This document shows, one piece after another, positions 1-54,641 of a stretch of 54,641 nt of DNA. The notes beneath the pieces are model-generated. The model saw nothing but the letters and a program-made list of their open reading frames with translations. It ran no database searches and was not told where the DNA came from. Made by a program: the position numbers and the translations under genes. How positions within the stretch are numbered: the first letter of the stretch is position 1; each line of letters opens with the position of its first letter. The stretch is taken from NCBI GenBank assembly GCA_036569045.1, contig DATCRI010000041.1:1-54641 (forward strand), in the 5' to 3' direction. This DNA comes from Chthoniobacterales bacterium (lineage in GTDB: Bacteria > Verrucomicrobiota > Verrucomicrobiia > Chthoniobacterales > JAATET01).

Positions 1-1612
1 CAAGCGTCCGGAAATATTCGCTGTGACGGCGCAGCGCCTTGCCGCGATCCGCGCCGAGCCTGGCGTCGGCCATTTGCCGAATCGGCTCGAGCATGTCGAA
101 GCGAATTCCGCCCGCCTTCTCGGTCGCGTGAATCAGCGAACAGGTCAGCAGATAATGGATGTAGCCCAGCGCGAGCTCGTGGCTGATGCCATTGATCTCG
201 GCGGCGGTCTTCGCGGTCCACCCGCCGGAGAACAGGCTGAGGGTCAGGAAAAACTTGGCGATGTCCGGCGGCAGCAGCCGTCGGCTCCAGTCGAAGATCG
301 CTTCGAGCGTGCGCTGCCCTTGCAACGAATCCGAGGCGAGCATCGCAAAATTTTCGCGGAGGGCCTCGACGAGTTCGCCTGCGGTAAACACCTTCATCTG
401 GGCGGCGGCGAGTTCGAGTGCGAGCGGCATGCCATCGAGGAGGCGGCACACCTCGGCCACCTTGACGATCTCGGACGCATCGAGCGAAGCCTCGGAACGC
501 ACCTGCCCCACCCGCTCGAGGAAGAGCTGGACGCAATCGAACTTCTTGAGAATGTCCGGGTTCGTCTCCGCCGTCGGAGGAACCGCCAGCGTCGAGCAAT
601 GGAATTTGCGTTCGCCGGCAAGCCCCAGCGAGGACCGCGACGTCACCAGGAGCCTCAACGCAGGGACCTTCGCAAGCAGATGGTGCACGATCAATGCGCC
701 TTCCCCAAGGAACTGCTCGAAGTTGTCGAGCACCAGCAAGGTGGGCGTTTCCCCGAGGAGCTGATCGATCTGCTCCATCGGATTTTTCGTGCTGTCAGGC
801 TTCGCCCCCAGAGCGAGAAGCACCGCGTGCGGAATCGCCTCCGCCTTCGTCACCTCGACGAGCGGAACGAAAACGACTCCGTGATCATAGGCGCCGAGCA
901 ATCGCCGCGCGACCGCAAGCGCCATCCGCGTCTTGCCGATGCCGCCCGGCCCCGTGAGCGTGACGAGGCGCACGCTGGAGTTTTTCCGGCGAAGAATCCC
1001 TTCGATCTCCGCCAGCTCCGCGGCGCGCCCGAAGAAAGGATCGCGATTCTCCGGCAGGTTGTGGCGACGCGCGTGGCCAACCTTCAGCGGCGGGAAGGTT
1101 TTCGACGTGCCTGCAGGATCCAGTTGGAAAAGCGGCTCCGCCTTCTTGAATCCCCGCAAATGATAGGTTCCGAGCGAGGTCAGCCCGATATCCTCGGCTC
1201 CGGCAACAGCTTCCTGAAGCGACCCCATGGTGAGGACCTGCCCGCCATGGCAGGCCGCCACGAGGCGCGATGTCTGATGCACGGCGCGGCCGCGATACTG
1301 GCCGTCACGGAATTCCGCGTCCGCCAGATGAAGGGCCATCCGCACCCGAGGCATGCCAATTTCCGGGGTCCAGTCCGCGGCCGCGAGCCGGGCCTGCATG
1401 GCGATCGCCGCGCGAACGGCCTCGATCGGCACGTCGAAGGCAAACCACAGGCCATCGCCCGCGTCCTGAAATTCACGCCCTCCCCTCTCGAGGGCGACAT
1501 CCCGCAGGATCTCGTGATGAAGACGCAACGTCTCTACATAACGCTCCGGAGATTTCTCCAGGAGAAGCGTGGACTCTTCAATGTCCGTAAAAAGCAGAGT
1601 TGTTTTCCCCAT
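1..1612 (-). CDS. Class III nucleotide cyclase domain + NB-ARC/AAA ATPase regulator (partial, C-terminus missing)
   Basis: The first 537 residues are visible and the frame runs off the left edge. Residues about 2-175 read as a class III adenylate/guanylate cyclase domain, with LLFTDIEES at the extreme N-terminus supplying a metal-binding Asp and GREFQDAGDGLWFAF further on. A P-loop NTPase follows: GPGGIGKT at residues 221-228 and Walker B LLVLDNFEQ with Asp at 296, then RHHLL/GLAGE-type NB-ARC sequence and an alpha-helical segment. This order is known in predicted ATPase regulators of the AfsR/LuxR-like type, which often end in TPR or DNA-binding regions not visible here. The ATG at 1612 is preceded by an in-frame stop at 1640-1642; a TTG at 1618 is the only alternative. 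Whether it makes cAMP cannot be told from this view. It is a plausible but unproven regulator of the neighbouring EPS run. Confidence 0.8.
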   Translation of the reverse strand, partial: MGKTTLLFTDIEESTLLLEKSPERYVETLRLHHEILRDVALERGGREFQDAGDGLWFAFDVPIEAVRAAIAMQARLAAADWTPEIGMPRVRMALHLADAEFRDGQYRGRAVHQTSRLVAACHGGQVLTMGSLQEAVAGAEDIGLTSLGTYHLRGFKKAEPLFQLDPAGTSKTFPPLKVGHARRHNLPENRDPFFGRAAELAEIEGILRRKNSSVRLVTLTGPGGIGKTRMALAVARRLLGAYDHGVVFVPLVEVTKAEAIPHAVLLALGAKPDSTKNPMEQIDQLLGETPTLLVLDNFEQFLGEGALIVHHLLAKVPALRLLVTSRSSLGLAGERKFHCSTLAVPPTAETNPDILKKFDCVQLFLERVGQVRSEASLDASEIVKVAEVCRLLDGMPLALELAAAQMKVFTAGELVEALRENFAMLASDSLQGQRTLEAIFDWSRRLLPPDIAKFFLTLSLFSGGWTAKTAAEINGISHELALGYIHYLLTCSLIHATEKAGGIRFDMLEPIRQMADARLGADRGKALRRHSEYFRTL

Positions 1613-1632
1613 CGTCAATCGCCCAGCCCTCG

Positions 1633-1650
1633 TTTCGTTTCAGAACGAAA
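1633..1650. promoter_or_regulatory. Perfect 7-bp inverted repeat upstream of the cyclase gene
   Basis: The sequence is TTTCGTT-TCAG-AACGAAA, a perfect dyad of 7-bp arms around a 4-nt centre. It lies 20 bp before the cyclase-ATPase start codon, where an operator or autoregulatory site would sit. It has no T-tract on either side, so it is not a convincing terminator. No promoter boxes could be assigned with confidence in the 222-bp gap 1613-1834. Confidence 0.35.
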
Positions 1651-1746
1651 GGCACTTCTGCCGAATTTCCTGTCGTAAGAAAAGCCCATCCAATCTCTCG
1701 AGAACAGAATCCCCCGCACGGAGAATCACGCGGTCGATAAAGAGGG

Positions 1747-1761
1747 ATCCTGTTTCAGGAT
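1747..1761. other. Short hairpin ATCCTG-TTT-CAGGAT between the EPS run and the cyclase gene
   Basis: A perfect 6-bp inverted repeat with a 3-nt loop, 74 bp past the end of the last minus-strand gene of the EPS run. On the minus strand it is followed by CCCTCTTTAT, a weak pyrimidine tract. It could be a poor intrinsic terminator, but the stem is short and this is tentative. Confidence 0.2.
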
Positions 1762-1834
1762 TTGGAATGTGTGTTTTATTTTCCACCACAGAAACAGTTG
1801 TCTGGTATTTATCTGGAATCGATCCCCTGTCAAT

Positions 1835-2650
1835 TCACGAAATGCGCTGCCGCCGAATTTCCCGCATTTTGGTCTGAATGAGGAATTCGTAGATCGCAAG
1901 CATGGCGGTGTAGGTGAAACCTGGTCGACCTTCGAGAAATCCGCCACGAAGCAGGTAGGTGTAAGTGAAGCGAATCAGCGGCCAGAACGGAATCCGACTG
2001 ACCAGCGGTTTCAGCGCCTTGTTGCGGAGCGAGGCGTTCCGGGTGAAAACGTCCCTGATCCCGCCGGATGCCGCCAGCCGATCGCGCGCCTCCAGCGAGG
2101 AATAGCGATTGTGCCGATCAATCCAGGCGCTCCATCCCTTACTGAATCCGAAATGCAAATAAGGCTCGCGGATCCAATCGAGTCGGCCCTGCACTTCGCC
2201 CTCCTTCTGGCCGTGACCGGCGTCGATGAATCGCACCCGCCCATTTCGCACCAACCGAAGCTGCCATTTGGGAAAGTTGTCCGCGCGTTTCAGCCAGACA
2301 TCGTCGAGCATCATCTTCCAGCAGCAATAGTATCCCGCCACCTCGGCGGGAGCCTCCGTCATCGCTGCCACCACTGCGGCCTTGAACTCGGGCGTCGCGA
2401 CTTCGTCAGCGTCGAGGAAGAGCGTCCAGCCGTGAGGAAGGCGGTCGAGAGCCCAGTTGCGCTGCTTGCCGAAGGATTCGAAGGGATGCTCCCAGACGGT
2501 GACGCCGTGCTCGGCGGCGATGGCCAGGGTGCGATCGGTGCTGCCGGAATCGAGCACCACCAGGGTGCCCAGCCCCGCTAGAGCCGCCAGACAATTCGGC
2601 AGGTCCCGCTCCTCGTTCTTGGTCAGAACAACGATTGTGAGATCATCCAT
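1835..2650 (-). CDS. Family 2 glycosyltransferase (WaaE/KdtX-like)
   Basis: This 271-aa cytoplasmic GT-A fold enzyme is predicted to transfer a sugar from a nucleotide donor. The N-terminus TIVVLTKNEERDLPNCL is the canonical GT2 start. LVVLDSGSTDRTLAIA supplies the nucleotide-binding Asp, and WTLFLDADEVATPEF gives the DxD-like metal site. The middle section (GKQRNWALD, the WQLRLVRNG region, then YLHFGF) matches the lipopolysaccharide-core subtype WaaE/KdtX, which acts on lipid-linked acceptors. It is the last gene of the long minus-strand run, 41 bp after the acetyltransferase. Family is secure; donor and acceptor are unknown. Confidence 0.88.
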   Translation of the reverse strand: MDDLTIVVLTKNEERDLPNCLAALAGLGTLVVLDSGSTDRTLAIAAEHGVTVWEHPFESFGKQRNWALDRLPHGWTLFLDADEVATPEFKAAVVAAMTEAPAEVAGYYCCWKMMLDDVWLKRADNFPKWQLRLVRNGRVRFIDAGHGQKEGEVQGRLDWIREPYLHFGFSKGWSAWIDRHNRYSSLEARDRLAASGGIRDVFTRNASLRNKALKPLVSRIPFWPLIRFTYTYLLRGGFLEGRPGFTYTAMLAIYEFLIQTKMREIRRQRIS

Positions 2651-2691
2651 GGATTTTCCGAACTTCCTTCCTGTATTTCTTTAACCCTCGA

Positions 2692-3228
2692 TCAGCGGGC
2701 GGGGTTTCCCTTTACGGTGACTCCCGGAGCCACGTTTTTTGTGACAACGGAACAGGCCCCAACGATCGCCCGTTCTCCGATTCGCACGCCTGGCATGATG
2801 AAAGCCCGGGCTCCCAGAAAAACATCCGCGCCAATGTGAATCGGCGCCGTTTGCAGGGGAATCGATGGCAGCGAAAGATCGTGCGTGCCGGTGCACAGGT
2901 AGGCCTCCTGCCCAATGACGGCGCGACGCTCGATGATGACCGGGCCGAGGTTGTAGACATTCGTCCGGTCGCCGATGCTGGCCTCCGCCCCAAGCGTGAG
3001 GTTCCACGGGATCTGGATCCGAGCCCGTTGATGCACGAATGGCGTTCCCTCGATCTGCGCGCCGAAGGTCTTCAGCACGAGCAATCGCCATTTGTAGAAG
3101 GGCTTGGGAGTCCAGATGCAAAGAGCCATCCAGACATATTCCCAGGCGAGAAGGCCGAGCCGTTGGCGCAAAGTCCATGGGGAGGCCCCGCGAGAGACGG
3201 CGGATTGATCGTGCGTCGTCAGCGCCAT
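2692..3228 (-). CDS. WcaF-like hexapeptide-repeat acetyltransferase
   Basis: The 178-aa protein has an N-terminal helical leader and then left-handed parallel beta-helix repeats: IGDRTNVYNLG, IGQEAYLCTGTHD, IGADVFLGARAF, IGERAIVGACSVVTKNV and the closing VKGNPAR. The TGTHDL segment carries the His expected as catalytic base. This is the WcaF/colanic-acid-type acetyltransferase family, which moves acetyl from acetyl-CoA onto a sugar hydroxyl or amino group in the cytoplasm. It sits between two glycosyltransferases with gaps near 40 bp, so decoration of the EPS repeat is the likely job. The acceptor sugar cannot be inferred. Confidence 0.87.
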   Translation of the reverse strand: MALTTHDQSAVSRGASPWTLRQRLGLLAWEYVWMALCIWTPKPFYKWRLLVLKTFGAQIEGTPFVHQRARIQIPWNLTLGAEASIGDRTNVYNLGPVIIERRAVIGQEAYLCTGTHDLSLPSIPLQTAPIHIGADVFLGARAFIMPGVRIGERAIVGACSVVTKNVAPGVTVKGNPAR

Positions 3229-3268
3229 GATACCTCTGCCTCGAAGATGGGATGCAAATCGGAGAAAC

Positions 3269-4417
3269 TCACCGGGTGGATTTTTCAGGCGTCGTTTCCA
3301 GAAGGCTCAGGAAGTCGTTCTCGTATTGGGTGGCGACATTCTTGAGCGAATAAGTTTCGGCGACCTCGAGGCATTTTTGCTGAACCGGGCGCAATCCCTC
3401 CCCAAGCAGCGAGACCTTGTTCAGGACCGCCGCGAGATTGTCGGTGGGGTTGGGCGCGAGCTCGAACGTGAATCCATTCACGCCGTCCTCGAGGTAATCG
3501 GCGAAGCATTTGAGATTCGACACGATCGGAACGCAACCGCTGGCCATCGCTTCGACGGGCGTGAGCGGGGATGCCTCTCCCTTGGCCGCGATCGAAGGAT
3601 AAACCAGCACGTGGGAACTGCTGTAATAGGCCTGCAGTTCCTGCGAGGTGAAAACCGGCGCGCACCATTCGATGGCGCTTCCGAGAGGAGCCGCCCGCTC
3701 CCGCAGGCTCCGGCCATATTCCTCGCCGCCCCCCCCACAATGCTGGGCATCCGGCCCGACGATACGCAATCGCGTCGGGATCCTGGTCATGGCCAGGAAC
3801 TTCTCGAAGGCTTCCAGCAGGATCTCGATTCCCTTCTCGGGATGAATGCGCCCGATGTAAACGATCTCGAAGCGCTCCGGGGTGCGAACGGGAACGGACT
3901 CGGGAATTTCGAAGTCGAAAGGCAGCGAATTCGGAATCATCCGCGCGATCGGTTCCACCTCCGGGGTCTGTTCGACCACCGCATCCTTGATGACGTTCGA
4001 GACCGACTGGAGCCGCGCGACATGCCGGTAGAGCGCCATTTGCCGGCGGGGAAAACGCGCAATGTGGACGTAGATCTTGCCCCGCGAGCGACGGCGCTCC
4101 AGCACGGGCAGCCAGAACGTATTCGTCACGAGGATGTCGGCGGGAGGCAGCCGCGGCACGACCTGCAGGCTGTAGAGCAGGTCGAAGAAATTCGTCCCGA
4201 GCATGCTCTTCGGTCGATCGAAACTCGGGACGCGGCGATGCGTCACGCCATCGATGACTTCGAGATTCGGCAGGCGGGTATCGCAGCGGGAGAAATGGGT
4301 GACCTCATGCCCGCGGGAAACGAATTCCTTGCCCAGCCCGAACCAGACTTTCTCGATGGCCCCGCCATTGAGCGGCGGAACGGGAAAATAGGGCCCTTGA
4401 ACGATGGTTATTTTCAT
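3269..4417 (-). CDS. Family 4 glycosyltransferase
   Basis: The 382-aa GT-B enzyme starts with MKITIVQGPYFPVPPLNGG, whose glycine-rich loop binds the acceptor side. The donor half begins near IVYIGRIHPEKGIEILLEAF. The retaining-GT4 donor motif appears as ASPLTPVEAMASGCVPIVSN, followed by EDGVNGF. The frame is open further upstream, but the ATG at 4417 overlaps the TGA of the preceding gene by 4 bp, has the standard GT4 opening, and is followed by the first family-like sequence. The overlap implies translational coupling. Sugar specificity is unknown. Confidence 0.88.
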   Translation of the reverse strand: MKITIVQGPYFPVPPLNGGAIEKVWFGLGKEFVSRGHEVTHFSRCDTRLPNLEVIDGVTHRRVPSFDRPKSMLGTNFFDLLYSLQVVPRLPPADILVTNTFWLPVLERRRSRGKIYVHIARFPRRQMALYRHVARLQSVSNVIKDAVVEQTPEVEPIARMIPNSLPFDFEIPESVPVRTPERFEIVYIGRIHPEKGIEILLEAFEKFLAMTRIPTRLRIVGPDAQHCGGGGEEYGRSLRERAAPLGSAIEWCAPVFTSQELQAYYSSSHVLVYPSIAAKGEASPLTPVEAMASGCVPIVSNLKCFADYLEDGVNGFTFELAPNPTDNLAAVLNKVSLLGEGLRPVQQKCLEVAETYSLKNVATQYENDFLSLLETTPEKSTR

Positions 4418-5634
4418 GACGGCAAAATGGCGGTTCGGGCAGGCGCAACTTCCCGAATCAATTCGAGGAGGGTGTCGGCCGCGGCGTCGATGTGAAACCG
4501 CTGGCGGAAGCATTTCACGGCGTTTTCGGCCATGCCGGACTTGTCGACGGGAGATAGCAGGGTCCATCGGGAAAGCATCTTGAGCGTCCCCTCCTCGGTA
4601 TCGGCTTCCACCAGACCGGCGGCATCGCTTTCGATCTCGCGCCAGATATTGACCTTGTTCGAGATCAGCACGGGCTTTGCGCAGGCCAGGGCCTCGACCA
4701 CGGCGATGCCAAAGTTCTCCTGGTGACTCGGGAGGACAAACGCCTCGCTCCGGCGAAACGCGCCCCATTTGAGATCTCCCCGCAGCATCGGCAGAAAATG
4801 CACCACGGGAGCAGATCCTCCGGGGACGTCCTTCCCGTTCCCGATTTCGAGACCGAGGGAACGGGCCAGGGATTTCAATTCGGCGAGGTAAGCCTCCGAG
4901 AACGGCGGTCCCGCGATCACGAGCGGTGCGACGTTTTTCGAGTCGGATTTCGTGAGGGCGGCATATCCGCGCAAGAGCAGATCCACGCCCTTCTTTTCGT
5001 GCAGACGGCTCAGGAAGAGCAGGAACGGCTTTTTCGTCAGCGCCGGATATTCGCCGTCAAAGGCCGCGCATTGCGTCGCCACGTCCTCCGGCGGACTGAC
5101 GATGCCGAGCCCGACCACCCGCTCCGTGCAGCGATAGGGTCGAAACGTATCGCGCGCCAGCAATCGCTCCTCCTCGCAGGTGAAGCACACCGCGGCCGCG
5201 TCGCGAATGACGTGGTTTTCGAACAACGCCCAGTAAATCGCCTTCTTCAAGTGCTTCGCGGGATAATGCGTCTTGAACCAGGGGTCCAGCATCCCGTGCG
5301 GATACACGAGGTAGGGGCAATTTCCGCGTAGCGTCCACCAGACAGCCAGCCCGGGAAACTTCCACAGGCCATTGATGATCACAATGTCATAGGTCGCGCG
5401 GTTCTTTCTGAGCCACGAGGCCAGCGTGCGACTGAAGGCAAACCCGCCGGCATTCCCGCCAAGGCCGTGCCAGGTGCCGGCAGTGGTTTGCAGCCAGGGA
5501 GCTGTCGGCGGATCGAGCGTCACGACGGAAACCTCATGCCCGCGGGCCTCGTGCGCGTCCACGAGGTTTCGAATGGCCTCGACGGGGCCTCCGGCCGATG
5601 GATCGGCCGAGTCGATGACATGCAGGATTTTCAT
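4414..5634 (-). CDS. Family 4 glycosyltransferase
   Basis: The 406-aa GT-B protein opens with MKILHVIDSADPSAGGPVEA, typical of GT4 enzymes. Its C-terminal nucleotide-sugar half contains FLLFLSRLHEKKGVDLLLRG and the signature HQENFGIAVVEALACAKPV with the paired Glu residues. The sequence resembles EPS glycosyltransferases that add hexoses to an undecaprenyl-linked chain on the cytoplasmic face. It overlaps the next gene by 4 bp and lies 49 bp after the preceding GT4. Donor and linkage are not predictable. Confidence 0.88.
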   Translation of the reverse strand: MKILHVIDSADPSAGGPVEAIRNLVDAHEARGHEVSVVTLDPPTAPWLQTTAGTWHGLGGNAGGFAFSRTLASWLRKNRATYDIVIINGLWKFPGLAVWWTLRGNCPYLVYPHGMLDPWFKTHYPAKHLKKAIYWALFENHVIRDAAAVCFTCEEERLLARDTFRPYRCTERVVGLGIVSPPEDVATQCAAFDGEYPALTKKPFLLFLSRLHEKKGVDLLLRGYAALTKSDSKNVAPLVIAGPPFSEAYLAELKSLARSLGLEIGNGKDVPGGSAPVVHFLPMLRGDLKWGAFRRSEAFVLPSHQENFGIAVVEALACAKPVLISNKVNIWREIESDAAGLVEADTEEGTLKMLSRWTLLSPVDKSGMAENAVKCFRQRFHIDAAADTLLELIREVAPARTAILPS

Positions 5635-5683
5635 GCGGGCAACCGAAGATCGCCGCCCGCGGAATGGCTGCAGGAAATTGTGT

Positions 5684-6934
5684 TCAAGCAGTCGCCCGTT
5701 GATTCCATTTGCTGATCACCTGATCGTAAAGGCTGAGGTAGGACTCCACCATCGCCTCCTGCGAGTATTTGGCGCCATTGACGAGCCCCCGCCGGACCAT
5801 TCCATCGCGGTCGTGCAGGCCCTCCACGACGATTTTCGCTGCCGCCACGGGATCCTTGGGGTCGAAGAATTTTGCGGCGTCCGCGCCGATCTCGGACATC
5901 GGACTGGCGTTCGTCGTGAAAACAGGGCAGCCGGAAATCTGAGCCTCGATGAGCGGCCACCCGAAGCCTTCCGCGAGAGACGGAAAAAGCAGGGCCTCGG
6001 CGCTCGCATAAAGGGCGTTCAATTGCTCGCACGTGACTTCGCCAACGTAGAAGACATCGCCCTCCAGGCCGAGGGCCTTGATCTTTTCCTCGTTCTCGGC
6101 CGTGTGGGGCTTCCCCGCGATCACGAGAACGCGGCGAACGGGACTGATCTTTTTGATCTCGGCGAAGATATCGAGCAGGCCGCCGCGGTTTTTATACCAC
6201 TGGGTCCCGCCCACATGGAAAAGGAAGCGGACCGGCGGCTCGAGTTTCACGATCCGCCAGAGCGGAGCGAGCAGGGTCTCGATTTCATCCGGAGGGAGCA
6301 CGTGATACGGGTAGTTGAGCGCGTGGGGAATGACCGCCGTGTGCCCGGCATCGAGCTCAGCCACACGCTGAATTTCCCTCTCGGTCTGGGTGGAGACGCA
6401 CGCCACCATCCCGCTTTTTTTGAGACTGCTGAGAATCCAGTTCTGAAAAATCCGGCCCGACCACTTCGTGCGATTCTCGGGGATTTCGTTGAGAGCGCTG
6501 CGGATGGCGAGCGCGTCGTGGCAGGTGACCACGTGGGGCTGATCCAGCACACAACTCACGTAGGAGGCGTTGCCGTGGTCGACGATATGGTAGATCACCG
6601 GCGGATTGGACTCGCGCGCGGCGCGCGCATTTTCCAGCCGGGCGAGCCGGGAGAGCGAGTGCGGGAACAGAAGGAATTTATCGATGTAGGCGATCCACTT
6701 CACCAGCGCGTTGGGAAGGCGAGGCATTGCCGAAAGCACCGTTGCCCGCGGGCGAATCCGCGCGACCGGAACGCCGCGGGCCTTCAGGGAATCGAAAAGC
6801 ATGTCCCCGTAGCGCAGGATGCTCTCCTGACGGTCCGGAAGAAAGTTGCAGATAAGAACGACCCGATACGGATGCTTGTGAGCGTCCGTCATTCTCGAGG
6901 TAGAGAAGGCGGGCAGGAAATCGGAAGGCGTCAT
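5684..6934 (-). CDS. Family 4 glycosyltransferase
   Basis: The 416-aa GT-B protein shows VVLICNFLPDRQESILRYG near the start, FLFHVGGTQWYKNRGGLLDI at the start of the donor domain, and LAEGFGWPLIEAQISGCPV as the GT4 donor motif. HYHVVDH-like and CHDALAIRS segments fit the mannosyltransferase-like branch that keeps an HDL-type motif. The ATG at 6934 gives a slightly long leader, and the Met 15 codons later (MTDAHKHPYRVV) is an equally possible start. It lies 4 bp after the Wzy-like gene. Specificity is unknown. Confidence 0.86.
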   Translation of the reverse strand: MTPSDFLPAFSTSRMTDAHKHPYRVVLICNFLPDRQESILRYGDMLFDSLKARGVPVARIRPRATVLSAMPRLPNALVKWIAYIDKFLLFPHSLSRLARLENARAARESNPPVIYHIVDHGNASYVSCVLDQPHVVTCHDALAIRSALNEIPENRTKWSGRIFQNWILSSLKKSGMVACVSTQTEREIQRVAELDAGHTAVIPHALNYPYHVLPPDEIETLLAPLWRIVKLEPPVRFLFHVGGTQWYKNRGGLLDIFAEIKKISPVRRVLVIAGKPHTAENEEKIKALGLEGDVFYVGEVTCEQLNALYASAEALLFPSLAEGFGWPLIEAQISGCPVFTTNASPMSEIGADAAKFFDPKDPVAAAKIVVEGLHDRDGMVRRGLVNGAKYSQEAMVESYLSLYDQVISKWNQRATA

Positions 6935-6938
6935 AAAC

Positions 6939-8216
6939 TTAAGTCGTCACCGCGGGCAAAGGCTCGGCAATGGTGGTCTTCGAGGAAACCTTCGGCGAAC
7001 GACAGGCAGCGAGAGCCAGCCCCGCCTGAAAGCAGGCAAACCCCTGCACGTTCGTCACGCCCCACTGCCCCTGAATCAAATTCACAATGCAGGAGCTGAG
7101 TAACAGGATCGGAAGGAACTCTCCAGCGAGAAGCGCCTGGAGCGATTTCCACCCCACGATACCCGCGAGCCAGCAGCGAAACAGGATCAACGCGCCACCC
7201 AGCAACGCGCCACTTTCCCAGATCAGCCGGCCCCATTCGCCCTCCGCACCAAGGAACACGCGCTGCCCCATCGTCAACTGCGCGCCGACGCTCGTTCCGA
7301 GTCCGCTGCCATTTCCAAACAGCGGAGTGCGTTCCATGATCTCGAAAGCCGCGCCAGCGTCACCGGTCAATCGCGAGGTCACGAAAGCCGTCTGGTTCGT
7401 CTGGTCGGGATTCGCATCGACGAAGCGCTGGTCGAGCTGCCCCTGTCCCTCCTTGTAGAAACTGGTGTGCTGAAGCACCAGGAACGCGGCGCCGATTGCC
7501 AGACACGCGGCCAGCACCCCGCCGACGCCCTTGCCACGCACGACCGTGGCGCCGACCGCGGCTGCCACGACGACCGCGACGGACATGACCGCAAGACGGC
7601 TGCCGGAGACGGCCATGGAGCCCATCACCGCAGGCAACGCGGCCATTCGCAACCACAGCGGATAGCGCCCTTTCTGAATGAAGCTATATGCGAGAAATGC
7701 GGCGACGAAGGCGAGGAAGATAGCCGTGCCGGTCACGAACGGAAACGTCGCCGATGGCCGCACCGTATCGTAATGAGTGTTAAAGGCGCCCTTGTTGATC
7801 CAGGCATCCTGCGGAGACCGGAATTGATAGACAATCAGCGCCGCCATCGGCACGGAGATCAGCAGCAGCCAGCGACCGATCTTGATGACGTCCGAACGGT
7901 CAAACACCCGGCCGATGACAAACACCAGCGGCACGTGCAGGAAGTTCACCCGCATTCCAAAGACGCCGACCACGACCGGACATTCCGCAAAGATCGTGAA
8001 GACGACGCACAGGAAGGCCAGCAGGACCCCGACCATGATGAAGCCGTTGCGAGGAAAGACGCCTCGCTGCATCGCGAGGAGATAGATGACCACGACAATC
8101 GGATCCCGCACGAGCAACAGGACGGTATCCAGACTCGGGACAAGCCACTTCCGGAGTGCGCCCTCGAAGAGCAGCAACCAGAAATAGATCCAGATGAGTC
8201 GCTTGATATTCGCCAT
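6939..8216 (-). CDS. Wzy-like polysaccharide polymerase / O-antigen ligase-type membrane protein
   Basis: The 425-aa protein is strongly hydrophobic, with about ten membrane spans (for example IWIYFWLLLFEGALRKWLV and VGVLLAFLCVVFTIF). A large soluble loop carries PLFGNGSGLGTSVG and FLGAEGEWGRLIWESGALLG. An Arg-containing periplasmic loop and the G-x-G-x-G near ERTPLFG are features of the Wzy/WaaL superfamily, which joins undecaprenyl-linked units in the periplasm. The start codon directly abuts the stop of the upstream dehydrogenase (TAA then ATG). Polymerase and ligase are hard to separate by sequence. Its place in an EPS run favours a polymerase. Confidence 0.7.
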   Translation of the reverse strand: MANIKRLIWIYFWLLLFEGALRKWLVPSLDTVLLLVRDPIVVVIYLLAMQRGVFPRNGFIMVGVLLAFLCVVFTIFAECPVVVGVFGMRVNFLHVPLVFVIGRVFDRSDVIKIGRWLLLISVPMAALIVYQFRSPQDAWINKGAFNTHYDTVRPSATFPFVTGTAIFLAFVAAFLAYSFIQKGRYPLWLRMAALPAVMGSMAVSGSRLAVMSVAVVVAAAVGATVVRGKGVGGVLAACLAIGAAFLVLQHTSFYKEGQGQLDQRFVDANPDQTNQTAFVTSRLTGDAGAAFEIMERTPLFGNGSGLGTSVGAQLTMGQRVFLGAEGEWGRLIWESGALLGGALILFRCWLAGIVGWKSLQALLAGEFLPILLLSSCIVNLIQGQWGVTNVQGFACFQAGLALAACRSPKVSSKTTIAEPLPAVTT

Positions 8217-9329
8217 TTAGCTGACCACCGGGGTTGGCTCCGTCTCCCCCACCCGCACGGTGGTTTCCGAGAGGCTCGACTGCTCGCAGCAATCGAGAAT
8301 TTGTTGAATCTGAGCTCCTCGCTCGAAGTCGGGCTGATCGTTCACTCCACTTCGGATGCTCGAGAGGAAGCGCCGGTAGTTCGTCGGGGTGCGGGGGCAG
8401 CGGACTTTCTGCCAACGGGCGCTCTTCAAGCGGGGGCCATTGCACAGCCAGAGGTGATTCTTCGACGCGTCGAGATCGATCAGAATGCTGCCTCGTTCGC
8501 CGAAAATGCGCAGTCGGAGCGAGTTTTTGTGGCCGGTCCCCCATCGCGTGGTGTGAATCACGCCGAGCGCTCCGTTCTGGAATTCGATATGCAGCACCGC
8601 GCTGTCGTTGGCCTCGAAATCGTAGTCTCCGACCGGGGCTCCCTTGAGATCCCCAAAGCTGGTCAGGCGACAATTCACCTTCGCGACATCACCGACGGGA
8701 TAGGAAGCGAAGTCGATAACGTGAATCCCGAGATCGCTGAGCACGCCTTTGCTGCCGTGTCGATTCGAGAGGCGCCAGAGATTGGTTTCGTCATTCCGCC
8801 AGTCGGAGCTGCCCAGCCAATCCTGCAAATAGCTCGCCTCGACATGAATGACCGGCCCGATCGCCCCGCTCTGGACGAGTTCCCGGGCCTTGTGAATCGC
8901 GGGCATGGCTCGATACGAGAAGTTGACCATGTTGATGACGCCGGCTTTGCGCGCAACCTCGGCGAGCTGAAAGGCCTCCGGCGCGCTCAGGGCGAGCGGC
9001 TTTTCGCAGAATACGTGCTTGCCTTGGCGAAGCGCCTCGAGGGCCAGCGGGACGTGGCTGGCATCCGTCGTCACGATGCTCACGGCATCGACCTTCACTC
9101 CGTCCAGCAGTTCGTCCAGCGACGAGAAGACCCGCGAAACGCCGTAGCGCCGGGCGACGGCGGCCGCCTTGATCGGAGAGCTGTCGGCCACGGCGACGAG
9201 CGCACATCCCGGCTGGCCACGAAACATCCGGGCCTGACGTGTGCCCATTACGCCGCAGCCGACAATACCGAGTTTGATGTCCGAGGCGGAGGGAGCTGGA
9301 CGAAACTTCGAGCGTAGAGATTCAAGCAT
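8217..9329 (-). CDS. Gfo/Idh/MocA family NAD(P)-dependent sugar oxidoreductase
   Basis: The protein is 370 aa from ATG 9329. A Rossmann domain begins at IKLGIVGCGVMGTRQARMF, followed by VAVADSSPIKAAAVA and the family hallmark GKHVFCEKPLAL, with the conserved EKP lysine. The C-terminal alpha/beta substrate domain includes SDLGIHVIDFASY, carrying the usual GxHxxD. A 19-residue upstream extension is open but unlike the family and was left out. Such enzymes oxidise or reduce ring carbons of nucleotide sugars (WlbA/Gnnn-type) and would prepare a modified donor for the nearby transferases. Substrate is unknown; a second member lies at 21168-22259. Confidence 0.88.
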   Translation of the reverse strand: MLESLRSKFRPAPSASDIKLGIVGCGVMGTRQARMFRGQPGCALVAVADSSPIKAAAVARRYGVSRVFSSLDELLDGVKVDAVSIVTTDASHVPLALEALRQGKHVFCEKPLALSAPEAFQLAEVARKAGVINMVNFSYRAMPAIHKARELVQSGAIGPVIHVEASYLQDWLGSSDWRNDETNLWRLSNRHGSKGVLSDLGIHVIDFASYPVGDVAKVNCRLTSFGDLKGAPVGDYDFEANDSAVLHIEFQNGALGVIHTTRWGTGHKNSLRLRIFGERGSILIDLDASKNHLWLCNGPRLKSARWQKVRCPRTPTNYRRFLSSIRSGVNDQPDFERGAQIQQILDCCEQSSLSETTVRVGETEPTPVVS

Positions 9330-9431
9330 GATAGACGGAAACCGGCCCCCGGGCGGCGCGTGATGAGGCTCTGCGGAAATCGGCAAAAGTTCTCGCCTGA
9401 TCGACGGCTGGCATCTGATTTTGCGAGTTCA

Positions 9432-10724
9432 CTACTTCCCTTCGATCAACGCCCGTGCAGGCTGGCAGGTCGCACGAGAACCGTCGATCGGAACCACATC
9501 GAGATTGGACTGTTCGGAATGGCGACCGGACCGCGAATGCAGGAAAGGTCGCTCAACCATCAGAAAGAACACCCCGCCGGCGATTATGCTGGCCACGAGC
9601 AGGCACCCAAAAAGGACCGGCTCGAAACTGAGGAACGGCAGGGGCACCTTGCTCAGGAGCGCGGCGAGTCCGCTCTGAATCGGAGAGTGGATCAGATAGA
9701 GGCTGTAGGAGAACGCGCCCAGAGTGACGAGCAGCTTCGAGGACAGCAGACGCGTCCAGAACGAAGGTCGACCCAGCTCCTGATTCCGCACACAGGCGAG
9801 AATGAGGAGCTGGCAGCCGATCCCGACGAGGAAGTCGGGCAGGATCGTCACGAGGGGAGGAATCTCGCCATCTTGCTGGAGCACCCAGTGAGGATTCCAC
9901 CGGATCAGGACATAGGATCCCACGAAAAAAGCGGTCGCCAGCCATCCGAAGGGCACCCGGGCGAGTCGGCCGGAGCCGTCACGGAAATTCACGGTCGCCG
10001 CGATCATCCCCATGGCGAACAGACCGATGAACCACGGGCAAGCGGCGCGAATCCCCGGGAAAATAATCGCCAGAGCAACTCCGAGGGCAATGCCGATCGC
10101 CAGAGCGCCACCGTTTCCCCATCGACGCCACGCTCCAAGCAACACCAATGGGAAAATGAAATAGATCTGCCATTCCGAAGCCACGCTCCACAATGGCCCG
10201 TTGATCGCGACAATGGTCTGAGGATCCAGATTGTGCACAAGCAACAGGTGCGTCACCCATGCTCGCACGTCGAAGAGTTCGCTCGCGGGCTTCATGCCCA
10301 GACTGACCGCCACGGCAAGTAACACGGCGCACAGGAACAAGACTGCGAAATAAGGCGGGAGCAGGCGCTTCGCTCGCCGGAAGATGAACTCGCGTAATCC
10401 GCCGCGGAGTTCGCCTGATTTCGCCACCGGCAGCATGAGGCAATACCCGGACAGCACAATGAAAAGCACGACGCCAAAATGCCCCTGGCGAAGCAGAAAA
10501 AGGGCCTCCGCACTCACGCCGGAAGCCTTGTCATCGAAGAGGACATAGGACAGTGCATGATACTGCATCACGTAAAACGCGGCGAGGCCGCGCATGCCGT
10601 CCAGGAAGGCGAGATGCGGCCGGGCTCCGCTGGTCATGACCGGAGAAGTGAAAGAGTCTGACCGGCGGCGGCTCGCTCGGCCGGGTGACGGGTCACCGCG
10701 GAAAATGGCAGGGAGATTCGTCAT
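9432..10724 (-). CDS. Acyltransferase-3 family membrane protein (OafA-like)
   Basis: The 430-aa integral membrane protein has about ten spans. The hallmark N-terminal motif is HLAFLDGMRGLAAFYVMQYH, with the Arg and His required in this family. FGVVLFIVLSGYCLMLP and the RRAKRLLPPYFAVLF segment follow, and WSVASEWQIYFIFPLVLL comes later. These proteins O-acylate surface sugars, moving acyl groups across the inner membrane. The ATG at 10724 overlaps the upstream GT4 stop by 4 bp; the longer open frame upstream is only a shadow of that gene. The 102-bp gap after the preceding dehydrogenase shows nothing else. Confidence 0.9.
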   Translation of the reverse strand: MTNLPAIFRGDPSPGRASRRRSDSFTSPVMTSGARPHLAFLDGMRGLAAFYVMQYHALSYVLFDDKASGVSAEALFLLRQGHFGVVLFIVLSGYCLMLPVAKSGELRGGLREFIFRRAKRLLPPYFAVLFLCAVLLAVAVSLGMKPASELFDVRAWVTHLLLVHNLDPQTIVAINGPLWSVASEWQIYFIFPLVLLGAWRRWGNGGALAIGIALGVALAIIFPGIRAACPWFIGLFAMGMIAATVNFRDGSGRLARVPFGWLATAFFVGSYVLIRWNPHWVLQQDGEIPPLVTILPDFLVGIGCQLLILACVRNQELGRPSFWTRLLSSKLLVTLGAFSYSLYLIHSPIQSGLAALLSKVPLPFLSFEPVLFGCLLVASIIAGGVFFLMVERPFLHSRSGRHSEQSNLDVVPIDGSRATCQPARALIEGK

Positions 10725-11965
10725 CGGGTTTTCCCTATTACGCTCTGGCTGACGATTCTTGCGGTTTCTGTGCGATATGCCGCCCAGGAAAGTGTCGCGG
10801 CCGTGCGCGCCGCAGCGTCTTTCATCGCCCGCAGGCGCTCGGGATCCGACGCCAGGATCTCCAGACGTTCGGCAATGGCCTCCTCCGACCGGATCGGCAC
10901 GATGAACCCGTCCTCGCCATCGGTGAGCACATCCGGTCCTCCCGTGTGCGGCGTTGTGATGACCGTCATGCCCTGCGACATGGCCTCTAGCATGACGAGA
11001 CCGAACCCCTCGAAGAGCGACGGGAAAACGAGGACGTCGTGCCGACGCATTTCCCCGAGCACCTCGGAGTGCGGGCAGGACGAAATCCAGCGGTGACGCC
11101 GAAGCGCAGCATCCAGCGGGCCGCACTCCCCGACTCCCCGGTTTCCAATGAGCGTCAGCTTCACGGCCGCACCGAGGCGTTCGCAGGCGCGCAAAAGATA
11201 GGAGGTGCCCTTGCGCTGCCCGAGGGAGCCCACAAACAAAACCCGCAAAGGTCCGACGCGCTTTTCATTCACCGGCGCTGCGGCCGATACCGGCGCGCCG
11301 TAGGGAACCACGTGCACGGCCGGGGGAGCATCCGGAGCGAGTTCCAGCGTGGCCTTCGTAAACGAGCTGGCCACCAGCACGCAATCGGCGAGGCGAATCT
11401 CCTCGTCCTTGCGAGCGAGCTTGTCCGCGCTATCGCTCAACCCGTCGAGCGTCGCGGCCCACTCGGGCTCGCGCTCCGCCTCCTCGAGAAAAATTTTTCG
11501 ACCGGCCCGCCAGTAGGCAATGGGGAGATCGTAAATCCGCTTCAGGCCGAGCGCCTGCGCCGCGCGGAATGTCTCCAGCGAGCCGTCCTCGAAATTGTAA
11601 ACAGCCTTCAGCCCGGCAGGCTGCCGGCGAATCCGAGCGGCTACGGCCCGATCGAGGTCGCGATAGACGCCGTCGACGGAACAAAGCCCGACCTCATGGC
11701 GGGTGAGACTGGAAATTTTCAGGCGCGAGGCGACGAACCGGCCAAGCTCGCACCAGGGGCGAGTGCGCACGAAGGGCGTGAGTTCCGGAGAAAGCTGGCG
11801 GCGGAGAAACTGCGCGCGAACGCCTCCCGGAAGCATGCGCATCACGGCGCTTTTTTCCGTCGGAGCGAGACAGGTCCAGAACTCGGAGAGCAGGCCGGCC
11901 TCGCGCAACCCCTCGGCGGCGTGCCGCACATTCGCGTTCCCGGTCGGATGTGAAAGGATCACCAT
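10721..11965 (-). CDS. Family 4 glycosyltransferase
   Basis: The 414-aa GT-B protein starts MVILSHPTGNANVRHAAEGL. The donor-side core is VLFVGSLGQRKGTSYLLRAC, and the GT4 signature is LFEGFGLVMLEAMSQGMTVI followed by TGGPDVLTDGEDGF. The acceptor half contains LADCVLVASSFTKATLE, the usual link before the second Rossmann domain. Four bases lie between its start and the stop of the preceding GT4, and it overlaps the acyltransferase gene by 4 bp, placing it firmly in the operon. Sugar specificity is unknown. Confidence 0.88.
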   Translation of the reverse strand: MVILSHPTGNANVRHAAEGLREAGLLSEFWTCLAPTEKSAVMRMLPGGVRAQFLRRQLSPELTPFVRTRPWCELGRFVASRLKISSLTRHEVGLCSVDGVYRDLDRAVAARIRRQPAGLKAVYNFEDGSLETFRAAQALGLKRIYDLPIAYWRAGRKIFLEEAEREPEWAATLDGLSDSADKLARKDEEIRLADCVLVASSFTKATLELAPDAPPAVHVVPYGAPVSAAAPVNEKRVGPLRVLFVGSLGQRKGTSYLLRACERLGAAVKLTLIGNRGVGECGPLDAALRRHRWISSCPHSEVLGEMRRHDVLVFPSLFEGFGLVMLEAMSQGMTVITTPHTGGPDVLTDGEDGFIVPIRSEEAIAERLEILASDPERLRAMKDAAARTAATLSWAAYRTETARIVSQSVIGKTR

Positions 11966-11969
11966 GACT

Positions 11970-12983
11970 TCAGCGCACCAGCTCCGAAAAGACCTCGAGA
12001 TACCGGCCAGCGATCACGTCGCCGCGATGCCGGTGCAAATGTTCCGGGGCGGCGGCGAGCAATGGCGGAATGGCCGAGGGATCACCAAGCAGCCGTTCCA
12101 CGGCATTCGCCAGGGCATCGACATCGCCATTCGGGAAGGTCACGCCACACGCGCCAATCGCGTCCGCGAGGCCGCCATCCGCCGAGCCGATCACCGCGCA
12201 TCCGCACCCGATTCCCTCGAGCGCCACGATGCCGAAAGGCTCCGCCCAGCGCGAGGGCACCACGAGAACGCGGTGCTGGTTCATGAGGCGGGCCAGCGCT
12301 TCGCCGCGATGCGGCCCCGCAAAGTGAACCTGCCCGGCGATTCCGAGCACGGCGGCCTGCGCCTTCAAGGGCTCGACCTCCGGGCCGACGCCGACGATGG
12401 TGAGATTCGGACGCTGTCCCTTCACGGCGAGTTTTCCGAGGGCGTCGAGCAGAAGGTCCGCACCCTTGTCGGAAACCACCCGCCCGACGAAAATGAGATC
12501 GCGATCCCGCGTGATTCCCTCGATCGGCCGATAGGTGTGGTGATCGTAGGGATTGGGGATCAGCACGCTGCGACCGGGAATCGTGTCCGCGATCGCCCGG
12601 CTGATCGCGACATTCCGTGGAATCAGTCGGGAGATCTGGGCTTTCGACCAGTGGAGCAGCGACGGCTTGGAATCCGTGCGCCGGATCCACGTCTGGTAGG
12701 CGATCACGATCTTTCGCTGCACGGGCAGCGCGGCGAGGAGCGTCTGGATGCTGATGTTGTTCTGGAAGAATACATCGCTCCATTGGGCAAGCTCCCGCAC
12801 CTTGCCGGCCGAGGGTTGACGGGTCACCTGAAAGGGAAACGCGTCGGCGCCGTCGCCGGGAGTCTGCGTGATGAGGTGGACCTCGTGGCCCGCCTTGACG
12901 AACTCCTCCGCGAGGACATTGGAGATGACCTCGATGCCCCCGAGCATGGGAAGAAACGCGTGAGAGCCCAGCAGGATCTTCAC
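11970..12983 (-). CDS. Family 4 glycosyltransferase (GTG start)
   Basis: The 337-aa GT-B protein opens MKILLGSHAFLPMLGGIEVI, where GGIE is the acceptor glycine loop. LIFVGRVVSDKGADLLLDAL marks the donor domain and AEPFGIVALEGIGCGCAVIG the donor-binding motif. The first codon is GTG at 12983, chosen because it overlaps the GMC oxidoreductase stop as GTGA and gives the standard GT4 beginning. It is shorter than most relatives (about 360-400 aa) but no core motif is missing. Function is transfer of an unknown sugar to the growing chain. Confidence 0.87.
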   Translation of the reverse strand: MKILLGSHAFLPMLGGIEVISNVLAEEFVKAGHEVHLITQTPGDGADAFPFQVTRQPSAGKVRELAQWSDVFFQNNISIQTLLAALPVQRKIVIAYQTWIRRTDSKPSLLHWSKAQISRLIPRNVAISRAIADTIPGRSVLIPNPYDHHTYRPIEGITRDRDLIFVGRVVSDKGADLLLDALGKLAVKGQRPNLTIVGVGPEVEPLKAQAAVLGIAGQVHFAGPHRGEALARLMNQHRVLVVPSRWAEPFGIVALEGIGCGCAVIGSADGGLADAIGACGVTFPNGDVDALANAVERLLGDPSAIPPLLAAAPEHLHRHRGDVIAGRYLEVFSELVR

Positions 12984-14605
12984 GAGGCGGCGACCTCCGC
13001 AGCGACCGAAGTCGCGGTGGCTACGGAATTCCGCCGCGCGTTCAGATGCTTCGCCAGGCGCAGGGTCAGCGCCATGAGCGTGAACGTGGGATTGGAACTT
13101 CCCCCGCTCGGAAACACCGAACAGCTCGCCACGAAAAGGTTTTCCACGCCATGCACCCGCAGATCCGCATCGACGACTCCCTCGCGCTCCGAGGCACCAA
13201 AACGGGTGCCCCCCATCGAGTGGTAAGTGTCGTGGCTGTGGCTGATCGCGGCATCCATTCCCGCGGGAACGTCCTGCGGCCAGACCATTCCGGAGATCCC
13301 CTCGGCCGCAAAGATGCGCTTCAACTCACCCGCAAAGGTCGCCACGGTGCGCTTTTCGTCCGCGGAAACGCGCCAGTCGATCACGGCCTTCGGCATCCCG
13401 ACGGCATCCACGCGATTCTCGAGGCGAATGCGATTGATTGCCGACGGCATTTGCTCCGTATCGATCTTGATCTGCACCTTCGCGCCCGGCGTCACGTAAC
13501 GGCGCTGACGAAATTTCATGCCATACCAGGCCGAGGCGATGTCGACGGCGCCTCGCGGAAGCCCGAGAAGCAGTTTCCCTGGAGGCGTCAGCCACTCGCG
13601 CCGCTGGAGCGAGCGAAGCACCTGCCGGACGGCGCCGAGGCCCGATTCCTCCGGCTCCTCGAGCGCGATATGCGCCATCACGGCGAGCATTCCGTGGCGC
13701 GCCTGGAGTTCGGGCGAGGCCTCGAGCTTCGGAGTGTGCAGCGTGCCGTCGAAGAAATACGGGGCGAACCGGCGGAGCACCTCCGCCCGAGCCGGACCGG
13801 CAAGCGTGATGAACGGCACCGAGACATGATCGTGAAAATACCGGCCGACGAGATCGTTCCCGTTCCCAACGCCCCCAGGCTGGACGCTGCGGGACGCAAG
13901 CAGGAGGCGGCAGGTTTCGATCGTTCCCGCCGTGAGAATGAATTCCGAAGCGCGAAAGACAAACTCCCGGCCTTCGTAATCGCGAGCGGTCACGGACTGA
14001 ACGGCATCGGCCGAATCGCGGAGTTCGATCGCGACCACGTTGGCGTGAAGGAAGACCGTGATCGAGCCGGATGCGAGACACTCGCGGCCGAGCGTGCGGG
14101 CGAGGTTGCGGCGGGAGAACGAAGCCCATTTCGAAAAGCGCAGCCGGATATCGGGCGAATTCAGGATCGTGGCGTGTCCCTTTGTCTTCAACAGATCGGC
14201 GGTGAAGGGCAGCGTGTTCACCCCCATCACATCCTGCACCTCGGCGTAATAGGATTCGATATCCGCGCGGGAGATCGGCCAGCCCGTGCCGCCAAGCGCG
14301 TCCCGCCCCTGAAACACTTCGTCGGGCAGCGGAAGCAACTGGCCGCCCCAGCGCGTGGAGGAGCCGCCGAAGACCCGGAAGCGCGCCTCGGTCGCGCCGG
14401 CGTAATTCGCCTCTGCCATCGCGACATTGTAGAGTTCCTGGCTGCGCTCCTCGAGATTTCCCCCACCCGCTTCGAGCAGGTTCACGGAGAATCCCAGTTT
14501 CGCCAGACGGGTCGCAAGGAGCAGCCCCGCCACCCCGGCGCCCACGATACAAACATCGCTCCGAAAATTCGTGCCTGCGGGCACGTCCTGAAGATCCGTT
14601 TTCAT
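12980..14605 (-). CDS. GMC-type FAD-dependent oxidoreductase
   Basis: The 541-aa flavoprotein has the FAD dinucleotide motif DVCIVGAGVAGLLLATRL followed by NLLEAGGG. FGGSSTRWGGQLLPLP is typical for the GMC family near the flavin. The C-terminal domain holds HSHDTYHSMGGTRFG with candidate catalytic His residues and ends in FPSGGSSNPTFTLMAL. GMC enzymes oxidise alcohols, including sugar hydroxyls and choline. No Tat or Sec signal is visible, so a cytoplasmic or membrane-associated location is likely. It overlaps both neighbouring glycosyltransferases by 4 bp, which ties it to polysaccharide synthesis. An enzyme of this type is unusual in such an operon and the substrate is unknown. Confidence 0.86.
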   Translation of the reverse strand: MKTDLQDVPAGTNFRSDVCIVGAGVAGLLLATRLAKLGFSVNLLEAGGGNLEERSQELYNVAMAEANYAGATEARFRVFGGSSTRWGGQLLPLPDEVFQGRDALGGTGWPISRADIESYYAEVQDVMGVNTLPFTADLLKTKGHATILNSPDIRLRFSKWASFSRRNLARTLGRECLASGSITVFLHANVVAIELRDSADAVQSVTARDYEGREFVFRASEFILTAGTIETCRLLLASRSVQPGGVGNGNDLVGRYFHDHVSVPFITLAGPARAEVLRRFAPYFFDGTLHTPKLEASPELQARHGMLAVMAHIALEEPEESGLGAVRQVLRSLQRREWLTPPGKLLLGLPRGAVDIASAWYGMKFRQRRYVTPGAKVQIKIDTEQMPSAINRIRLENRVDAVGMPKAVIDWRVSADEKRTVATFAGELKRIFAAEGISGMVWPQDVPAGMDAAISHSHDTYHSMGGTRFGASEREGVVDADLRVHGVENLFVASCSVFPSGGSSNPTFTLMALTLRLAKHLNARRNSVATATSVAAEVAAS

Positions 14606-15825
14606 TTTTCCATTCGACCCTGCGTAGGGATTAAGGGCGTTCCGCCAACCGTGGCGAGACGCGATTTGTCATTTTTCTGCGCGCCGCAGTTCGTGAGGCG
14701 CTCGAGCGCAGCCGCGAGTTTTCGCGTGAGAATCGGCCAGTCGGCGTGCGCCCAATACCAGTCGTAGCCGCCGCGGGCGATGGTCCCTAGTCCGCCCGGC
14801 TTTTGGATCTGCGAAAGAATTCCGGCGATCGAGGATTTCTCGCCGGAGCACACGAGGATCTCGCGGCCTTCGGCGAGGATTTCCAAATCCCGGCCTTCCG
14901 GCAGCACGGGGATGGCTCCGTTGGCCAGCGCCGCCATGGAGGAGCCGGACTTGAAGAGCCAGCGGGACGGATAGAACGAGAGCAGCAAATCGGACTCCGC
15001 GAGGGCCTGGCCGGCGCGCTCCGGCGTGGCGTTCGACACGATGTGGATGCGTTCCTCGGGCAGAATTCCCCGCAGAATGCGCACCTCGTTGGAGGGGTCG
15101 TCGCCGGATCGGGCATCCTTCCCGATCACGTTCACCGCCTCCACCAGTCCGGCCTCGTGCAAGGCGGCAACGAGCCTGAGATGGCTCTTCAGCGAAATTT
15201 CGCGCTGGGTCGGCATTCCAAAAAGCGCGAGCCGCACCGGCCCGCCCTTGTGCCATTTGCGCGAATGGCCGGATTCCGAACCCATGTTGCAGGGCACCGG
15301 ATGGAGAATGGTTTCCTTCCGTCGAAGAGCCTGCAATCGGCGCAACGCCAGCGGAACACTGGCCACCGACAGATCGCAGAGGTCGTGAAGCTCCCGCACG
15401 AGACGTCGCTGGATCCACCCGAGATAACATTCGCTCTTCCACGGCGGGCCCGAAGCCCACAGTTCGTGAAACACCACGATCAGTCGATGCGCGGGAGACG
15501 ACTGCTTCCACGTCTTCATCGCCCGATTGATCCAGAATGGGATCCCGCGGTTGTGATAGCCATAGCCGACGTAGTGCAGCACGACCGTCTCCACGCCTTG
15601 AAGTCGCTCGAGCAGGCCGGCGACCGTCTGCTGCGACACCGCGGTAATTTCGAGCGACGTTCCGTCGGGAAAATCCCCGGACGACGCGCGCCACGCGGGA
15701 TCTCCCACGAGGAAGCGACTCTCGATGCCACTTTCCTCCTGAAGATGCCGGCCGAGCATGCGGGCGTAGTCCCCCAGCCCGTCAAACTGCGGCCAAAAGC
15801 GCGGAACGATGTGCGTAATCTTCAC
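14602..15825 (-). CDS. GT-B fold glycosyltransferase-like protein (GTG start)
   Basis: The 407-aa protein begins MKITHIVPRFWPQFDGLGDY, a GT-B acceptor loop. Later it shows IVVFHELWASGPPW, RLALFGMPTQREISLKSHLR and LLLSFYPSRWLFKSGSSMAA, then GAIPVLPEGRDLEILAEG in the donor half. The classical GT4 EGFG..E motif is replaced by a weaker FKSGSSMAALANG, so it is a divergent member. The start is GTG at 15825; no ATG is available nearby and the stop of the small upstream frame is 7 bp before. It overlaps the GMC gene by 4 bp. Substrate is unknown. Confidence 0.72.
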   Translation of the reverse strand: MKITHIVPRFWPQFDGLGDYARMLGRHLQEESGIESRFLVGDPAWRASSGDFPDGTSLEITAVSQQTVAGLLERLQGVETVVLHYVGYGYHNRGIPFWINRAMKTWKQSSPAHRLIVVFHELWASGPPWKSECYLGWIQRRLVRELHDLCDLSVASVPLALRRLQALRRKETILHPVPCNMGSESGHSRKWHKGGPVRLALFGMPTQREISLKSHLRLVAALHEAGLVEAVNVIGKDARSGDDPSNEVRILRGILPEERIHIVSNATPERAGQALAESDLLLSFYPSRWLFKSGSSMAALANGAIPVLPEGRDLEILAEGREILVCSGEKSSIAGILSQIQKPGGLGTIARGGYDWYWAHADWPILTRKLAAALERLTNCGAQKNDKSRLATVGGTPLIPTQGRMEK

Positions 15826-15831
15826 GATGAA

Positions 15832-16206
15832 TCAACTGGGGTTGGCCAACAGGCGCGCCTCCGAGACGCGCGCCGAGCGCTCCCTGCGCTGGTGAATGCA
15901 GAATCCGCTGAGGAAAAAATCGATTGTGACGCCGGCCCAGCCGAACGAGATCGGCAACCCGGCCGGGGCCGGGGAAGTCGGCGGAAGCTGCGGATCGGCG
16001 ACGCCCTCCGCGGGGATAGCGGCAGTCGTGGCCTCCTCACTGGTCACGAACACATCCACTTTACCGGCAGATCCCTTGTCGAAGGCGCTGTCGACGAGGG
16101 CGCAGGCCCCGGGAAGATCCGGGCGATCAGACACCGTCAGGAGACGCAGCTTCCGTTCCCAAGAGGCATCCCGTTCGGCGATGGATTCCAGCAGCATCGT
16201 CGTCAT
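15832..16206 (-). CDS. Short hypothetical, possible chimeric remnant with an acyltransferase-3-like end
   Basis: The 124-aa frame starts from ATG 16206 (a second ATG lies at 16197). The front half, KLRLLTVSDRPDLPGACALV, looks like the opening of a nucleotide-diphospho-sugar transferase. A Pro-rich linker follows. The end has SFGWAGVTIDFFLSGFCIHQ, which closely matches the GWxGVxxFFxLSGFxI motif of acyltransferase-3 proteins, but translation stops 20 residues later, long before a functional membrane enzyme would end. The most economical reading is a scar left by deletion or recombination in the operon. It is flanked by 4-bp and 6-bp gaps, so it may still be translated. Function, if any, is unknown. 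Confidence 0.45.
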   Translation of the reverse strand: MTTMLLESIAERDASWERKLRLLTVSDRPDLPGACALVDSAFDKGSAGKVDVFVTSEEATTAAIPAEGVADPQLPPTSPAPAGLPISFGWAGVTIDFFLSGFCIHQRRERSARVSEARLLANPS

Positions 16207-16210
16207 TCCC

Positions 16211-17137
16211 CTATGCCCGGCCGTAGAAGCGCCCAATCGCTGAGGCGATGGTCACCGAGCATCGCAGTTTCCGGCGCGTCGCCGAATCGAGGAGATCGAT
16301 CGGCGATTCGGTGTGCCGCATGAAAGCCTTGATCGCCAGCCCTGGGGGCACCCCCTTCAACGCCCTTCGAATGAATCCACCCTGCCAGGGCTTCGGCGTT
16401 CCAATCGCGTGAGACAGCAAGTAGCCGCCAGTGGCGAAATCCATCGATTCGCTGTGAGCCGCATTGACGGGTGTGTCGCACGCCATCAGAGCGATATTCA
16501 GGGCATCCTGGTCGGCACTATGAAAGAGCTCCCCGGCATCACCATGTTTGATGGCATCGACGCCGATCTCGGACTGGACGATCTCCACGATCTCGCGCCA
16601 GACGCCGAGGAAGTTTCGCTGGGATCGAGAAATGCCCACAAATCCCCCGCTGTAGTATCGATCTCGAGGGAAGTCGGCCGAGATTTTCCGAGCTGTCAGA
16701 AAGTCGCGCCAAGCCAGCCTCATCGGATGGCGCTCGGGCATCAAGGAATGAACGTCGTGAACCAGAGCGACTCCATCTCGGGGCCAGCGATTGAGCAAAT
16801 GCCACGGTCCCTTAACAACGATATCGGGATCGATATAGATCGCTGCGTCACATTCCAGATCGAGTTCATCAAGAACCTGATCCAGAAAATAGGGTTTGAA
16901 ATAGGTGAAATGCACCCCGGTTTTCAGCGGCACAAAGGCAATGGAAAAACCGTCGGCGATCTCGACATGATGAATGCCGGACTTCGGAGCGGCCGCCGGG
17001 TTGCCCCACGGGGGCAGGTCTCCGCGATAACCTGCCCAGAGAATGCCGCGGTAACCGGAGACAAAGAGCGAGTTCGCCAGCGCGCCAACGCCGAAATGGT
17101 AATGCCCCTCGAAGAGCGTGCAGACGACTGTCCTCAT
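16211..17137 (-). CDS. GT8-like nucleotide-diphospho-sugar transferase
   Basis: The 308-aa cytoplasmic protein has the GT-A fold metal motif CDAAIYIDPDIVVKGPW (DxD) preceded by VGALANSLFVSGYRG. TYFKPYFLDQVLDE resembles the acceptor loop of GT8-like enzymes. RYYSGGFVGISRSQRNFL and ADQDALNIALM are the later conserved blocks, where an incoming sugar phosphate and metal would be coordinated. It is preceded by a GT2 with a 3-bp gap and followed by the small remnant frame. Family assignment is by motif only; specificity is unknown. Confidence 0.78.
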   Translation of the reverse strand: MRTVVCTLFEGHYHFGVGALANSLFVSGYRGILWAGYRGDLPPWGNPAAAPKSGIHHVEIADGFSIAFVPLKTGVHFTYFKPYFLDQVLDELDLECDAAIYIDPDIVVKGPWHLLNRWPRDGVALVHDVHSLMPERHPMRLAWRDFLTARKISADFPRDRYYSGGFVGISRSQRNFLGVWREIVEIVQSEIGVDAIKHGDAGELFHSADQDALNIALMACDTPVNAAHSESMDFATGGYLLSHAIGTPKPWQGGFIRRALKGVPPGLAIKAFMRHTESPIDLLDSATRRKLRCSVTIASAIGRFYGRA

Positions 17138-17140
17138 CGA

Positions 17141-18052
17141 TCAAATCCTCTGGCGGCGTTTGGAGATGGCCAGGACGGTGGCCGCAAACCAGTAGGCGAG
17201 CAGGCGGGGAGAGCCTGAGGCATGGCGGAGGGCACGACCAAAATAGTCCTGCGCGAGGGTGGGATCTTCTTTCATGATAATACGTCCGGCCGAGCACCAG
17301 CCCTCCGCGGCGCTTTGCCGGCGGAGATCGAGGGGCACGGCCTGCCAATCGGCGTTGCGTTCAAAAACTTCGGCACAGCCGAGGGCCATCGCGGCGGCAT
17401 TCTTGCTCATCGCGGAGCTGTGCTGGCGATACCGGCAGGTGATCGCGGGCACGTAGCTCACCCGCGCACCCGCGCGCACCAGTCGCATCCAGAATTCGCG
17501 GTCCTCGACATACCGGCAGTTCGGGTCGAAGCCTCCCGTCTCCCCCCAGAGCGAACGACGGAGAAGAACAGACGATGGCTGGATGGCGTAGTCCGCCAGG
17601 AAAAGGGACCGGGGGAACTCGTCGATCGCCTTTTCGGAGGCGACCCGTAACTCGATCTCCTCGCCCGTCTCGCTCGCGAACAGAACGACTCCGGAGTGGA
17701 TGAGGTCGGCCCCGGTCTCGGATGCCCGCTGGACCAGGTTCGCGAGATGGTCAGGGGTCCAGAGGTCATCCGAATCGAGCAACGCCACGAACGGGGCAAC
17801 GGCCCGGGCGATGCAGGTATTGCGGGTGGCGGGCAATCCGCGATTCTCGGGATGCCGCTCGAAGCGCACTGGCTGATCGACGCTTCCGGCGAACTCGCGA
17901 ACAATCTCCTCGGTGCGATCGTGGGAACCGTCCTCGACGACGATGAGTTCCCAATGCGCGAAGGTCTGCGCCCGCACGCTCTCGAGCGTTTCGAGCAGAT
18001 ATTTCTCCGCCTTGAAGGCCGGGATGCAGATACTGATCTGAGGTTCAGACAT
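17141..18052 (-). CDS. Family 2 glycosyltransferase
   Basis: The 303-aa GT-A enzyme begins ISICIPAFKAEKYLLETLES, with IVVEDGSHDRTEEIV for nucleotide binding and PFVALLDSDDLWTPDHL as the DxD metal site. YVEDREFWMRLVRAGARVSY carries the ED..FW acceptor motif with the catalytic base. HSSAMSKN is close to the end of the core. It overlaps the upstream GT9 gene by 8 bp. It is similar in plan to the GT2 at 19166-20086; the two share VRAQTF/VRTQRH..WELIVVEDGSHD and may be an old duplication. Donor is unknown. Confidence 0.9.
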   Translation of the reverse strand: MSEPQISICIPAFKAEKYLLETLESVRAQTFAHWELIVVEDGSHDRTEEIVREFAGSVDQPVRFERHPENRGLPATRNTCIARAVAPFVALLDSDDLWTPDHLANLVQRASETGADLIHSGVVLFASETGEEIELRVASEKAIDEFPRSLFLADYAIQPSSVLLRRSLWGETGGFDPNCRYVEDREFWMRLVRAGARVSYVPAITCRYRQHSSAMSKNAAAMALGCAEVFERNADWQAVPLDLRRQSAAEGWCSAGRIIMKEDPTLAQDYFGRALRHASGSPRLLAYWFAATVLAISKRRQRI

Positions 18053-19169
18053 GGACAGCGGGCGGGGTTGAGTGTTTTTGAAGGGCTTTCAAGGCGTCGA
18101 AGACTTCGCGAGCCGTCGCGACCTCATGACGATTGGCTTTCACTTCGCAGCCGAGAACGGTGGTGATGTCGTTGCAGATCCAGAGCCGATTGTGCTCGAT
18201 CACCGAGGGAAAGAACGGGCCCATCGAAACCACGGCCGGCACGGAAAAGGCGGCGGCCACGTGCATGAGCATGCTGGGATTGGTGACCACGCGATCCGCC
18301 GCGGCAGTCAGTGCGAACGTTTCCCGAAGCGAGACTTTCCCGCAGAGCGTTTCCACCCCGGACAGGCCCTTGGCGAGTGATTCGCCCATGGGCACCTCGA
18401 CCTTGCCGCCGACGAGCTTCACGACGAAGCCCCCATCCTCTTCGAGGAGTTCGAGCAATTCGCGGAAACGCTCCGGCGGCCAGCATTTCTCGGGGAAGCC
18501 GCCGCCGACGCCCATGACGAGCCGAAGCTTGCCGGTCGTATCGCCCCAAAGCTCTTCACCACGCGCGACCTCGGCCGCGGAGAGATAAAGCTGCGGTTTC
18601 ACCGAGGGCAATTCCGCTTCGCTCGCCCCAAGCAACTCGACGAACTTCAAGGCGCCGCGGCCGACGTAGGTCTCGCCATCCGACTCCACCCATTTGTGGC
18701 AGCCAGACCAGCCTCCGGCGTAACCGCGCACCCCGAGACGATACGGAATGCCGGCTCGCATCATCATGAACGAGCCAAAGGGGCTGCCGAGCACATCGAT
18801 GCCGACATCGCATTTCCTGGCACGCAACTCGGCCACCTCCGGGGACGAGAAGCAATACGCGAAGCGTTTGCCATCCGTTTGCCCGGAGATGGCCTTGTTG
18901 TGCCATGGTGCGGTGACACGAAAGACTTCATCGACGAACGGATTGTTCTCGATGACGGGACAGGCCCACGACCCGACGGCGGCGATGATCTTCGCCTCCG
19001 GAAATTTCCGCTTCAGCGCCTCGAAGAGCGCGCTGATGACGAGGAGATCGCCAATGTCGTTGTTCCGCAGAACGAGAATGCGCTTCGGGGAAACCGGGAG
19101 CGGCGACGAGGGCGAGACCAGCGAGACGGCACGAACCAGATTTTCGACAAGATTACGTTTCCAACTCAT
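18045..19169 (-). CDS. Family 9 glycosyltransferase (heptosyltransferase-like)
   Basis: The protein is 374 aa from ATG 19169, which overlaps the upstream GT2 stop by 4 bp; the longer open frame upstream has no family match and was discarded. KRILVLRNNDIGDLLVISAL is the GT9 opening. DVGIDVLGSPFGSFMMMRAG and LVMGVGGGFPEKCWPPERF follow, and ADRVVTNPSMLMHVAAAF is the usual donor-site block (D/N.. H.A). GT9 enzymes of the WaaC/WaaF/RfaF group add heptose or related sugars to lipid-linked cores. The ADP-heptose preference is not guaranteed here. Confidence 0.88.
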   Translation of the reverse strand: MSWKRNLVENLVRAVSLVSPSSPLPVSPKRILVLRNNDIGDLLVISALFEALKRKFPEAKIIAAVGSWACPVIENNPFVDEVFRVTAPWHNKAISGQTDGKRFAYCFSSPEVAELRARKCDVGIDVLGSPFGSFMMMRAGIPYRLGVRGYAGGWSGCHKWVESDGETYVGRGALKFVELLGASEAELPSVKPQLYLSAAEVARGEELWGDTTGKLRLVMGVGGGFPEKCWPPERFRELLELLEEDGGFVVKLVGGKVEVPMGESLAKGLSGVETLCGKVSLRETFALTAAADRVVTNPSMLMHVAAAFSVPAVVSMGPFFPSVIEHNRLWICNDITTVLGCEVKANRHEVATAREVFDALKALQKHSTPPAVHV

Positions 19170-20086
19170 GGACGGGATGTTTTGAATTTGGGACCACGGC
19201 GCCGGGGGCGGAGTGCCGAACCGGCGGAGAAGACAAGCTGGGGAACGAGGGATGGCCGCCAGGGAGCCAGCTTCCACGCCCGCCAGAGGGAACAGGTGCT
19301 GGCGACGGGATCGGCCGCCCGCTGCAGCCGGCCGAAGTTGGCCAGGCAATGCGCGAGCCGATCGCGCCGAAGCACGTCGGGCACCTCCCGGATGGCGCGG
19401 TATTTTTCGTAGAACGCCACCTCCTGCTGCGCCCAGAGCAGGGTCTTCCCCATCGTGCTGGTGGCGTGCTTGGCGTAGTGGCAGGTGACGTCCCGCGCGT
19501 CGGCGAAGCGAGCCCCGGCAAGGGCGCAGCGCACCCAGAAGTCGCGATCTTCACCGATCTGGAACGAGGAGTCGAACCGGCCGACGCGAGCAACGATGGC
19601 CCGGGTGAGTGCGATGCTCGAGCATGTCATGATGCAGCTGTTCTCGAAGAGCGCCGTGGTCGGATCGAGGAACAGCTGCTCCGGCGGCGCGTAGCGACCC
19701 AGCGGGCGATCCGTGACGAGATCGAAGAGCTCGATGCCGGCGACGGCCAGATCCGCGCCCGTCTCCAGAGCTGCGTGAATCGATTCCAAGTGCCGGGGAG
19801 ACCACCAGTCGTCCGCGTCGAGGAAGGCCAAGGCCTCGCCCTCCGCGAGCTCGAGCAGGCGATTGCGCGCCGCGGCCACTCCGCGATTCACCCCCGCATT
19901 GTCGTATCGCACCGACTGCGAGACCGACGCCGCAAACTTTGCCACGAGCGCCTCGGTGTCGTCGTGCGAACCGTCCTCGACCACGATCAATTCCCAGTCG
20001 GCGTGCCGCTGCGTGCGCACGCTTTCGAGGGCCCGGGCGATGAACGCTCCGGCATTGTAGGCCGCAATGAGGACGCTGATTTTCAC
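19166..20086 (-). CDS. Family 2 glycosyltransferase (GTG start)
   Basis: The 306-aa protein starts at a GTG codon, 20086, with GGAGG positioned upstream and a GTGA overlap with the preceding epimerase stop. KISVLIAAYNAGAFIARALE, IVVEDGSHDDTEALV, EALAFLDADDWWSPRHL (DxD) and FQIGEDRDFWVRCALAGARF (ED..FW base region) are the GT2 core. It closely resembles the GT2 at 17141-18052. The upstream open stretch in the same frame encodes no conserved sequence. Substrate is unknown. Confidence 0.89.
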   Translation of the reverse strand: MKISVLIAAYNAGAFIARALESVRTQRHADWELIVVEDGSHDDTEALVAKFAASVSQSVRYDNAGVNRGVAAARNRLLELAEGEALAFLDADDWWSPRHLESIHAALETGADLAVAGIELFDLVTDRPLGRYAPPEQLFLDPTTALFENSCIMTCSSIALTRAIVARVGRFDSSFQIGEDRDFWVRCALAGARFADARDVTCHYAKHATSTMGKTLLWAQQEVAFYEKYRAIREVPDVLRRDRLAHCLANFGRLQRAADPVASTCSLWRAWKLAPWRPSLVPQLVFSAGSALRPRRRGPKFKTSRP

Positions 20087-21171
20087 GCGCCGACCTCCGT
20101 CGCGAATTTCAACCACGCGAGACTGCGACGCATCCCCTCCTCGAACGTCACCGGAGGATTGTAGCCGAGCACGCGGGACGCCTTCTGGTGCGGCAACTTC
20201 CACTGGTTTTGCTGAAGAAGCGCCATTTCCTCGGTGATGTGAGGCTGCGGCGTCCGGCCGGGAATGGACCACGCGTCCGGCCCGCCTGGGGGATTCCAGG
20301 ATGCAAGCAGGGTCTTGGTCGCGCGCTTCCACTGGCCCGGAACGGCCGGCAGCAGGGACTGCACCCACGGTTTCTGCACGGTCTTTTCGACCCGCTCGCG
20401 AAAGGATTTCCGGAAGACGGGCAGATCCTTCACGTCATGAATATTCTCCCGCGAGATTCCGAAGGCATCCGCCGCGCGGTGGTAGAAATCAGCCCACGTC
20501 GTCGTCCCTTCGTCGCCGACGAGATACGCTTCGCCGTCGCCGTTCGGAGCCTCGAGACAAAGCGCGATCGCCGCGACGAGATTGTCCACGTAGATACCAT
20601 TGCAAATGCCGGCGCCGCCGTTGTGCAGCCATGCCTGGCGGGTGCGAAGCTCCTGCACGAGATCGCCGATCCAGCGCGAGCGCGGACCATACACGACGCC
20701 GGGACGCAGCGCGTAACCGGTGAGCTTGTGCTTCCGCACGGCATCGAAAAACGCGGCCTCGGCGATGACCTTCGAGTTGTTGTATTCGAGCGCGTGCTGG
20801 GTGTGGAGCGAGGTTTCCTCGGTCGAGCCGGCCGGAATGTTCTGACCGTGGACGGAGGCGCTGCTGAGGTAGACGACCCGCGCGACTCCAGCCTTCGCGG
20901 CGGCATCGCAAAGAATCTCGGGCATGGCTTCGATCTGGCGCGGATCGCCGATCGCGGCGTGCACGACGGCGTCGCAGCCTTTCAGCGCGGCCGCGAGCGA
21001 GTCGACGTCGAGAGCGTCGCCGAGTCGCCATTCGAGGGAGAAACGCGCCGGCAGCGCGAGGCTGGCCGGCTTGCGAACGACGGGGATGACCTCGTGCTTT
21101 CCACCGAGGTGGAACTGCTCGACGATGCGGCTTCCAATGAATCCGTTGGCTCCAATGACGGCGACTTTCAT
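20083..21171 (-). CDS. NAD-dependent epimerase/dehydratase (extended SDR)
   Basis: The 362-aa protein has the Rossmann motif VAVIGANGFIGSRIVEQF (GxxGxxG) at the N-terminus, GCDAVVHAA for the NAD site, and VVYLSSASVHGQ with the catalytic Ser. YNNSKVIAE is the YxxxK pair and GYALRPGVVYGPRS follows. Such enzymes invert or dehydrate nucleotide sugars; the C-terminal half is longer than usual and the substrate is unclear. ATG 21171 overlaps the upstream dehydrogenase stop by 4 bp. With that oxidoreductase it would form a two-step sugar-conversion pair. A longer reading frame upstream is a shadow of the neighbour. Confidence 0.88.
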   Translation of the reverse strand: MKVAVIGANGFIGSRIVEQFHLGGKHEVIPVVRKPASLALPARFSLEWRLGDALDVDSLAAALKGCDAVVHAAIGDPRQIEAMPEILCDAAAKAGVARVVYLSSASVHGQNIPAGSTEETSLHTQHALEYNNSKVIAEAAFFDAVRKHKLTGYALRPGVVYGPRSRWIGDLVQELRTRQAWLHNGGAGICNGIYVDNLVAAIALCLEAPNGDGEAYLVGDEGTTTWADFYHRAADAFGISRENIHDVKDLPVFRKSFRERVEKTVQKPWVQSLLPAVPGQWKRATKTLLASWNPPGGPDAWSIPGRTPQPHITEEMALLQQNQWKLPHQKASRVLGYNPPVTFEEGMRRSLAWLKFATEVGA

Positions 21172-22259
21172 GGCTGGAGAGCAAGTTCCCGGGCGCGGGC
21201 GGTCTCGACCGCGGAGAACCAGGGTTGTTCGATCAGCGTGCGCTTGCGATAGCAGGCCTCGATGAGACGCAGCGAGCGGAGGCCCTCCGAGCCGTCGATG
21301 AGAAGCGGCTCCTCGCCCCGCAGGGCGCCGATCACATTCTGAAGCTGGGCGATGAAACTTTGCGGATTCGTCGCGAGAGAGTGGCGGGGCAGGACGTCTT
21401 CCAGATCGGCGATGGGATTGGCGAGATGAGCCTGGAATGAGGCGCTCGTGCCCGCGAGCTGGACGGTGAGGTTGTTCGCATCGTTGACCTTCCAGGACAC
21501 GATTCCGCCCTCGAATTCGAAGCGATATTCGTTGGCCGTCCCCCAATCGCGACTGAGGTGCACCGATCCGCTCGCGCCATTTGGGAACACGAGATTGACG
21601 TGGGAATTGATCTCGAGGCCGCCCATCGCGTCGTCCTCGCAGGTGAACGACTCCGGTTCACCGAGCCACCACGTGAGCAGGTCGAGCGTATGCACACCGA
21701 TGTCGAGCAGCACGCCGCCGGGGGTTTGCGCCTTGTTGAAAAACGAGGGAGTCGCCGCGGGCCATTTGAACGGGCCACCTTCGACGATCGAAAATCTCCG
21801 AAGCGCGCCGAGCTGACCACCCGCCACGAGATCCTTGATGTAGCGGCTGGACGGAAAAAAGCGTTTGTAGAGACCGATCGCCAGAAGGCGCTTCGAAGCC
21901 TCGGCCGCGGCGATCATTTCCTCGCATTCGGCGGTTGAGGAAGCCATCGGTTTTTCGCAGAGCACATGCCACCCGCGTCGGAAGGCCTCCATTGTCTGCG
22001 TCGCATGGAAGCGCGGCGGAGTGGCGATAATAACGAGCGCCCCCTCCGGAGCCGAGATTTCCTCCAGACGATCCGCGCAAACGGCGTCGGGAAAGGTCTC
22101 GGCAAGAAGGTTTCGCGCGGGCACGAGCGGGTCCACGAGAGCGACCACGGAAAGGTCGCCCTTTTGGGAAAGAACCCGCAACGCCGGCGCGTAGAACGCC
22201 TGCGAGACGGCGCCGCAGCCGACCAGGACGACAGGAACAGGAGTGGAAGTGACTTTCAT
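21168..22259 (-). CDS. Gfo/Idh/MocA family NAD(P)-dependent sugar oxidoreductase
   Basis: The protein is 363 aa from ATG 22259 (a TTG precedes it immediately). VVLVGCGAVSQAFYAPAL is the nucleotide loop, and GWHVLCEKPMASSTAECEEM the hallmark with the EKP lysine. GGVLLDIGVHTLDLLTWWLG holds the GxHxxD motif of the catalytic domain. It is the second family member in the run, with low visible similarity to the one at 8217-9329, so they probably act on different sugars or steps. It is coupled to the downstream SDR by a 4-bp overlap, suggesting sequential action on one nucleotide sugar. Exact reaction is unknown. Confidence 0.9.
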   Translation of the reverse strand: MKVTSTPVPVVLVGCGAVSQAFYAPALRVLSQKGDLSVVALVDPLVPARNLLAETFPDAVCADRLEEISAPEGALVIIATPPRFHATQTMEAFRRGWHVLCEKPMASSTAECEEMIAAAEASKRLLAIGLYKRFFPSSRYIKDLVAGGQLGALRRFSIVEGGPFKWPAATPSFFNKAQTPGGVLLDIGVHTLDLLTWWLGEPESFTCEDDAMGGLEINSHVNLVFPNGASGSVHLSRDWGTANEYRFEFEGGIVSWKVNDANNLTVQLAGTSASFQAHLANPIADLEDVLPRHSLATNPQSFIAQLQNVIGALRGEEPLLIDGSEGLRSLRLIEACYRKRTLIEQPWFSAVETARARELALQP

Positions 22260-22280
22260 CAAAGCGGAAGGGCGAACGGT

Positions 22281-23462
22281 TTAGCCAAGAAGGGATTCCT
22301 CGAGGTGGCGTTGAATCGTTCCGGGGTGAAACTCGCCGCGAGCGTGGGTGAGGACGGAGCTGGCCGAGGCGCTCCACGCTTCCGGTTGCTTGAGCGACGC
22401 CGCCCAGCAGGTGAACGCATCGAGCTGATCCGGGTGGAAAACGTCCGGGAAAGCGGCCTTCTCGGCCCAGCGGGCGATGGCGCTCTCCCGGGGAGCGACG
22501 ATCGCGCAGGGCAGACCCAGGTGGGAATACTCGACAAATTTGCTCGGAAAGCTCGTCGCGATCCACGGCATGTCCGCCACGGTGTCAGCGTAGGAAACGA
22601 GCAACGCGCTCGCGTTTTCGGTGAGATGCTCGAGCGCCTCCCGATTGGACGGAAACAGGTCCATCCACTCGATGGGCTCCTTCTCGATCAGCGCGCGGAG
22701 CTCGGGGGTTCCCCGGGAGAGCACGACCAGGCGCCCACCGATGGAATCCAAAGCGCGGCCCAGGCGGGCCAGCAATGGGAACTGCGCCGGCCAGAGCGCG
22801 CCCGCATAATAGATCCGCACTCCCTGCCCGCGCCCGGCATTCCAGGCGGCCGCCTCGCTCCATCCCTCGGGAATGGGCGCAAGCACGCGAACTCCCTCGA
22901 CCGGGAGCTGAAAGCAGGCCGCGAGCGCGGGAGAGGCAAACAGCGACTTCGAGGAATTCTCGAGGATCCACTGATGCCGCCGGTGGGCGCGCTCGCCCTC
23001 GGCAGGATCCTTCGCAAAGCAACGGGTGTCGTCATGATGGATCGTGGTGAGCGGCACGCGGAAGCGCTTCGCAAACCCCACCGCGGCGATCGAGAGCGTG
23101 TCGCTGAAAGCGGAAAGATAGGTCAGCACCGCGTCCGGTCGACCGCCGATCCATTGGCGAATCTCACCCGCCCACAAATGGGTGCGAACGGCGCGGGAAA
23201 GCGATTGATCGGGATGATAGGGCGGCCACCACGGCTTGCGATGGCTGAGCGTGCGAACGGACCAGCCATGCTTGCGGCAAATCGCATCGTCCTGCCCCCA
23301 CTCGGCCACGACGTGGATCTGCCAGCCTTCGTTGGCGAGACGGCAAAGGTGCCGATACACGATGATCGGGCTGCCGGTCCCCTCCCCGGGCATGTGGCCG
23401 AAATAAACGAGACGGCGGCCCGCTGGCTCGGACTCGCTATTTTGGTGAATTGGTTCCCCCAT
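22281..23462 (-). CDS. GT-B fold glycosyltransferase-like protein
   Basis: The protein is 393 aa from ATG 23462. LVYFGHMPGEGTGSPIIVYR has an acceptor glycine loop. VRIYYAGALWPAQFPLLARL begins the donor Rossmann half and SFPSKFVEYSHLGLPCAIVA is the acidic donor motif, weaker than in classical GT4. The GGGGAAG sequence lies directly against the ATG, too close for a good ribosome site, so a start at the later Met (MPGEGTGSP) is possible. It lies 17 bp after the preceding GT-A protein. The family is GT4-like; specificity is unknown. Confidence 0.75.
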   Translation of the reverse strand: MGEPIHQNSESEPAGRRLVYFGHMPGEGTGSPIIVYRHLCRLANEGWQIHVVAEWGQDDAICRKHGWSVRTLSHRKPWWPPYHPDQSLSRAVRTHLWAGEIRQWIGGRPDAVLTYLSAFSDTLSIAAVGFAKRFRVPLTTIHHDDTRCFAKDPAEGERAHRRHQWILENSSKSLFASPALAACFQLPVEGVRVLAPIPEGWSEAAAWNAGRGQGVRIYYAGALWPAQFPLLARLGRALDSIGGRLVVLSRGTPELRALIEKEPIEWMDLFPSNREALEHLTENASALLVSYADTVADMPWIATSFPSKFVEYSHLGLPCAIVAPRESAIARWAEKAAFPDVFHPDQLDAFTCWAASLKQPEAWSASASSVLTHARGEFHPGTIQRHLEESLLG

Positions 23463-23479
23463 CTTCCCCGACGTAGAAA

Positions 23480-24355
23480 TCAAGCGGACCGCAGACCCGC
23501 TTTCGTCGCGATTTCGCTGACCTTGAAGGTCACCCGGTCGCGGTAGTAGCCAAAATCCTTCGCCGCAAACAGCTTGAGAATCAGGCCCTTCGCAGCCCCC
23601 TGGCAATGCAGGGTCTTCATCCGGATCTTCTGCGAGGAACTCGCCGTCTCGACATACGCGTGACCACCGATCCACCGCACGTCCTTCGAGCCGTCCTTGA
23701 GTTTCAAGCCGTCGCTCTCCTGCACGATCGTATCATACATCGCCCCCTCGAAAACCTGGCTGAGATCGAGTGGCTTCAGTCCCTTGCGCGAGATGAAGGT
23801 GTGGAGCGCATGCATGTCGGTTACCGAGACATTGGGAGTAACCTTCTTCCACTCGTTGTATTGGGCCGTCAGCAGCTCGCCCTCCTCGCGATACATGAAC
23901 TCGATGAAGTCGCAGAAATCGGCGACGACCTTCACGTCCGGGATGAGCATCGTGTAGGGCCCCTGGTAGCCGACAATGCCGAGCTGGGCATCCCCAAGGC
24001 GGTCGAAATCCGGGAACAGGCTGTCGCACACCAGCAGATCCGAATCGACATAGATGGCGCGATCGACGGAATTCCGCCGCATGAAATCGCGCACCACGAA
24101 CCACCGCTGGAAATTGATGATTTCATACTCGCGGGTAAAGGGACTGTTGTGCTGGTAGATTTCCTCCATCACCTCGGCGCCGGACCAGTAATCCGCGATA
24201 TTGTGAATTTCCGCGTAGGGGCGGAGCTTCTTTTGCGGACAGTCGGTGATCAGGATAATCCGGGCGTCCGGATTGAAATATCGGGCCTGCTTGACGGTGT
24301 AATACAGATACCAGCTCTCGCTTTTGTGGACGAAAATCAAACAGTCGTTCTTCAT
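23480..24355 (-). CDS. GT-A fold glycosyltransferase-like protein
   Basis: The 291-aa protein begins MKNDCLIFVHKSESWYLYYT. DRAIYVDSDLLVCDSLF carries a DxD metal motif, and TDMHALHTFISRKGL followed by WIGGHAYVE are later blocks reminiscent of nucleotide-diphospho-sugar transferases. No signal peptide or membrane span is visible. It follows a roughly 300-bp disturbed stretch and precedes the GT-B gene by 17 bp. It shares the general pattern, but little exact sequence, with the proteins at 16211-17137 and 33341-34315. Activity is inferred from fold motif and context only. Confidence 0.68.
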   Translation of the reverse strand: MKNDCLIFVHKSESWYLYYTVKQARYFNPDARIILITDCPQKKLRPYAEIHNIADYWSGAEVMEEIYQHNSPFTREYEIINFQRWFVVRDFMRRNSVDRAIYVDSDLLVCDSLFPDFDRLGDAQLGIVGYQGPYTMLIPDVKVVADFCDFIEFMYREEGELLTAQYNEWKKVTPNVSVTDMHALHTFISRKGLKPLDLSQVFEGAMYDTIVQESDGLKLKDGSKDVRWIGGHAYVETASSSQKIRMKTLHCQGAAKGLILKLFAAKDFGYYRDRVTFKVSEIATKAGLRSA

Positions 24356-24665
24356 GATTCTGGTGTTGGCGATGAAACTCGATTGGACGGCTCTTTAATG
24401 ACGAACCAACCCGCGAGACTTGCACATTTTTGACCAGATAAGCCGCAGTTTTTCCAAATCCACACTGACGAGGTCAGAAAAAAGGCGTCCTTGAAACCTC
24501 AATGACGCCTTGTCGCTTCGATAGTTCGCACCCATTTCAATAAAGGGAACGGCGGTAATGGCTGCGATCGTTCCATGGGGGATGAAAGACTTCGCCAGCC
24601 TGACGGCCTGGCTTGGTAGAAAACCCACCTCTCTTCACGATGGAGAAAGAGAATGAGGTCGCTTT
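24356..24665. other. Disturbed 310-bp interval of lower GC with one weak ORF
   Basis: This stretch breaks the otherwise tight gene run and is visibly less GC-rich than its neighbours. The only candidate in it is the 77-codon GTG-start frame described separately. No promoter, hairpin or repeat was identified. It could be a scar from past gene loss or insertion. Confidence 0.4.
24395..24628 (-). CDS. Small hypothetical frame, possible gene remnant (GTG start)
   Basis: The 77-codon frame starts at GTG 24628; a stop lies two codons upstream and the first ATG is about 30 codons in. AVRLAKSFIPHGTIAAITAV has the basic-hydrophobic look of the opening of a transferase, but nothing that follows completes a known domain. 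The purine-rich GAGAGG abuts the GTG and is too close for a standard ribosome site. It lies in lower-GC sequence between two transferase genes. Either a small real protein or a truncated remnant is possible; the latter seems more likely. Confidence 0.3.
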   Translation of the reverse strand: MGFLPSQAVRLAKSFIPHGTIAAITAVPFIEMGANYRSDKASLRFQGRLFSDLVSVDLEKLRLIWSKMCKSRGLVRH

Positions 24666-25547
24666 TTACGGCGACGGGACCGACTTGCTCTCGAAGTAAT
24701 CACGAACGATCGGGAATCTGGGTTCGGCCCATCGAAGAAATGCCCCGATGTCGTTTTGACTCATGGACGGCTGGGCAGCCCGGAGGAAGTCATCCGGCCA
24801 GGTCCACCAGCGAAGTTCTTTCAGGAGGTCGACGATCTCGTCCGAGAAACGCATTCGGATGACTTTCGCCGGAGTGCCTCCCACGATGGCGTAGGCGGGC
24901 ACGTCTCTGGTCACCACGGCTCCGGCCGCCACGATGGCCCCGTCGCCAATGGTCACCCCGTCGCGCACGAAGACGTGAGCCCCGATCCAGACATCGGCGC
25001 CGAGCGTGATGGGCCGACGCTCCACGAACGAATCACGCTCCGCGAAGGTCAGGCCACTTTGACGGCGCGTCGAATAAAAAACCGGAGCCGTGGAGGGGAA
25101 ATCCGCCGGATGATCTCCGAACCCCATCATCGTGCGCGGGCCGATCGAGCAAAACGCCCCGGCGGTCACGTCGCTCAGATACGTTTCGCGGCCCACGTAG
25201 GAGCTCCGCCCGATTCGCACATCGGTCAGCTCGCATCGTGTCTGGACGCCGACGTGATCCGCCAGAGTGGAATTGAACACCATCGCCCCCGATTCGAGGG
25301 AACATCCCGGCCCGAGAACACTTCCGGCGATTCGCGATCCATCCGCGAGAGTCACGGCATCGCCGATCGTCGTTCCGGCGCCGATTTCGCTTCGAAAAAT
25401 TGCACAATCCGCGCCGATCTCGGCCCCGGGTGCGACCTTCGAACCGGGCTGGATGAAGGTGTTCGCACCGACCTTTGTCCTGGGAAAACGCAGGGCGTTA
25501 TCAAGCCGACGGACGGCCGACTTCAACGTTGATGTCGCGGATTTCAC
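24666..25547 (-). CDS. Left-handed beta-helix acetyltransferase (xenobiotic acetyltransferase-type)
   Basis: The protein is 293 aa from GTG 25547, which is 2 bp after the stop of the upstream gene; no clear ribosome site is seen and TTG codons further in are alternatives. Repeated hexapeptides run through most of the chain ([64 protein letters not shown]). They end with [16 protein letters not shown] and WWTWPDDFL, the closing blocks of the Vat/XAT and WbbJ-like branch. [16 protein letters not shown] holds the His expected to act as base. It likely acetylates a sugar of the EPS. The acceptor is unknown. Confidence 0.85.
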
Positions 25548-25549
25548 GA

Positions 25550-26476
25550 TCAGGAAAGTGGTGCGCCAAACAGGTCGCGGCCGACGCGGATTCGCGCCTT
25601 GAGATTGTTCAGCACGCTGATCGGCACGCCCGCATAAACCCGCGTCCAAAGATCGTCGGCGTAGGCATCCACCGAAATGCGCGAGGGATGCTCGAGAGCG
25701 CCGAGCGGCTGCGTCGGAACGACCAGTCGCTCCATGTCGACGAACTCGTGCGTTCCTCCGCCGCAGAAACCAAGATTCTCGACGAGATTGTTGGTCGGCA
25801 CAACGGCGACCCCCCCGAGCGAACGGCACGTGTAGTTCCACTGGAAGTCCCAGCAGTTCGTCTCGCGAAGGTTCCGCCGGGCCTGCTCGAAGGTGGAGAG
25901 CCAGTATTGTGCCTCCCAGTTGCTCGCGAAGGAGCGTCGCAGGGCGTCCTGGCGTTCGTCCCAGGTCGCCATCTCGAAGTCGTTATGGCGCCATGCGCGG
26001 CGCCACGTCGCCCAGCCCCACGTCCAGGGGTGACGGCTGAACCAGTAGCTCGTCCGCGGACGATGATAGGGAGCGATGAAATTGGTTCCCCCAATGTTCA
26101 TCACGCGCTCGTCGTCGCGATAGCGCTCGAGCATGTCGTCGCAAAATTCGAAGAATGACGGATCGGCCAGACAGTCGTCCTCGAGAATGACCGCCTCCTC
26201 GACGAGGCCGAACGCCCAGTCGATGCCACTGCGAATGCGATCCATGCATCCCATGTTGCTCCCGGCATAATTCGTGAGAACCTCGCAGGGCCAGTCCACG
26301 CCCTTTTCGACGATCGACCGGCACTCCTCGACAAGCGACGGTTCGCCCGGATGCGTAGCCCGGGCGCCATCGGAGACGATGAGAAGCTTCGGCGGCCGGG
26401 CGGCCCGCACCCGCTCGAATACGCAGCGCGTGAGCGTCGGTCGATTAAAGATGATGAGAACGACGGGCGTCTTCAT
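25550..26476 (-). CDS. GT-A fold glycosyltransferase (HlpA-like family)
   Basis: The 308-aa protein begins [39 protein letters not shown] carries the acidic metal-binding motif, and [16 protein letters not shown] is the aromatic block found in proteins often annotated as hemolytic protein HlpA-like. Those are nucleotide-diphospho-sugar transferases by fold, and haemolysis is not implied. [19 protein letters not shown] follows. The gene starts only 2 bp after the stop of the PEP-CTERM repeat protein, so the two are almost surely co-transcribed. Sugar specificity is unknown. Confidence 0.8.
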
Positions 26477-26478
26477 GG

Positions 26479-29400
26479 TTATGCGGAGACTTCGGCTTTC
26501 GAGCGACGGCGACGGACCGCGAAGAATGCCAGCGCGGCGCCGGAGATCAGGAGCGCCACCGGGGCAGGCTCGGGCACGGCCGAGAAATCCGTGAGCGTTA
26601 CGCCGCTCGCCGTGTAATTGACGACGAACGATGCCTTCCCGTCCGCCGTAGTGAGCCGCATGCCGTTTGCCGCATTCGCAAACTGTCCGTGCAGGGTGCC
26701 GCCATTTCCGAGGACGATCTCAAACGAATCGTCCGCGGTGATCTGATTCTCGAATCCGCCGATGAGAGTGAGCGTGAGGGTGCCCCCGAGCGTGAGCGAA
26801 GTGCCGGAGGTCTGCGTGAGCACGTCGTAGCCCGAACCGGCCGCGAGGCCGCCAATCTCGAAGAACGATTGCGCGGTCGAGGTGAGCGTGAAATTGCCCG
26901 CGATGGAGATTCCGCCCGCGGAGTGCCCGGGAGAGAAGGTTCCCGCCACGGTGGTGGCGCCGGCGATCGATCCCGATCCGACGAGACTGCCCGCCTGGAT
27001 CGAGAGGGAGGTTGCCGAGAGAAGTCCGCCGCCCGATCCGAGATCGGTGCTGCCCGCCGTCTGGGTGTAAGCGCCCGAGACCGCAAGGTGCGTGCCGGCG
27101 CCATCCACGGAGACCGTCCCGGAATTCGTCAGCGATCCGACGGTTGTAAAGGACCGTCCCGCCGAGAGGCGAAATGCGCCCTGGTTATTCGCGAGAGTGC
27201 TTATGTTTGTGAACACGGAGTTCGCCCCGGCCAGCCGGACGTCGCCCTTGTTCGTCACGATATTTCCGACGGTGGGAAGCGAGAGCGTCGCGAGGTTTCC
27301 GACGATCCAGGTGCCGCCGGTCAGCGTCGTCCCGGAAACCTGCGCCAGCGCGGCTTTCACCACGAGCGTGCCCGACTGGACACTTACCGTGCCGGAGTTA
27401 CTGAATGCCACGCCGATCGTGGAGCTGCCCGTCCCGGCGGATTTGATGAGGGTGCCGGTGTTGTTGAACGCGGACGCCACCTCGCCAATCTGCTCGATCG
27501 TGCGGTCGTTCTGCAAATCGAAGGTGCCGTGGTTGTTGATCACCGCGCCGGAGTCGAGGAAGAGATCGCCGATACCCTTCCACGTGGACGTTTTGCCTGC
27601 TCCGAGGTTCAGCGTGCGACCGCTAAGGCCGCCGCCGATCCCCTGGAAGTTGAGGGTCATTCCCCCGTTGGCATTGAGCACGCTGGCACCGGAGAGCGTT
27701 CCCCCCTGCCAGTCGAACAAGCCGGAGACAAGGAGGTCGGCCGAGCCCGTGAGGGTGCCTCCCGTCAGCGTCAAAGATCCGCTGCTCGCCGAGGACGCCG
27801 GGTGAAGATTGACCGTGCCGCCGCTGATAAGGGTGTCGCCTCCGACCGTGTAGGATCCGCTGATATCCATCGTTCCCGCGCTGAAGCCGATGCTGCCGGC
27901 CCCGACGATCGCGCCGGAACTGCTTCCTCCACCCGCGAAAATCAGCCGGCCGGCCTCGGGATGAATCTCCCCCGTGCTGAGAATCGTCACAAAGATCGAG
28001 GTGGATCCCGTTCCCGCCGACTTGGCGAGGACGCCGCTGTTGAGGAAGGAGGGCTCCGAAAATGTCTGCACGAAAATCGAACGGTCGTTCTGAATGTCGA
28101 AGAGACCGGAATTTTTGATCGTGGCGCCGGTTTCGAGCGAGATGTCTCCCGTGCCCAGCCATGTCGTCGTGTGGTTGGCAGCGAGGTTGAGCGTGCGCTG
28201 GCTGAGCGTGCCGGTATTGCTGGCGAGATTGATGACCATTCCGCCGTTCGCGTTGATCACGCTCGCGCCGGTCATGGAACCGCCCGTCCACGTCACCACA
28301 TCGCTGGCATTAATGACGGCTGTTCCGCCGACGACGCCTCCATTCACGGTGAGCTTGCCAGTCGTCATGGGCGCCGCCGTATTGAAGTTCACGACCGAGC
28401 CGCCGCCGATCTTCGTCTCCCCGGCGACCTGATACGAACCCGTAATCGTCATAACCTTGCCGTCTCCGCCGAAGGCGACCGCGCCAGCACCCTGCATCGT
28501 GCCGGTGCTCGTTCCGCCGCCGTTGAAGGTCAGCGTGCCGCTCTGGACATCGACGACCCCGGAATTCGTGAACGCGATGCCCACCGTCGCCGTCCCGGTG
28601 CCTGCGGTTTTCGTCAGCAGGCCGGTATTGTTGAACGTCGACTGGGCCTGCCCGTTCTGGACCATGGATCGGTCCGCCTGGAAATCGAAGGTGCCATCGT
28701 TGTTGATGGTGGCGCCGGAGAGAAACATGTCCCCCGCCCCGCTCCAGGTGCTCGTCTGGCCGGCCGCCAGATTCAGCGTGCGCTGATTCAGGCCGAACGT
28801 GCTGCCGGTCACATTGATGGTCAAACCTCCGCCCACGTTGGTGATGCCCGCGCCGCTCATCGCGCCGCCGAGCCACGTCATGGCGCCGGTCACGTTCAGC
28901 GTGGAGGCCCCCGTGATCGCCCCGCCGCTAAGGAGGAGCGATCCCGTGCTCGCGGCCGACGCCGTGTTGAAGGTCACCGTGCCCGCAGTCACTGCGGTCG
29001 CGCCGGTCATGGCAAAACCGCCGGTGAGGTTCATGCTATCGCCGCCGAAACCCACGGTGCCCGCACCGGCGATCGAGCCGCTGCTGGAGCCGCCGCGATT
29101 GAAGTTCAGGGTTCCGCTCTGCACCGCGACGCTGCCGGTGTTCGTGAAGGTGACGTTGATGTTCGTCGCGCCCGTGGCGACGGTCTTCGTCAGCGTTCCG
29201 GAGTTCGAGAGCAGTCCCAGCGTTCCGATATTATTGAACTGCATGGCCCGGTCATTCTGGATGTTGAACGTGCCCGCGTTGCTGAGCGTGGCGCCGGCGC
29301 CGAAGTAGAGATCACCGGCGCCCGTCCACGTCGAAGTTTTTCCCGCTCCGAGATTGAGCGTGCGCTGACTCAGGGTTGCGCCGTTGCTGCCAAAGTTCAG

Positions 29401-29790
29401 GGCCGCGCCTCCGCTGGCATTCAGCACACCGGAGCCGCTCGACGTCCCGGAGTTCCAGGTGAATGTGTCGAGCGCCGTCAGATTTCCCGCGCCGGTGAGC
29501 GTTCCCGCCGCCAGCGTAAACTTCTGGATGGTGACGTCGCTGCCCAGCGTGATCGCGGATCCGTTGCCGAGGAGCGCATCGTAGGTGAAGCCGCCATTGC
29601 CGTTGTTCGGCGCCTGCGCGGTCGCGGGAAGATTCGTCCAGTTGGCCGCGGATTCCCACGATCCGTCCGCCCCGCTCCAGGTCGAGGACACGTTGGCCGC
29701 CTGGAGAGAAAACCCGCAACCCATTGCGGCAACAGCCCAGATCGCCCGGTCAAGGGCGCCGACGGAACGAAACAGAAGACGACGATTCAT
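26479..29790 (-). CDS. Secreted beta-strand-repeat protein with PEP-CTERM-type sorting signal
   Basis: The protein is 1103 aa from ATG 29790. It opens with a basic N-region and hydrophobic signal (RAIWAVAAMGCGFSLQAANV), followed by SSTWSGADGSWESAANWTN, the usual head of autotransporter-associated beta-strand (PATR) proteins. Long Gly/Ser/Thr/Asn-rich repeats follow: QRTLNL recurs at residues 142, 336 and 531 and GRTLNL at 724, a period near 194 residues. The tail is VPEPAPVALLISGAALAFFA then RRRRSK: a PEP motif at about 1072, one membrane span and an Arg cluster. Such tails are cut and the protein anchored or released by an exosortase, none of which is in the window. It is probably a large surface fibre or matrix protein made with the polysaccharide. 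Confidence 0.85.
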   Translation of the reverse strand: MNRRLLFRSVGALDRAIWAVAAMGCGFSLQAANVSSTWSGADGSWESAANWTNLPATAQAPNNGNGGFTYDALLGNGSAITLGSDVTIQKFTLAAGTLTGAGNLTALDTFTWNSGTSSGSGVLNASGGAALNFGSNGATLSQRTLNLGAGKTSTWTGAGDLYFGAGATLSNAGTFNIQNDRAMQFNNIGTLGLLSNSGTLTKTVATGATNINVTFTNTGSVAVQSGTLNFNRGGSSSGSIAGAGTVGFGGDSMNLTGGFAMTGATAVTAGTVTFNTASAASTGSLLLSGGAITGASTLNVTGAMTWLGGAMSGAGITNVGGGLTINVTGSTFGLNQRTLNLAAGQTSTWSGAGDMFLSGATINNDGTFDFQADRSMVQNGQAQSTFNNTGLLTKTAGTGTATVGIAFTNSGVVDVQSGTLTFNGGGTSTGTMQGAGAVAFGGDGKVMTITGSYQVAGETKIGGGSVVNFNTAAPMTTGKLTVNGGVVGGTAVINASDVVTWTGGSMTGASVINANGGMVINLASNTGTLSQRTLNLAANHTTTWLGTGDISLETGATIKNSGLFDIQNDRSIFVQTFSEPSFLNSGVLAKSAGTGSTSIFVTILSTGEIHPEAGRLIFAGGGSSSGAIVGAGSIGFSAGTMDISGSYTVGGDTLISGGTVNLHPASSASSGSLTLTGGTLTGSADLLVSGLFDWQGGTLSGASVLNANGGMTLNFQGIGGGLSGRTLNLGAGKTSTWKGIGDLFLDSGAVINNHGTFDLQNDRTIEQIGEVASAFNNTGTLIKSAGTGSSTIGVAFSNSGTVSVQSGTLVVKAALAQVSGTTLTGGTWIVGNLATLSLPTVGNIVTNKGDVRLAGANSVFTNISTLANNQGAFRLSAGRSFTTVGSLTNSGTVSVDGAGTHLAVSGAYTQTAGSTDLGSGGGLLSATSLSIQAGSLVGSGSIAGATTVAGTFSPGHSAGGISIAGNFTLTSTAQSFFEIGGLAAGSGYDVLTQTSGTSLTLGGTLTLTLIGGFENQITADDSFEIVLGNGGTLHGQFANAANGMRLTTADGKASFVVNYTASGVTLTDFSAVPEPAPVALLISGAALAFFAVRRRRSKAEVSA
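27340..29427 (-). repeat. Four degenerate ~582-bp coding repeats in the PEP-CTERM protein gene
   Basis: The encoded units begin at VLNASGG, ITNVGGG, VINANGG and VLNANGG, each followed by a QRTLNL/GRTLNL block, a TSTW/TTTW block, a DxQNDR-type block and a SAGTG/TATGA block. Spacing is 194, 195 and 193 residues and the fourth unit is incomplete. Units have diverged at DNA level, so they are old duplications. They are a beta-solenoid-like protein repeat and not a CRISPR or mobile element. Confidence 0.8.
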
Positions 29791-29835
29791 ACACAAACGG
29801 AGACAACGCGTGGGACAACGACGAACCGGAGGAAA

Positions 29836-31077
29836 TCAGGCCCGCGAAACTTCAACGCGCTGATTGGAGAGGGCGGAGATCGGGGTGGTCGTCCGAGCGG
29901 CCTGCCCCTGCTTGATCTGGATGAACGGACGCTCCGCCAGACGGTAGAAGACGTAGCCCACCGCAATCGCGAGGGAGATACCGGACACCTTGAAAAGGAC
30001 GTAGGTGGTCAGCGGACTGAAGCCGAGGGGATCAAGCCCATACTGCCACAGGATCTGCAGCAACGGCGCGTGAATCAGGTAGATGCTGTAGGCGAACGTG
30101 CCGACGAAAACGAGCGGCGGCAGCGACAGCGCCCGGCGAAGCCATCCGCGCGGAGTCAGCGCAAGATAGACGAGGAGGGTCATCGCCCAGACGCCGACGA
30201 AATAGTCGATGATCACCGGCCCCACAGTGCCCCCCATGAGTTGCACGCCAAACCGGCTGAGGCCCAGCACCCCGATCGTCAGCGCGATCAAGGCCAGCAA
30301 CCCGGCGCCGCGCACCAGCTTCTCGCGGGAAGACTCTGCCCCGAGCTGGGCAAGTTTTGCTCCGAGCATGCCGAGCGCGAAAAGGCCGACGTATTGCAAC
30401 GTGAAGCCCTTGCCGAAGAGTCCCAAGCAACCGGCTACGATCACCGCAGACGCCGCGAGGCTGATCAACGTCGACCGCAGCGGACCGATTCCGCGCCAGA
30501 GGAGAATCATGGCCGGGAAGAGGAAGTAGATCCACCACTCGAGACTGATCGACCAGTGCGCATGATTGATGGCGCCCGGGTGCATCGAGAAGTTCTGGAG
30601 CAGGAAGAGGTTCGCGATGATGTCCCACCCGCCGACCGGCAGGCTGGCATCCCACGGGGTGTGCGTCTTGTCGCCGATGAACAGGACGATCAGCAGCAGC
30701 GAGACCGCCATGGCCGCGAAGTAAGGCGGCAGGATGCGAATCGCCCGCTTCTTGAAAAACAATCCCGCGCCGCCGCGCAGCACGCCGCCATTCCGCACGA
30801 CCGGGAGCATGAGGCAAAAGCCGGAGAGCACGATGAACAGGTCGACTGCGAAATGCCCAAGATTGTCGTAGAGCGAGAACATCCGGAGGCGATTCGTGAT
30901 CGCGAAGCCGAGCGGCCACTGGTCCCAGTTCGGAAGCCGCGCGTGGCAGCAGACCACGGCGAGCGCCGCGAGGGCGCGAAGGCCATCGAGATAGGCCAGA
31001 TGATAGGCGAGATGATTCGGAGAGGCGCTGCGGGTCGACTGGGAAGCGCCCACGGGGGAATAGGTCATAGTTTTCAT
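29836..31077 (-). CDS. Acyltransferase-3 family membrane protein (OafA-like)
   Basis: The protein is 413 aa from ATG 31077; upstream open sequence in frame is a shadow of the neighbouring GT2. LAYLDGLRALAALAVVCCHA holds the family Arg and His. FAVDLFIVLSGFCLMLPVVR and KKRAIRILPPYFAAMAVSLL follow, and WSISLEWWIYFLFPAMILLW closes the core. About ten membrane spans are evident. It should O-acylate a surface sugar. Overall plan is very like the protein at 9432-10724 (both read FIVLSGxCLMLP and LPPYFA), so the two may be duplicated and modify different residues. It lies 45 bp before the repeat-protein gene. Confidence 0.9.
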   Translation of the reverse strand: MKTMTYSPVGASQSTRSASPNHLAYHLAYLDGLRALAALAVVCCHARLPNWDQWPLGFAITNRLRMFSLYDNLGHFAVDLFIVLSGFCLMLPVVRNGGVLRGGAGLFFKKRAIRILPPYFAAMAVSLLLIVLFIGDKTHTPWDASLPVGGWDIIANLFLLQNFSMHPGAINHAHWSISLEWWIYFLFPAMILLWRGIGPLRSTLISLAASAVIVAGCLGLFGKGFTLQYVGLFALGMLGAKLAQLGAESSREKLVRGAGLLALIALTIGVLGLSRFGVQLMGGTVGPVIIDYFVGVWAMTLLVYLALTPRGWLRRALSLPPLVFVGTFAYSIYLIHAPLLQILWQYGLDPLGFSPLTTYVLFKVSGISLAIAVGYVFYRLAERPFIQIKQGQAARTTTPISALSNQRVEVSRA

Positions 31078-31145
31078 GAACGGATGGGTGGATGTCGGAG
31101 ATGGAAAGGCCCCGGGGACAGCGCCCGCGGGTGCCGCGCCGCGTC

Positions 31146-32051
31146 TCAAGCCCGCAGGCCCTGACGAACGACGTATTGAAAGAGCGACCACGAGCGGTAT
31201 TCGAGCGGGGCCCTGAGAACGCCTGCCGCCGCATGCAGGACGGCGGTCCGGGGCTCGTTGCCCTCGAGCGCCCAGAGCGCCCACTGGCGGAAGACGGAGT
31301 CCTGGTCGTTCACGCTGCCGATGCTGGCGAGTGGTTCGAGGCCATGGGCAAGCCGGGCATCGCGCACCGCCGAGGAAAGTCTTTCGATCTGCGCCGCGCT
31401 GCGGGTCTGGTTGTAGCTCTTCGCGTGCTGGCGGTATTTGAGAAGCACTTCCGGAAGATTGTGGAGGCGCCCCAGTTTCGAGAGACGCAGAAAGAGGTCC
31501 CAGTCTTCGCCGTAGCCGGCGAAGGCCGTGCTGTAGCCGCCGATCTGATCCACGGCCGCCTTGCGACAGGTCACCGTGGGATGAATGAGCGCGCCGCCGT
31601 TTCCGGCGAGCAACTCCGCGAGAATGGCCGCGTGCTTCTCGGGCGGCCGATAGGTTTTCAACCGGCGGCCCCTGGGATCGAGCATGTCGACGCAGGCGCC
31701 GACGCAAACAACCTCGGGATGAGCGCGCAGAAACTCGACCTGCTTCGCAAAGCGATCCGGCGTGCAGAAGTCGTCTCCATCCATGCGGGCAAGGAACTCT
31801 CCCCTCGCCGCGGCGATGGCGTTTTTCAGCGAAGCCACCAGCCCGCTGTTCTTCTGCGTGAGGACCTTCATCCGCGGATCGGCCGCGGCCACGCGCTCGA
31901 GCACTTGCGCGGTGTCATCGGTGGATCCGTCGTTCACCACGATGCACTCGAAGTCGGAGAACGTCTGATTCCTGACGCTGAGCAGAGCTCCTTCGAGGTA
32001 AGTGCCCACGTTGTAAACGGGAATGATGACGCTGAGAACGGGCGTGCTCAT
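31146..32051 (-). CDS. Family 2 glycosyltransferase
   Basis: The protein is 301 aa from ATG 32051, which overlaps the upstream GT4 stop by 4 bp. LSVIIPVYNVGTYLEGALLS, FECIVVNDGSTDDTAQVLE and GEFLARMDGDDFCTPDRFAK (DxD) define the donor half; YGEDWDLFLRLSKLGRL has the ED acceptor-base motif. YRQHAKSYNQTRS is close to the core end. Gap to the next acyltransferase is 68 bp, the largest on this side. Substrate is not predictable. Confidence 0.9.
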   Translation of the reverse strand: MSTPVLSVIIPVYNVGTYLEGALLSVRNQTFSDFECIVVNDGSTDDTAQVLERVAAADPRMKVLTQKNSGLVASLKNAIAAARGEFLARMDGDDFCTPDRFAKQVEFLRAHPEVVCVGACVDMLDPRGRRLKTYRPPEKHAAILAELLAGNGGALIHPTVTCRKAAVDQIGGYSTAFAGYGEDWDLFLRLSKLGRLHNLPEVLLKYRQHAKSYNQTRSAAQIERLSSAVRDARLAHGLEPLASIGSVNDQDSVFRQWALWALEGNEPRTAVLHAAAGVLRAPLEYRSWSLFQYVVRQGLRA

Positions 32052-33331
32052 GAAAGCATCCAGGGTTGTCTGCGGGGACCAGCCTGCCGGCGATGGGCGA
32101 TCGCCCGCTGGTAGCTCGCCTCGATCTGCGGCCCCATCGTGGCCGCGGAATACCGGGCGAGCACCGATTCCCGGGCGGCCTGCCCCATCGTGCGGCAAAG
32201 CGGAACATCCCCCAGCAGGCGGATGACGTGATCCGCGAGTTGCGAGGAATTCTCGGGCGCGATGAGCAGGCCGGTCTTGCCGGGCTCGATCATGTCGCTC
32301 ATGCCGCCGGCATTGCTTCCGACAACCGCGCGAGCCGCCGCCATCGCCTCGAGGCAGACATACGGAAAGTTTTCCCAGACGCTCGGGAAGACCGCGACGC
32401 GGACTTTGCCGAACCAGCCAGGCAGGCTCTCCGAAGGCTGACGTCCGGGAAATTCCGCGGCGATCCCCAGCTTCGCGCAGAGCGCCTGCAGCTGTTCCGC
32501 GGCGTCCTCTCCCCCCTCGAGCGGCGTGCTTTTTCCCACAAAGAGAAAGCGCACTCCGGGCACCGCCTGCGCAATGCGCGGGATCGCCGCCGAGAGGGTC
32601 TTGATGCCTTTGCGCACCTCGAGACGTCCGAAAAAGCCAACCGTGGGGGCTTCGTCCACCGGCGGCACATCGAGCATCACGGGCGATGGCGCGAAGGGAT
32701 TCGGCACATGCGCCACCCGATTCTCAGGAAGCTGCCATTGATCGATCGCGTAGGTGCGCAGAGCCCCGCTGGGACTCACGACTTCATCGCTCTCGCGGGC
32801 GACAGCGAGCTCGCGCATCTCGGTCTCGCGGCCACTCACGATGGCCGGATTCGCGAGTTTCAAATCCGGGAGCGCTTCCCGCTTCCGCAACGCGCCAACG
32901 AACATCCGCAACTGCGGGAGCGCCTCGGCAAATTTCAGGTTCCGCAGGTTCCGGGGCGTGTTGATTTCCGAAAGCAGGCCGGCGGGAGAGTGCATGCGAA
33001 TGACGAGCGGAATTTCCGGAGCAAAGCGGATCGCGAACTCGGCCTCGGCCTGGTATTCGGGAGCCTCGAGCACCTCGAAGGGCGCTTCCGCGTGTCGAAG
33101 GGCGAATGCCAGCCCGGCCGGAAAAGCAAACCGGCAGTTGTCCGTGCAGCCCACCGTGTGAACCTTCACGCCCGAAGGCCGCTCGAACGAGGAGGTCGCC
33201 GCACCACCGGCGAACACCTCCACCTCGTGACCGCGCTCGGCGAGAAGATCCGCCGCCTGGGCCGTGTAGGTCGCGATGCCGCCGTGGGCGGTCTCGGGGG
33301 GGAATTCGAAACTGAGAAAGGCGATGCGCAC
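32048..33331 (-). CDS. Family 4 glycosyltransferase (GTG start)
   Basis: The 427-aa GT-B protein begins MRIAFLSFEFPPETAHGGIA, with the GGIA acceptor loop; the first codon is GTG at 33331. VGFFGRLEVRKGIKTLSAAI opens the donor half and VWENFPYVCLEAMAAARAVV is the donor motif, followed by GGMSDMIEPGKTGLL. It lies 9 bp after the preceding gene and is coupled to the next GT2 by a 4-bp overlap. Specificity is unknown. Confidence 0.88.
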   Translation of the reverse strand: MRIAFLSFEFPPETAHGGIATYTAQAADLLAERGHEVEVFAGGAATSSFERPSGVKVHTVGCTDNCRFAFPAGLAFALRHAEAPFEVLEAPEYQAEAEFAIRFAPEIPLVIRMHSPAGLLSEINTPRNLRNLKFAEALPQLRMFVGALRKREALPDLKLANPAIVSGRETEMRELAVARESDEVVSPSGALRTYAIDQWQLPENRVAHVPNPFAPSPVMLDVPPVDEAPTVGFFGRLEVRKGIKTLSAAIPRIAQAVPGVRFLFVGKSTPLEGGEDAAEQLQALCAKLGIAAEFPGRQPSESLPGWFGKVRVAVFPSVWENFPYVCLEAMAAARAVVGSNAGGMSDMIEPGKTGLLIAPENSSQLADHVIRLLGDVPLCRTMGQAARESVLARYSAATMGPQIEASYQRAIAHRRQAGPRRQPWMLS

Positions 33332-33340
33332 CGATTTCGT

Positions 33341-34315
33341 TCAGGCGAGAAGCACGGCGGACTCGGTCGCCCGCGAATGGGCTCCGATGCCGGTGTCCGG
33401 CTTCGCGAGGAGAAAGCGACTGAGAAGCGCGATTCCCTCCGTGTAAAAATAGTCCCGCACCGGGCCGGCGCTCACGTAATGCCGGGCGACGCAATACGGC
33501 AGCCGCTCGGGCAGGAAACTGACCTCGTGCTCTCCCGAGAGCGCCGTGCCGTTCAGCCGAGTCATTTGCAGCGCGAGAATGGATTGCTCGATGTGCCAGG
33601 AGCGGCGTGGCGTGTCCCAGAATGCCGCGAGGAATCGCTCGGTGAGATCGAGGTCGTGCCAGCCGGCCGGCACGAGGTTCAGGCCGCCGTTGACGTGGTC
33701 CGTGACCGGGCTGCCATACCACTCGGTCAGCTTCCCGAGTCGCGGGAAGTAAAACGTAATGGGATCGTGCATGAACCGCGCGGTCGCCACCGGCGCAGTG
33801 GCCCAGGCGAGGATTTCCTTCGGATCGGCAAAGAACAGCACGTCCGTATCCACGCACACGGCGCGGTCGCCGCGCATGACTTCGGCAAGGAGAAATGCCC
33901 GACGGAAAATCGGATGGTCCGCCGCGGCGCGCTGGCAGGTCGGGTAAGGCGCGAGGAGTTTCGCGAGGATGTCCTGCCCTTCCACGTGAGAGATCACCCG
34001 GAGGCGGGGCAACGCCGCCTTGGCGCGCTCGACGATGGCCGGCGTGAGCGTGCCATCATCGATCCACACCTGGCTCCAGCGGTAGCCGGAGAAATAGTCG
34101 AGGCTGCGGGCCGTCCAGATCGCCATGTCGACAGCCGAGGCGCAGACGAGCGAGACGACGTCGACGTTCAGATTCGGCGCCGCCGGCGCAGGCACGCTGG
34201 CGAGCTTCGGCATCACAACCCGGGCGTAGAAATCGCGCTCGAGCGTTCCGATGCCGCGACCGACCCGCCAGAGCAGCCGGGAAGCGCGTTCCAGATTGCG
34301 AATCACTCGGCTCAT
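33341..34315 (-). CDS. Putative glycosyltransferase of unclassified GT-A type
   Basis: The protein is 324 aa from ATG 34315, which overlaps the Wzt stop by 4 bp. GDRAVCVDTDVLFFADPKEI carries a DxD-like motif. SLVCASAVDMAIWTARSLDY and VWIDDGTLTPAIVERAKAAL resemble an acceptor/donor start, and HVNGGLNLVP follows. No signal peptide. It is only related in pattern to the GT-A proteins at 16211-17137 and 23480-24355. Context makes transfer to the EPS chain likely, but catalysis is unproven. A longer open frame in front is a shadow of the ATPase gene. Confidence 0.65.
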   Translation of the reverse strand: MSRVIRNLERASRLLWRVGRGIGTLERDFYARVVMPKLASVPAPAAPNLNVDVVSLVCASAVDMAIWTARSLDYFSGYRWSQVWIDDGTLTPAIVERAKAALPRLRVISHVEGQDILAKLLAPYPTCQRAAADHPIFRRAFLLAEVMRGDRAVCVDTDVLFFADPKEILAWATAPVATARFMHDPITFYFPRLGKLTEWYGSPVTDHVNGGLNLVPAGWHDLDLTERFLAAFWDTPRRSWHIEQSILALQMTRLNGTALSGEHEVSFLPERLPYCVARHYVSAGPVRDYFYTEGIALLSRFLLAKPDTGIGAHSRATESAVLLA

Positions 34316-35586
34316 GCCACGACGTAATCGGGCTGCACAGAAAGCGTCGTCTTCGGAAGGAGCAGGAGCGCGTCCTGATTCCGGGAGGCTCCAAGCTCCA
34401 TGCCCGCGCCTTCGATGAAGTCGAGATTGCAGATGCCGTGCAGTTCGTCGATGACCTCCGTCTTCGAGGCATCCGCCATCCAGAGCGAAGCGCGCAGCGT
34501 CATCGAGTTGATCGGGATCGGCGGCGTGCGCACGACGAACGTGTTTTTGCCGGCCTCGAGGCGGGCGCCATCCATCACGCGCTGGATGTCGAAATTGAGG
34601 ACCTTCACCTCGTTGGTCGTCTCGAAATAGAGCGCGAGACCGCCCACGGTCGTGGCCTGCTCGGCATTGATCGTGACGGTGAACTCCAACTCGGACCCGG
34701 GGCTCGGGTGGCTGGCGGAGGGATCGCCGACGACGTCGTAACGGAACGATGCGAACTGGGCGACGTTCTTCTTTTTCCGCGGACGGCTGAGCAGATTCAG
34801 GTCGTAACCCGGGGCGAGCACCTGGTCGGTATCCTCGTAATATTTCGGCACGATGCTGGCAGGCGTGCCGTCGGCGATCACCTTGCCCGCGTCCATCAAG
34901 ACGGCGCGATTGCAGAGGCGCATCACCGTTTCCATCGAGTGGCTCACGAAGAGAATCGTGCGGCCCTGCTTGCTGGAAACTTCCTGCATCTTTCCGATGC
35001 ACTTGCGCTGGAAACGCTGGTCACCGACCGCGAGCACCTCGTCGACGATGAGAATCTCGGGCTCGAGATGCGCCGCGACCGCGAAGGCCAGGCGGACATA
35101 CATGCCGCTCGAGTAACGCTTCACCGGCGTGTCGATGAACTTCTCGATCTCGGCGAAGGCGACGATCTCGTCGAACTTCCGGGCGAGCTCGGACTTCTTC
35201 ATGCCGAGGATCGCGCCATTGAGGAAAACGTTCTCCCGGCCGCTGAGTTCGGGATGAAAACCCGTGCCAACCTCGAGCAGACTCGCGACGCGTCCACGAA
35301 GAGTCGCATACCCGCTGGTCGGTTCCGTGATGCGGGAAAGAATCTTCAACGCCGTGCTCTTGCCGGCGCCGTTGCGACCGATCAGGCCGATGACTTCGCC
35401 GGGCTGGACGTCGAACGAAAGGCCGTTCAGCGCCCAGAACTCCCCGCGCTGGGGCTTGGCGTTGTTCCCGCGGCCCGTGATTTTTTTGACGCCTCGCTCC
35501 AGCGCGTCGCGCAGCGAAACGGCCCCGATTTCTCCGAGATTGTAGCGTTTCGACAGGTTGCTGACTTCGATGATTGGCTTGGACAT
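34312..35586 (-). CDS. wzt: Polysaccharide ABC transporter ATP-binding protein with Wzt-type C-domain
   Basis: The 424-aa ATPase has GRNGAGKST (Walker A) at residues 70-78, the ABC signature YSSGM at 158-162, LIVDEVL (Walker B) at 179-185 and the switch His in VSHSMET. Residues from about 265 form a beta-rich C-terminal extension (ELEFTVTINAEQATTVGGLA) like that of Wzt, which in the O8/O9 O-antigen systems recognises the finished, capped glycan. It pairs with the permease 37 bp upstream to export a polysaccharide made in the cytoplasm. It is coupled to the next transferase by a 4-bp overlap. The gene name reflects family, not proven function. Confidence 0.9.
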   Translation of the reverse strand: MSKPIIEVSNLSKRYNLGEIGAVSLRDALERGVKKITGRGNNAKPQRGEFWALNGLSFDVQPGEVIGLIGRNGAGKSTALKILSRITEPTSGYATLRGRVASLLEVGTGFHPELSGRENVFLNGAILGMKKSELARKFDEIVAFAEIEKFIDTPVKRYSSGMYVRLAFAVAAHLEPEILIVDEVLAVGDQRFQRKCIGKMQEVSSKQGRTILFVSHSMETVMRLCNRAVLMDAGKVIADGTPASIVPKYYEDTDQVLAPGYDLNLLSRPRKKKNVAQFASFRYDVVGDPSASHPSPGSELEFTVTINAEQATTVGGLALYFETTNEVKVLNFDIQRVMDGARLEAGKNTFVVRTPPIPINSMTLRASLWMADASKTEVIDELHGICNLDFIEGAGMELGASRNQDALLLLPKTTLSVQPDYVVA

Positions 35587-35623
35587 GGTTTCCCCTATTT
35601 GAAATTTGCGATGCGCGCCGGCG

Positions 35624-36484
35624 TCAGGCCTTGTCGACGTAGCTGCGTTCGATCTTGTTGAACCACAGGAAGCCCGCGAAGAAGATGACCAGGGCCATCA
35701 CCCACGAGATCGTGACGGCCAGCGGGGAAAGCGTCCCCACCCCGAGAAGCGTCCAGCGGGCGCCCTCGACCGGCACGGTCATGGGATTCAACTGCACGAT
35801 CCAGCGATACTGCTCCGGAAACTGACTGGCCGGATAAATGATCGGCGTGAGATACATCCAGATCTGGACCATGAATCCCAGCATGTGCTGGAGGTCGCGA
35901 TAGACCGCTGTGAGTGACGAGAAGATCAGCGCCGAGCCCAGCCCGACGAGCGTCGCCTGCAGGGCAAAGATCGGGAAAAGCACGATCTGCCAGCCCAGAT
36001 GAACGTGGTGGGCCGTGGAGGAAAAGAGGTCGACCACGAGATAGGTGACTCCCAGCAGAACGAACTGAATCGCCAGCGGGATGAATGCCGAGATGCCGTT
36101 CGCCATCGGCACGATGATGCGGGGGAAATACACCTTGCCGAAGAGGTGGGCGTTCGACTGGAGCACGTTGCCCGATCCGCTGTAGATCTGGGCGAACAGG
36201 TTCCAGCAAAGCAGGCCGCTCATGTAGAAGAGCACCGGCGAAACGGAGTCCGTCGGAATCTTCGCGACCTTGGCGAAAATCACCGTGAACACAATGGTCG
36301 TCAGCAGGGGCTGGATGACCATCCAGGCGGGCCCGAGCACCGTCTGCTTGTATTTCGAGACGAAGTCCCGGCGGACGAGAAGCCAGAGCAGATCGCTGTA
36401 ATGGAAGATTCCCTGCCAGTCGACGTCCCAGAGCGACCGCCGTGGCCGGATCTGAACTTCGTAATCGAGGATGTTTTCGCTCAT
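35624..36484 (-). CDS. wzm: Polysaccharide ABC transporter permease (Wzm/TagG/KpsM type)
   Basis: The 286-aa integral membrane protein has about six spans. SDLLWLLVRRDFVSKYKQTV is the cytoplasmic coupling region of this ABC-2 type permease family, and LGPAWMVIQPLLTTIVFTVI begins the membrane part. LFAQIYSGSGNVLQSNAHLF and KVYFPRIIVPMANGISAFIP are conserved loops, and QYRWIVQLNPMTVPVEGARW is near the end. With the neighbouring ATPase it would carry polysaccharide across the inner membrane. It lies between the BY-kinase (36 bp) and the ATPase (37 bp). Confidence 0.92.
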   Translation of the reverse strand: MSENILDYEVQIRPRRSLWDVDWQGIFHYSDLLWLLVRRDFVSKYKQTVLGPAWMVIQPLLTTIVFTVIFAKVAKIPTDSVSPVLFYMSGLLCWNLFAQIYSGSGNVLQSNAHLFGKVYFPRIIVPMANGISAFIPLAIQFVLLGVTYLVVDLFSSTAHHVHLGWQIVLFPIFALQATLVGLGSALIFSSLTAVYRDLQHMLGFMVQIWMYLTPIIYPASQFPEQYRWIVQLNPMTVPVEGARWTLLGVGTLSPLAVTISWVMALVIFFAGFLWFNKIERSYVDKA

Positions 36485-36520
36485 TTCGTTTTCTTTCGTA
36501 AGTTCTTCAAACTCGCCGCC

Positions 36521-38584
36521 TTAGTAGTAACCCGGATAGGCGAGCTGGCGGCCGGGCAGGCCGTTCAGCACCACGTTGGCGCGGGGATATTTCGCTTCGC
36601 TGAGGCTCTTGATCGCCCGTTTCAGGATCGCCTTGGGCGTCGAGAAGGCGCGGACCACGAGGCAGCAGGCGTCGACGTAGGGCAGGACGAGGTAGGTGTC
36701 GCTCACCGCGATGCACGGGGCAGAGTCGATGACGACGCGGTCGTAGTTCTTCATCGCCTTCGTCAGGAGCTCGCGGAACGCCGAGGTGGAAAGCAATTCC
36801 GAGGGATTGTCCACGAGACGACCGGCCGTGAGCAGCGTGAGATTCGGAACCTCGGTGGGACGGGCCACGCTCTCGAGCGGAGAGGTGCCGGCGAGGACTT
36901 CGGCGAGGCCGGCCTCCGTGTCCTTCGTCGAGAACAGGCGAGCCAGCGTGGGCTTGCGCAGATCCGCGTCGATGAGAAGCGTGCGCAGGTTCTGCTGCGC
37001 GAGGGTCACCGCGAAGTTCGAGCTCGCGAAGGTCTTGCCTTCGTTCGGGATGGAGCTCGTGAACAAGAACACGCGGCGCTGTTTGGCATCCCCAGAGTGC
37101 TGAACCGTCTGCGACGCGCGCAAAGTTCGGAACGCCTCCGCGGCCTGGCCACGGCGAACATTGAAGGCGATGAGGTCCGTCTTGCCCTTGATGAGCGGGA
37201 CGGTGGAGACGACCGGAAGACCGCTGATCTTCTCGGCCTCGTCGACAGACTTCACCGAACCGTCGAGCATGTGAAGCCCCACGGCGATGGCGATTCCGAC
37301 GACCAGGCCACCAACCAGGCCCATTCCGATCGTCTTGATCGCGCTCGACGACCGCATCGTGGACTCGTCCGCAAGCTGGTGAATCTGCACCGGGATGCTG
37401 TTGAAGGCCTTTGTCATGTCGACTTCCTTCAGGCGCTCGAGGACCGAGGCATACATCGCGCTGTCGCTGTCGATTTCGCGCTTCAAGGTGTTGTATTCGA
37501 TCGACTTGGAAGAGACCTGCAGCAACGAGTCCTCGTAACCGGCACGAACCTCCTTCATCTGTGCCAGCTGGGCCTCGGTCTGCTTCTCGGTGATCTCGAG
37601 AATGCCGATCATGCTCTTCAGGATCTCGTTCCGCTCGTTGACCGTGAAATCGAGATTCCTCTTGGCCTCGATGTAGACAGGATGCTTCGGCCGTTTGGTC
37701 TGGGAAATCTCGTTGAGATTGCGCTCCTGCTCGGAGATCGAGGCCGTGAGAGCGGCCACGCGAGGCTCGTTGGCCACACTGGGAAGGCGGAGAAGCTCTT
37801 CCGGTGAATCGGCGCTCACCCGGGCGGCGGCCAGATCTCGCCTGATCTGCAACACCTGCTCCTCGAGGGCGGCCATGCGCTTGGCCGCGTCGTTGAGTTT
37901 CAGCTGCGCTTCCTCCTGCTTCGCATCAAGGGAGGGAGTGCGCTCCTTCTCGCGAAACTGCTGCATCTTCGCGTCCGAAAGTTTCATCTTCTCGCGAAGC
38001 CGGGCGGCTTCATCGACCAGAGACTGGTTGGCCGACTGGGTGGCATTCGTGCGCTGCTCGACGATGAAGGCGACGTATTCCTTGGCGTAACTATTCGCGA
38101 GGAATTGCGATTCGCGGGGATCCCGGGTCGTCACGAAGATGTCCAGCAGCTTGGTATTCAGGCGGTATTGCGCCTTGACCATGGAATTCAGGATTCGCGC
38201 GGCGCGCTCCACCGAGAGCGACTTGTCATCGATTCCGGCTGCGCTGAGAAAATCCCGATCCGTGTTCAGATGGAGATGCTCCACGATGCGCTGGGCGAAG
38301 GAATAACTGATCAGGCCGTCGATCATCGTGTTGATCATTTCGGCGTTCTGAAACTGCCCTTCCACCACCGGCTTCACCGTGTCGAGGACGCGGTTCTGAT
38401 CGTCGGCAATCATAAGCACGGCGCGCGCTTCGAACGTCGCGACCTGCTTGCTCACGAGGACCGCGGCGATGACTCCGCCAACGATGACGGTGAGAACGAG
38501 AAGCCAGAGACGCTTGAGGACCGCGTCGAGGTATTCTCTCCAGTTGAAGGAGATCTCCTGATTTTCTTCGTCTTGTGTTGCCAT
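36521..38584 (-). CDS. wzc: Wzc-like polysaccharide co-polymerase with C-terminal tyrosine kinase (BY-kinase)
   Basis: The 687-aa inner-membrane protein has a Wzz domain at the N-terminus with TM1 (LWLLVLTVIVGGVIAAVLVS), a long periplasmic coiled coil rich in Lys, Glu and Gln, and TM2 (TIGMGLVGGLVVGIAIAVGL). The cytoplasmic kinase holds IPNEGKT (Walker A) at about 512-518, LLIDADLRKP (Walker A') at 536-545 and RVVIDSAP (Walker B) at 616-623. The tail is short, LAYPGYY, with only three Tyr, where Wzc usually has a cluster. It sets chain length and couples assembly to export, with oligomerisation governed by autophosphorylation. A cognate phosphatase gene is not in the run. Confidence 0.92.
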   Translation of the reverse strand: MATQDEENQEISFNWREYLDAVLKRLWLLVLTVIVGGVIAAVLVSKQVATFEARAVLMIADDQNRVLDTVKPVVEGQFQNAEMINTMIDGLISYSFAQRIVEHLHLNTDRDFLSAAGIDDKSLSVERAARILNSMVKAQYRLNTKLLDIFVTTRDPRESQFLANSYAKEYVAFIVEQRTNATQSANQSLVDEAARLREKMKLSDAKMQQFREKERTPSLDAKQEEAQLKLNDAAKRMAALEEQVLQIRRDLAAARVSADSPEELLRLPSVANEPRVAALTASISEQERNLNEISQTKRPKHPVYIEAKRNLDFTVNERNEILKSMIGILEITEKQTEAQLAQMKEVRAGYEDSLLQVSSKSIEYNTLKREIDSDSAMYASVLERLKEVDMTKAFNSIPVQIHQLADESTMRSSSAIKTIGMGLVGGLVVGIAIAVGLHMLDGSVKSVDEAEKISGLPVVSTVPLIKGKTDLIAFNVRRGQAAEAFRTLRASQTVQHSGDAKQRRVFLFTSSIPNEGKTFASSNFAVTLAQQNLRTLLIDADLRKPTLARLFSTKDTEAGLAEVLAGTSPLESVARPTEVPNLTLLTAGRLVDNPSELLSTSAFRELLTKAMKNYDRVVIDSAPCIAVSDTYLVLPYVDACCLVVRAFSTPKAILKRAIKSLSEAKYPRANVVLNGLPGRQLAYPGYY

Positions 38585-38630
38585 AATATTAACTTTTGGG
38601 TGCTTCGAGTTTCGAAATTCGGCGGGTTAC

Positions 38631-39428
38631 TTAATACCAGCTCTCTCCCACGCTAATGACGTCTCCGGCGACGATCTCCATCGGCGCTGCCGAGGAGTCG
38701 ACCATCTTCTTGGCGTTGATCTTAAAGGTCTGGGCGGTGCCTCCGCTGCCGCGTTTGACCATCACGTTTCTTTTGTCCGCAATGCGGGTGAAACCGCCGG
38801 CCATGCCGATCGCCTCGATGAGATTGATCCCCTCTCCGCTGTTCAGCGTGTAAGTGCCGGGATTATTAACCTGCCCAATGATGGTAAACTTCCGCTCCGC
38901 AAACTTCGTGACGCCGAGGGAAACCTGGGGCTCTACGAGATAGTCCGCGTTGTAACGATCGCGGATGAGGTTGCGGGCCTGCTTGATCGTCAATCCCGCC
39001 ACCTTGACGTCGTTGATGAGGGGAAATTGCACCGTGCCGTCGCGGGAGATCGTCGCACGGGTTGTGAGGTCCGACTCCCGGAAGATCGACATCTCAATGG
39101 AGTCGTTTGGCGTCAGAACATATTCACTATCCGTGGTTTGCATCGCGGTCGCCGGCGCAACGGGCAGGGCCGCCCGAACTTCCGGCTGCATGAAGACACT
39201 TCCCGGGGTCGCCACGGGCGAAGCGCTGTCCGTCGCGGTAGCCGAGGCCGTCACGGGAGTCGGAGTCGGGATCGTCTTGGAGAGGGCGCCCGCCTGGTTG
39301 ATTTCGTCGGGTCGAAACGGCTGGGAGAATGTCTGGGCGACACTCGGACGCGCTCCCAAAAGCGCGGCGATCACGGCCGAGGCCAGCACGGCCCGGGTGG
39401 AGATCCGATGAATAAGGGTGGTTTTCAT
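38631..39428 (-). CDS. Wza-like outer-membrane polysaccharide export (OPX) protein, short form
   Basis: The protein is 265 aa from ATG 39428. The N-terminus has a Sec signal (AVLASAVIAALLGARPSVAQ) with no lipobox Cys. A low-complexity Thr/Ala/Pro linker follows. SEYVLTPNDSIEMSIFRE starts the polysaccharide-export domain, and RKFTIIGQVNNPGTYTLNSG the single SLBB domain. It ends at VISVGESWY, just after SLBB, and so lacks the C-terminal helix that lets E. coli Wza span the outer membrane. Forms like this need a separate barrel, and the gene 10 bp upstream encodes one. It is 46 bp before the BY-kinase gene. Confidence 0.88.
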   Translation of the reverse strand: MKTTLIHRISTRAVLASAVIAALLGARPSVAQTFSQPFRPDEINQAGALSKTIPTPTPVTASATATDSASPVATPGSVFMQPEVRAALPVAPATAMQTTDSEYVLTPNDSIEMSIFRESDLTTRATISRDGTVQFPLINDVKVAGLTIKQARNLIRDRYNADYLVEPQVSLGVTKFAERKFTIIGQVNNPGTYTLNSGEGINLIEAIGMAGGFTRIADKRNVMVKRGSGGTAQTFKINAKKMVDSSAAPMEIVAGDVISVGESWY

Positions 39429-39438
39429 GTGACTTAAC

Positions 39439-40947
39439 TTAGTAGGTGAAGGTGAGGCCGACATTGGCCCGGACTTGCGGAGAAGAGGATTGGCCATCCC
39501 GGTCGGATCCGATCCAGAGAAGGCCGTTGAGGAAAACCCAGTCCTGAATGCGGTAGGAAAGACCGCAGCTCACAAAGGCAAAATTCCGAGCCTGATTCTG
39601 ATTATCCGTCACGCCCTCGGCGTCGTTCGTCGTGCCCACGTAATCCCATTGCTCGAAGCCTCCCGAGAGCGTGACCTGCGCCCGACTGAAAAAGGTCTGC
39701 GCGATGCTGGCGGCCACACCGCGGGTCACCCGGGCCTGCGAGGTCAGCACCGTCGAATATTCCTGAGTCTGGTAAACATTGATCGCGAACGACGTGTTCA
39801 GGCGAGGTTCCCAGGTCCATTGGAAGTTGAAAGACGGGCGAAGGTCGGTGCCTTCCATTCCAAGACTCGCGGACGCGGAGGTCTTTTCCGTGATCTGATA
39901 GCTGGCCTTCACGCGATAGGCGGGACGGAAGCCCACTTCCTCGGCTTCACCGCCACCGGTGCCACTGACATACCGGCAACCAATTCCGGCGGAGATGTTC
40001 AGTTTGGGGGTCGGCTCGTAAATGACGATTCCGAGAATCTGGCCGTATTGGCGGGATTGATTGGAGTTCTCGCTCAGTCCCTGCGAATCCTGCCCGGCGC
40101 CCAATTCCAGCCGAAACCGGGTTTTGCCGGTCCACGCATAATCCGCGTAAGCCTTGCCCTCATAAGCTCCGAGGGTGCCGGTCGGGGACGTTTCGGTTTG
40201 AGAAATGATATCCTGGCTGGCAGAAAGCGAGCCGCCGATCTTCGCGTCCTCGGTCAGCTGGTAATCTCCCGTGAGGGAGCCCGTCCAGCTCAGCTGAGTA
40301 TCGTTCTGACCAGACTCGATATTGAAACCACTGCCATAGGACAGGCCCGCATTGGCCTGGATCGTGTAGCGGCTTCCCTCGAGACCAAGGAGGAGCGATG
40401 CCGTGTTCTGAAACGGGTTATCGCCGCCGCCGCCACCCGAAGAATTGTAATTCGGATCCGTGTAAAACGTATAGCTGCCGCTGTAGCGCGCATCCACCGT
40501 CCAAGGGCCAACTTCTCGGAAATAACCGACGGTCAAAGCCGGGACGATGAAAGCGCTGTTGTTGGACGATTTCTTTCCCTCAGTGGCGTCGGCATTCTCG
40601 TCCGAATATTCCCAACCCAAAGTTACCGCCGGGTGAACAATCACGGGGCCGAGACGAAGGCCCATTCCCGCAGATCCTTCCTCCTGAGCCGCCGCGGCCG
40701 TCCGAAGAGCCTGAAGAAACCCTGCCAGACCCCGCGTGTCGTCAGCCTGATAAATCGAGGAAGGCAACGTTCCGCGATCGGCCGGCTCCCCCACCCAGCG
40801 GTAGCGAAACACGGCCTGCTCCACCGTCGTCGGCGCAACCGTCTGCGCGTTCGCCGCAAGCATCGGAACCAGAGCGATCAGAAAAACGCCCCAGAAGGCC
40901 CCCCGTCCCGGGAGGACTTCGATCGAGGACTTCGAGTGGGCGGACAT
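39439..40947 (-). CDS. Outer-membrane beta-barrel protein, putative polysaccharide porin
   Basis: The protein is 502 aa from ATG 40947, chosen because it puts the hydrophobic stretch FWGVFLIALVPMLAANAQT at a normal distance for a signal peptide. ATG 41052 would add 35 residues and the frame stays open as far as 41817, apparently by chance in GC-rich DNA. The mature part is alternating polar/aromatic beta strands with Gly/Ser/Asn loops (for example YSGSYTFYTDPNYN). It ends in RANVGLTFTY, with the terminal aromatic recognised by the Bam machinery. Position next to a Wza-like protein that lacks its own membrane segment suggests the two form the outer-membrane export channel. No ribosome site is clear. 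Confidence 0.72.
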   Translation of the reverse strand: MSAHSKSSIEVLPGRGAFWGVFLIALVPMLAANAQTVAPTTVEQAVFRYRWVGEPADRGTLPSSIYQADDTRGLAGFLQALRTAAAAQEEGSAGMGLRLGPVIVHPAVTLGWEYSDENADATEGKKSSNNSAFIVPALTVGYFREVGPWTVDARYSGSYTFYTDPNYNSSGGGGGDNPFQNTASLLLGLEGSRYTIQANAGLSYGSGFNIESGQNDTQLSWTGSLTGDYQLTEDAKIGGSLSASQDIISQTETSPTGTLGAYEGKAYADYAWTGKTRFRLELGAGQDSQGLSENSNQSRQYGQILGIVIYEPTPKLNISAGIGCRYVSGTGGGEAEEVGFRPAYRVKASYQITEKTSASASLGMEGTDLRPSFNFQWTWEPRLNTSFAINVYQTQEYSTVLTSQARVTRGVAASIAQTFFSRAQVTLSGGFEQWDYVGTTNDAEGVTDNQNQARNFAFVSCGLSYRIQDWVFLNGLLWIGSDRDGQSSSPQVRANVGLTFTY

Positions 40948-41936
40948 CGCCGTATTGGAAATCAAGCAGGAGGGCTTTCCCTCGACGAAATCGAGCCTCT
41001 CGCTCCGCGAGCAAATCGCTTTCAGCGCTCCAACCATTCGCTTGTTCTTCATTGTGATTTGGCTCGCCGCGTTCCAGACAGGTCCTCGACCTGCCCCACC
41101 GCGCTCGTTCCGTTTTATGTTGTTTTTCAATCCGTTCGGGAGGGTGCCTCGGGGCCAGATTTTGGAAAAATGCTGCCGCCCTTGGTCAATCGCGGTCCTT
41201 TCCGCGAAACCTTCCAAATGTGACTCAGGCGCTTCGTTCAGGACCCGAAGCTGTGGCCCTGGCAGATTCCCAAGCAATCCGGTAGATGCCCGCTTGGGTG
41301 CGCTGCCAGGCGCTATGTCTCTCGTTACAACAAAAAACTGGAAGAACCCGTGATCCCCCGACTGAGCAGCCCTCCGCACAAGACTTCGCTTGAGACGGCC
41401 CCGATCGGCGATGTTGGTGTTCCTTGAGTGATTCTCACCAAATTTTCCAATTTCGTGTTTTCTACCGCAAAGGATACGGACAAGGCGAGCAAACTTGCAG
41501 AAAAAGTGAATCTTTTTGACCTCCATAGAGACAGTTTGCGAAATTTCTCTGTTAAGAGGGCCGAAAATACGCGTGCCAGGAGACTTCCGAAGCCGGACGA
41601 CTCCCTGATCGAGTCCGCGCCAACTGACAATCTCGCTGCCAAATCGATGCCGGAAGCGAGCATTTGCGTGTGGGCACGGCCATTTCCCCTCGTATACGCC
41701 CGCACTTTTGCGAAATTGACCAAAAATCTTTGAGGCGTCCGCGGCACCTTGTCCGTTTTTCACCACAAAATCCGGCATTCTTCTCTGTAAAGGATGCGCA
41801 TGCATCTTTTTGATCACAAGCGCGTCACTTTTTCCTCACTTTCTTCGCAAGTCCGCAATTCCCGCGCGTATAGCTCGAGAAGAATACCATCGGAGAGAGC
41901 CCCTGGCCTCCCGGTGTCGTTGCTCAGGGAATCGCA
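40948..41936. other. Gene-free ~1-kb divergent regulatory interval
   Basis: This separates the long minus-strand run from the plus-strand transferase pair and is far longer than any other gap. It is less GC-rich than the genes, with several T- and A-rich patches near 41440-41520 and 41700-41830. Reading frames on both strands (for example 41428-41733 plus) show no family features. Promoters for both directions should lie here, but no sigma-70 or sigma-54 pair was convincing. TATAGC at 41869-41874 is a weak -10 candidate for the plus strand. Confidence 0.5.
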
Positions 41937-42842
41937 ATGAAAACCATCACTTATCGCCTCTTAAAATTCACGAATCGCAACTCGGTCTCCAGTCTTCGAC
42001 TCGAGCCCAAGGCTCCGGAGCGTCGCATTTCGCGTCCGGCCCGGACCACTCCCCTTCTCGGGATCAAGTTTTTCGCCGGAACCTTTGACGAGGCCATCGA
42101 CAAGCTGGCCCACGGCGGCGGATTGTCCGTCTTTCCCTCCGGCCCCGGCATCGCGCAGGACATGCGGAAGAGCGAAGCCTATCGTCAGGCGCTCCAACAG
42201 GCGGATCTGGCGTTCGGCGACAGCGGCGCAATGGTTCTCCTGTGGCGCATGCTCACGGGCGGCCGGATTCCCCGCTACTCGGGACTTCGCGTGCTTCAGG
42301 CCGTGATCAAGCATGAGGAATTTCGGAAGCCGGAAGCCACGTTCTGGGTGATGCCGTCGGCCGACCAGATGGAGCACAACCTGAATTGGCTGAACAAATC
42401 CGAGGGAATCCTCGTCGATCAGGACGCCTGCCACATCGCGCCGCAGTATTCCTCGGAAGGCTTTCTCGAAGACCCGGACCTCGTTGCACGCATTGAAAAG
42501 GCCCGGCCAAAATTCGTGGTGCTGTGCATCGGCGGCGGCGTGCAGGAACGGCTCGGCCTCCATCTGCGGAACAGTCTCTCGTATCGTCCCACGATCCTCT
42601 GCATCGGCGCGGCCATCGGCTTCCTCACCGGCGTGCAGGCGCACATCCCGACCTGGGCGGATCGCGCCAAGCTCGGGTGGCTGGTTCGCTGCATCGATAA
42701 TCCCAAGGTGTTCGTGCCGCGTTATCTGGGCGCCCTCAGCCTCGTGCAGGTGTTGGCCCAGCATTGGTTCAGTGGCAAGATTCCCGGTCCGGTCAAGGAG
42801 GAGTTCTCCGACGAGGCGATTGGCGAAATGTCCGAAGCGTAA
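41937..42842 (+). CDS. WecG/TagA/CpsF family glycosyltransferase (GT26)
   Basis: The 301-aa protein follows AGGGA 7 bp before the ATG. LLGIKFFAGTFDEAIDKL is the family start, ADLAFGDSGAMVLLWRML holds the conserved D-x-G block with its catalytic Asp, and KFVVLCIGGGVQERLGLHLR is the G..xQE block. ILCIGAAIGFLTG and AHIPTWADRAKLGWLVRCID follow, the usual C-terminal membrane-binding portion. These enzymes add ManNAcA or a similar sugar to an undecaprenyl-pyrophosphate-linked first sugar. It is followed 6 bp later by the initiating transferase, so the pair probably makes the first disaccharide of the chain. Confidence 0.9.
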   Translation: MKTITYRLLKFTNRNSVSSLRLEPKAPERRISRPARTTPLLGIKFFAGTFDEAIDKLAHGGGLSVFPSGPGIAQDMRKSEAYRQALQQADLAFGDSGAMVLLWRMLTGGRIPRYSGLRVLQAVIKHEEFRKPEATFWVMPSADQMEHNLNWLNKSEGILVDQDACHIAPQYSSEGFLEDPDLVARIEKARPKFVVLCIGGGVQERLGLHLRNSLSYRPTILCIGAAIGFLTGVQAHIPTWADRAKLGWLVRCIDNPKVFVPRYLGALSLVQVLAQHWFSGKIPGPVKEEFSDEAIGEMSEA

Positions 42843-42848
42843 GCGCGC

Positions 42849-44264
42849 ATGGTCTCGAGACGGGTAAAGGGAATCATTCACCTGATCGGCTTGTTTCGGG
42901 TGATCGCCGGTCTGGCGACCTTCTGGTCGCTTTACTGGATCTTCGCCTCCGTTCTGGAGCGCGGCTTCCTCGTCGGAAACGGCGAATACATTCTCTACAG
43001 CACGATCATCGCAGTCGGTCTCGTCTACGATCATCTGCGCACGATGCGGGCGCAGCACAGCATGATCGGCGCGAACCAGCGCGAGTGGAAGCCGCGGGTG
43101 GCCTTCCGCCAGACGTCCATCGTCTTCTTCGTCCTGTTCTTTTACTTCTGGCTGAGTGACGACCGCACCGTCTCGCGCACATTTCTCGTGACCCTCGCGC
43201 CGACGTTGTTCGTCGTGCTGCTCGTATCGAATCGCTACGTCACCTCGTGGCTGATCAAGCGGGCATTCCGCGGGAAATCGATCTTCCGCGTGCTGATCTA
43301 TGCGTCGAAGGACGGAGTGATGAGCGTGCAACGCTGGCTGAACGAGCGCGGCTCGCTCGGCTTCAAGGTCATCGGCATCGCCACCGACGATGCGCCAACG
43401 AAGAGCGAAGTCGCGGGTTTCAAGGTGCTGGGGCAATCCCGCAGCCTCGCGCGCATCCTCGACCATTACCGAATCAATGTCGTCCTCCGCTCGGGGGACA
43501 TGAATGAATCCCGTGAGGAGATGCAGGAACTGCAGAGTCTCTGCGACACGAAGGGTGTGCGCCTCGTGCGATCCTTTCAGATCAACCACGCGCGACGGCG
43601 CCCAATGAGTCTCTGGGAAGACCAGGGCCTCTGCTTTCTCGCGCTGCGCGAAGAGCCGCTGGAAAGCCCGCTCAATCGCATGCTCAAGCGCATCTTCGAC
43701 ATCTGCGTGGCCTCGATCGTTCTCACGACGGTCGTTCCCGCGATCTCGCTCGTCGTGTGGATCTGCCAGCGCTGGCAGTCTCCCGGCCCGCTGTTCTTCG
43801 TGCAGGAACGCTGCGGATTGAACGGCCGGTTCTTCAACATCTGGAAATTCCGCACCATGCGCGTGGAGAATCCCGACGAGACGCAGCAGGCTTTCGCCGG
43901 CGACCCGAGAATCTATCCGGCCGGCCGCATCTTCCGCAAACTGAGCATCGATGAGCTCCCGCAGTTCATCAACGTGCTCCTCGGCGACATGAGCGTCGTC
44001 GGCCCCCGCCCCCACCTCCGCGCCCACGACGACGAGTTTGCCCAGGTCCGCACCGACTACCGCGTGCGCCACCTCATCAAGCCCGGCATCACCGGCCTCG
44101 CTCAGGTGCGCGGCTACCGCGGCGAGACGCGCAACGACCGCGACGTCATCAAGCGCACCCGCGCGGACATCCATTACCTCGAGCACTGGTCCGTCTGGCT
44201 CGACTTTCAGATCGTCGTGCGCACCGCGCTCCAGATGATCAAGGCCCCGAAGACCGCCCTGTAG
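42849..44264 (+). CDS. Undecaprenyl-phosphate sugar-1-phosphate transferase (WcaJ/WbaP/CpsE-type)
   Basis: The 471-aa protein has four N-terminal membrane spans (for example VFFVLFFYFWLSDDRT), then a CoA-binding-like Rossmann part (FRVLIYASKDGVMSVQRWLN). The catalytic C-domain includes NRMLKRIFDICVASIVLTTV, the cytosol-facing re-entrant helix and FNIWKFRTMRVENPDE. LSIDELPQFINVLLGDMSVV and GPRPHLRAHDDEF hold the conserved acidic and Arg residues, and IKPGITGLAQVRGYRGETRN closes it. It would transfer hexose-1-phosphate to undecaprenyl phosphate and so start the polymer. It is the last gene before a clear terminator. Confidence 0.92.
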   Translation: MVSRRVKGIIHLIGLFRVIAGLATFWSLYWIFASVLERGFLVGNGEYILYSTIIAVGLVYDHLRTMRAQHSMIGANQREWKPRVAFRQTSIVFFVLFFYFWLSDDRTVSRTFLVTLAPTLFVVLLVSNRYVTSWLIKRAFRGKSIFRVLIYASKDGVMSVQRWLNERGSLGFKVIGIATDDAPTKSEVAGFKVLGQSRSLARILDHYRINVVLRSGDMNESREEMQELQSLCDTKGVRLVRSFQINHARRRPMSLWEDQGLCFLALREEPLESPLNRMLKRIFDICVASIVLTTVVPAISLVVWICQRWQSPGPLFFVQERCGLNGRFFNIWKFRTMRVENPDETQQAFAGDPRIYPAGRIFRKLSIDELPQFINVLLGDMSVVGPRPHLRAHDDEFAQVRTDYRVRHLIKPGITGLAQVRGYRGETRNDRDVIKRTRADIHYLEHWSVWLDFQIVVRTALQMIKAPKTAL

Positions 44265-44287
44265 CCACTTCAAAATTTTCCCTGGGC

Positions 44288-44338
44288 GCCCCGTGAATTC
44301 GTCTCGATGGGAGAGATTCGCGGGGCGTCTTCTCTTTC
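44288..44338 (+). terminator. Rho-independent-type terminator after the initiating transferase
   Basis: Two arms, CGCCCCGTGAAT (44288-44299) and ATTCGCGGGGCG (44317-44328), pair over 12 bp with one G-U. They are followed by the T-rich TCTTCTCTTT. It starts 24 bp after the stop codon at 44264 and bounds the plus-strand pair. Confidence 0.75.
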
Positions 44339-44415
44339 GGTCCCCTCCGGCCCTGCCCGGTCGCGTCCGGCCTTGCAAACTTCCGTGCCCGGCGCAACAG
44401 TTCATCCTCCGAGCC

Positions 44416-44652
44416 ATGAACGCCGAATCCGCCGCCGACCTGCGCCAGCGCCTGCACGACGGCCTTTGCCAGCAGCTCACGGCCGCTCTCATGTTTTCCG
44501 ACGCGCTGCGCCGCAGCCTGGAAAATCGGGCCGCGCCGGAACTCGAGGATTGCGAGCGTCTCGTGGAACTCCTCCAATCCTCGGCTGATGAGCTTGTCGG
44601 CGTGATGAATCACCTGACCGAGATTCGCGCCACCGCCGAGGCCGAAAAGTAG
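44416..44652 (+). CDS. Stand-alone histidine-kinase dimerisation-like domain
   Basis: The protein is 78 aa from ATG 44416. LRQRLHDGLCQQLTAALMFS strongly resembles the phosphoacceptor helix of HisKA_3-type kinases (LHDGLGQQLT), with the His in RLHDG. The rest forms a second amphipathic helix (ELEDCERLVELLQSSADELV) that would complete the helical hairpin. No HATPase domain, sensor or membrane span follows, and the gene stops at 44652, just before a convergent gene. It could be a phosphotransfer partner, a dimerisation inhibitor or a relic. A start further upstream has no family-like sequence. Confidence 0.65.
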   Translation: MNAESAADLRQRLHDGLCQQLTAALMFSDALRRSLENRAAPELEDCERLVELLQSSADELVGVMNHLTEIRATAEAEK

Positions 44653-44661
44653 GCCCCGCCG

Positions 44662-45366
44662 CTAGCCGGCCTCACCGAGAACCTTCAGATACGTGCGGTC
44701 GACGATCTGGTGCGTCTTGGGATCGTAGGTTTCCACGCGCATCGTTTTCAGCATCCACTTGCCGTTGATCTTCTGCGGCGAGATCACCTTGAAGCGCTTG
44801 AGAATGCGTCCGTCCATGCCGTAGCCCTCGATCTGCAGGGCCGCGCCGCTTTCCTCGTCGATCCACAACCGGGCGACGCCGTATTGGGATTGCCCACGCG
44901 GCGCCTGCACCTCGAGTTTCCACGCCTTCCGCACGCCCACCATTTCCTCGCCGAGCAATTTGGGGCGCGGCCAGTAAAGGAAGCGCAGCGCGAGGTCTTC
45001 GAAGGTGATCGGGGTGCCGCGCACCTTTTCGTCGTAACGGGCCGGCTTGATCTCGGACGTTTTCCCGCCCTTGCGCTCCCGCAATTCCGAGGAATCCTCG
45101 CCGAGCACAAGCTGGATCTGCTGGTCCGGATTCGTGAATGTGTAGCTCACCACGCCGTTCTCCAGCGCGAGAATGAAGGGCGTCTTTCCGGCATCTCCGC
45201 TCAACTCTCCGCGAAGCGTTTCCTGCTGGCTCATCGGGCTCAGGCGCGCCGCCCGGAGGATCTCGTCCGCACTGGGAGCTTGCGCCGCCCGTCCGGTCAT
45301 CGCGCCGGCGGCGAGCAGCAGGACGGAGAGAAGGACGCTCGAAGCTTGAGTGGGACGGAGATTCAT
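44662..45366 (-). CDS. Outer-membrane lipoprotein-sorting (LolA-like) periplasmic protein
   Basis: The 234-aa protein has a Sec signal (SVLLSVLLLAAGAMTGRAAQ). A beta-rich fold follows, with FILALENGVVSYTFTNPDQQ, ARLWIDEESGAALQIEGYGM and ILKRFKVISPQKINGKWMLK. This layout is that of the outer membrane lipoprotein-sorting protein family related to LolA/LolB, which carries a hydrophobic ligand in a half-barrel. It is convergent with the small helical protein (9 bp apart) and divergent from the PAP2 gene, 34 bp away. The cargo is unknown. Confidence 0.8.
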   Translation of the reverse strand: MNLRPTQASSVLLSVLLLAAGAMTGRAAQAPSADEILRAARLSPMSQQETLRGELSGDAGKTPFILALENGVVSYTFTNPDQQIQLVLGEDSSELRERKGGKTSEIKPARYDEKVRGTPITFEDLALRFLYWPRPKLLGEEMVGVRKAWKLEVQAPRGQSQYGVARLWIDEESGAALQIEGYGMDGRILKRFKVISPQKINGKWMLKTMRVETYDPKTHQIVDRTYLKVLGEAG

Positions 45367-45400
45367 TGGAAGGTGGGCGGAATATCCCGCCCATCGCTCG

Positions 45401-46048
45401 ATGGATCAACGCATCTTTTTTCTCATCAACGGGCACTGGGCCCATCCGGCGCTCGACCTGCCCATGGCAGCGATCTCGAGCTGGGATTTCTGGTGGCCGA
45501 TCGCCCTCGTCGGCGGCCTGCTGTTGCTGGCCTTCGGCGGTTTTCGCGGCCGTGCGGCGCTCGTCTGCATTGGCCTCACGGTCGGTCTTACCGACGGCGT
45601 GATCGTTGACGCCATCAAGGGCAACGTCGGCCGGCCACGTCCGCATCAGGTGCTCGAGGGCGTGCGCATCGTCGACCTTCAGAAGGCGCGCCCGCGCTTG
45701 CTCGCTCTCGGCAAACCCGCCAAGGTCGAATACTCCAGCCCGTCGATCCAGCCCGTGCGCGGCATCTCGTTTCCCTCCGGCCATGCGTCGAACAACTTCG
45801 CGCTCGCCGTCGTTCTCGCCGTCTTCTACCGCCGCTGGGGCTGGCTCTACTTCCTGCCAGCCTCGCTCATCGCCTACTCGCGCATCTATACCGGCTCTCA
45901 TTATCCGTCCGACGTCATTGTCGCCGCCTTCATCGGGGCGGCCCTCGCCTGTCTCGTGCTCGCGGCGGCAGAGGCGATCTGGCGTCGATTTGCCGGTCGC
46001 GTCGTGCCGCGCCTTTTTGCGGCCCATCCCAGCCTGCTCGCCGGATGA
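45401..46048 (+). CDS. PAP2-family membrane phosphatase
   Basis: The protein is 215 aa from ATG 45401. The three catalytic blocks of the acid phosphatase/phospholipase family are all present: KGNVGRPRP (K-x6-RP), FPSGHAS (PSGH) and SRIYTGSHYPSDV (SR-x5-H-x3-D). About five membrane spans are seen. Members remove phosphate from lipid phosphates such as undecaprenyl pyrophosphate or lipid A. It is joined by an ATGA overlap to the GT39 gene downstream, suggesting recycling of the polyprenyl carrier or trimming of the acceptor. Confidence 0.9.
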   Translation: MDQRIFFLINGHWAHPALDLPMAAISSWDFWWPIALVGGLLLLAFGGFRGRAALVCIGLTVGLTDGVIVDAIKGNVGRPRPHQVLEGVRIVDLQKARPRLLALGKPAKVEYSSPSIQPVRGISFPSGHASNNFALAVVLAVFYRRWGWLYFLPASLIAYSRIYTGSHYPSDVIVAAFIGAALACLVLAAAEAIWRRFAGRVVPRLFAAHPSLLAG

Positions 46049-47502
46049 AACACCTGCCCGCGCTCCTGCTCGTCCTTGTCACGATCGTGCGCCTCTGGGC
46101 CGCCGCGGTCCTGCCGATCACTCCTACCGAGGCCTACCAATGGATGTGTGCGGATCGCCTCGACTGGGCTTTCTTCGACGCCCCCGGTGGCACCGCCGCG
46201 CTCGTCCATGTCGGCTCCCTGTTGCCCGGAAACAGCCCCCTCGGTCTGCGGCTGGCCTTTCCCCTGCTCGCCGCCCTTGCGACCTTCGGCATCTATCGCC
46301 TCGGCCGCGCGTGGTTCGGCTCCGCGACCGCGCTCTGGGCCGCCGTGGCCCTCAACGCCCTTCCGATCTTCAATACCGCCGCGGTGCACGCCGGTCCGGA
46401 AATGCCCACCCTCGCTTTCACCGCTCTCGCACTCTGGCTGCTCGTGCGTGCGCTCGAACGCGGCCTGCCGTGGTGGATTCTCTCCGGACTCTCCCTGGCC
46501 GCCGCCGTCCAGTTTTCCTACGCTTCCCTCGCGCTCATCCCCGGCATTTTTCTCGCCATCACGCTCACCCCGCGCTACCGCGGTCAGTGGCGGCGTCCCG
46601 GCCTTTATTTCCTCGTCCTCTTCGCCGCCGGCGGAGTTGCCAAGGCCCTCCTCTGGAACCAGGCTAACCACTGGCCCGCCACCGCCCTGGGCACCTGGCG
46701 CACGGAATTCACCCCGCAGTGGACCGAAATCCTCCCCGCGCTTGCCTCGAGCATCGGGCAGGTTTCCCTTCCCGCGGCCGCGGTCGCCGTGTTCGCCCTC
46801 GTCCAGATCGTCCGCGCCGCGCGCATTCACACTCGGCCCCGACTGCTCGCCTGTCTTCTCGCCCCCTTCCTCCTGCTCTGGCTGCGCGACATCATGCACG
46901 GCGACTCCGCCACCCTCCCCCTGCTGCCTGTCATTCTCCTGCTCGCGACCGCCGCCACGAATCTCGTTCTCGAGGCAAAAAGACTTCACCGCATCGGCGC
47001 CATCGCCCTCGTCCTCACGGCGGCCACCATCGCCTTCCCGTTTTCCCGTCCGGGCACCCCCTGGAACCGCGTCGCCGACGCCATCAACCCGCTGTTCACC
47101 GAGATCCAAAGCGAATACCCGTTCCCGCTCTTCGTCATCGCGCCCGATCCCGAAGCCACCGCCGCGCTCAGTTACTATCTCTCCCGCTCGCCCAACGGCG
47201 AAACCCGCGAGGTCTTCCTTCGCGAGTCGCAGGATCTCTCGAACCAGTTCGGCCTCTGGCCGCGCTACGACGACTTTGTTCCCGTCAAAAAGGCGCCCGA
47301 TGAATACTTTCAGGAGCTGAAGGCTCAGAACCTCTACCTCGGCCACAGCGCCCTGTATCTCACCGACGAGGAGCCCACTGACCTGCCGCAGACGATCACG
47401 AGCGCCTTCGCCCGCGTCACCCCCCGCGCCACCCTTTCCCTTCCCGGCAATCGCAAATTGCGCGTGTATCTTTGCGAAGATTATCAAACGATGCCGCTCT
47501 AG
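46045..47502 (+). CDS. GT39-type (PMT/ArnT-like) membrane glycosyltransferase
   Basis: The 485-aa polytopic protein has about ten membrane spans. PTEAYQWMCADRLDWAFFDA near the first periplasmic loop matches the family D/E-x-Y motif (here PTEAYQW) used by ArnT and protein mannosyltransferases, and APGGTAALVHVG follows. These enzymes take a sugar from a polyprenyl phosphate on the periplasmic face. The last 130 residues form a soluble periplasmic domain. It sits between a PAP2 phosphatase (4-bp overlap) and a DPM1-like GT2 that could supply its donor. Acceptor is unknown; lipid A or another envelope glycolipid is a reasonable guess. Confidence 0.82.
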   Translation: MKHLPALLLVLVTIVRLWAAAVLPITPTEAYQWMCADRLDWAFFDAPGGTAALVHVGSLLPGNSPLGLRLAFPLLAALATFGIYRLGRAWFGSATALWAAVALNALPIFNTAAVHAGPEMPTLAFTALALWLLVRALERGLPWWILSGLSLAAAVQFSYASLALIPGIFLAITLTPRYRGQWRRPGLYFLVLFAAGGVAKALLWNQANHWPATALGTWRTEFTPQWTEILPALASSIGQVSLPAAAVAVFALVQIVRAARIHTRPRLLACLLAPFLLLWLRDIMHGDSATLPLLPVILLLATAATNLVLEAKRLHRIGAIALVLTAATIAFPFSRPGTPWNRVADAINPLFTEIQSEYPFPLFVIAPDPEATAALSYYLSRSPNGETREVFLRESQDLSNQFGLWPRYDDFVPVKKAPDEYFQELKAQNLYLGHSALYLTDEEPTDLPQTITSAFARVTPRATLSLPGNRKLRVYLCEDYQTMPL

Positions 47503-47558
47503 CGTTTCGGCCTGCCTCCTGCCTCGCCGCCGCGCTGACTCACTTTCATTCACCGTCC

Positions 47559-48251
47559 ATGCCGTCCCTGTCCGTCGTCGTCCCGCTCTATAACGAAGAG
47601 GAGAACGTCCCGATTCTTCAATCCGAGATTGCCGCCGCGCTCGACGGCATGGACTACGAGCTCATCCTCGTCGACGACACCTCCACCGATGGCACCGTCG
47701 CCGCCGTGAAACCCGCGCCGGAGGTCCGCCTGCTCCGCTTCGTCCGGAACCAGGGCCAGAGCGCCGCCATGATCGCCGGCATCGCCGCCGCCCGCGGCGC
47801 CATCATCGTGATGCTCGACGGCGATCTGCAGAACGATCCCGCCGACATTCCGCGCCTCGTCGCCGAAATCGAAAAGGGCGCCGATCTTGTCTGCGGCTAC
47901 CGCGCCCGGCGCGCAGACACCCTCAGCAAGAAAATCACCAGCCGCATCGCCAATTACGTCCGCAGCCGTTTCGTTGGCGACGGCATTCGCGACACCGGCT
48001 GCACCCTCAAGGCCATGCGCCGCGAATGCGCAAGCGCGCTGGTGCCATTCAAGGGCGTCCACCGCTTCATTCCCGCGCTCGTCAAGAACGCCGGCTTCAA
48101 GCTCGTCGAGATTCCCGTGAACCACCGCGCGCGCCAGTTCGGCGTCAGCAAATATGGCCTCGGCAATCGCGCCCTGAAGGCGACGATGGACATGTTCGGC
48201 GTGCGCTGGCTCCAGAGCCGGCACATCAGCTACGAGCTGCGCGACGAATAG
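47559..48251 (+). CDS. DPM1/ArnC-like family 2 glycosyltransferase
   Basis: The protein is 230 aa from ATG 47559. LSVVVPLYNEEENVPILQSE is the GT2 opening. MDYELILVDDTSTDGTVAAV, AAMIAGIAAARGAIIVMLDG, DGDLQNDPADIP and VCGYRARRADTLSKKITSRI are the specific blocks of polyprenyl-phosphate mannosyl/formamidoarabinosyl synthases. It ends in RQFGVSKYGLGNRALKATMD without the C-terminal membrane spans of ArnC, so it resembles DPM1. It should make a polyprenyl-phosphate-linked sugar on the cytoplasmic face for the GT39 enzyme 56 bp upstream. Confidence 0.9.
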   Translation: MPSLSVVVPLYNEEENVPILQSEIAAALDGMDYELILVDDTSTDGTVAAVKPAPEVRLLRFVRNQGQSAAMIAGIAAARGAIIVMLDGDLQNDPADIPRLVAEIEKGADLVCGYRARRADTLSKKITSRIANYVRSRFVGDGIRDTGCTLKAMRRECASALVPFKGVHRFIPALVKNAGFKLVEIPVNHRARQFGVSKYGLGNRALKATMDMFGVRWLQSRHISYELRDE

Positions 48252-48263
48252 TCTCCGGCTACT

Positions 48264-48593
48264 TCACTCCGGCGCAGTGCCCTTCCTCGAGCGCGAGACC
48301 ACCGGCTCGACGAACAGGCTTTTGAGATGCTTCACGCTGCCGTCGGCATTCGTGGTGAGCGTGTGGCGAATCGCGGTGATGCGATAAATGCGAGCGTAGT
48401 GCTTGTGCCCATTGATCGGTGGCCAGTCGCCGCCGTCGAGCGTGTCGCCCTTGGCAATGTCCTGGAACTGGCCCGTGCCCTCGAAAACGGCGAGCGGAAA
48501 TCCAAACTTCTCGCCGTCGTAAACCTGGATCGCGTGAATGATCGGACGCGGCGCCGGCGCAGTGCGACGGGAGGGCTTCTTCGGCGGATTCAT
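48264..48593 (-). CDS. Hypothetical protein, 109 aa
   Basis: No family is recognised. From ATG 48593 the protein begins with a basic Pro-rich leader (MNPPKKPSRRTAPAPRP) and continues with a compact mixed-strand segment (IHAIQVYDGEKFGFPLAVFE) and RIYRITAIRHTLTTNADGSV. No signal peptide, membrane span or Cys motif. It converges with the GT2 gene (12 bp apart). The frame remains open upstream to 48920 but overlaps the YbjQ gene on the same strand, so the shorter start is preferred. Function is unknown. Confidence 0.55.
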   Translation of the reverse strand: MNPPKKPSRRTAPAPRPIIHAIQVYDGEKFGFPLAVFEGTGQFQDIAKGDTLDGGDWPPINGHKHYARIYRITAIRHTLTTNADGSVKHLKSLFVEPVVSRSRKGTAPE

Positions 48594-48717
48594 CGGCGGG
48601 CCGTTCTTTCCGATCGAGAAGCCTCCCGGCACCGGCCCGTTTTCACAGTCGGAACTTCCCACTCCCCGACCCCGTCCCTGCCGAAGCTCCTGGCGGGCGC
48701 TGTTGAAAATCCCTCCT

Positions 48718-49047
48718 TCACGACCGGGGCCGGATGGATACCGCGGTGCCGTAGCACAGGACCTCGGTCGCCGATTCCCTGCTGACGACTTCCGATGCGT
48801 CGTAACGAACCCCGATGATCGCGTTCGCCCCCAGCTGCGTCGCATGCTCGATGAGCGAATCCAGGGCATGCTGGCGCGCCTGCTCGCACATCTCGGTGTA
48901 GGCGCCGATGCGCCCGCCAACGATGCTCTTCAAGCCGCCCAACAGCCCCTGCACGAGGGTCGGAGAACGCACGGTAATCCCGCGGACGAGCCCCTTGTAA
49001 TCGGTGATGACGTAACCTTCGAAGTCGAACCCCGTCGTGGTCTTCAT
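48718..49047 (-). CDS. ybjQ: YbjQ (UPF0145) family protein
   Basis: The 109-aa protein matches this small conserved family throughout: GYVITDYKGLVRGITVRSPT, GGRIGAYTEMCEQARQHALD, SLIEHATQLGANAIIGVRYD and EVLCYGTAVSI. Family length is about 105-110 aa, so it is complete. It forms a homopentamer in known structures and is annotated as putative heavy-metal binding; biochemical role is unsettled. The gene stands alone, 252 bp after the AI-2E gene stop. Confidence 0.92.
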   Translation of the reverse strand: MKTTTGFDFEGYVITDYKGLVRGITVRSPTLVQGLLGGLKSIVGGRIGAYTEMCEQARQHALDSLIEHATQLGANAIIGVRYDASEVVSRESATEVLCYGTAVSIRPRS

Positions 49048-49179
49048 GAAAGCAATAGGAGCGAGCGATCAGTCTTTCCTTGGTTTCCGTTTTCTTGTTT
49101 CCCCTCGAAGGCGTCGAAATCCGCAAACGATTTTCTCGCGTGGGCTGAGCTCGCCAAGGTTCGTGTTCTTCATATGCCC

Positions 49180-49231
49180 ATTGGATCAGTGTCCCTCACC
49201 AAGGCAAAGAGAAAATCAGGACACTACCAAT
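49180..49231. other. Inverted repeat in the gap upstream of ybjQ
   Basis: Arms AGTGTCC (49188-49194) and GGACACT (49219-49225) are a perfect 7-bp pair, with ATTGG at 49180-49184 and CCAAT at 49227-49231 extending it imperfectly outward. The centre is 24 nt. It might be an operator, an RNA hairpin or a degenerate miniature element. The rest of the interval 49048-49299 shows no gene. Confidence 0.3.
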
Positions 49232-49299
49232 GCCGACAGACTGTCGTTGAAATCACGACCCGCGCCACGTCCCACTGCGCCGCGGAGATTTCGCGAGAC

Positions 49300-50505
49300 T
49301 CACACCGGCGGCGTGATCGGGCCGGGCGGGCCTTCGGGGACGGCGAGCGCCGGATCGCGGTCCCAGAAATAGCGCTTCAGGAGAACCTTGAGCGTGGCAG
49401 TGAGCGGCACGGCGAGCAGCGCGCCGAGCAGACCGCCGAGCACGAGGCTCCACGCGAGAACGGAAATGATGACCGTGAGCGGGTGCAGGCCGACGGATTC
49501 ACCGACGATCTTCGGCGCAATGAAGAGACCGTCGAGCTGGTTCGCGACGATGAAGATGATGGTGACGGCGATCGGGTGGCCCCAGTCACCGAATTGCGCG
49601 GTAGCGATGAGCACGGCGGGAATCCAGCAGATCAGCGTGCCGGCGTAGGGAATAAGCCCGAGGACGCCGACGAGCAGGCCGATGAGCACGGCGAAGTCGA
49701 GACCCATGATGAGGAGGGCGGTGCCAATGAGCGCCCCGTCGATGAGGCTGACGAGGAGCTGGCCGCGGAAGAAGCTGATGAGGTAGCTGTTGATCTCGCT
49801 GATGAGGGAGACGAGCTCGCTCTTGAGCGGCGAAGCTCGCAGCGGGAGGTAGTTTGCCCACGTGGCGCCGATCTGCGGGCCATCGTTCAGGAAGAAGAAG
49901 AGGAAGATCGGGACGAGGATGAGACTGAGCATCGCGCCGAGGACGCCGAGCGTGCTGCCGATACTCTTCCACAGGAAGCCGCCGGCGTTGCCGAGGAGCT
50001 CGCCGGCCTTTTTCTGGATCGCGTCGGTGCTTTCGGTGATGGCCTGCTGAATCGCCGCTGAGAAGGGATCGGCCGCCTTCTCGCCAGCCTCGACGGGCTG
50101 GAAACGCTCGGCGAGGTGCTTTGCGTTGTCGACCGTGGACTTGAGGAGATCCTGGGCGCGCTTGCTGTAGGTCGGCAGGTTCTGCCGAAAGCTGTCGCCC
50201 TGCCGGTGAATCGTCGGCACGACCCAGAGGACCATGCCAGCAAGGATCGCGATGACCGTGAGGAAGACCGTGATGACGGCCCAGAGGCGCTTCCAGCCGC
50301 GGTCCGCGAGCCAGCTCACGACGGGGTCGAGCAGGTAGGAGAGAATGCCGGCGATCGCAAGCGGCAGGACGACCGGCTGGAGAAATCCGATGGCCGTGAG
50401 GATGTAGCTGCCCGCGTAGTAAATGCCGGAGAGGGTGATGGCGATGGCCAGCACGGTGAGCGCGAGCCACCACATTTTCCACTGGAACCGGCTGGGAGAA
50501 ATCAT
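49300..50505 (-). CDS. AI-2E family transporter (PerM-like)
   Basis: The protein is 401 aa from ATG 50505; the longer frame upstream shadows another gene. It has the eight-span plan of the family: an N-terminal hydrophobic pair, a periplasmic helical loop (VPTIHRQGDSFRQNLPTYSK), then FLFFFLNDGPQIGATWANYL, LISFFRGQLLVSLIDGALIG and LIPYAGTLICWIPAVLIATA. QLDGLFIAPKIVGESVGLHP is a block conserved in nearly all members. The family is named for quorum-signal export in E. coli TqsA, but most members have unknown or cation-exchange roles, so the autoinducer substrate is not implied. It stands alone with no sign of a link to the EPS genes. Confidence 0.9.
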   Translation of the reverse strand: MISPSRFQWKMWWLALTVLAIAITLSGIYYAGSYILTAIGFLQPVVLPLAIAGILSYLLDPVVSWLADRGWKRLWAVITVFLTVIAILAGMVLWVVPTIHRQGDSFRQNLPTYSKRAQDLLKSTVDNAKHLAERFQPVEAGEKAADPFSAAIQQAITESTDAIQKKAGELLGNAGGFLWKSIGSTLGVLGAMLSLILVPIFLFFFLNDGPQIGATWANYLPLRASPLKSELVSLISEINSYLISFFRGQLLVSLIDGALIGTALLIMGLDFAVLIGLLVGVLGLIPYAGTLICWIPAVLIATAQFGDWGHPIAVTIIFIVANQLDGLFIAPKIVGESVGLHPLTVIISVLAWSLVLGGLLGALLAVPLTATLKVLLKRYFWDRDPALAVPEGPPGPITPPV

Positions 50506-50561
50506 GCGCTTGGCTGTAGCGGGTTTTCGGGCGCGCGGCAACTGCGGCGGAGGCCGGAGCC

Positions 50562-51332
50562 TCAATGGCCGGGAAGCGTGCCGAGATATTGCTTCAGCTC
50601 GGCCTCGCCGCCCTCTCGCAGCGTGAGAATAAATGCCATCGGCCCGATCTGCTGGATGGCGAAGGCGCGGTTGCGTTTCGGTCCGTAGGTCGCCGTGCGC
50701 CACTGCCCTTCCGGGAGAGAAATGCCCAGCGGCTGGGCGGCGAGCACGTAGATGAGCGCCTTGGGCTTTGCAACCGCGGCGACGGCCACCGGCACCTCCT
50801 CGTATTTGAAAAGACGCACGCCGACGACCGGGGCAGCCTCCAGGCCCTTCGCGACGGTGAAGCCGTCGAAGTCTTTCATGACGAACCAGTCGGTGAGCGC
50901 GCCGGCGTTGGTCTCGATCTCACTGAACTGGTCGGGCCCGGCGCCATCGCCGGCGACGACCATCTCGGAAACTTCCTGCATGCCGGCAAACGAGCCCTGG
51001 CCGACGAACATCCACGCAATCAACGCCACAAGGAAAAGGAACGCGAGCCCCACCGCGAGCATCGCGGGGTCGCGAAACGAAAAGCGCCGCACGCGCCGGG
51101 CCTCGAGGCGAAGGGCGACGTCCTCGAGCGCGGTGTCGACTCCGGCGGGAAGCGGGAGCGCCTCGAGCTGGGCCGCGAGCGCGCGGTCGAAGGCTAGCTG
51201 CGACTGGAATTCCGCATCGAGCGCGGGATTCTTCGCGGCGAACCTGAGGGCCTCGCGGACGTCGCGTTCGTTGTCGTCCTCGCCGCTGGGACGATAGCTG
51301 CGAAGGATCTGGCGGGCCTGGCGAATGTTCAT
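50562..51332 (-). CDS. Single-span membrane protein, possible anti-sigma factor
   Basis: The 256-aa protein has an N-terminal cytoplasmic part (about 85 aa, MNIRQARQILRSYRPSGEDD), one membrane span (AMLAVGLAFLFLVALIAWMF) and a periplasmic C-terminal domain (ALTDWFVMKDFDGFTVAKGL). Its start overlaps the stop of the sigma-like gene by 4 bp, the classic sigma/anti-sigma arrangement. The Cys/His zinc motif of ZAS anti-sigma proteins is absent, so the assignment relies on topology and gene order. The periplasmic part resembles anti-sigma or zf-HC2-less sensors but is not recognised in detail. Confidence 0.6.
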   Translation of the reverse strand: MNIRQARQILRSYRPSGEDDNERDVREALRFAAKNPALDAEFQSQLAFDRALAAQLEALPLPAGVDTALEDVALRLEARRVRRFSFRDPAMLAVGLAFLFLVALIAWMFVGQGSFAGMQEVSEMVVAGDGAGPDQFSEIETNAGALTDWFVMKDFDGFTVAKGLEAAPVVGVRLFKYEEVPVAVAAVAKPKALIYVLAAQPLGISLPEGQWRTATYGPKRNRAFAIQQIGPMAFILTLREGGEAELKQYLGTLPGH

Positions 51333-51817
51333 GGCGCGATCTCCGGCTGCGTGGTCGGAGCAGGCTCCTCGACGGAAAGTGCCGCGAGCAGGGCGAGTCG
51401 CGCGCCATGCAGGATATTCGCGAACTCCGCTTCGCCGAGGCCGAGCAGCTTCGCGACATTGTCGGCCTCCATCGTGTCGAGCACGAGGAGAGCGAGCGCG
51501 CTGCGGCCGGGCTCCGGCAGAGCGTGCAGTGCCGCCTCGACCCGGGCGGGTGTCGCGCGAGCGACCACGTCGGCAGGGCCGGCCGGAAGCTCGCCGCGCG
51601 CGGTTCCTCCGGTCGTCCCGGTGGCTCGGGACTTCAGCGCCCGGCGGCGGACGGCCTGGAAAAGGAACATCGCCAGGCGTTCCTCGTCATGCGTCGGGGG
51701 TTTCAGCACCGCAGCCTCGAGCGTCTCGAGGGTAATCTTGCGGGCGAGTTCGGCGTCCTGCAGAAGAACTGCGGCGAAGCGGTAGAGGGGTTGCTCCCAG
51801 GCGTCTCGGTCGGCCAT
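51329..51817 (-). CDS. ECF sigma-factor-like protein (divergent)
   Basis: The protein is 162 aa with GGAGG four bases before ATG 51817. The N-terminal region (WEQPLYRFAAVLLQDAELAR) is a weak match to sigma region 2. The C-terminal segment ALHALPEPGRSALALLVLDT then AKLLGLGEAEFANILHGARL is close to region 4 of ECF sigma factors (L..LP...R..L.L....E.....VA..LG.....V...L.R.R). It is coupled to a membrane protein that may hold it at the membrane. Core-binding residues are poorly conserved, so it may be a degenerate regulator and not an active sigma factor. Confidence 0.6.
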   Translation of the reverse strand: MADRDAWEQPLYRFAAVLLQDAELARKITLETLEAAVLKPPTHDEERLAMFLFQAVRRRALKSRATGTTGGTARGELPAGPADVVARATPARVEAALHALPEPGRSALALLVLDTMEADNVAKLLGLGEAEFANILHGARLALLAALSVEEPAPTTQPEIAP

Positions 51818-51886
51818 CAAGCCTCCAAATTAGGCCACGCGACTCCGCGGGGACAAGCGTCGATTGCAGGCGCTGGGACGACTTCC

Positions 51887-52429
51887 TCAGCGATAGACGA
51901 AAACGGGCGTGCCGACCTCGACCGCGTGGAAGAATCGCCTCGCCTGGCGCTGCGGCAGGCGGATGCAGCCGTGCGAGGCGGGATAGTCGGGCACGTGCCC
52001 GGCGTGCAGGCCGACGGCGCCGTTGATGCGCAGGAAATACGGCATCGGAGCGCCGACGAAAGTGGCACCGGCAGGCTTTTTGTCCTTCCGCACATTCACG
52101 TTCGCCTTCACGACCCGGCCATTCTTCACGTAGGCGCCATAGAGCGTGGAGCGGTGGTCGATGTCCTTCTGCGTCACGCGGTATTTGCCCGCGGGAGTGC
52201 CGTAGCCCTCGCGACCGGTGGAGACGGGGGAGATCGCCACGACCTTGCCCTCGCGATAGAGATAGGCCTTCTGCTCCTTCAGCCGGACGATGACCGAATG
52301 CTGCGACGTGTCCCGGTCGAACAGCATGCCGAGCTCCGGAACGGTGGCACAGCCGGCAAGGATGCCGACCAGCGCGACTGCCGCCAGCCGCATCGCCTTC
52401 CCCAAAACCTTGGTAAATTCAAATTTCAT
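51887..52429 (-). CDS. L,D-transpeptidase (YkuD) lipoprotein
   Basis: The protein is 180 aa from ATG 52429. LAAVALVGILAGCATVPEL has a lipobox, LAGC, for lipid attachment. SVIVRLKEQKAYLYREGKVV starts the YkuD domain, and SHGCIRLP holds the catalytic Cys and conserved Arg; a His upstream in VGLHAGH completes the site. These enzymes cross-link peptidoglycan 3-3 or attach lipoproteins to it, and confer resistance to beta-lactams that spare L,D-transpeptidases. It faces away from the phosphatase-GlyA gene across 132 bp and precedes the sigma-like pair. Confidence 0.92.
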   Translation of the reverse strand: MKFEFTKVLGKAMRLAAVALVGILAGCATVPELGMLFDRDTSQHSVIVRLKEQKAYLYREGKVVAISPVSTGREGYGTPAGKYRVTQKDIDHRSTLYGAYVKNGRVVKANVNVRKDKKPAGATFVGAPMPYFLRINGAVGLHAGHVPDYPASHGCIRLPQRQARRFFHAVEVGTPVFVYR

Positions 52430-52491
52430 GCGGGAACAAAGACACTGCGCGAGCCCGGGCGTCAACCCCGCGCGCCCATCGGGGGAATCGA

Positions 52492-52519
52492 TTGACTTGG
52501 CCGCCCGAGCTTTTACCTT
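52492..52519 (+). promoter_or_regulatory. Candidate sigma-70 promoter of the phosphatase-GlyA gene
   Basis: TTGACT at 52492-52497 and TACCTT at 52514-52519 are spaced 16 bp, with the -10 box 42 bp before the ATG at 52562. The -35 matches the consensus in five of six positions, the -10 only in three. GGAGG about 10 bases before the ATG is a good ribosome site. Confidence 0.35.
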
Positions 52520-52561
52520 CTCCCCTCGCCCCGGTCGCAACGCGCCCGGAGGTCGCCTTGC

Positions 52562-54283
52562 ATGAAACGCATTCTTTTTGTCTGCACCGGAAACATCTGC
52601 CGCAGTCCCATGGCGGAAGGCCTTTTCCGCGCGCTCGTGAAGTCCCGCAAGCTCGACGATCACTTCGCCGTCGCCTCCGCCGGCACCAGCGCGAGCTCCG
52701 GCCAGACGCCCAGCCTCGAGGGCGTGCGCGTGCTTCGGAAAGAAGAAGGCATCGACATCTCGCGCCAGCGCAGCCAGCCCGTCACCAGCGCTCTCGTCCG
52801 CGAATCGGACGCCATTTTTACGATGACGCGCGACCATCGCGACATCCTCGAGGCGCTCTATCCCGGCGCCTCCGGCAAGGTCTTTTTGCTCCGCGAATTC
52901 GAGGGGGGCCCCCTCGACGTGCCCGACCCCATCGGGCAGGGACATGAAGTCTACGCGCGTTGCAAGGACACCATTAAACGCGCCCTACCCGGCATTCTTG
53001 AATTCCTCGAAAAACAATCACCCATGATCACCGAATCCAGCGAAACCCTTCCCCACGTCGAAGCCGTCGACCCCGAAATCGCCGAGGCCATCCACGCCGA
53101 AGCCCGCCGTCAGGCCGAGCACATCGAGCTCATCGCCTCCGAGAATTACACCAGCCGCGCCGTGATGGAGGCCCAGGGCTCGTGCCTCACGAACAAATAC
53201 GCCGAAGGCTACCCCGGCAAACGCTGGTATGGCGGCTGTGAACACGTCGACGTCGTCGAGGCGCTCGCCATCGCTCGCGCGAAGGAGCTTTTCGGCGCCG
53301 ACCACGCGAACGTCCAGCCGCACAGCGGCTCGCAGGCGAACACCGCCGTTTATTTCAGCGTCCTCACGCCCGGCGACAAAATCCTCACGATGGACCTCGC
53401 CCACGGCGGCCACCTTACCCACGGCCACAAGGCCAACTTCTCCGGAAAGCTCTACCAGGTCACCCACTACGGCGTCAGCCCCGAGACGGGCATGATCGAT
53501 TACGACGCCCTCGCGAGAACCGCCGCCGAGGTGCAGCCGAAAATGATCACCGCCGGCGCCTCCGCCTACCCGCGCACGATCGACTTCAAGCGCATGCGCG
53601 AGATCGCCGATTCCGTCGGCGCCTACCTCTTCGTCGACATGGCCCACATCGCCGGCCTCGTCGCGGGCGGCGCGCACCCCTCGCCCGTGCCCTACGCGGA
53701 CTTCGTCACCACCACCACGCACAAGAGCCTGCGCGGCCCCCGCGGCGGCATCATCCTGTGCAAGGAGCAGTTCGCGAAGAAGATCGACTCGCTCACCTTC
53801 CCCGGCATCCAGGGCGGCCCGCTCATGCACGTGATCGCCGCGAAGGCCGTCTGCCTCAAGGAGGCGCTCCAGCCCGAGTTCAAAGCCTACGCCGCGCAGG
53901 TCGTCAGCAACGCGAAGGCCCTCGCCGCCAGCCTCACCCGCCTCGGCTACCCCATCACCTCCGGCGGCACGGATAACCACGTCATGCTCGTGGACCTCCG
54001 CCCCCGCGGCCTCACCGGCGTCGAGGCGCAGACCGCGCTCGATCACGCCGCCATCACGGTCAACAAGAACGCCATCCCGTTCGACACCGAGCCGATCAGC
54101 AAGACCGGCGGCATCCGCGTCGGCACGCCGGCCATGACCACCCGCGGCATGAAGGAAGAGGAAATGATGGAAATCGCCGACCTCATCCACGCCGCCCTCG
54201 AGGCCCGCAACGACGAGGCCGCCCTCGCCGCCGTGCGCAAGCGCGTGACCACCTTCACCGCGCAGTTCCCGCTGCCGAGCTAG
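52562..54283 (+). CDS. glyA: Fusion of low-molecular-weight tyrosine phosphatase with serine hydroxymethyltransferase
   Basis: One 573-aa frame. Residues 1-150 form a low-molecular-weight phosphatase: catalytic loop CTGNICR at 8-14 and VPDP with the general-acid Asp at 122. Residues from about 155 form a complete serine hydroxymethyltransferase, with [20 protein letters not shown] and [14 protein letters not shown] holding the pyridoxal-phosphate Lys at 388. The C-terminus [14 protein letters not shown] is normal. SHMT makes glycine and methylene-THF from serine. The junction [15 protein letters not shown] has no stop. An ATG at 53024 falls where a free GlyA would start, but no ribosome site is seen before it, so a single bifunctional product or internal initiation are both possible. 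Confidence 0.93.
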
Positions 54284-54362
54284 TCATTGGTCATTCGTCA
54301 CTGGTCATTGGGGGAGCTCTTCGCGCGCTTTCCCAATGACAAATGACCATTGACCAATGACT
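54282..54362. terminator. Large inverted repeat filling the gap between two convergent genes
   Basis: Arms at 54282-54312 and 54332-54362 are 31 bp each and match at 27 positions, with a 19-nt loop. Each arm is built from near copies of the heptamer TCATTGG (left arm: four). It overlaps the GlyA stop at 54281-54283 and ends 2 bp before the metallopeptidase stop. It would form a strong hairpin in RNA from both sides, so a bidirectional terminator or transcription-collision barrier is likely, though neither side has a T-tract. Confidence 0.6.
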
Positions 54363-54364
54363 CC

Positions 54365-54641
54365 TCACTCCAGCCCCAGCCGCGCCACGCCCGCTTCGTC
54401 GAGCCCCAGGTAATGCCCGATCTCGTGCAGCAGGGTCACCCGCACCTCCCGGCGGAAGCAGCGCTCGCGGCCGCCCGCAAAGGTCCACAGGTTGTCCACC
54501 CAGATGCGGATGCGCGGCGGATCCGGCAGGTCCAGGTAGGAGTGGCTCGCGCCCTCGAAAATCCCCAGCCAGTCCGCCCCCACGCCATGCGCCAGGTCAT
54601 CGGCCCCCGGCCGATCCTCGACAAACACCGACACCCGCTCG
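54365..54641 (-). CDS. Small zinc metallopeptidase (zincin_1-like), partial (N-terminus missing)
   Basis: The final 91 or so residues are visible and the frame is open to the right edge. RVSVFVEDRPGADDLAHGVG, HSYLDLPDPPRIRIWVDNLW and REVRVTLLHEIGHYLGLDEA contain the HExxH zinc site (HEIGH) followed by GLDE, close to the C-terminus. This matches the family of small predicted zinc proteases that end soon after the motif with a LxRLG tail. The family is about 115-130 aa, so about 30-40 residues are missing. Function is unknown. It converges with the GlyA fusion gene. Confidence 0.85.
   Translation of the reverse strand, partial: ERVSVFVEDRPGADDLAHGVGADWLGIFEGASHSYLDLPDPPRIRIWVDNLWTFAGGRERCFRREVRVTLLHEIGHYLGLDEAGVARLGLE

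Follow-up and report, generated by a model that had tools for sequence, protein, structure and literature searches.

The window, that is, the whole 54,641-nucleotide stretch of DNA that was analysed, represents contig C41 of a Chthoniobacterales genome (3.43 Mb in 91 contigs, 98% complete). Its minus strand carries a gene for a PEP-CTERM protein of 1103 aa with a predicted solenoid fold (26479..29790), recognised by its open reading frame, by a coding-like codon-position GC content (0.54/0.57/0.82) and by a match to TIGR02595. The gene starts with an ATG at 29790, 45 bp from the end of a membrane acyltransferase gene (29836), and stops 2 bp before the start of a gene encoding a 308-aa protein (26476); the coordinates bear out the frame and the two narrow gaps described in the first-pass annotation. 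On the plus strand, a 1491-aa open frame (26689-31164) runs antisense to the PEP-CTERM gene and the acyltransferase gene and is probably a shadow frame of the high GC content.

The neighbours form a polysaccharide cluster, likewise encoded on the minus strand. Upstream lie the acyltransferase (29836..31080, start provisional; PF01757, E 6e-33), a family 2 glycosyltransferase (31146..32051; PF00535) and a family 4 glycosyltransferase (32048..33331; PF00534, PF13692). They are preceded by an ABC transporter ATPase (34312..35586) and an ABC-2 permease (35624..36484), both detected in the Pfam scan and Wzt/KpsT-like and Wzm/KpsM-like, respectively, by context, a polysaccharide tyrosine autokinase/chain-length protein (36521..38584; TIGR01007) and a Wza-like polysaccharide export protein (38631..39497; PF02563, SLBB). 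Downstream, the gene of the 308-aa protein (25550..26476) is followed by one for a hexapeptide-repeat acetyltransferase-like protein (24666..25505, start provisional; Pfam and NCBIfam scans). The PEP-CTERM gene had been described as ending directly before a glycosyltransferase gene. The 2-bp gap is real, but since the 308-aa protein matched no Pfam family, its label rests on the context and a GT-A-like look.

Some further features of the cluster were recorded. The 308-aa protein is held by 20 of the 147 genomes of the order, the source genome included, and the latter has a second copy on contig C44 that is 54% identical. The acyltransferase is about 38% identical to a second PF01757 protein of the same cluster (9432-10622, minus strand). 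Beside the Wza-like gene, a 792-aa frame (39442-41817, minus strand) gave no Pfam or NCBIfam match and perhaps encodes an outer-membrane protein.

The promoter scan returned a single promoter-like site, fewer than in shuffled sequences and located on the opposite strand. Terminator-like sites numbered 20 compared with 13.0 (sd 3.8) in shuffles, none of them in the 45-bp gap between the acyltransferase and the PEP-CTERM gene. Because of the 45-bp and 2-bp spacing and the gap free of terminator-like sites, co-transcription of the PEP-CTERM gene with the polysaccharide genes is likely. The proposed tie of its expression to exopolysaccharide (EPS) synthesis is supported to that extent, as a prediction from gene spacing.

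The 1103-aa protein begins with a signal-peptide-like segment (aa 1-31, MNRRLLFRSVGALDRAIWAVAAMGCGFSLQA, 29698..29790), in which inspection by eye and hydropathy revealed a basic start, a hydrophobic stretch and LQA. Self-comparison delimited three full repeat units of 194, 195 and 193 aa, namely aa 92-285 (28936..29517), aa 286-480 (28351..28935) and aa 481-673 (27772..28350), and, together with the repeat profile, a partial fourth unit (aa 674-830, 27301..27771) that matches over about 138-158 aa and is divergent beyond. Of the four 194-aa repeats reported before, three are thus complete, whereas the fourth is only partial. The motif RTLNL recurs as an anchor at aa 143, 337, 532 and 725, pairwise identity between units is 40-49%, and the self-match at offset 389 (19.5%) exceeded all 200 of 200 shuffles (maximum 15.2%). 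The repeats are followed by a C-terminal region (aa 831-1071, 26578..27300). Similar regions stand before the PEP-CTERM tails of other proteins in relatives, with matches over aa 790-1097 in five genomes (G001, G003, G015, G020 and G022). Between signal and tail the composition is Thr 14.3, Ser 11.1, Asn 7.3, Cys 0.0 and Lys+Arg 2.7%, the same bias that has been described for PEP-CTERM proteins (PMC1569441).

The protein ends with a tail (VPEPAPVALLISGAALAFFAVRRRRSKAEVSA, 26479..26577) consisting of VPEP, a hydrophobic helix with its hydropathy peak at aa 1074, RRRR and seven residues before the stop, as revealed by TIGR02595, a six-frame search and hydropathy. TIGR02595 scored 17.9 bits, above the NCBI cut-off of 16, and the domain ends at aa 1096 of 1103, fewer than ten residues from the C-terminus. 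In the six-frame search of the genome the same tail scored 24.8 bits (E 2e-4). With Pfam PF07589 it reached 17.0 bits, under the gathering cut-off of 20.7; that model caught only 22% of the TIGR02595 PEP-CTERM set (PMC1569441). The assignment as a PEP-type sorting tail is therefore confirmed, and the search for other PEP-CTERM genes, which had been suggested as a check, found at least 15 such tails in the source genome, that of the window protein included.

No exosortase was found on the window contig, as had been remarked, and the genome-wide search with PF09721 confined the matches to contigs C47 and C9. One exosortase over the cut-off lies on each (E 7e-45 and 3e-44). Both carry the C-x-G, N-x-x-R and H-x-x-x-G motifs, in one case as CSG 209, NLAR 251 and HLLAG and in the other as CSG 202, NIIR 244 and HDTAG, corresponding to the Cys, Arg and His motifs of exosortases (PMC1569441). 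The C47 exosortase has an EpsI-like neighbour, with WecG-type and other glycosyltransferases nearby, and the one on C9 is found among nucleotide-sugar genes (rmlA, dTDP-glucose dehydratase, gmd and a UDP-glucose-dehydrogenase-like gene). The idea of processing by an exosortase encoded elsewhere, which a genome devoid of exosortases would have contradicted, hence survives with two candidates. No PrsR response regulator passed the cut-off genome-wide, where only regulators below it were seen.

These features resemble the PEP-CTERM/exosortase (EpsH) system (Haft et al. 2006, PMC1569441) in a tail of VPEP, helix and basic cluster placed at the very C-terminus, in the signal-like N-terminus, in a Thr/Ser/Asn-rich and nearly Cys-free composition, in exosortase genes within polysaccharide loci and in many tails per genome. 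The most fitting reading of the window protein is that of an exosortase substrate.

The repeats matched nothing in NCBIfam (E <= 0.1) or Pfam (E <= 10), including the autotransporter-associated beta strand repeat models TIGR02601 and PF12951 at these same thresholds. Sequence searches of the PDB, and searches for relatives in viral contigs and in plasmids, gave no match, and the genome contig collection yielded one relative. A profile built from the four units detected tandem copies in other long proteins of L037, G159, G266, G148, G349, G091, G017 and G008; L037 is a Burkholderiales MAG, and the copies of G159 sit in a 3579-aa frame. Judged by these profile matches, the unit of about 190 aa is common to distant bacteria and has no family model in Pfam or NCBIfam, which makes it of use to annotation. 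Loci with such tandem repeats comprise, among others, aa 92-830 of the window protein, L037 6927-9796 and L072 3133-13779.

The structural prediction of the repeats that had been proposed was run in AlphaFold, for which two-repeat stretches of the window protein and of L037 were aligned in non-overlapping rows. For repeats 1 and 2 the model was confident (pLDDT 92.1, pTM 0.87) and contained short strands only, an all-beta solenoid; the full protein without alignment gave an unusable model (pLDDT 38.5). VIA-align of the two-repeat model returned Z scores of 19.9 against the Vag8 passenger and 17.1 against pertactin, and the remaining rows were mostly beta-helical proteins. Foldseek against PDB and viral structures found nothing at E <= 0.001, so that the fold class depends on the AlphaFold model and on VIA-align; from these we read the repeats as a parallel beta-solenoid resembling the passengers of autotransporters. 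The model has 51 strands in 389 aa; taken as three strands to a coil, this gives an estimated 23 aa or so per coil, and repeats and C-terminal region together would make up 35-40 coils, or about 18 nm.

The autotransporter passengers Vag8, pertactin and antigen 43, which are among the best VIA-align matches, form the parallel beta-solenoid rod that is predicted here, but in the structural alignments they have only 11-16% sequence identity to the window repeats. In addition, the C-terminus here is a PEP-CTERM tail, and Pfam detected no autotransporter barrel in the 1103-aa protein, its sole match being the PEP-CTERM model.

The statement that PEP-CTERM proteins are typically linked to EPS loci turned out to be wrong at the gene level. 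EPS loci hold the exosortase (EpsH) gene, and the PEP-CTERM genes themselves mostly form operons of a single gene, with a large gap upstream (PMC1569441), unlike the window gene, which is wedged into a glycosyltransferase operon. Among the 15 over-cut-off tails of the source genome, 13 have no family 2 (GT2) or family 4 (GT4) glycosyltransferase gene within 10 kb; of the remaining two, one has a single such gene at 6.5 kb and the other, the window gene, has four within 10 kb and is the only PEP-CTERM gene of the genome inside a glycosyltransferase cluster. In four relatives, at least one GT2/GT4 gene was found within 10 kb for 7 of the 56 tails listed (out of 97). The strongest of these neighbourhoods (G005:C2) contains a different, 305-aa PEP-CTERM protein, whose gene and the polysaccharide genes are on opposite strands. 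Three of the seven were inspected, and none had its PEP-CTERM gene packed in a same-strand glycosyltransferase operon. Such tight packing is uncommon; the window protein combines an ordinary PEP-CTERM class with an uncommon gene position and an unnamed repeat.

The arrangement was also followed across relatives. No full-length relative of the 1103-aa protein occurred in 37 other genomes, and the upstream acyltransferase had no match at E <= 1e-20 in genus-mates. None of the 19 relatives of the downstream gene showed a PEP-CTERM gene upstream (two lacked a long upstream frame to judge), and in the regions fetched around repeat-containing relatives no adjacent glycosyltransferase like that of the window was seen. 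A glycosyltransferase-linked position common to relatives was consequently rejected for the genomes searched, and since the linkage is not conserved, an obligate partnership of protein and polymer is weakened.

We lean, if only slightly, towards a secreted, rod-like beta-solenoid that one of the two exosortases would process and that is co-expressed with an ABC-exporter-type capsule/EPS operon. The protein would be exported by Sec through its N-terminal signal, the C-terminal helix would serve as a stop-transfer in the inner membrane, an exosortase would cut near the PEP motif and the protein would then pass to the cell surface. There, a Gly/Thr/Ser/Asn-rich solenoid of roughly 900 aa might stand in, or be held by, the polysaccharide layer, its expression being shared with the operon. 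In this scheme we infer the co-transcription, the processing, the acting exosortase, the place where the protein ends up and any binding to it, or glycosylation of it, by the polysaccharide machinery of the operon. That the solenoid might act as a structural partner of the EPS, as suggested, is plausible. A precedent in function is the floc-forming protein PepA of Aquincola, a PEP-CTERM protein tied to bound versus released exopolysaccharide; on its overexpression the released fraction fell and the bound fraction rose (PMC9850573). PepA may serve as a model for the proposed role, but it is likened here by description only, and its gene lies beside prsT and is RpoN-driven rather than being placed in a glycosyltransferase operon.

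It is also possible, if less probable, that the gene is a bystander which landed in the operon and gained expression there, its product being sorted by an exosortase like at least 14 siblings but with no functional tie to the polymer. The linkage is unique to the source genome among those searched, the other PEP-CTERM genes of this genome are located elsewhere, and PEP-CTERM proteins are among the fastest-changing of their genomes (PMC1569441), all of which would suit such an arrival; a same-direction insertion with gaps of 45 bp and 2 bp is, however, neat for chance. The flanking cluster is itself variable among relatives, so that non-conservation is expected under both readings, and as both polysaccharide loci and PEP-CTERM proteins evolve rapidly, it neither proves nor excludes a tie.

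Quite unlikely, in our estimate, is a surface glycoprotein whose Thr/Ser/Asn-rich chain is decorated by the adjacent glycosyltransferases or acetyltransferases. A glycosyltransferase-like gene only 2 bp away, acyl- and acetyltransferases on both sides, 16 N-x-S/T sites and 33% Thr+Ser+Asn in the protein would agree with it, but PEP-CTERM proteins as a class share this composition, none of the scanned neighbours matched a known family of protein glycosyltransferases or oligosaccharyltransferases, and no PEP-CTERM gene was seen upstream of the 19 relatives of the downstream gene. We regard it as very improbable that the tail is a membrane anchor only, holding the protein in the inner membrane and facing the periplasm. 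A tail that is simply a hydrophobic helix plus a basic cluster, and the sub-threshold Pfam score, could be read in this way, but the TIGR02595 score, the full motifs of both exosortases and the many siblings with tails of this form argue against it.

A stronger version of the favoured exosortase-substrate reading, which we consider unlikely, is that the operon makes a polysaccharide together with its own protein scaffold and that the exosortase joins or hands the solenoid to the polymer, as a matched pair unlike the scattered PEP-CTERM genes. An operon-locked PEP-CTERM gene, which predicts such a matched protein-polymer pair, is a natural test case for the role of exosortase-sorted proteins towards exopolysaccharide.

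PEP-CTERM genes at other loci showed further arrangements. Contig C11 (L059) contains three same-strand PEP-CTERM-like genes within 4.5 kb (7457-9376, 10409-11059 and 11129-11941), two of which are absent from the HMM list. Several contigs of G017 together have 42 PEP-CTERM tails, many of them ending frames of 2000-5700 aa. In L080 (G021:C4; 7718-10369 and 16946-18595), a protein matching only the C-terminal region of the window protein lies about 6.6 kb from an exosortase-like gene.

Follow-up and report, generated by a model that had tools for sequence, protein, structure and literature searches.

The domain described here is commonplace, but its form is unusual: a conserved, naturally occurring gene carries the DHp hairpin of a HisKA_3-type histidine kinase and stands on its own. 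The gene lies in a 54,641-nucleotide stretch of DNA from a Chthoniobacterales bacterium (hereafter the window), which belongs to a 3.43-Mb genome assembly labeled G000. Judged from substitution patterns, the 78-aa frame is a real coding gene under purifying selection, and the domain searches indicate that its product consists solely of a HisKA_3-type DHp hairpin.

Gene, reading frame, and neighborhood

The gene and its neighbors are listed in Table 1, together with a second locus discussed below. An in-frame GTG upstream of the ATG at 44416 would yield a protein of 119 aa. We preferred the ATG because in the sister genome G002, which belongs to the same genus, only 13 sense codons lie between the in-frame stop and the ATG. 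Scans for promoters and terminators over positions 44150-44750 found none. Each of the four genomes in the genus has the LolA_like/PAP2 pair, whether or not a DHp gene adjoins it; the family copy in G001 sits elsewhere, next to trpA.

Table 1. Coordinates of the DHp gene, its surroundings, and a second stand-alone hairpin locus
Feature	Position	Strand	Remarks
Stand-alone HisKA_3 DHp gene	44416..44652	+	ATG to TAG; 78 codons / 78 aa
Exopolysaccharide-type cluster	36521-44264		Large AAA_31 ATPase-domain protein, Poly_export with SLBB, WecG glycosyltransferase, sugar transferase
Sugar transferase (Bac_transf + CoA_binding_3), upstream gene	42849..44264	+	End of exopolysaccharide cluster
LolA_like outer-membrane lipoprotein-sorting protein	44662..45366	-	Convergent, 9 bp from DHp gene end; neighbor in G002 too
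PAP2-superfamily gene	45350..46048	+	Next to LolA_like gene
L218 (G022 C163)	274-2216	+	CheB methylesterase, then a lone receiver domain, then the stand-alone HisKA_3 hairpin; contig end

The evidence for coding comes from two pairs of homologues. G002 encodes a 72-aa homologue with 73% identity over 66 residues, which is syntenic with the window gene and likewise adjoins LolA_like and PAP2 genes. Over 65 compared codons, pS was 0.75 (about 35 of 46 synonymous sites) and pN was 0.16 (24 of 149 non-synonymous sites), with 15, 8, and 36 changes at the first, second, and third codon positions, respectively; the contrast between pS and pN was weaker in all five other frames. The homologues of G041 and G047 gave a dN of 0.17 and a dS of 0.66. 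Together, these values show that the gene is coding and under purifying selection.

A 124-aa open frame runs antisense to the gene (44239-44613, minus strand), with a pS of 0.26 and a pN of 0.32 over the 65 compared codons, a pattern unlike that of a coding frame. We rejected a chance or antisense ORF as the source of the 78-aa frame: the opposite strand is open too, yet the substitutions best fit the plus-strand frame.

Domain identity and predicted fold

Pfam assigned HisKA_3 (PF07730) to residues 13-65 of the 78-aa protein with 26.3 bits against a cutoff of 24, and found no other domain above a cutoff; a HisKA_3 search of the whole genome gave the window gene 25.3 bits. Because the Pfam margin is narrow, we built a separate DHp profile exclusively from the DHp regions of kinase-type sequences, with no stand-alone gene in the training set. 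Among the 644 frames of the window, this profile scored 44416-44652 at 51.8 bits (E 3.7e-15), and the runner-up frame reached 6.7 bits. When the protein was shuffled 2000 times with its composition kept, the top shuffle reached 11.9 bits, compared with 53.8 bits for the real protein. The HDxxxQ motif consists of H14, D15, and Q19 within a phosphoacceptor box of the form [LI]HDxxxQ. Thirteen residues precede the phosphoacceptor His, and no sensor or linker domain was found before the DHp. These data bear out the preliminary description, which had read the frame as a HisKA_3-type DHp lacking a sensor and an ATPase domain.

The AlphaFold2 single-chain model is a two-helix hairpin, with helices at residues 6-37 and 43-77, a mean pLDDT of 84.9, and a pTM of 0.57. 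The top Foldseek row was 6lgq_C, from a histidine kinase:regulator complex, at a weak E of 2.3, and none of the 57 rows reached E <=0.001; VIA-align gave a Z of 7.4, inside the helical background. Neither fold search pointed specifically to a DHp, which is perhaps no surprise for a plain hairpin. A sequence search of the PDB returned 12 rows up to E 10 with no histidine kinase among them, and the sole NCBIfam match was far below its cutoff. The Hpt profile was absent from the Pfam matches up to E 10, where filters remove most weak matches, as was the CheZ profile from the Pfam matches of the protein. The PHROGs match, to a family whose function is unknown, had an E of 0.011.

Evidence against a broken or split kinase

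The preliminary description had named the case against itself, namely that in relatives the frame might be part of a larger kinase gene. Homologues in five genomes are instead short and closed, with frames of 85 (G002), 128 (G001), 100 (G047), 107 (G041), and 193 codons (G022); in the four homologues also found as public loci, the frame ends 53-69 residues past the motif. We then searched for the ATPase domain (CA, HATPase_c) with a profile built from 96 kinase sequences. Nothing above 4.5 bits appeared in nine stand-alone loci (window 42416-46652 and eight others). All five control loci were matched at 62-141 bits; two of these hold the own-genome kinases C45 and C22, both in the training set, and the three with kinases outside the training set scored 62, 79, and 94 bits. 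In addition, tblastn searches of the LolA_like/PAP2 site in G003 and in G001 turned up nothing that was convincing as a copy or a remnant. On the short closed homologues, the purifying selection, and the absence of an ATPase domain nearby, we rejected a broken kinase.

We also considered a split kinase whose ATPase domain is encoded by a separate gene. With E values of 0.1 or lower, HATPase_c matched 41 times in the genome of the window, 37 times above the cutoff, and a single match falls in a frame shorter than 300 aa (C17:19812, 191 aa). The protein encoded there, 139 aa long, is of the RsbW-like HATPase_c_2 kind; its gene adjoins one for a SpoIIE-type phosphatase, and a STAS gene lies farther on. 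As the only short candidate is RsbW-like and in a SpoIIE/STAS setting, it is a poor candidate for the missing half.

Distribution and origin of the family

The preliminary description had suggested looking for the same short protein, and its neighbors, in other genomes. It is present in five other Chthoniobacterales genomes; the stand-alone family comprises six genomes (that of the window, G002, G001, G041, G047, and G022) in three families of the order. In a family-profile search of 213 genomes of the order, the six stand-alone genes, all themselves members of the profile, scored 105-132 bits among the matches listed, and kinases followed from 53 bits down. Some match at E up to 1e-4 was found in 115 of the 213 genomes. 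The stand-alone family is rare, with six of 213 genomes of the order among the matches listed. The gene is present in three of the four genomes of the genus, two of 26 in family f7, and one of seven in family f4; in G003 no copy was found at the same place or, as a short frame, elsewhere. Four of the six members pass the Pfam HisKA_3 cutoff, with G001 (21.7 bits) and G022 (13.3 bits) below it.

Wider searches gave a similar picture. A scan of 84,980 species genomes for LHDGLCQ[QSN][LI] yielded 65 confirmed loci, 57 of which continue for at least 169 residues past the motif, like full kinases. Two loci end early after long N-terminal parts (L097 and L121), two are cut by contig ends (L081 and L093), and four are short stand-alone genes that match G002, G001, G022, and G047, from the window's own order. 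Among the matches listed in a class-wide draw of 384 genomes, short frames occurred only in G000, G002, G041, and G047. A phylum-wide draw of 387 genomes gave 16 matches at E up to 1e-8, of which the window's own was the only short frame. A phage origin was considered and rejected, as none of four pattern matches in viral contigs was confirmed.

Whether the six members share a single origin depends on the alignment columns used; the sequence trees support it when flanking columns are included. The tree with flanking columns grouped the six at 0.969, with a second G001 gene within the clade, and a tree on columns H-9 to H+46 grouped the six alone at 0.924. Trees on H-3 to H+46 or on H to H+44 did not recover a clade of six.

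Residues kept and lost in the stand-alone proteins

We aligned the DHp regions of 99 kinase-type rows with nine stand-alone proteins, using the numbering of P0001. The kinase-type rows, collected by similarity to the motif, numbered 101 at first; L097 and L132 were left out because of their short length. Of the remaining 99, three are truncated by a contig end (L081, L084, and L093) and one stops early (L121). Leu-His-Asp and the Gln at H+5 are present in nine of nine stand-alone proteins, a count that is biased and not independent because the searches favor the motif and the script's regular expression requires it. The core leucines are mostly kept (L31 in 8/9, L35 in 7/9, and L67 in 8/9), and H+12, the site of DesK Leu200, is hydrophobic in all nine.

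The flanking residues behave differently in the two sets. Glu at position 5 is found in 99/99 kinase-type rows versus 2/9 stand-alone proteins, and an acid at H-2 in 96/99 versus 2/9. The linker residues Gly66 (83/99) and Pro69 (77/99) of the kinase-type rows are absent from all nine stand-alone proteins, and Arg61, at the position of DesK Arg235, falls from 87/99 to 3/9, with a Val (V61) in the window protein. For the linker motif, a looser regular expression matched 1/9 stand-alone and 97/101 kinase-type sequences, and a second one 0/9 and 97/101. This loss of flanking residues is not demanded by the motif-based selection of the sequences. At the DesK docking positions, Thr at H+8 and Met at H+12 of the window protein fit, and the Arg235 position holds Val. 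On balance, the residues retained and lost fit direct action on a response regulator somewhat better than an inhibitor on the kinase side.

Other stand-alone hairpins and related proteins

G001 encodes a second stand-alone hairpin, L032, of about 82 aa (HisKA_3, 29.3 bits). A second stand-alone type was found in family f4 only, as L040 in G030 (HisKA_3, 53.4 bits) and L218 in G022 (28.3 bits). When the G022 protein of this type was searched against 210 genomes of the order, L040 and L218 were the two best matches and the sole ones above 32 bits, with the first-type members G041 and G047 further down the list. In a short and weak tree, the second type groups with itself (0.995), apart from the first, so the CA domain may have been lost at least twice; on this sequence evidence, DHp hairpins may have been freed from CA at least twice in Chthoniobacterales. 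In G022, the second-type hairpin is directly downstream of the lone receiver-domain gene, with the CheB gene on the same strand (Table 1). About 65 bp of contig are left past this copy, which taken alone could therefore hide a frameshifted kinase.

Two further loci hold related proteins. On contig C73 of G001 (L169), a HisKA_3 relative without an ATPase domain (2550-3560, plus strand) has Gln in place of His (LQDEIAQ) and scores 19.4 bits, under the cutoff. A full kinase (3433-4731, plus strand) comes right after it and is followed by a receiver gene, as read by eye; the LQDEIAQ relative and the full kinase are a possible natural heterodimer pair. In the window's own genome, L216 (contig C17, 3231-4679, plus strand) encodes a 482-aa protein with HisKA (28.0 bits), a receiver, and a SpoIIE phosphatase, again without an ATPase domain. 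It is another CA-less DHp, of the HisKA type, and adjoins an RsbW-like HATPase_c_2 gene, with a STAS gene near.

Proposed function and alternatives

We tentatively favor, at a little under an even chance, a dimeric free-standing HisKA_3 DHp hairpin whose targets are response regulators and which serves as a DxxxQ phosphatase, a phosphoryl sink, or both. Two copies of the 78-aa hairpin would form the usual four-helix bundle, and this dimer would bind at least one response regulator, probably of the NarL type, at the regulator's receiver domain. The hairpin would remove the phosphoryl group from the receiver aspartate, either through Asp/Gln-assisted hydrolysis, as in NarX/DesK phosphatase chemistry, through transfer to its His as a sink, or through both. 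As it has no ATPase domain, the hairpin could not load phosphate by itself, and alone it would thus damp response-regulator signaling.

This proposal draws on studied kinases. According to PMC3510030, the DxxxQ pair is needed for the phosphatase activity of NarX, and the DHp alone of EnvZ or NtrB is a phosphatase whose activity CA raises. In DesK, as reported in PMC5231405, Gln193 (H+5) positions the attacking water, and receiver docking involves Leu200 (H+12), Ser196 (H+8), and an Arg235 salt bridge, at an interface formed mostly by the DHp with a partial contribution from CA; PMC6798134 repeats the HDxxxQ point. The window protein has the D at H+1 and the Q at H+5 of this NarX/DesK phosphatase mode, but in the absence of an Arg at the DesK Arg235 position receiver docking may differ. 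PMC5231405 also states that NarX phosphatase activity is independent of its His; the kept His of the hairpins thus hints at more than hydrolysis.

Candidate partners are at hand in the genome of the window. Four HisKA_3 kinases, all with an ATPase domain, are encoded there (C88, C15, C22, and C45), and a gene for a GerE-type regulator lies within roughly 1 kb of each one. A NarL-type regulator that has a receiver and, judged by eye, seems to be an orphan is encoded at C89 (L214). A further GerE-type regulator (L206, contig C10, 988-1695) has a receiver-like part that, by eye, seems to lack the phosphoacceptor Asp. A Pfam scan of 17 neighbor proteins at the loci of family members found no two-component protein, with two of the 17 matchless and the G047 locus inspected by eye only.

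The preliminary description had suggested three roles, a phosphotransfer protein, a dominant inhibitor in mixed dimers, or a new small regulator, and each may still apply. The hairpin might instead act on the kinase side, pairing with the DHp of an own-genome HisKA_3 kinase into a mixed dimer that, with one ATPase domain, would be less active or phosphatase-biased. The four kinases just mentioned could serve as partners, the core leucines are mostly kept, and G001 offers a His-less, CA-less HisKA_3 relative (L169) right before a full kinase. A pure dimer poison, however, would need no H, D, or Q, yet all three are kept in the (biased) count of nine, the N-terminal stretch of kinase alpha-1 is mostly not retained, and no kinase occurs among the scanned neighbors; we consider this the main rival, though an unlikely one. 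Less probable still is a phosphotransfer intermediate, a HisKA_3-derived counterpart of HPt, Spo0B, or ChpT that would pass phosphoryl groups from a hybrid-kinase receiver to a final response regulator. It would account for the His in nine of nine stand-alone proteins, the same biased count, and is compatible with the ten of 41 HATPase_c matches that lie in frames longer than 1000 aa, possibly hybrids, and with the second-type DHp adjoining a lone receiver gene in G022. That receiver linkage, however, concerns the second type only, at a contig end, and no phosphorelay gene was found beside the six family members.

The patchy presence of the gene, not found in G003, and the sub-cutoff HisKA_3 scores in G022 and G001 could be read as signs of a kinase fragment that is decaying or is left over without function. 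Strong evidence against this comes from the purifying selection seen in both homologue pairs; the short form shared by six genomes from three families and the absence of ATPase-domain remnants nearby also speak against it, making decay very improbable. We attach equally little weight to a helical hairpin recruited outside two-component signaling, for example to envelope or polysaccharide control: the gene does sit at the end of an exopolysaccharide cluster and adjoins LolA_like and PAP2 genes, but neighbors differ in G001, G041/G047, and G022, so the locus is not defining, and the phosphoacceptor motif is kept. The direct action on response regulators described above remains our preferred, if tentative, reading.

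Relation to known systems

Hairpins of about 70-105 residues, cut loose from kinases perhaps at least twice in Chthoniobacterales and keeping His-Asp-Gln while shedding the sensor and ATPase contacts, may constitute a small undescribed class of free-standing response-regulator phosphatases or phosphoryl sinks, a possibility that we regard as rather doubtful. Among the titles listed by a search of open-licence papers, none was on stand-alone DHp genes. HPt, Spo0B, and ChpT are free-standing, His-bearing helical phosphotransfer proteins, but Spo0B and ChpT carry a pseudo-CA part that is absent from the window hairpin. RocA and FasB/FasC of group A Streptococcus are likewise kinase relatives and act beside a full kinase, but they are longer proteins, whereas the window protein is only a short hairpin. 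The part of PMC8011034 consulted covers kinase-like and regulator-like proteins of restriction systems and does not describe DHp-only genes.

The closest likeness is to the HisKA_3 DHp of the NarL-partner kinases NarX and DesK, which share the LHD box, HDxxxQ, the two-helix hairpin, and a hydrophobic H+12 with the window protein. The difference is that here the protein consists of this domain alone, having lost the E..RR[IL]G[QH][DE] stretch upstream as well as the RGLxP link that joins a DHp to the ATPase domain. Automatic HisKA_3 annotation would suggest a histidine kinase, which the hairpin alone cannot be. CheZ also dephosphorylates a receiver by a DxxxQ pair, as noted in PMC3510030; compared with auxiliary phosphatases of the CheZ/CheX type, the hairpin descends from a kinase DHp and retains the His. 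A DHp-only gene would provide a minimal object for studies of receiver docking. The isolated DHp domains of EnvZ and NtrB, constitutive phosphatases in PMC3510030, lack CA as the window protein does, but they are expressed fragments of the HisKA type, whereas the window protein is a natural HisKA_3-type gene product known from sequence. If our reading is correct, evolution uses the same DHp-only phosphatase trick as these fragments.
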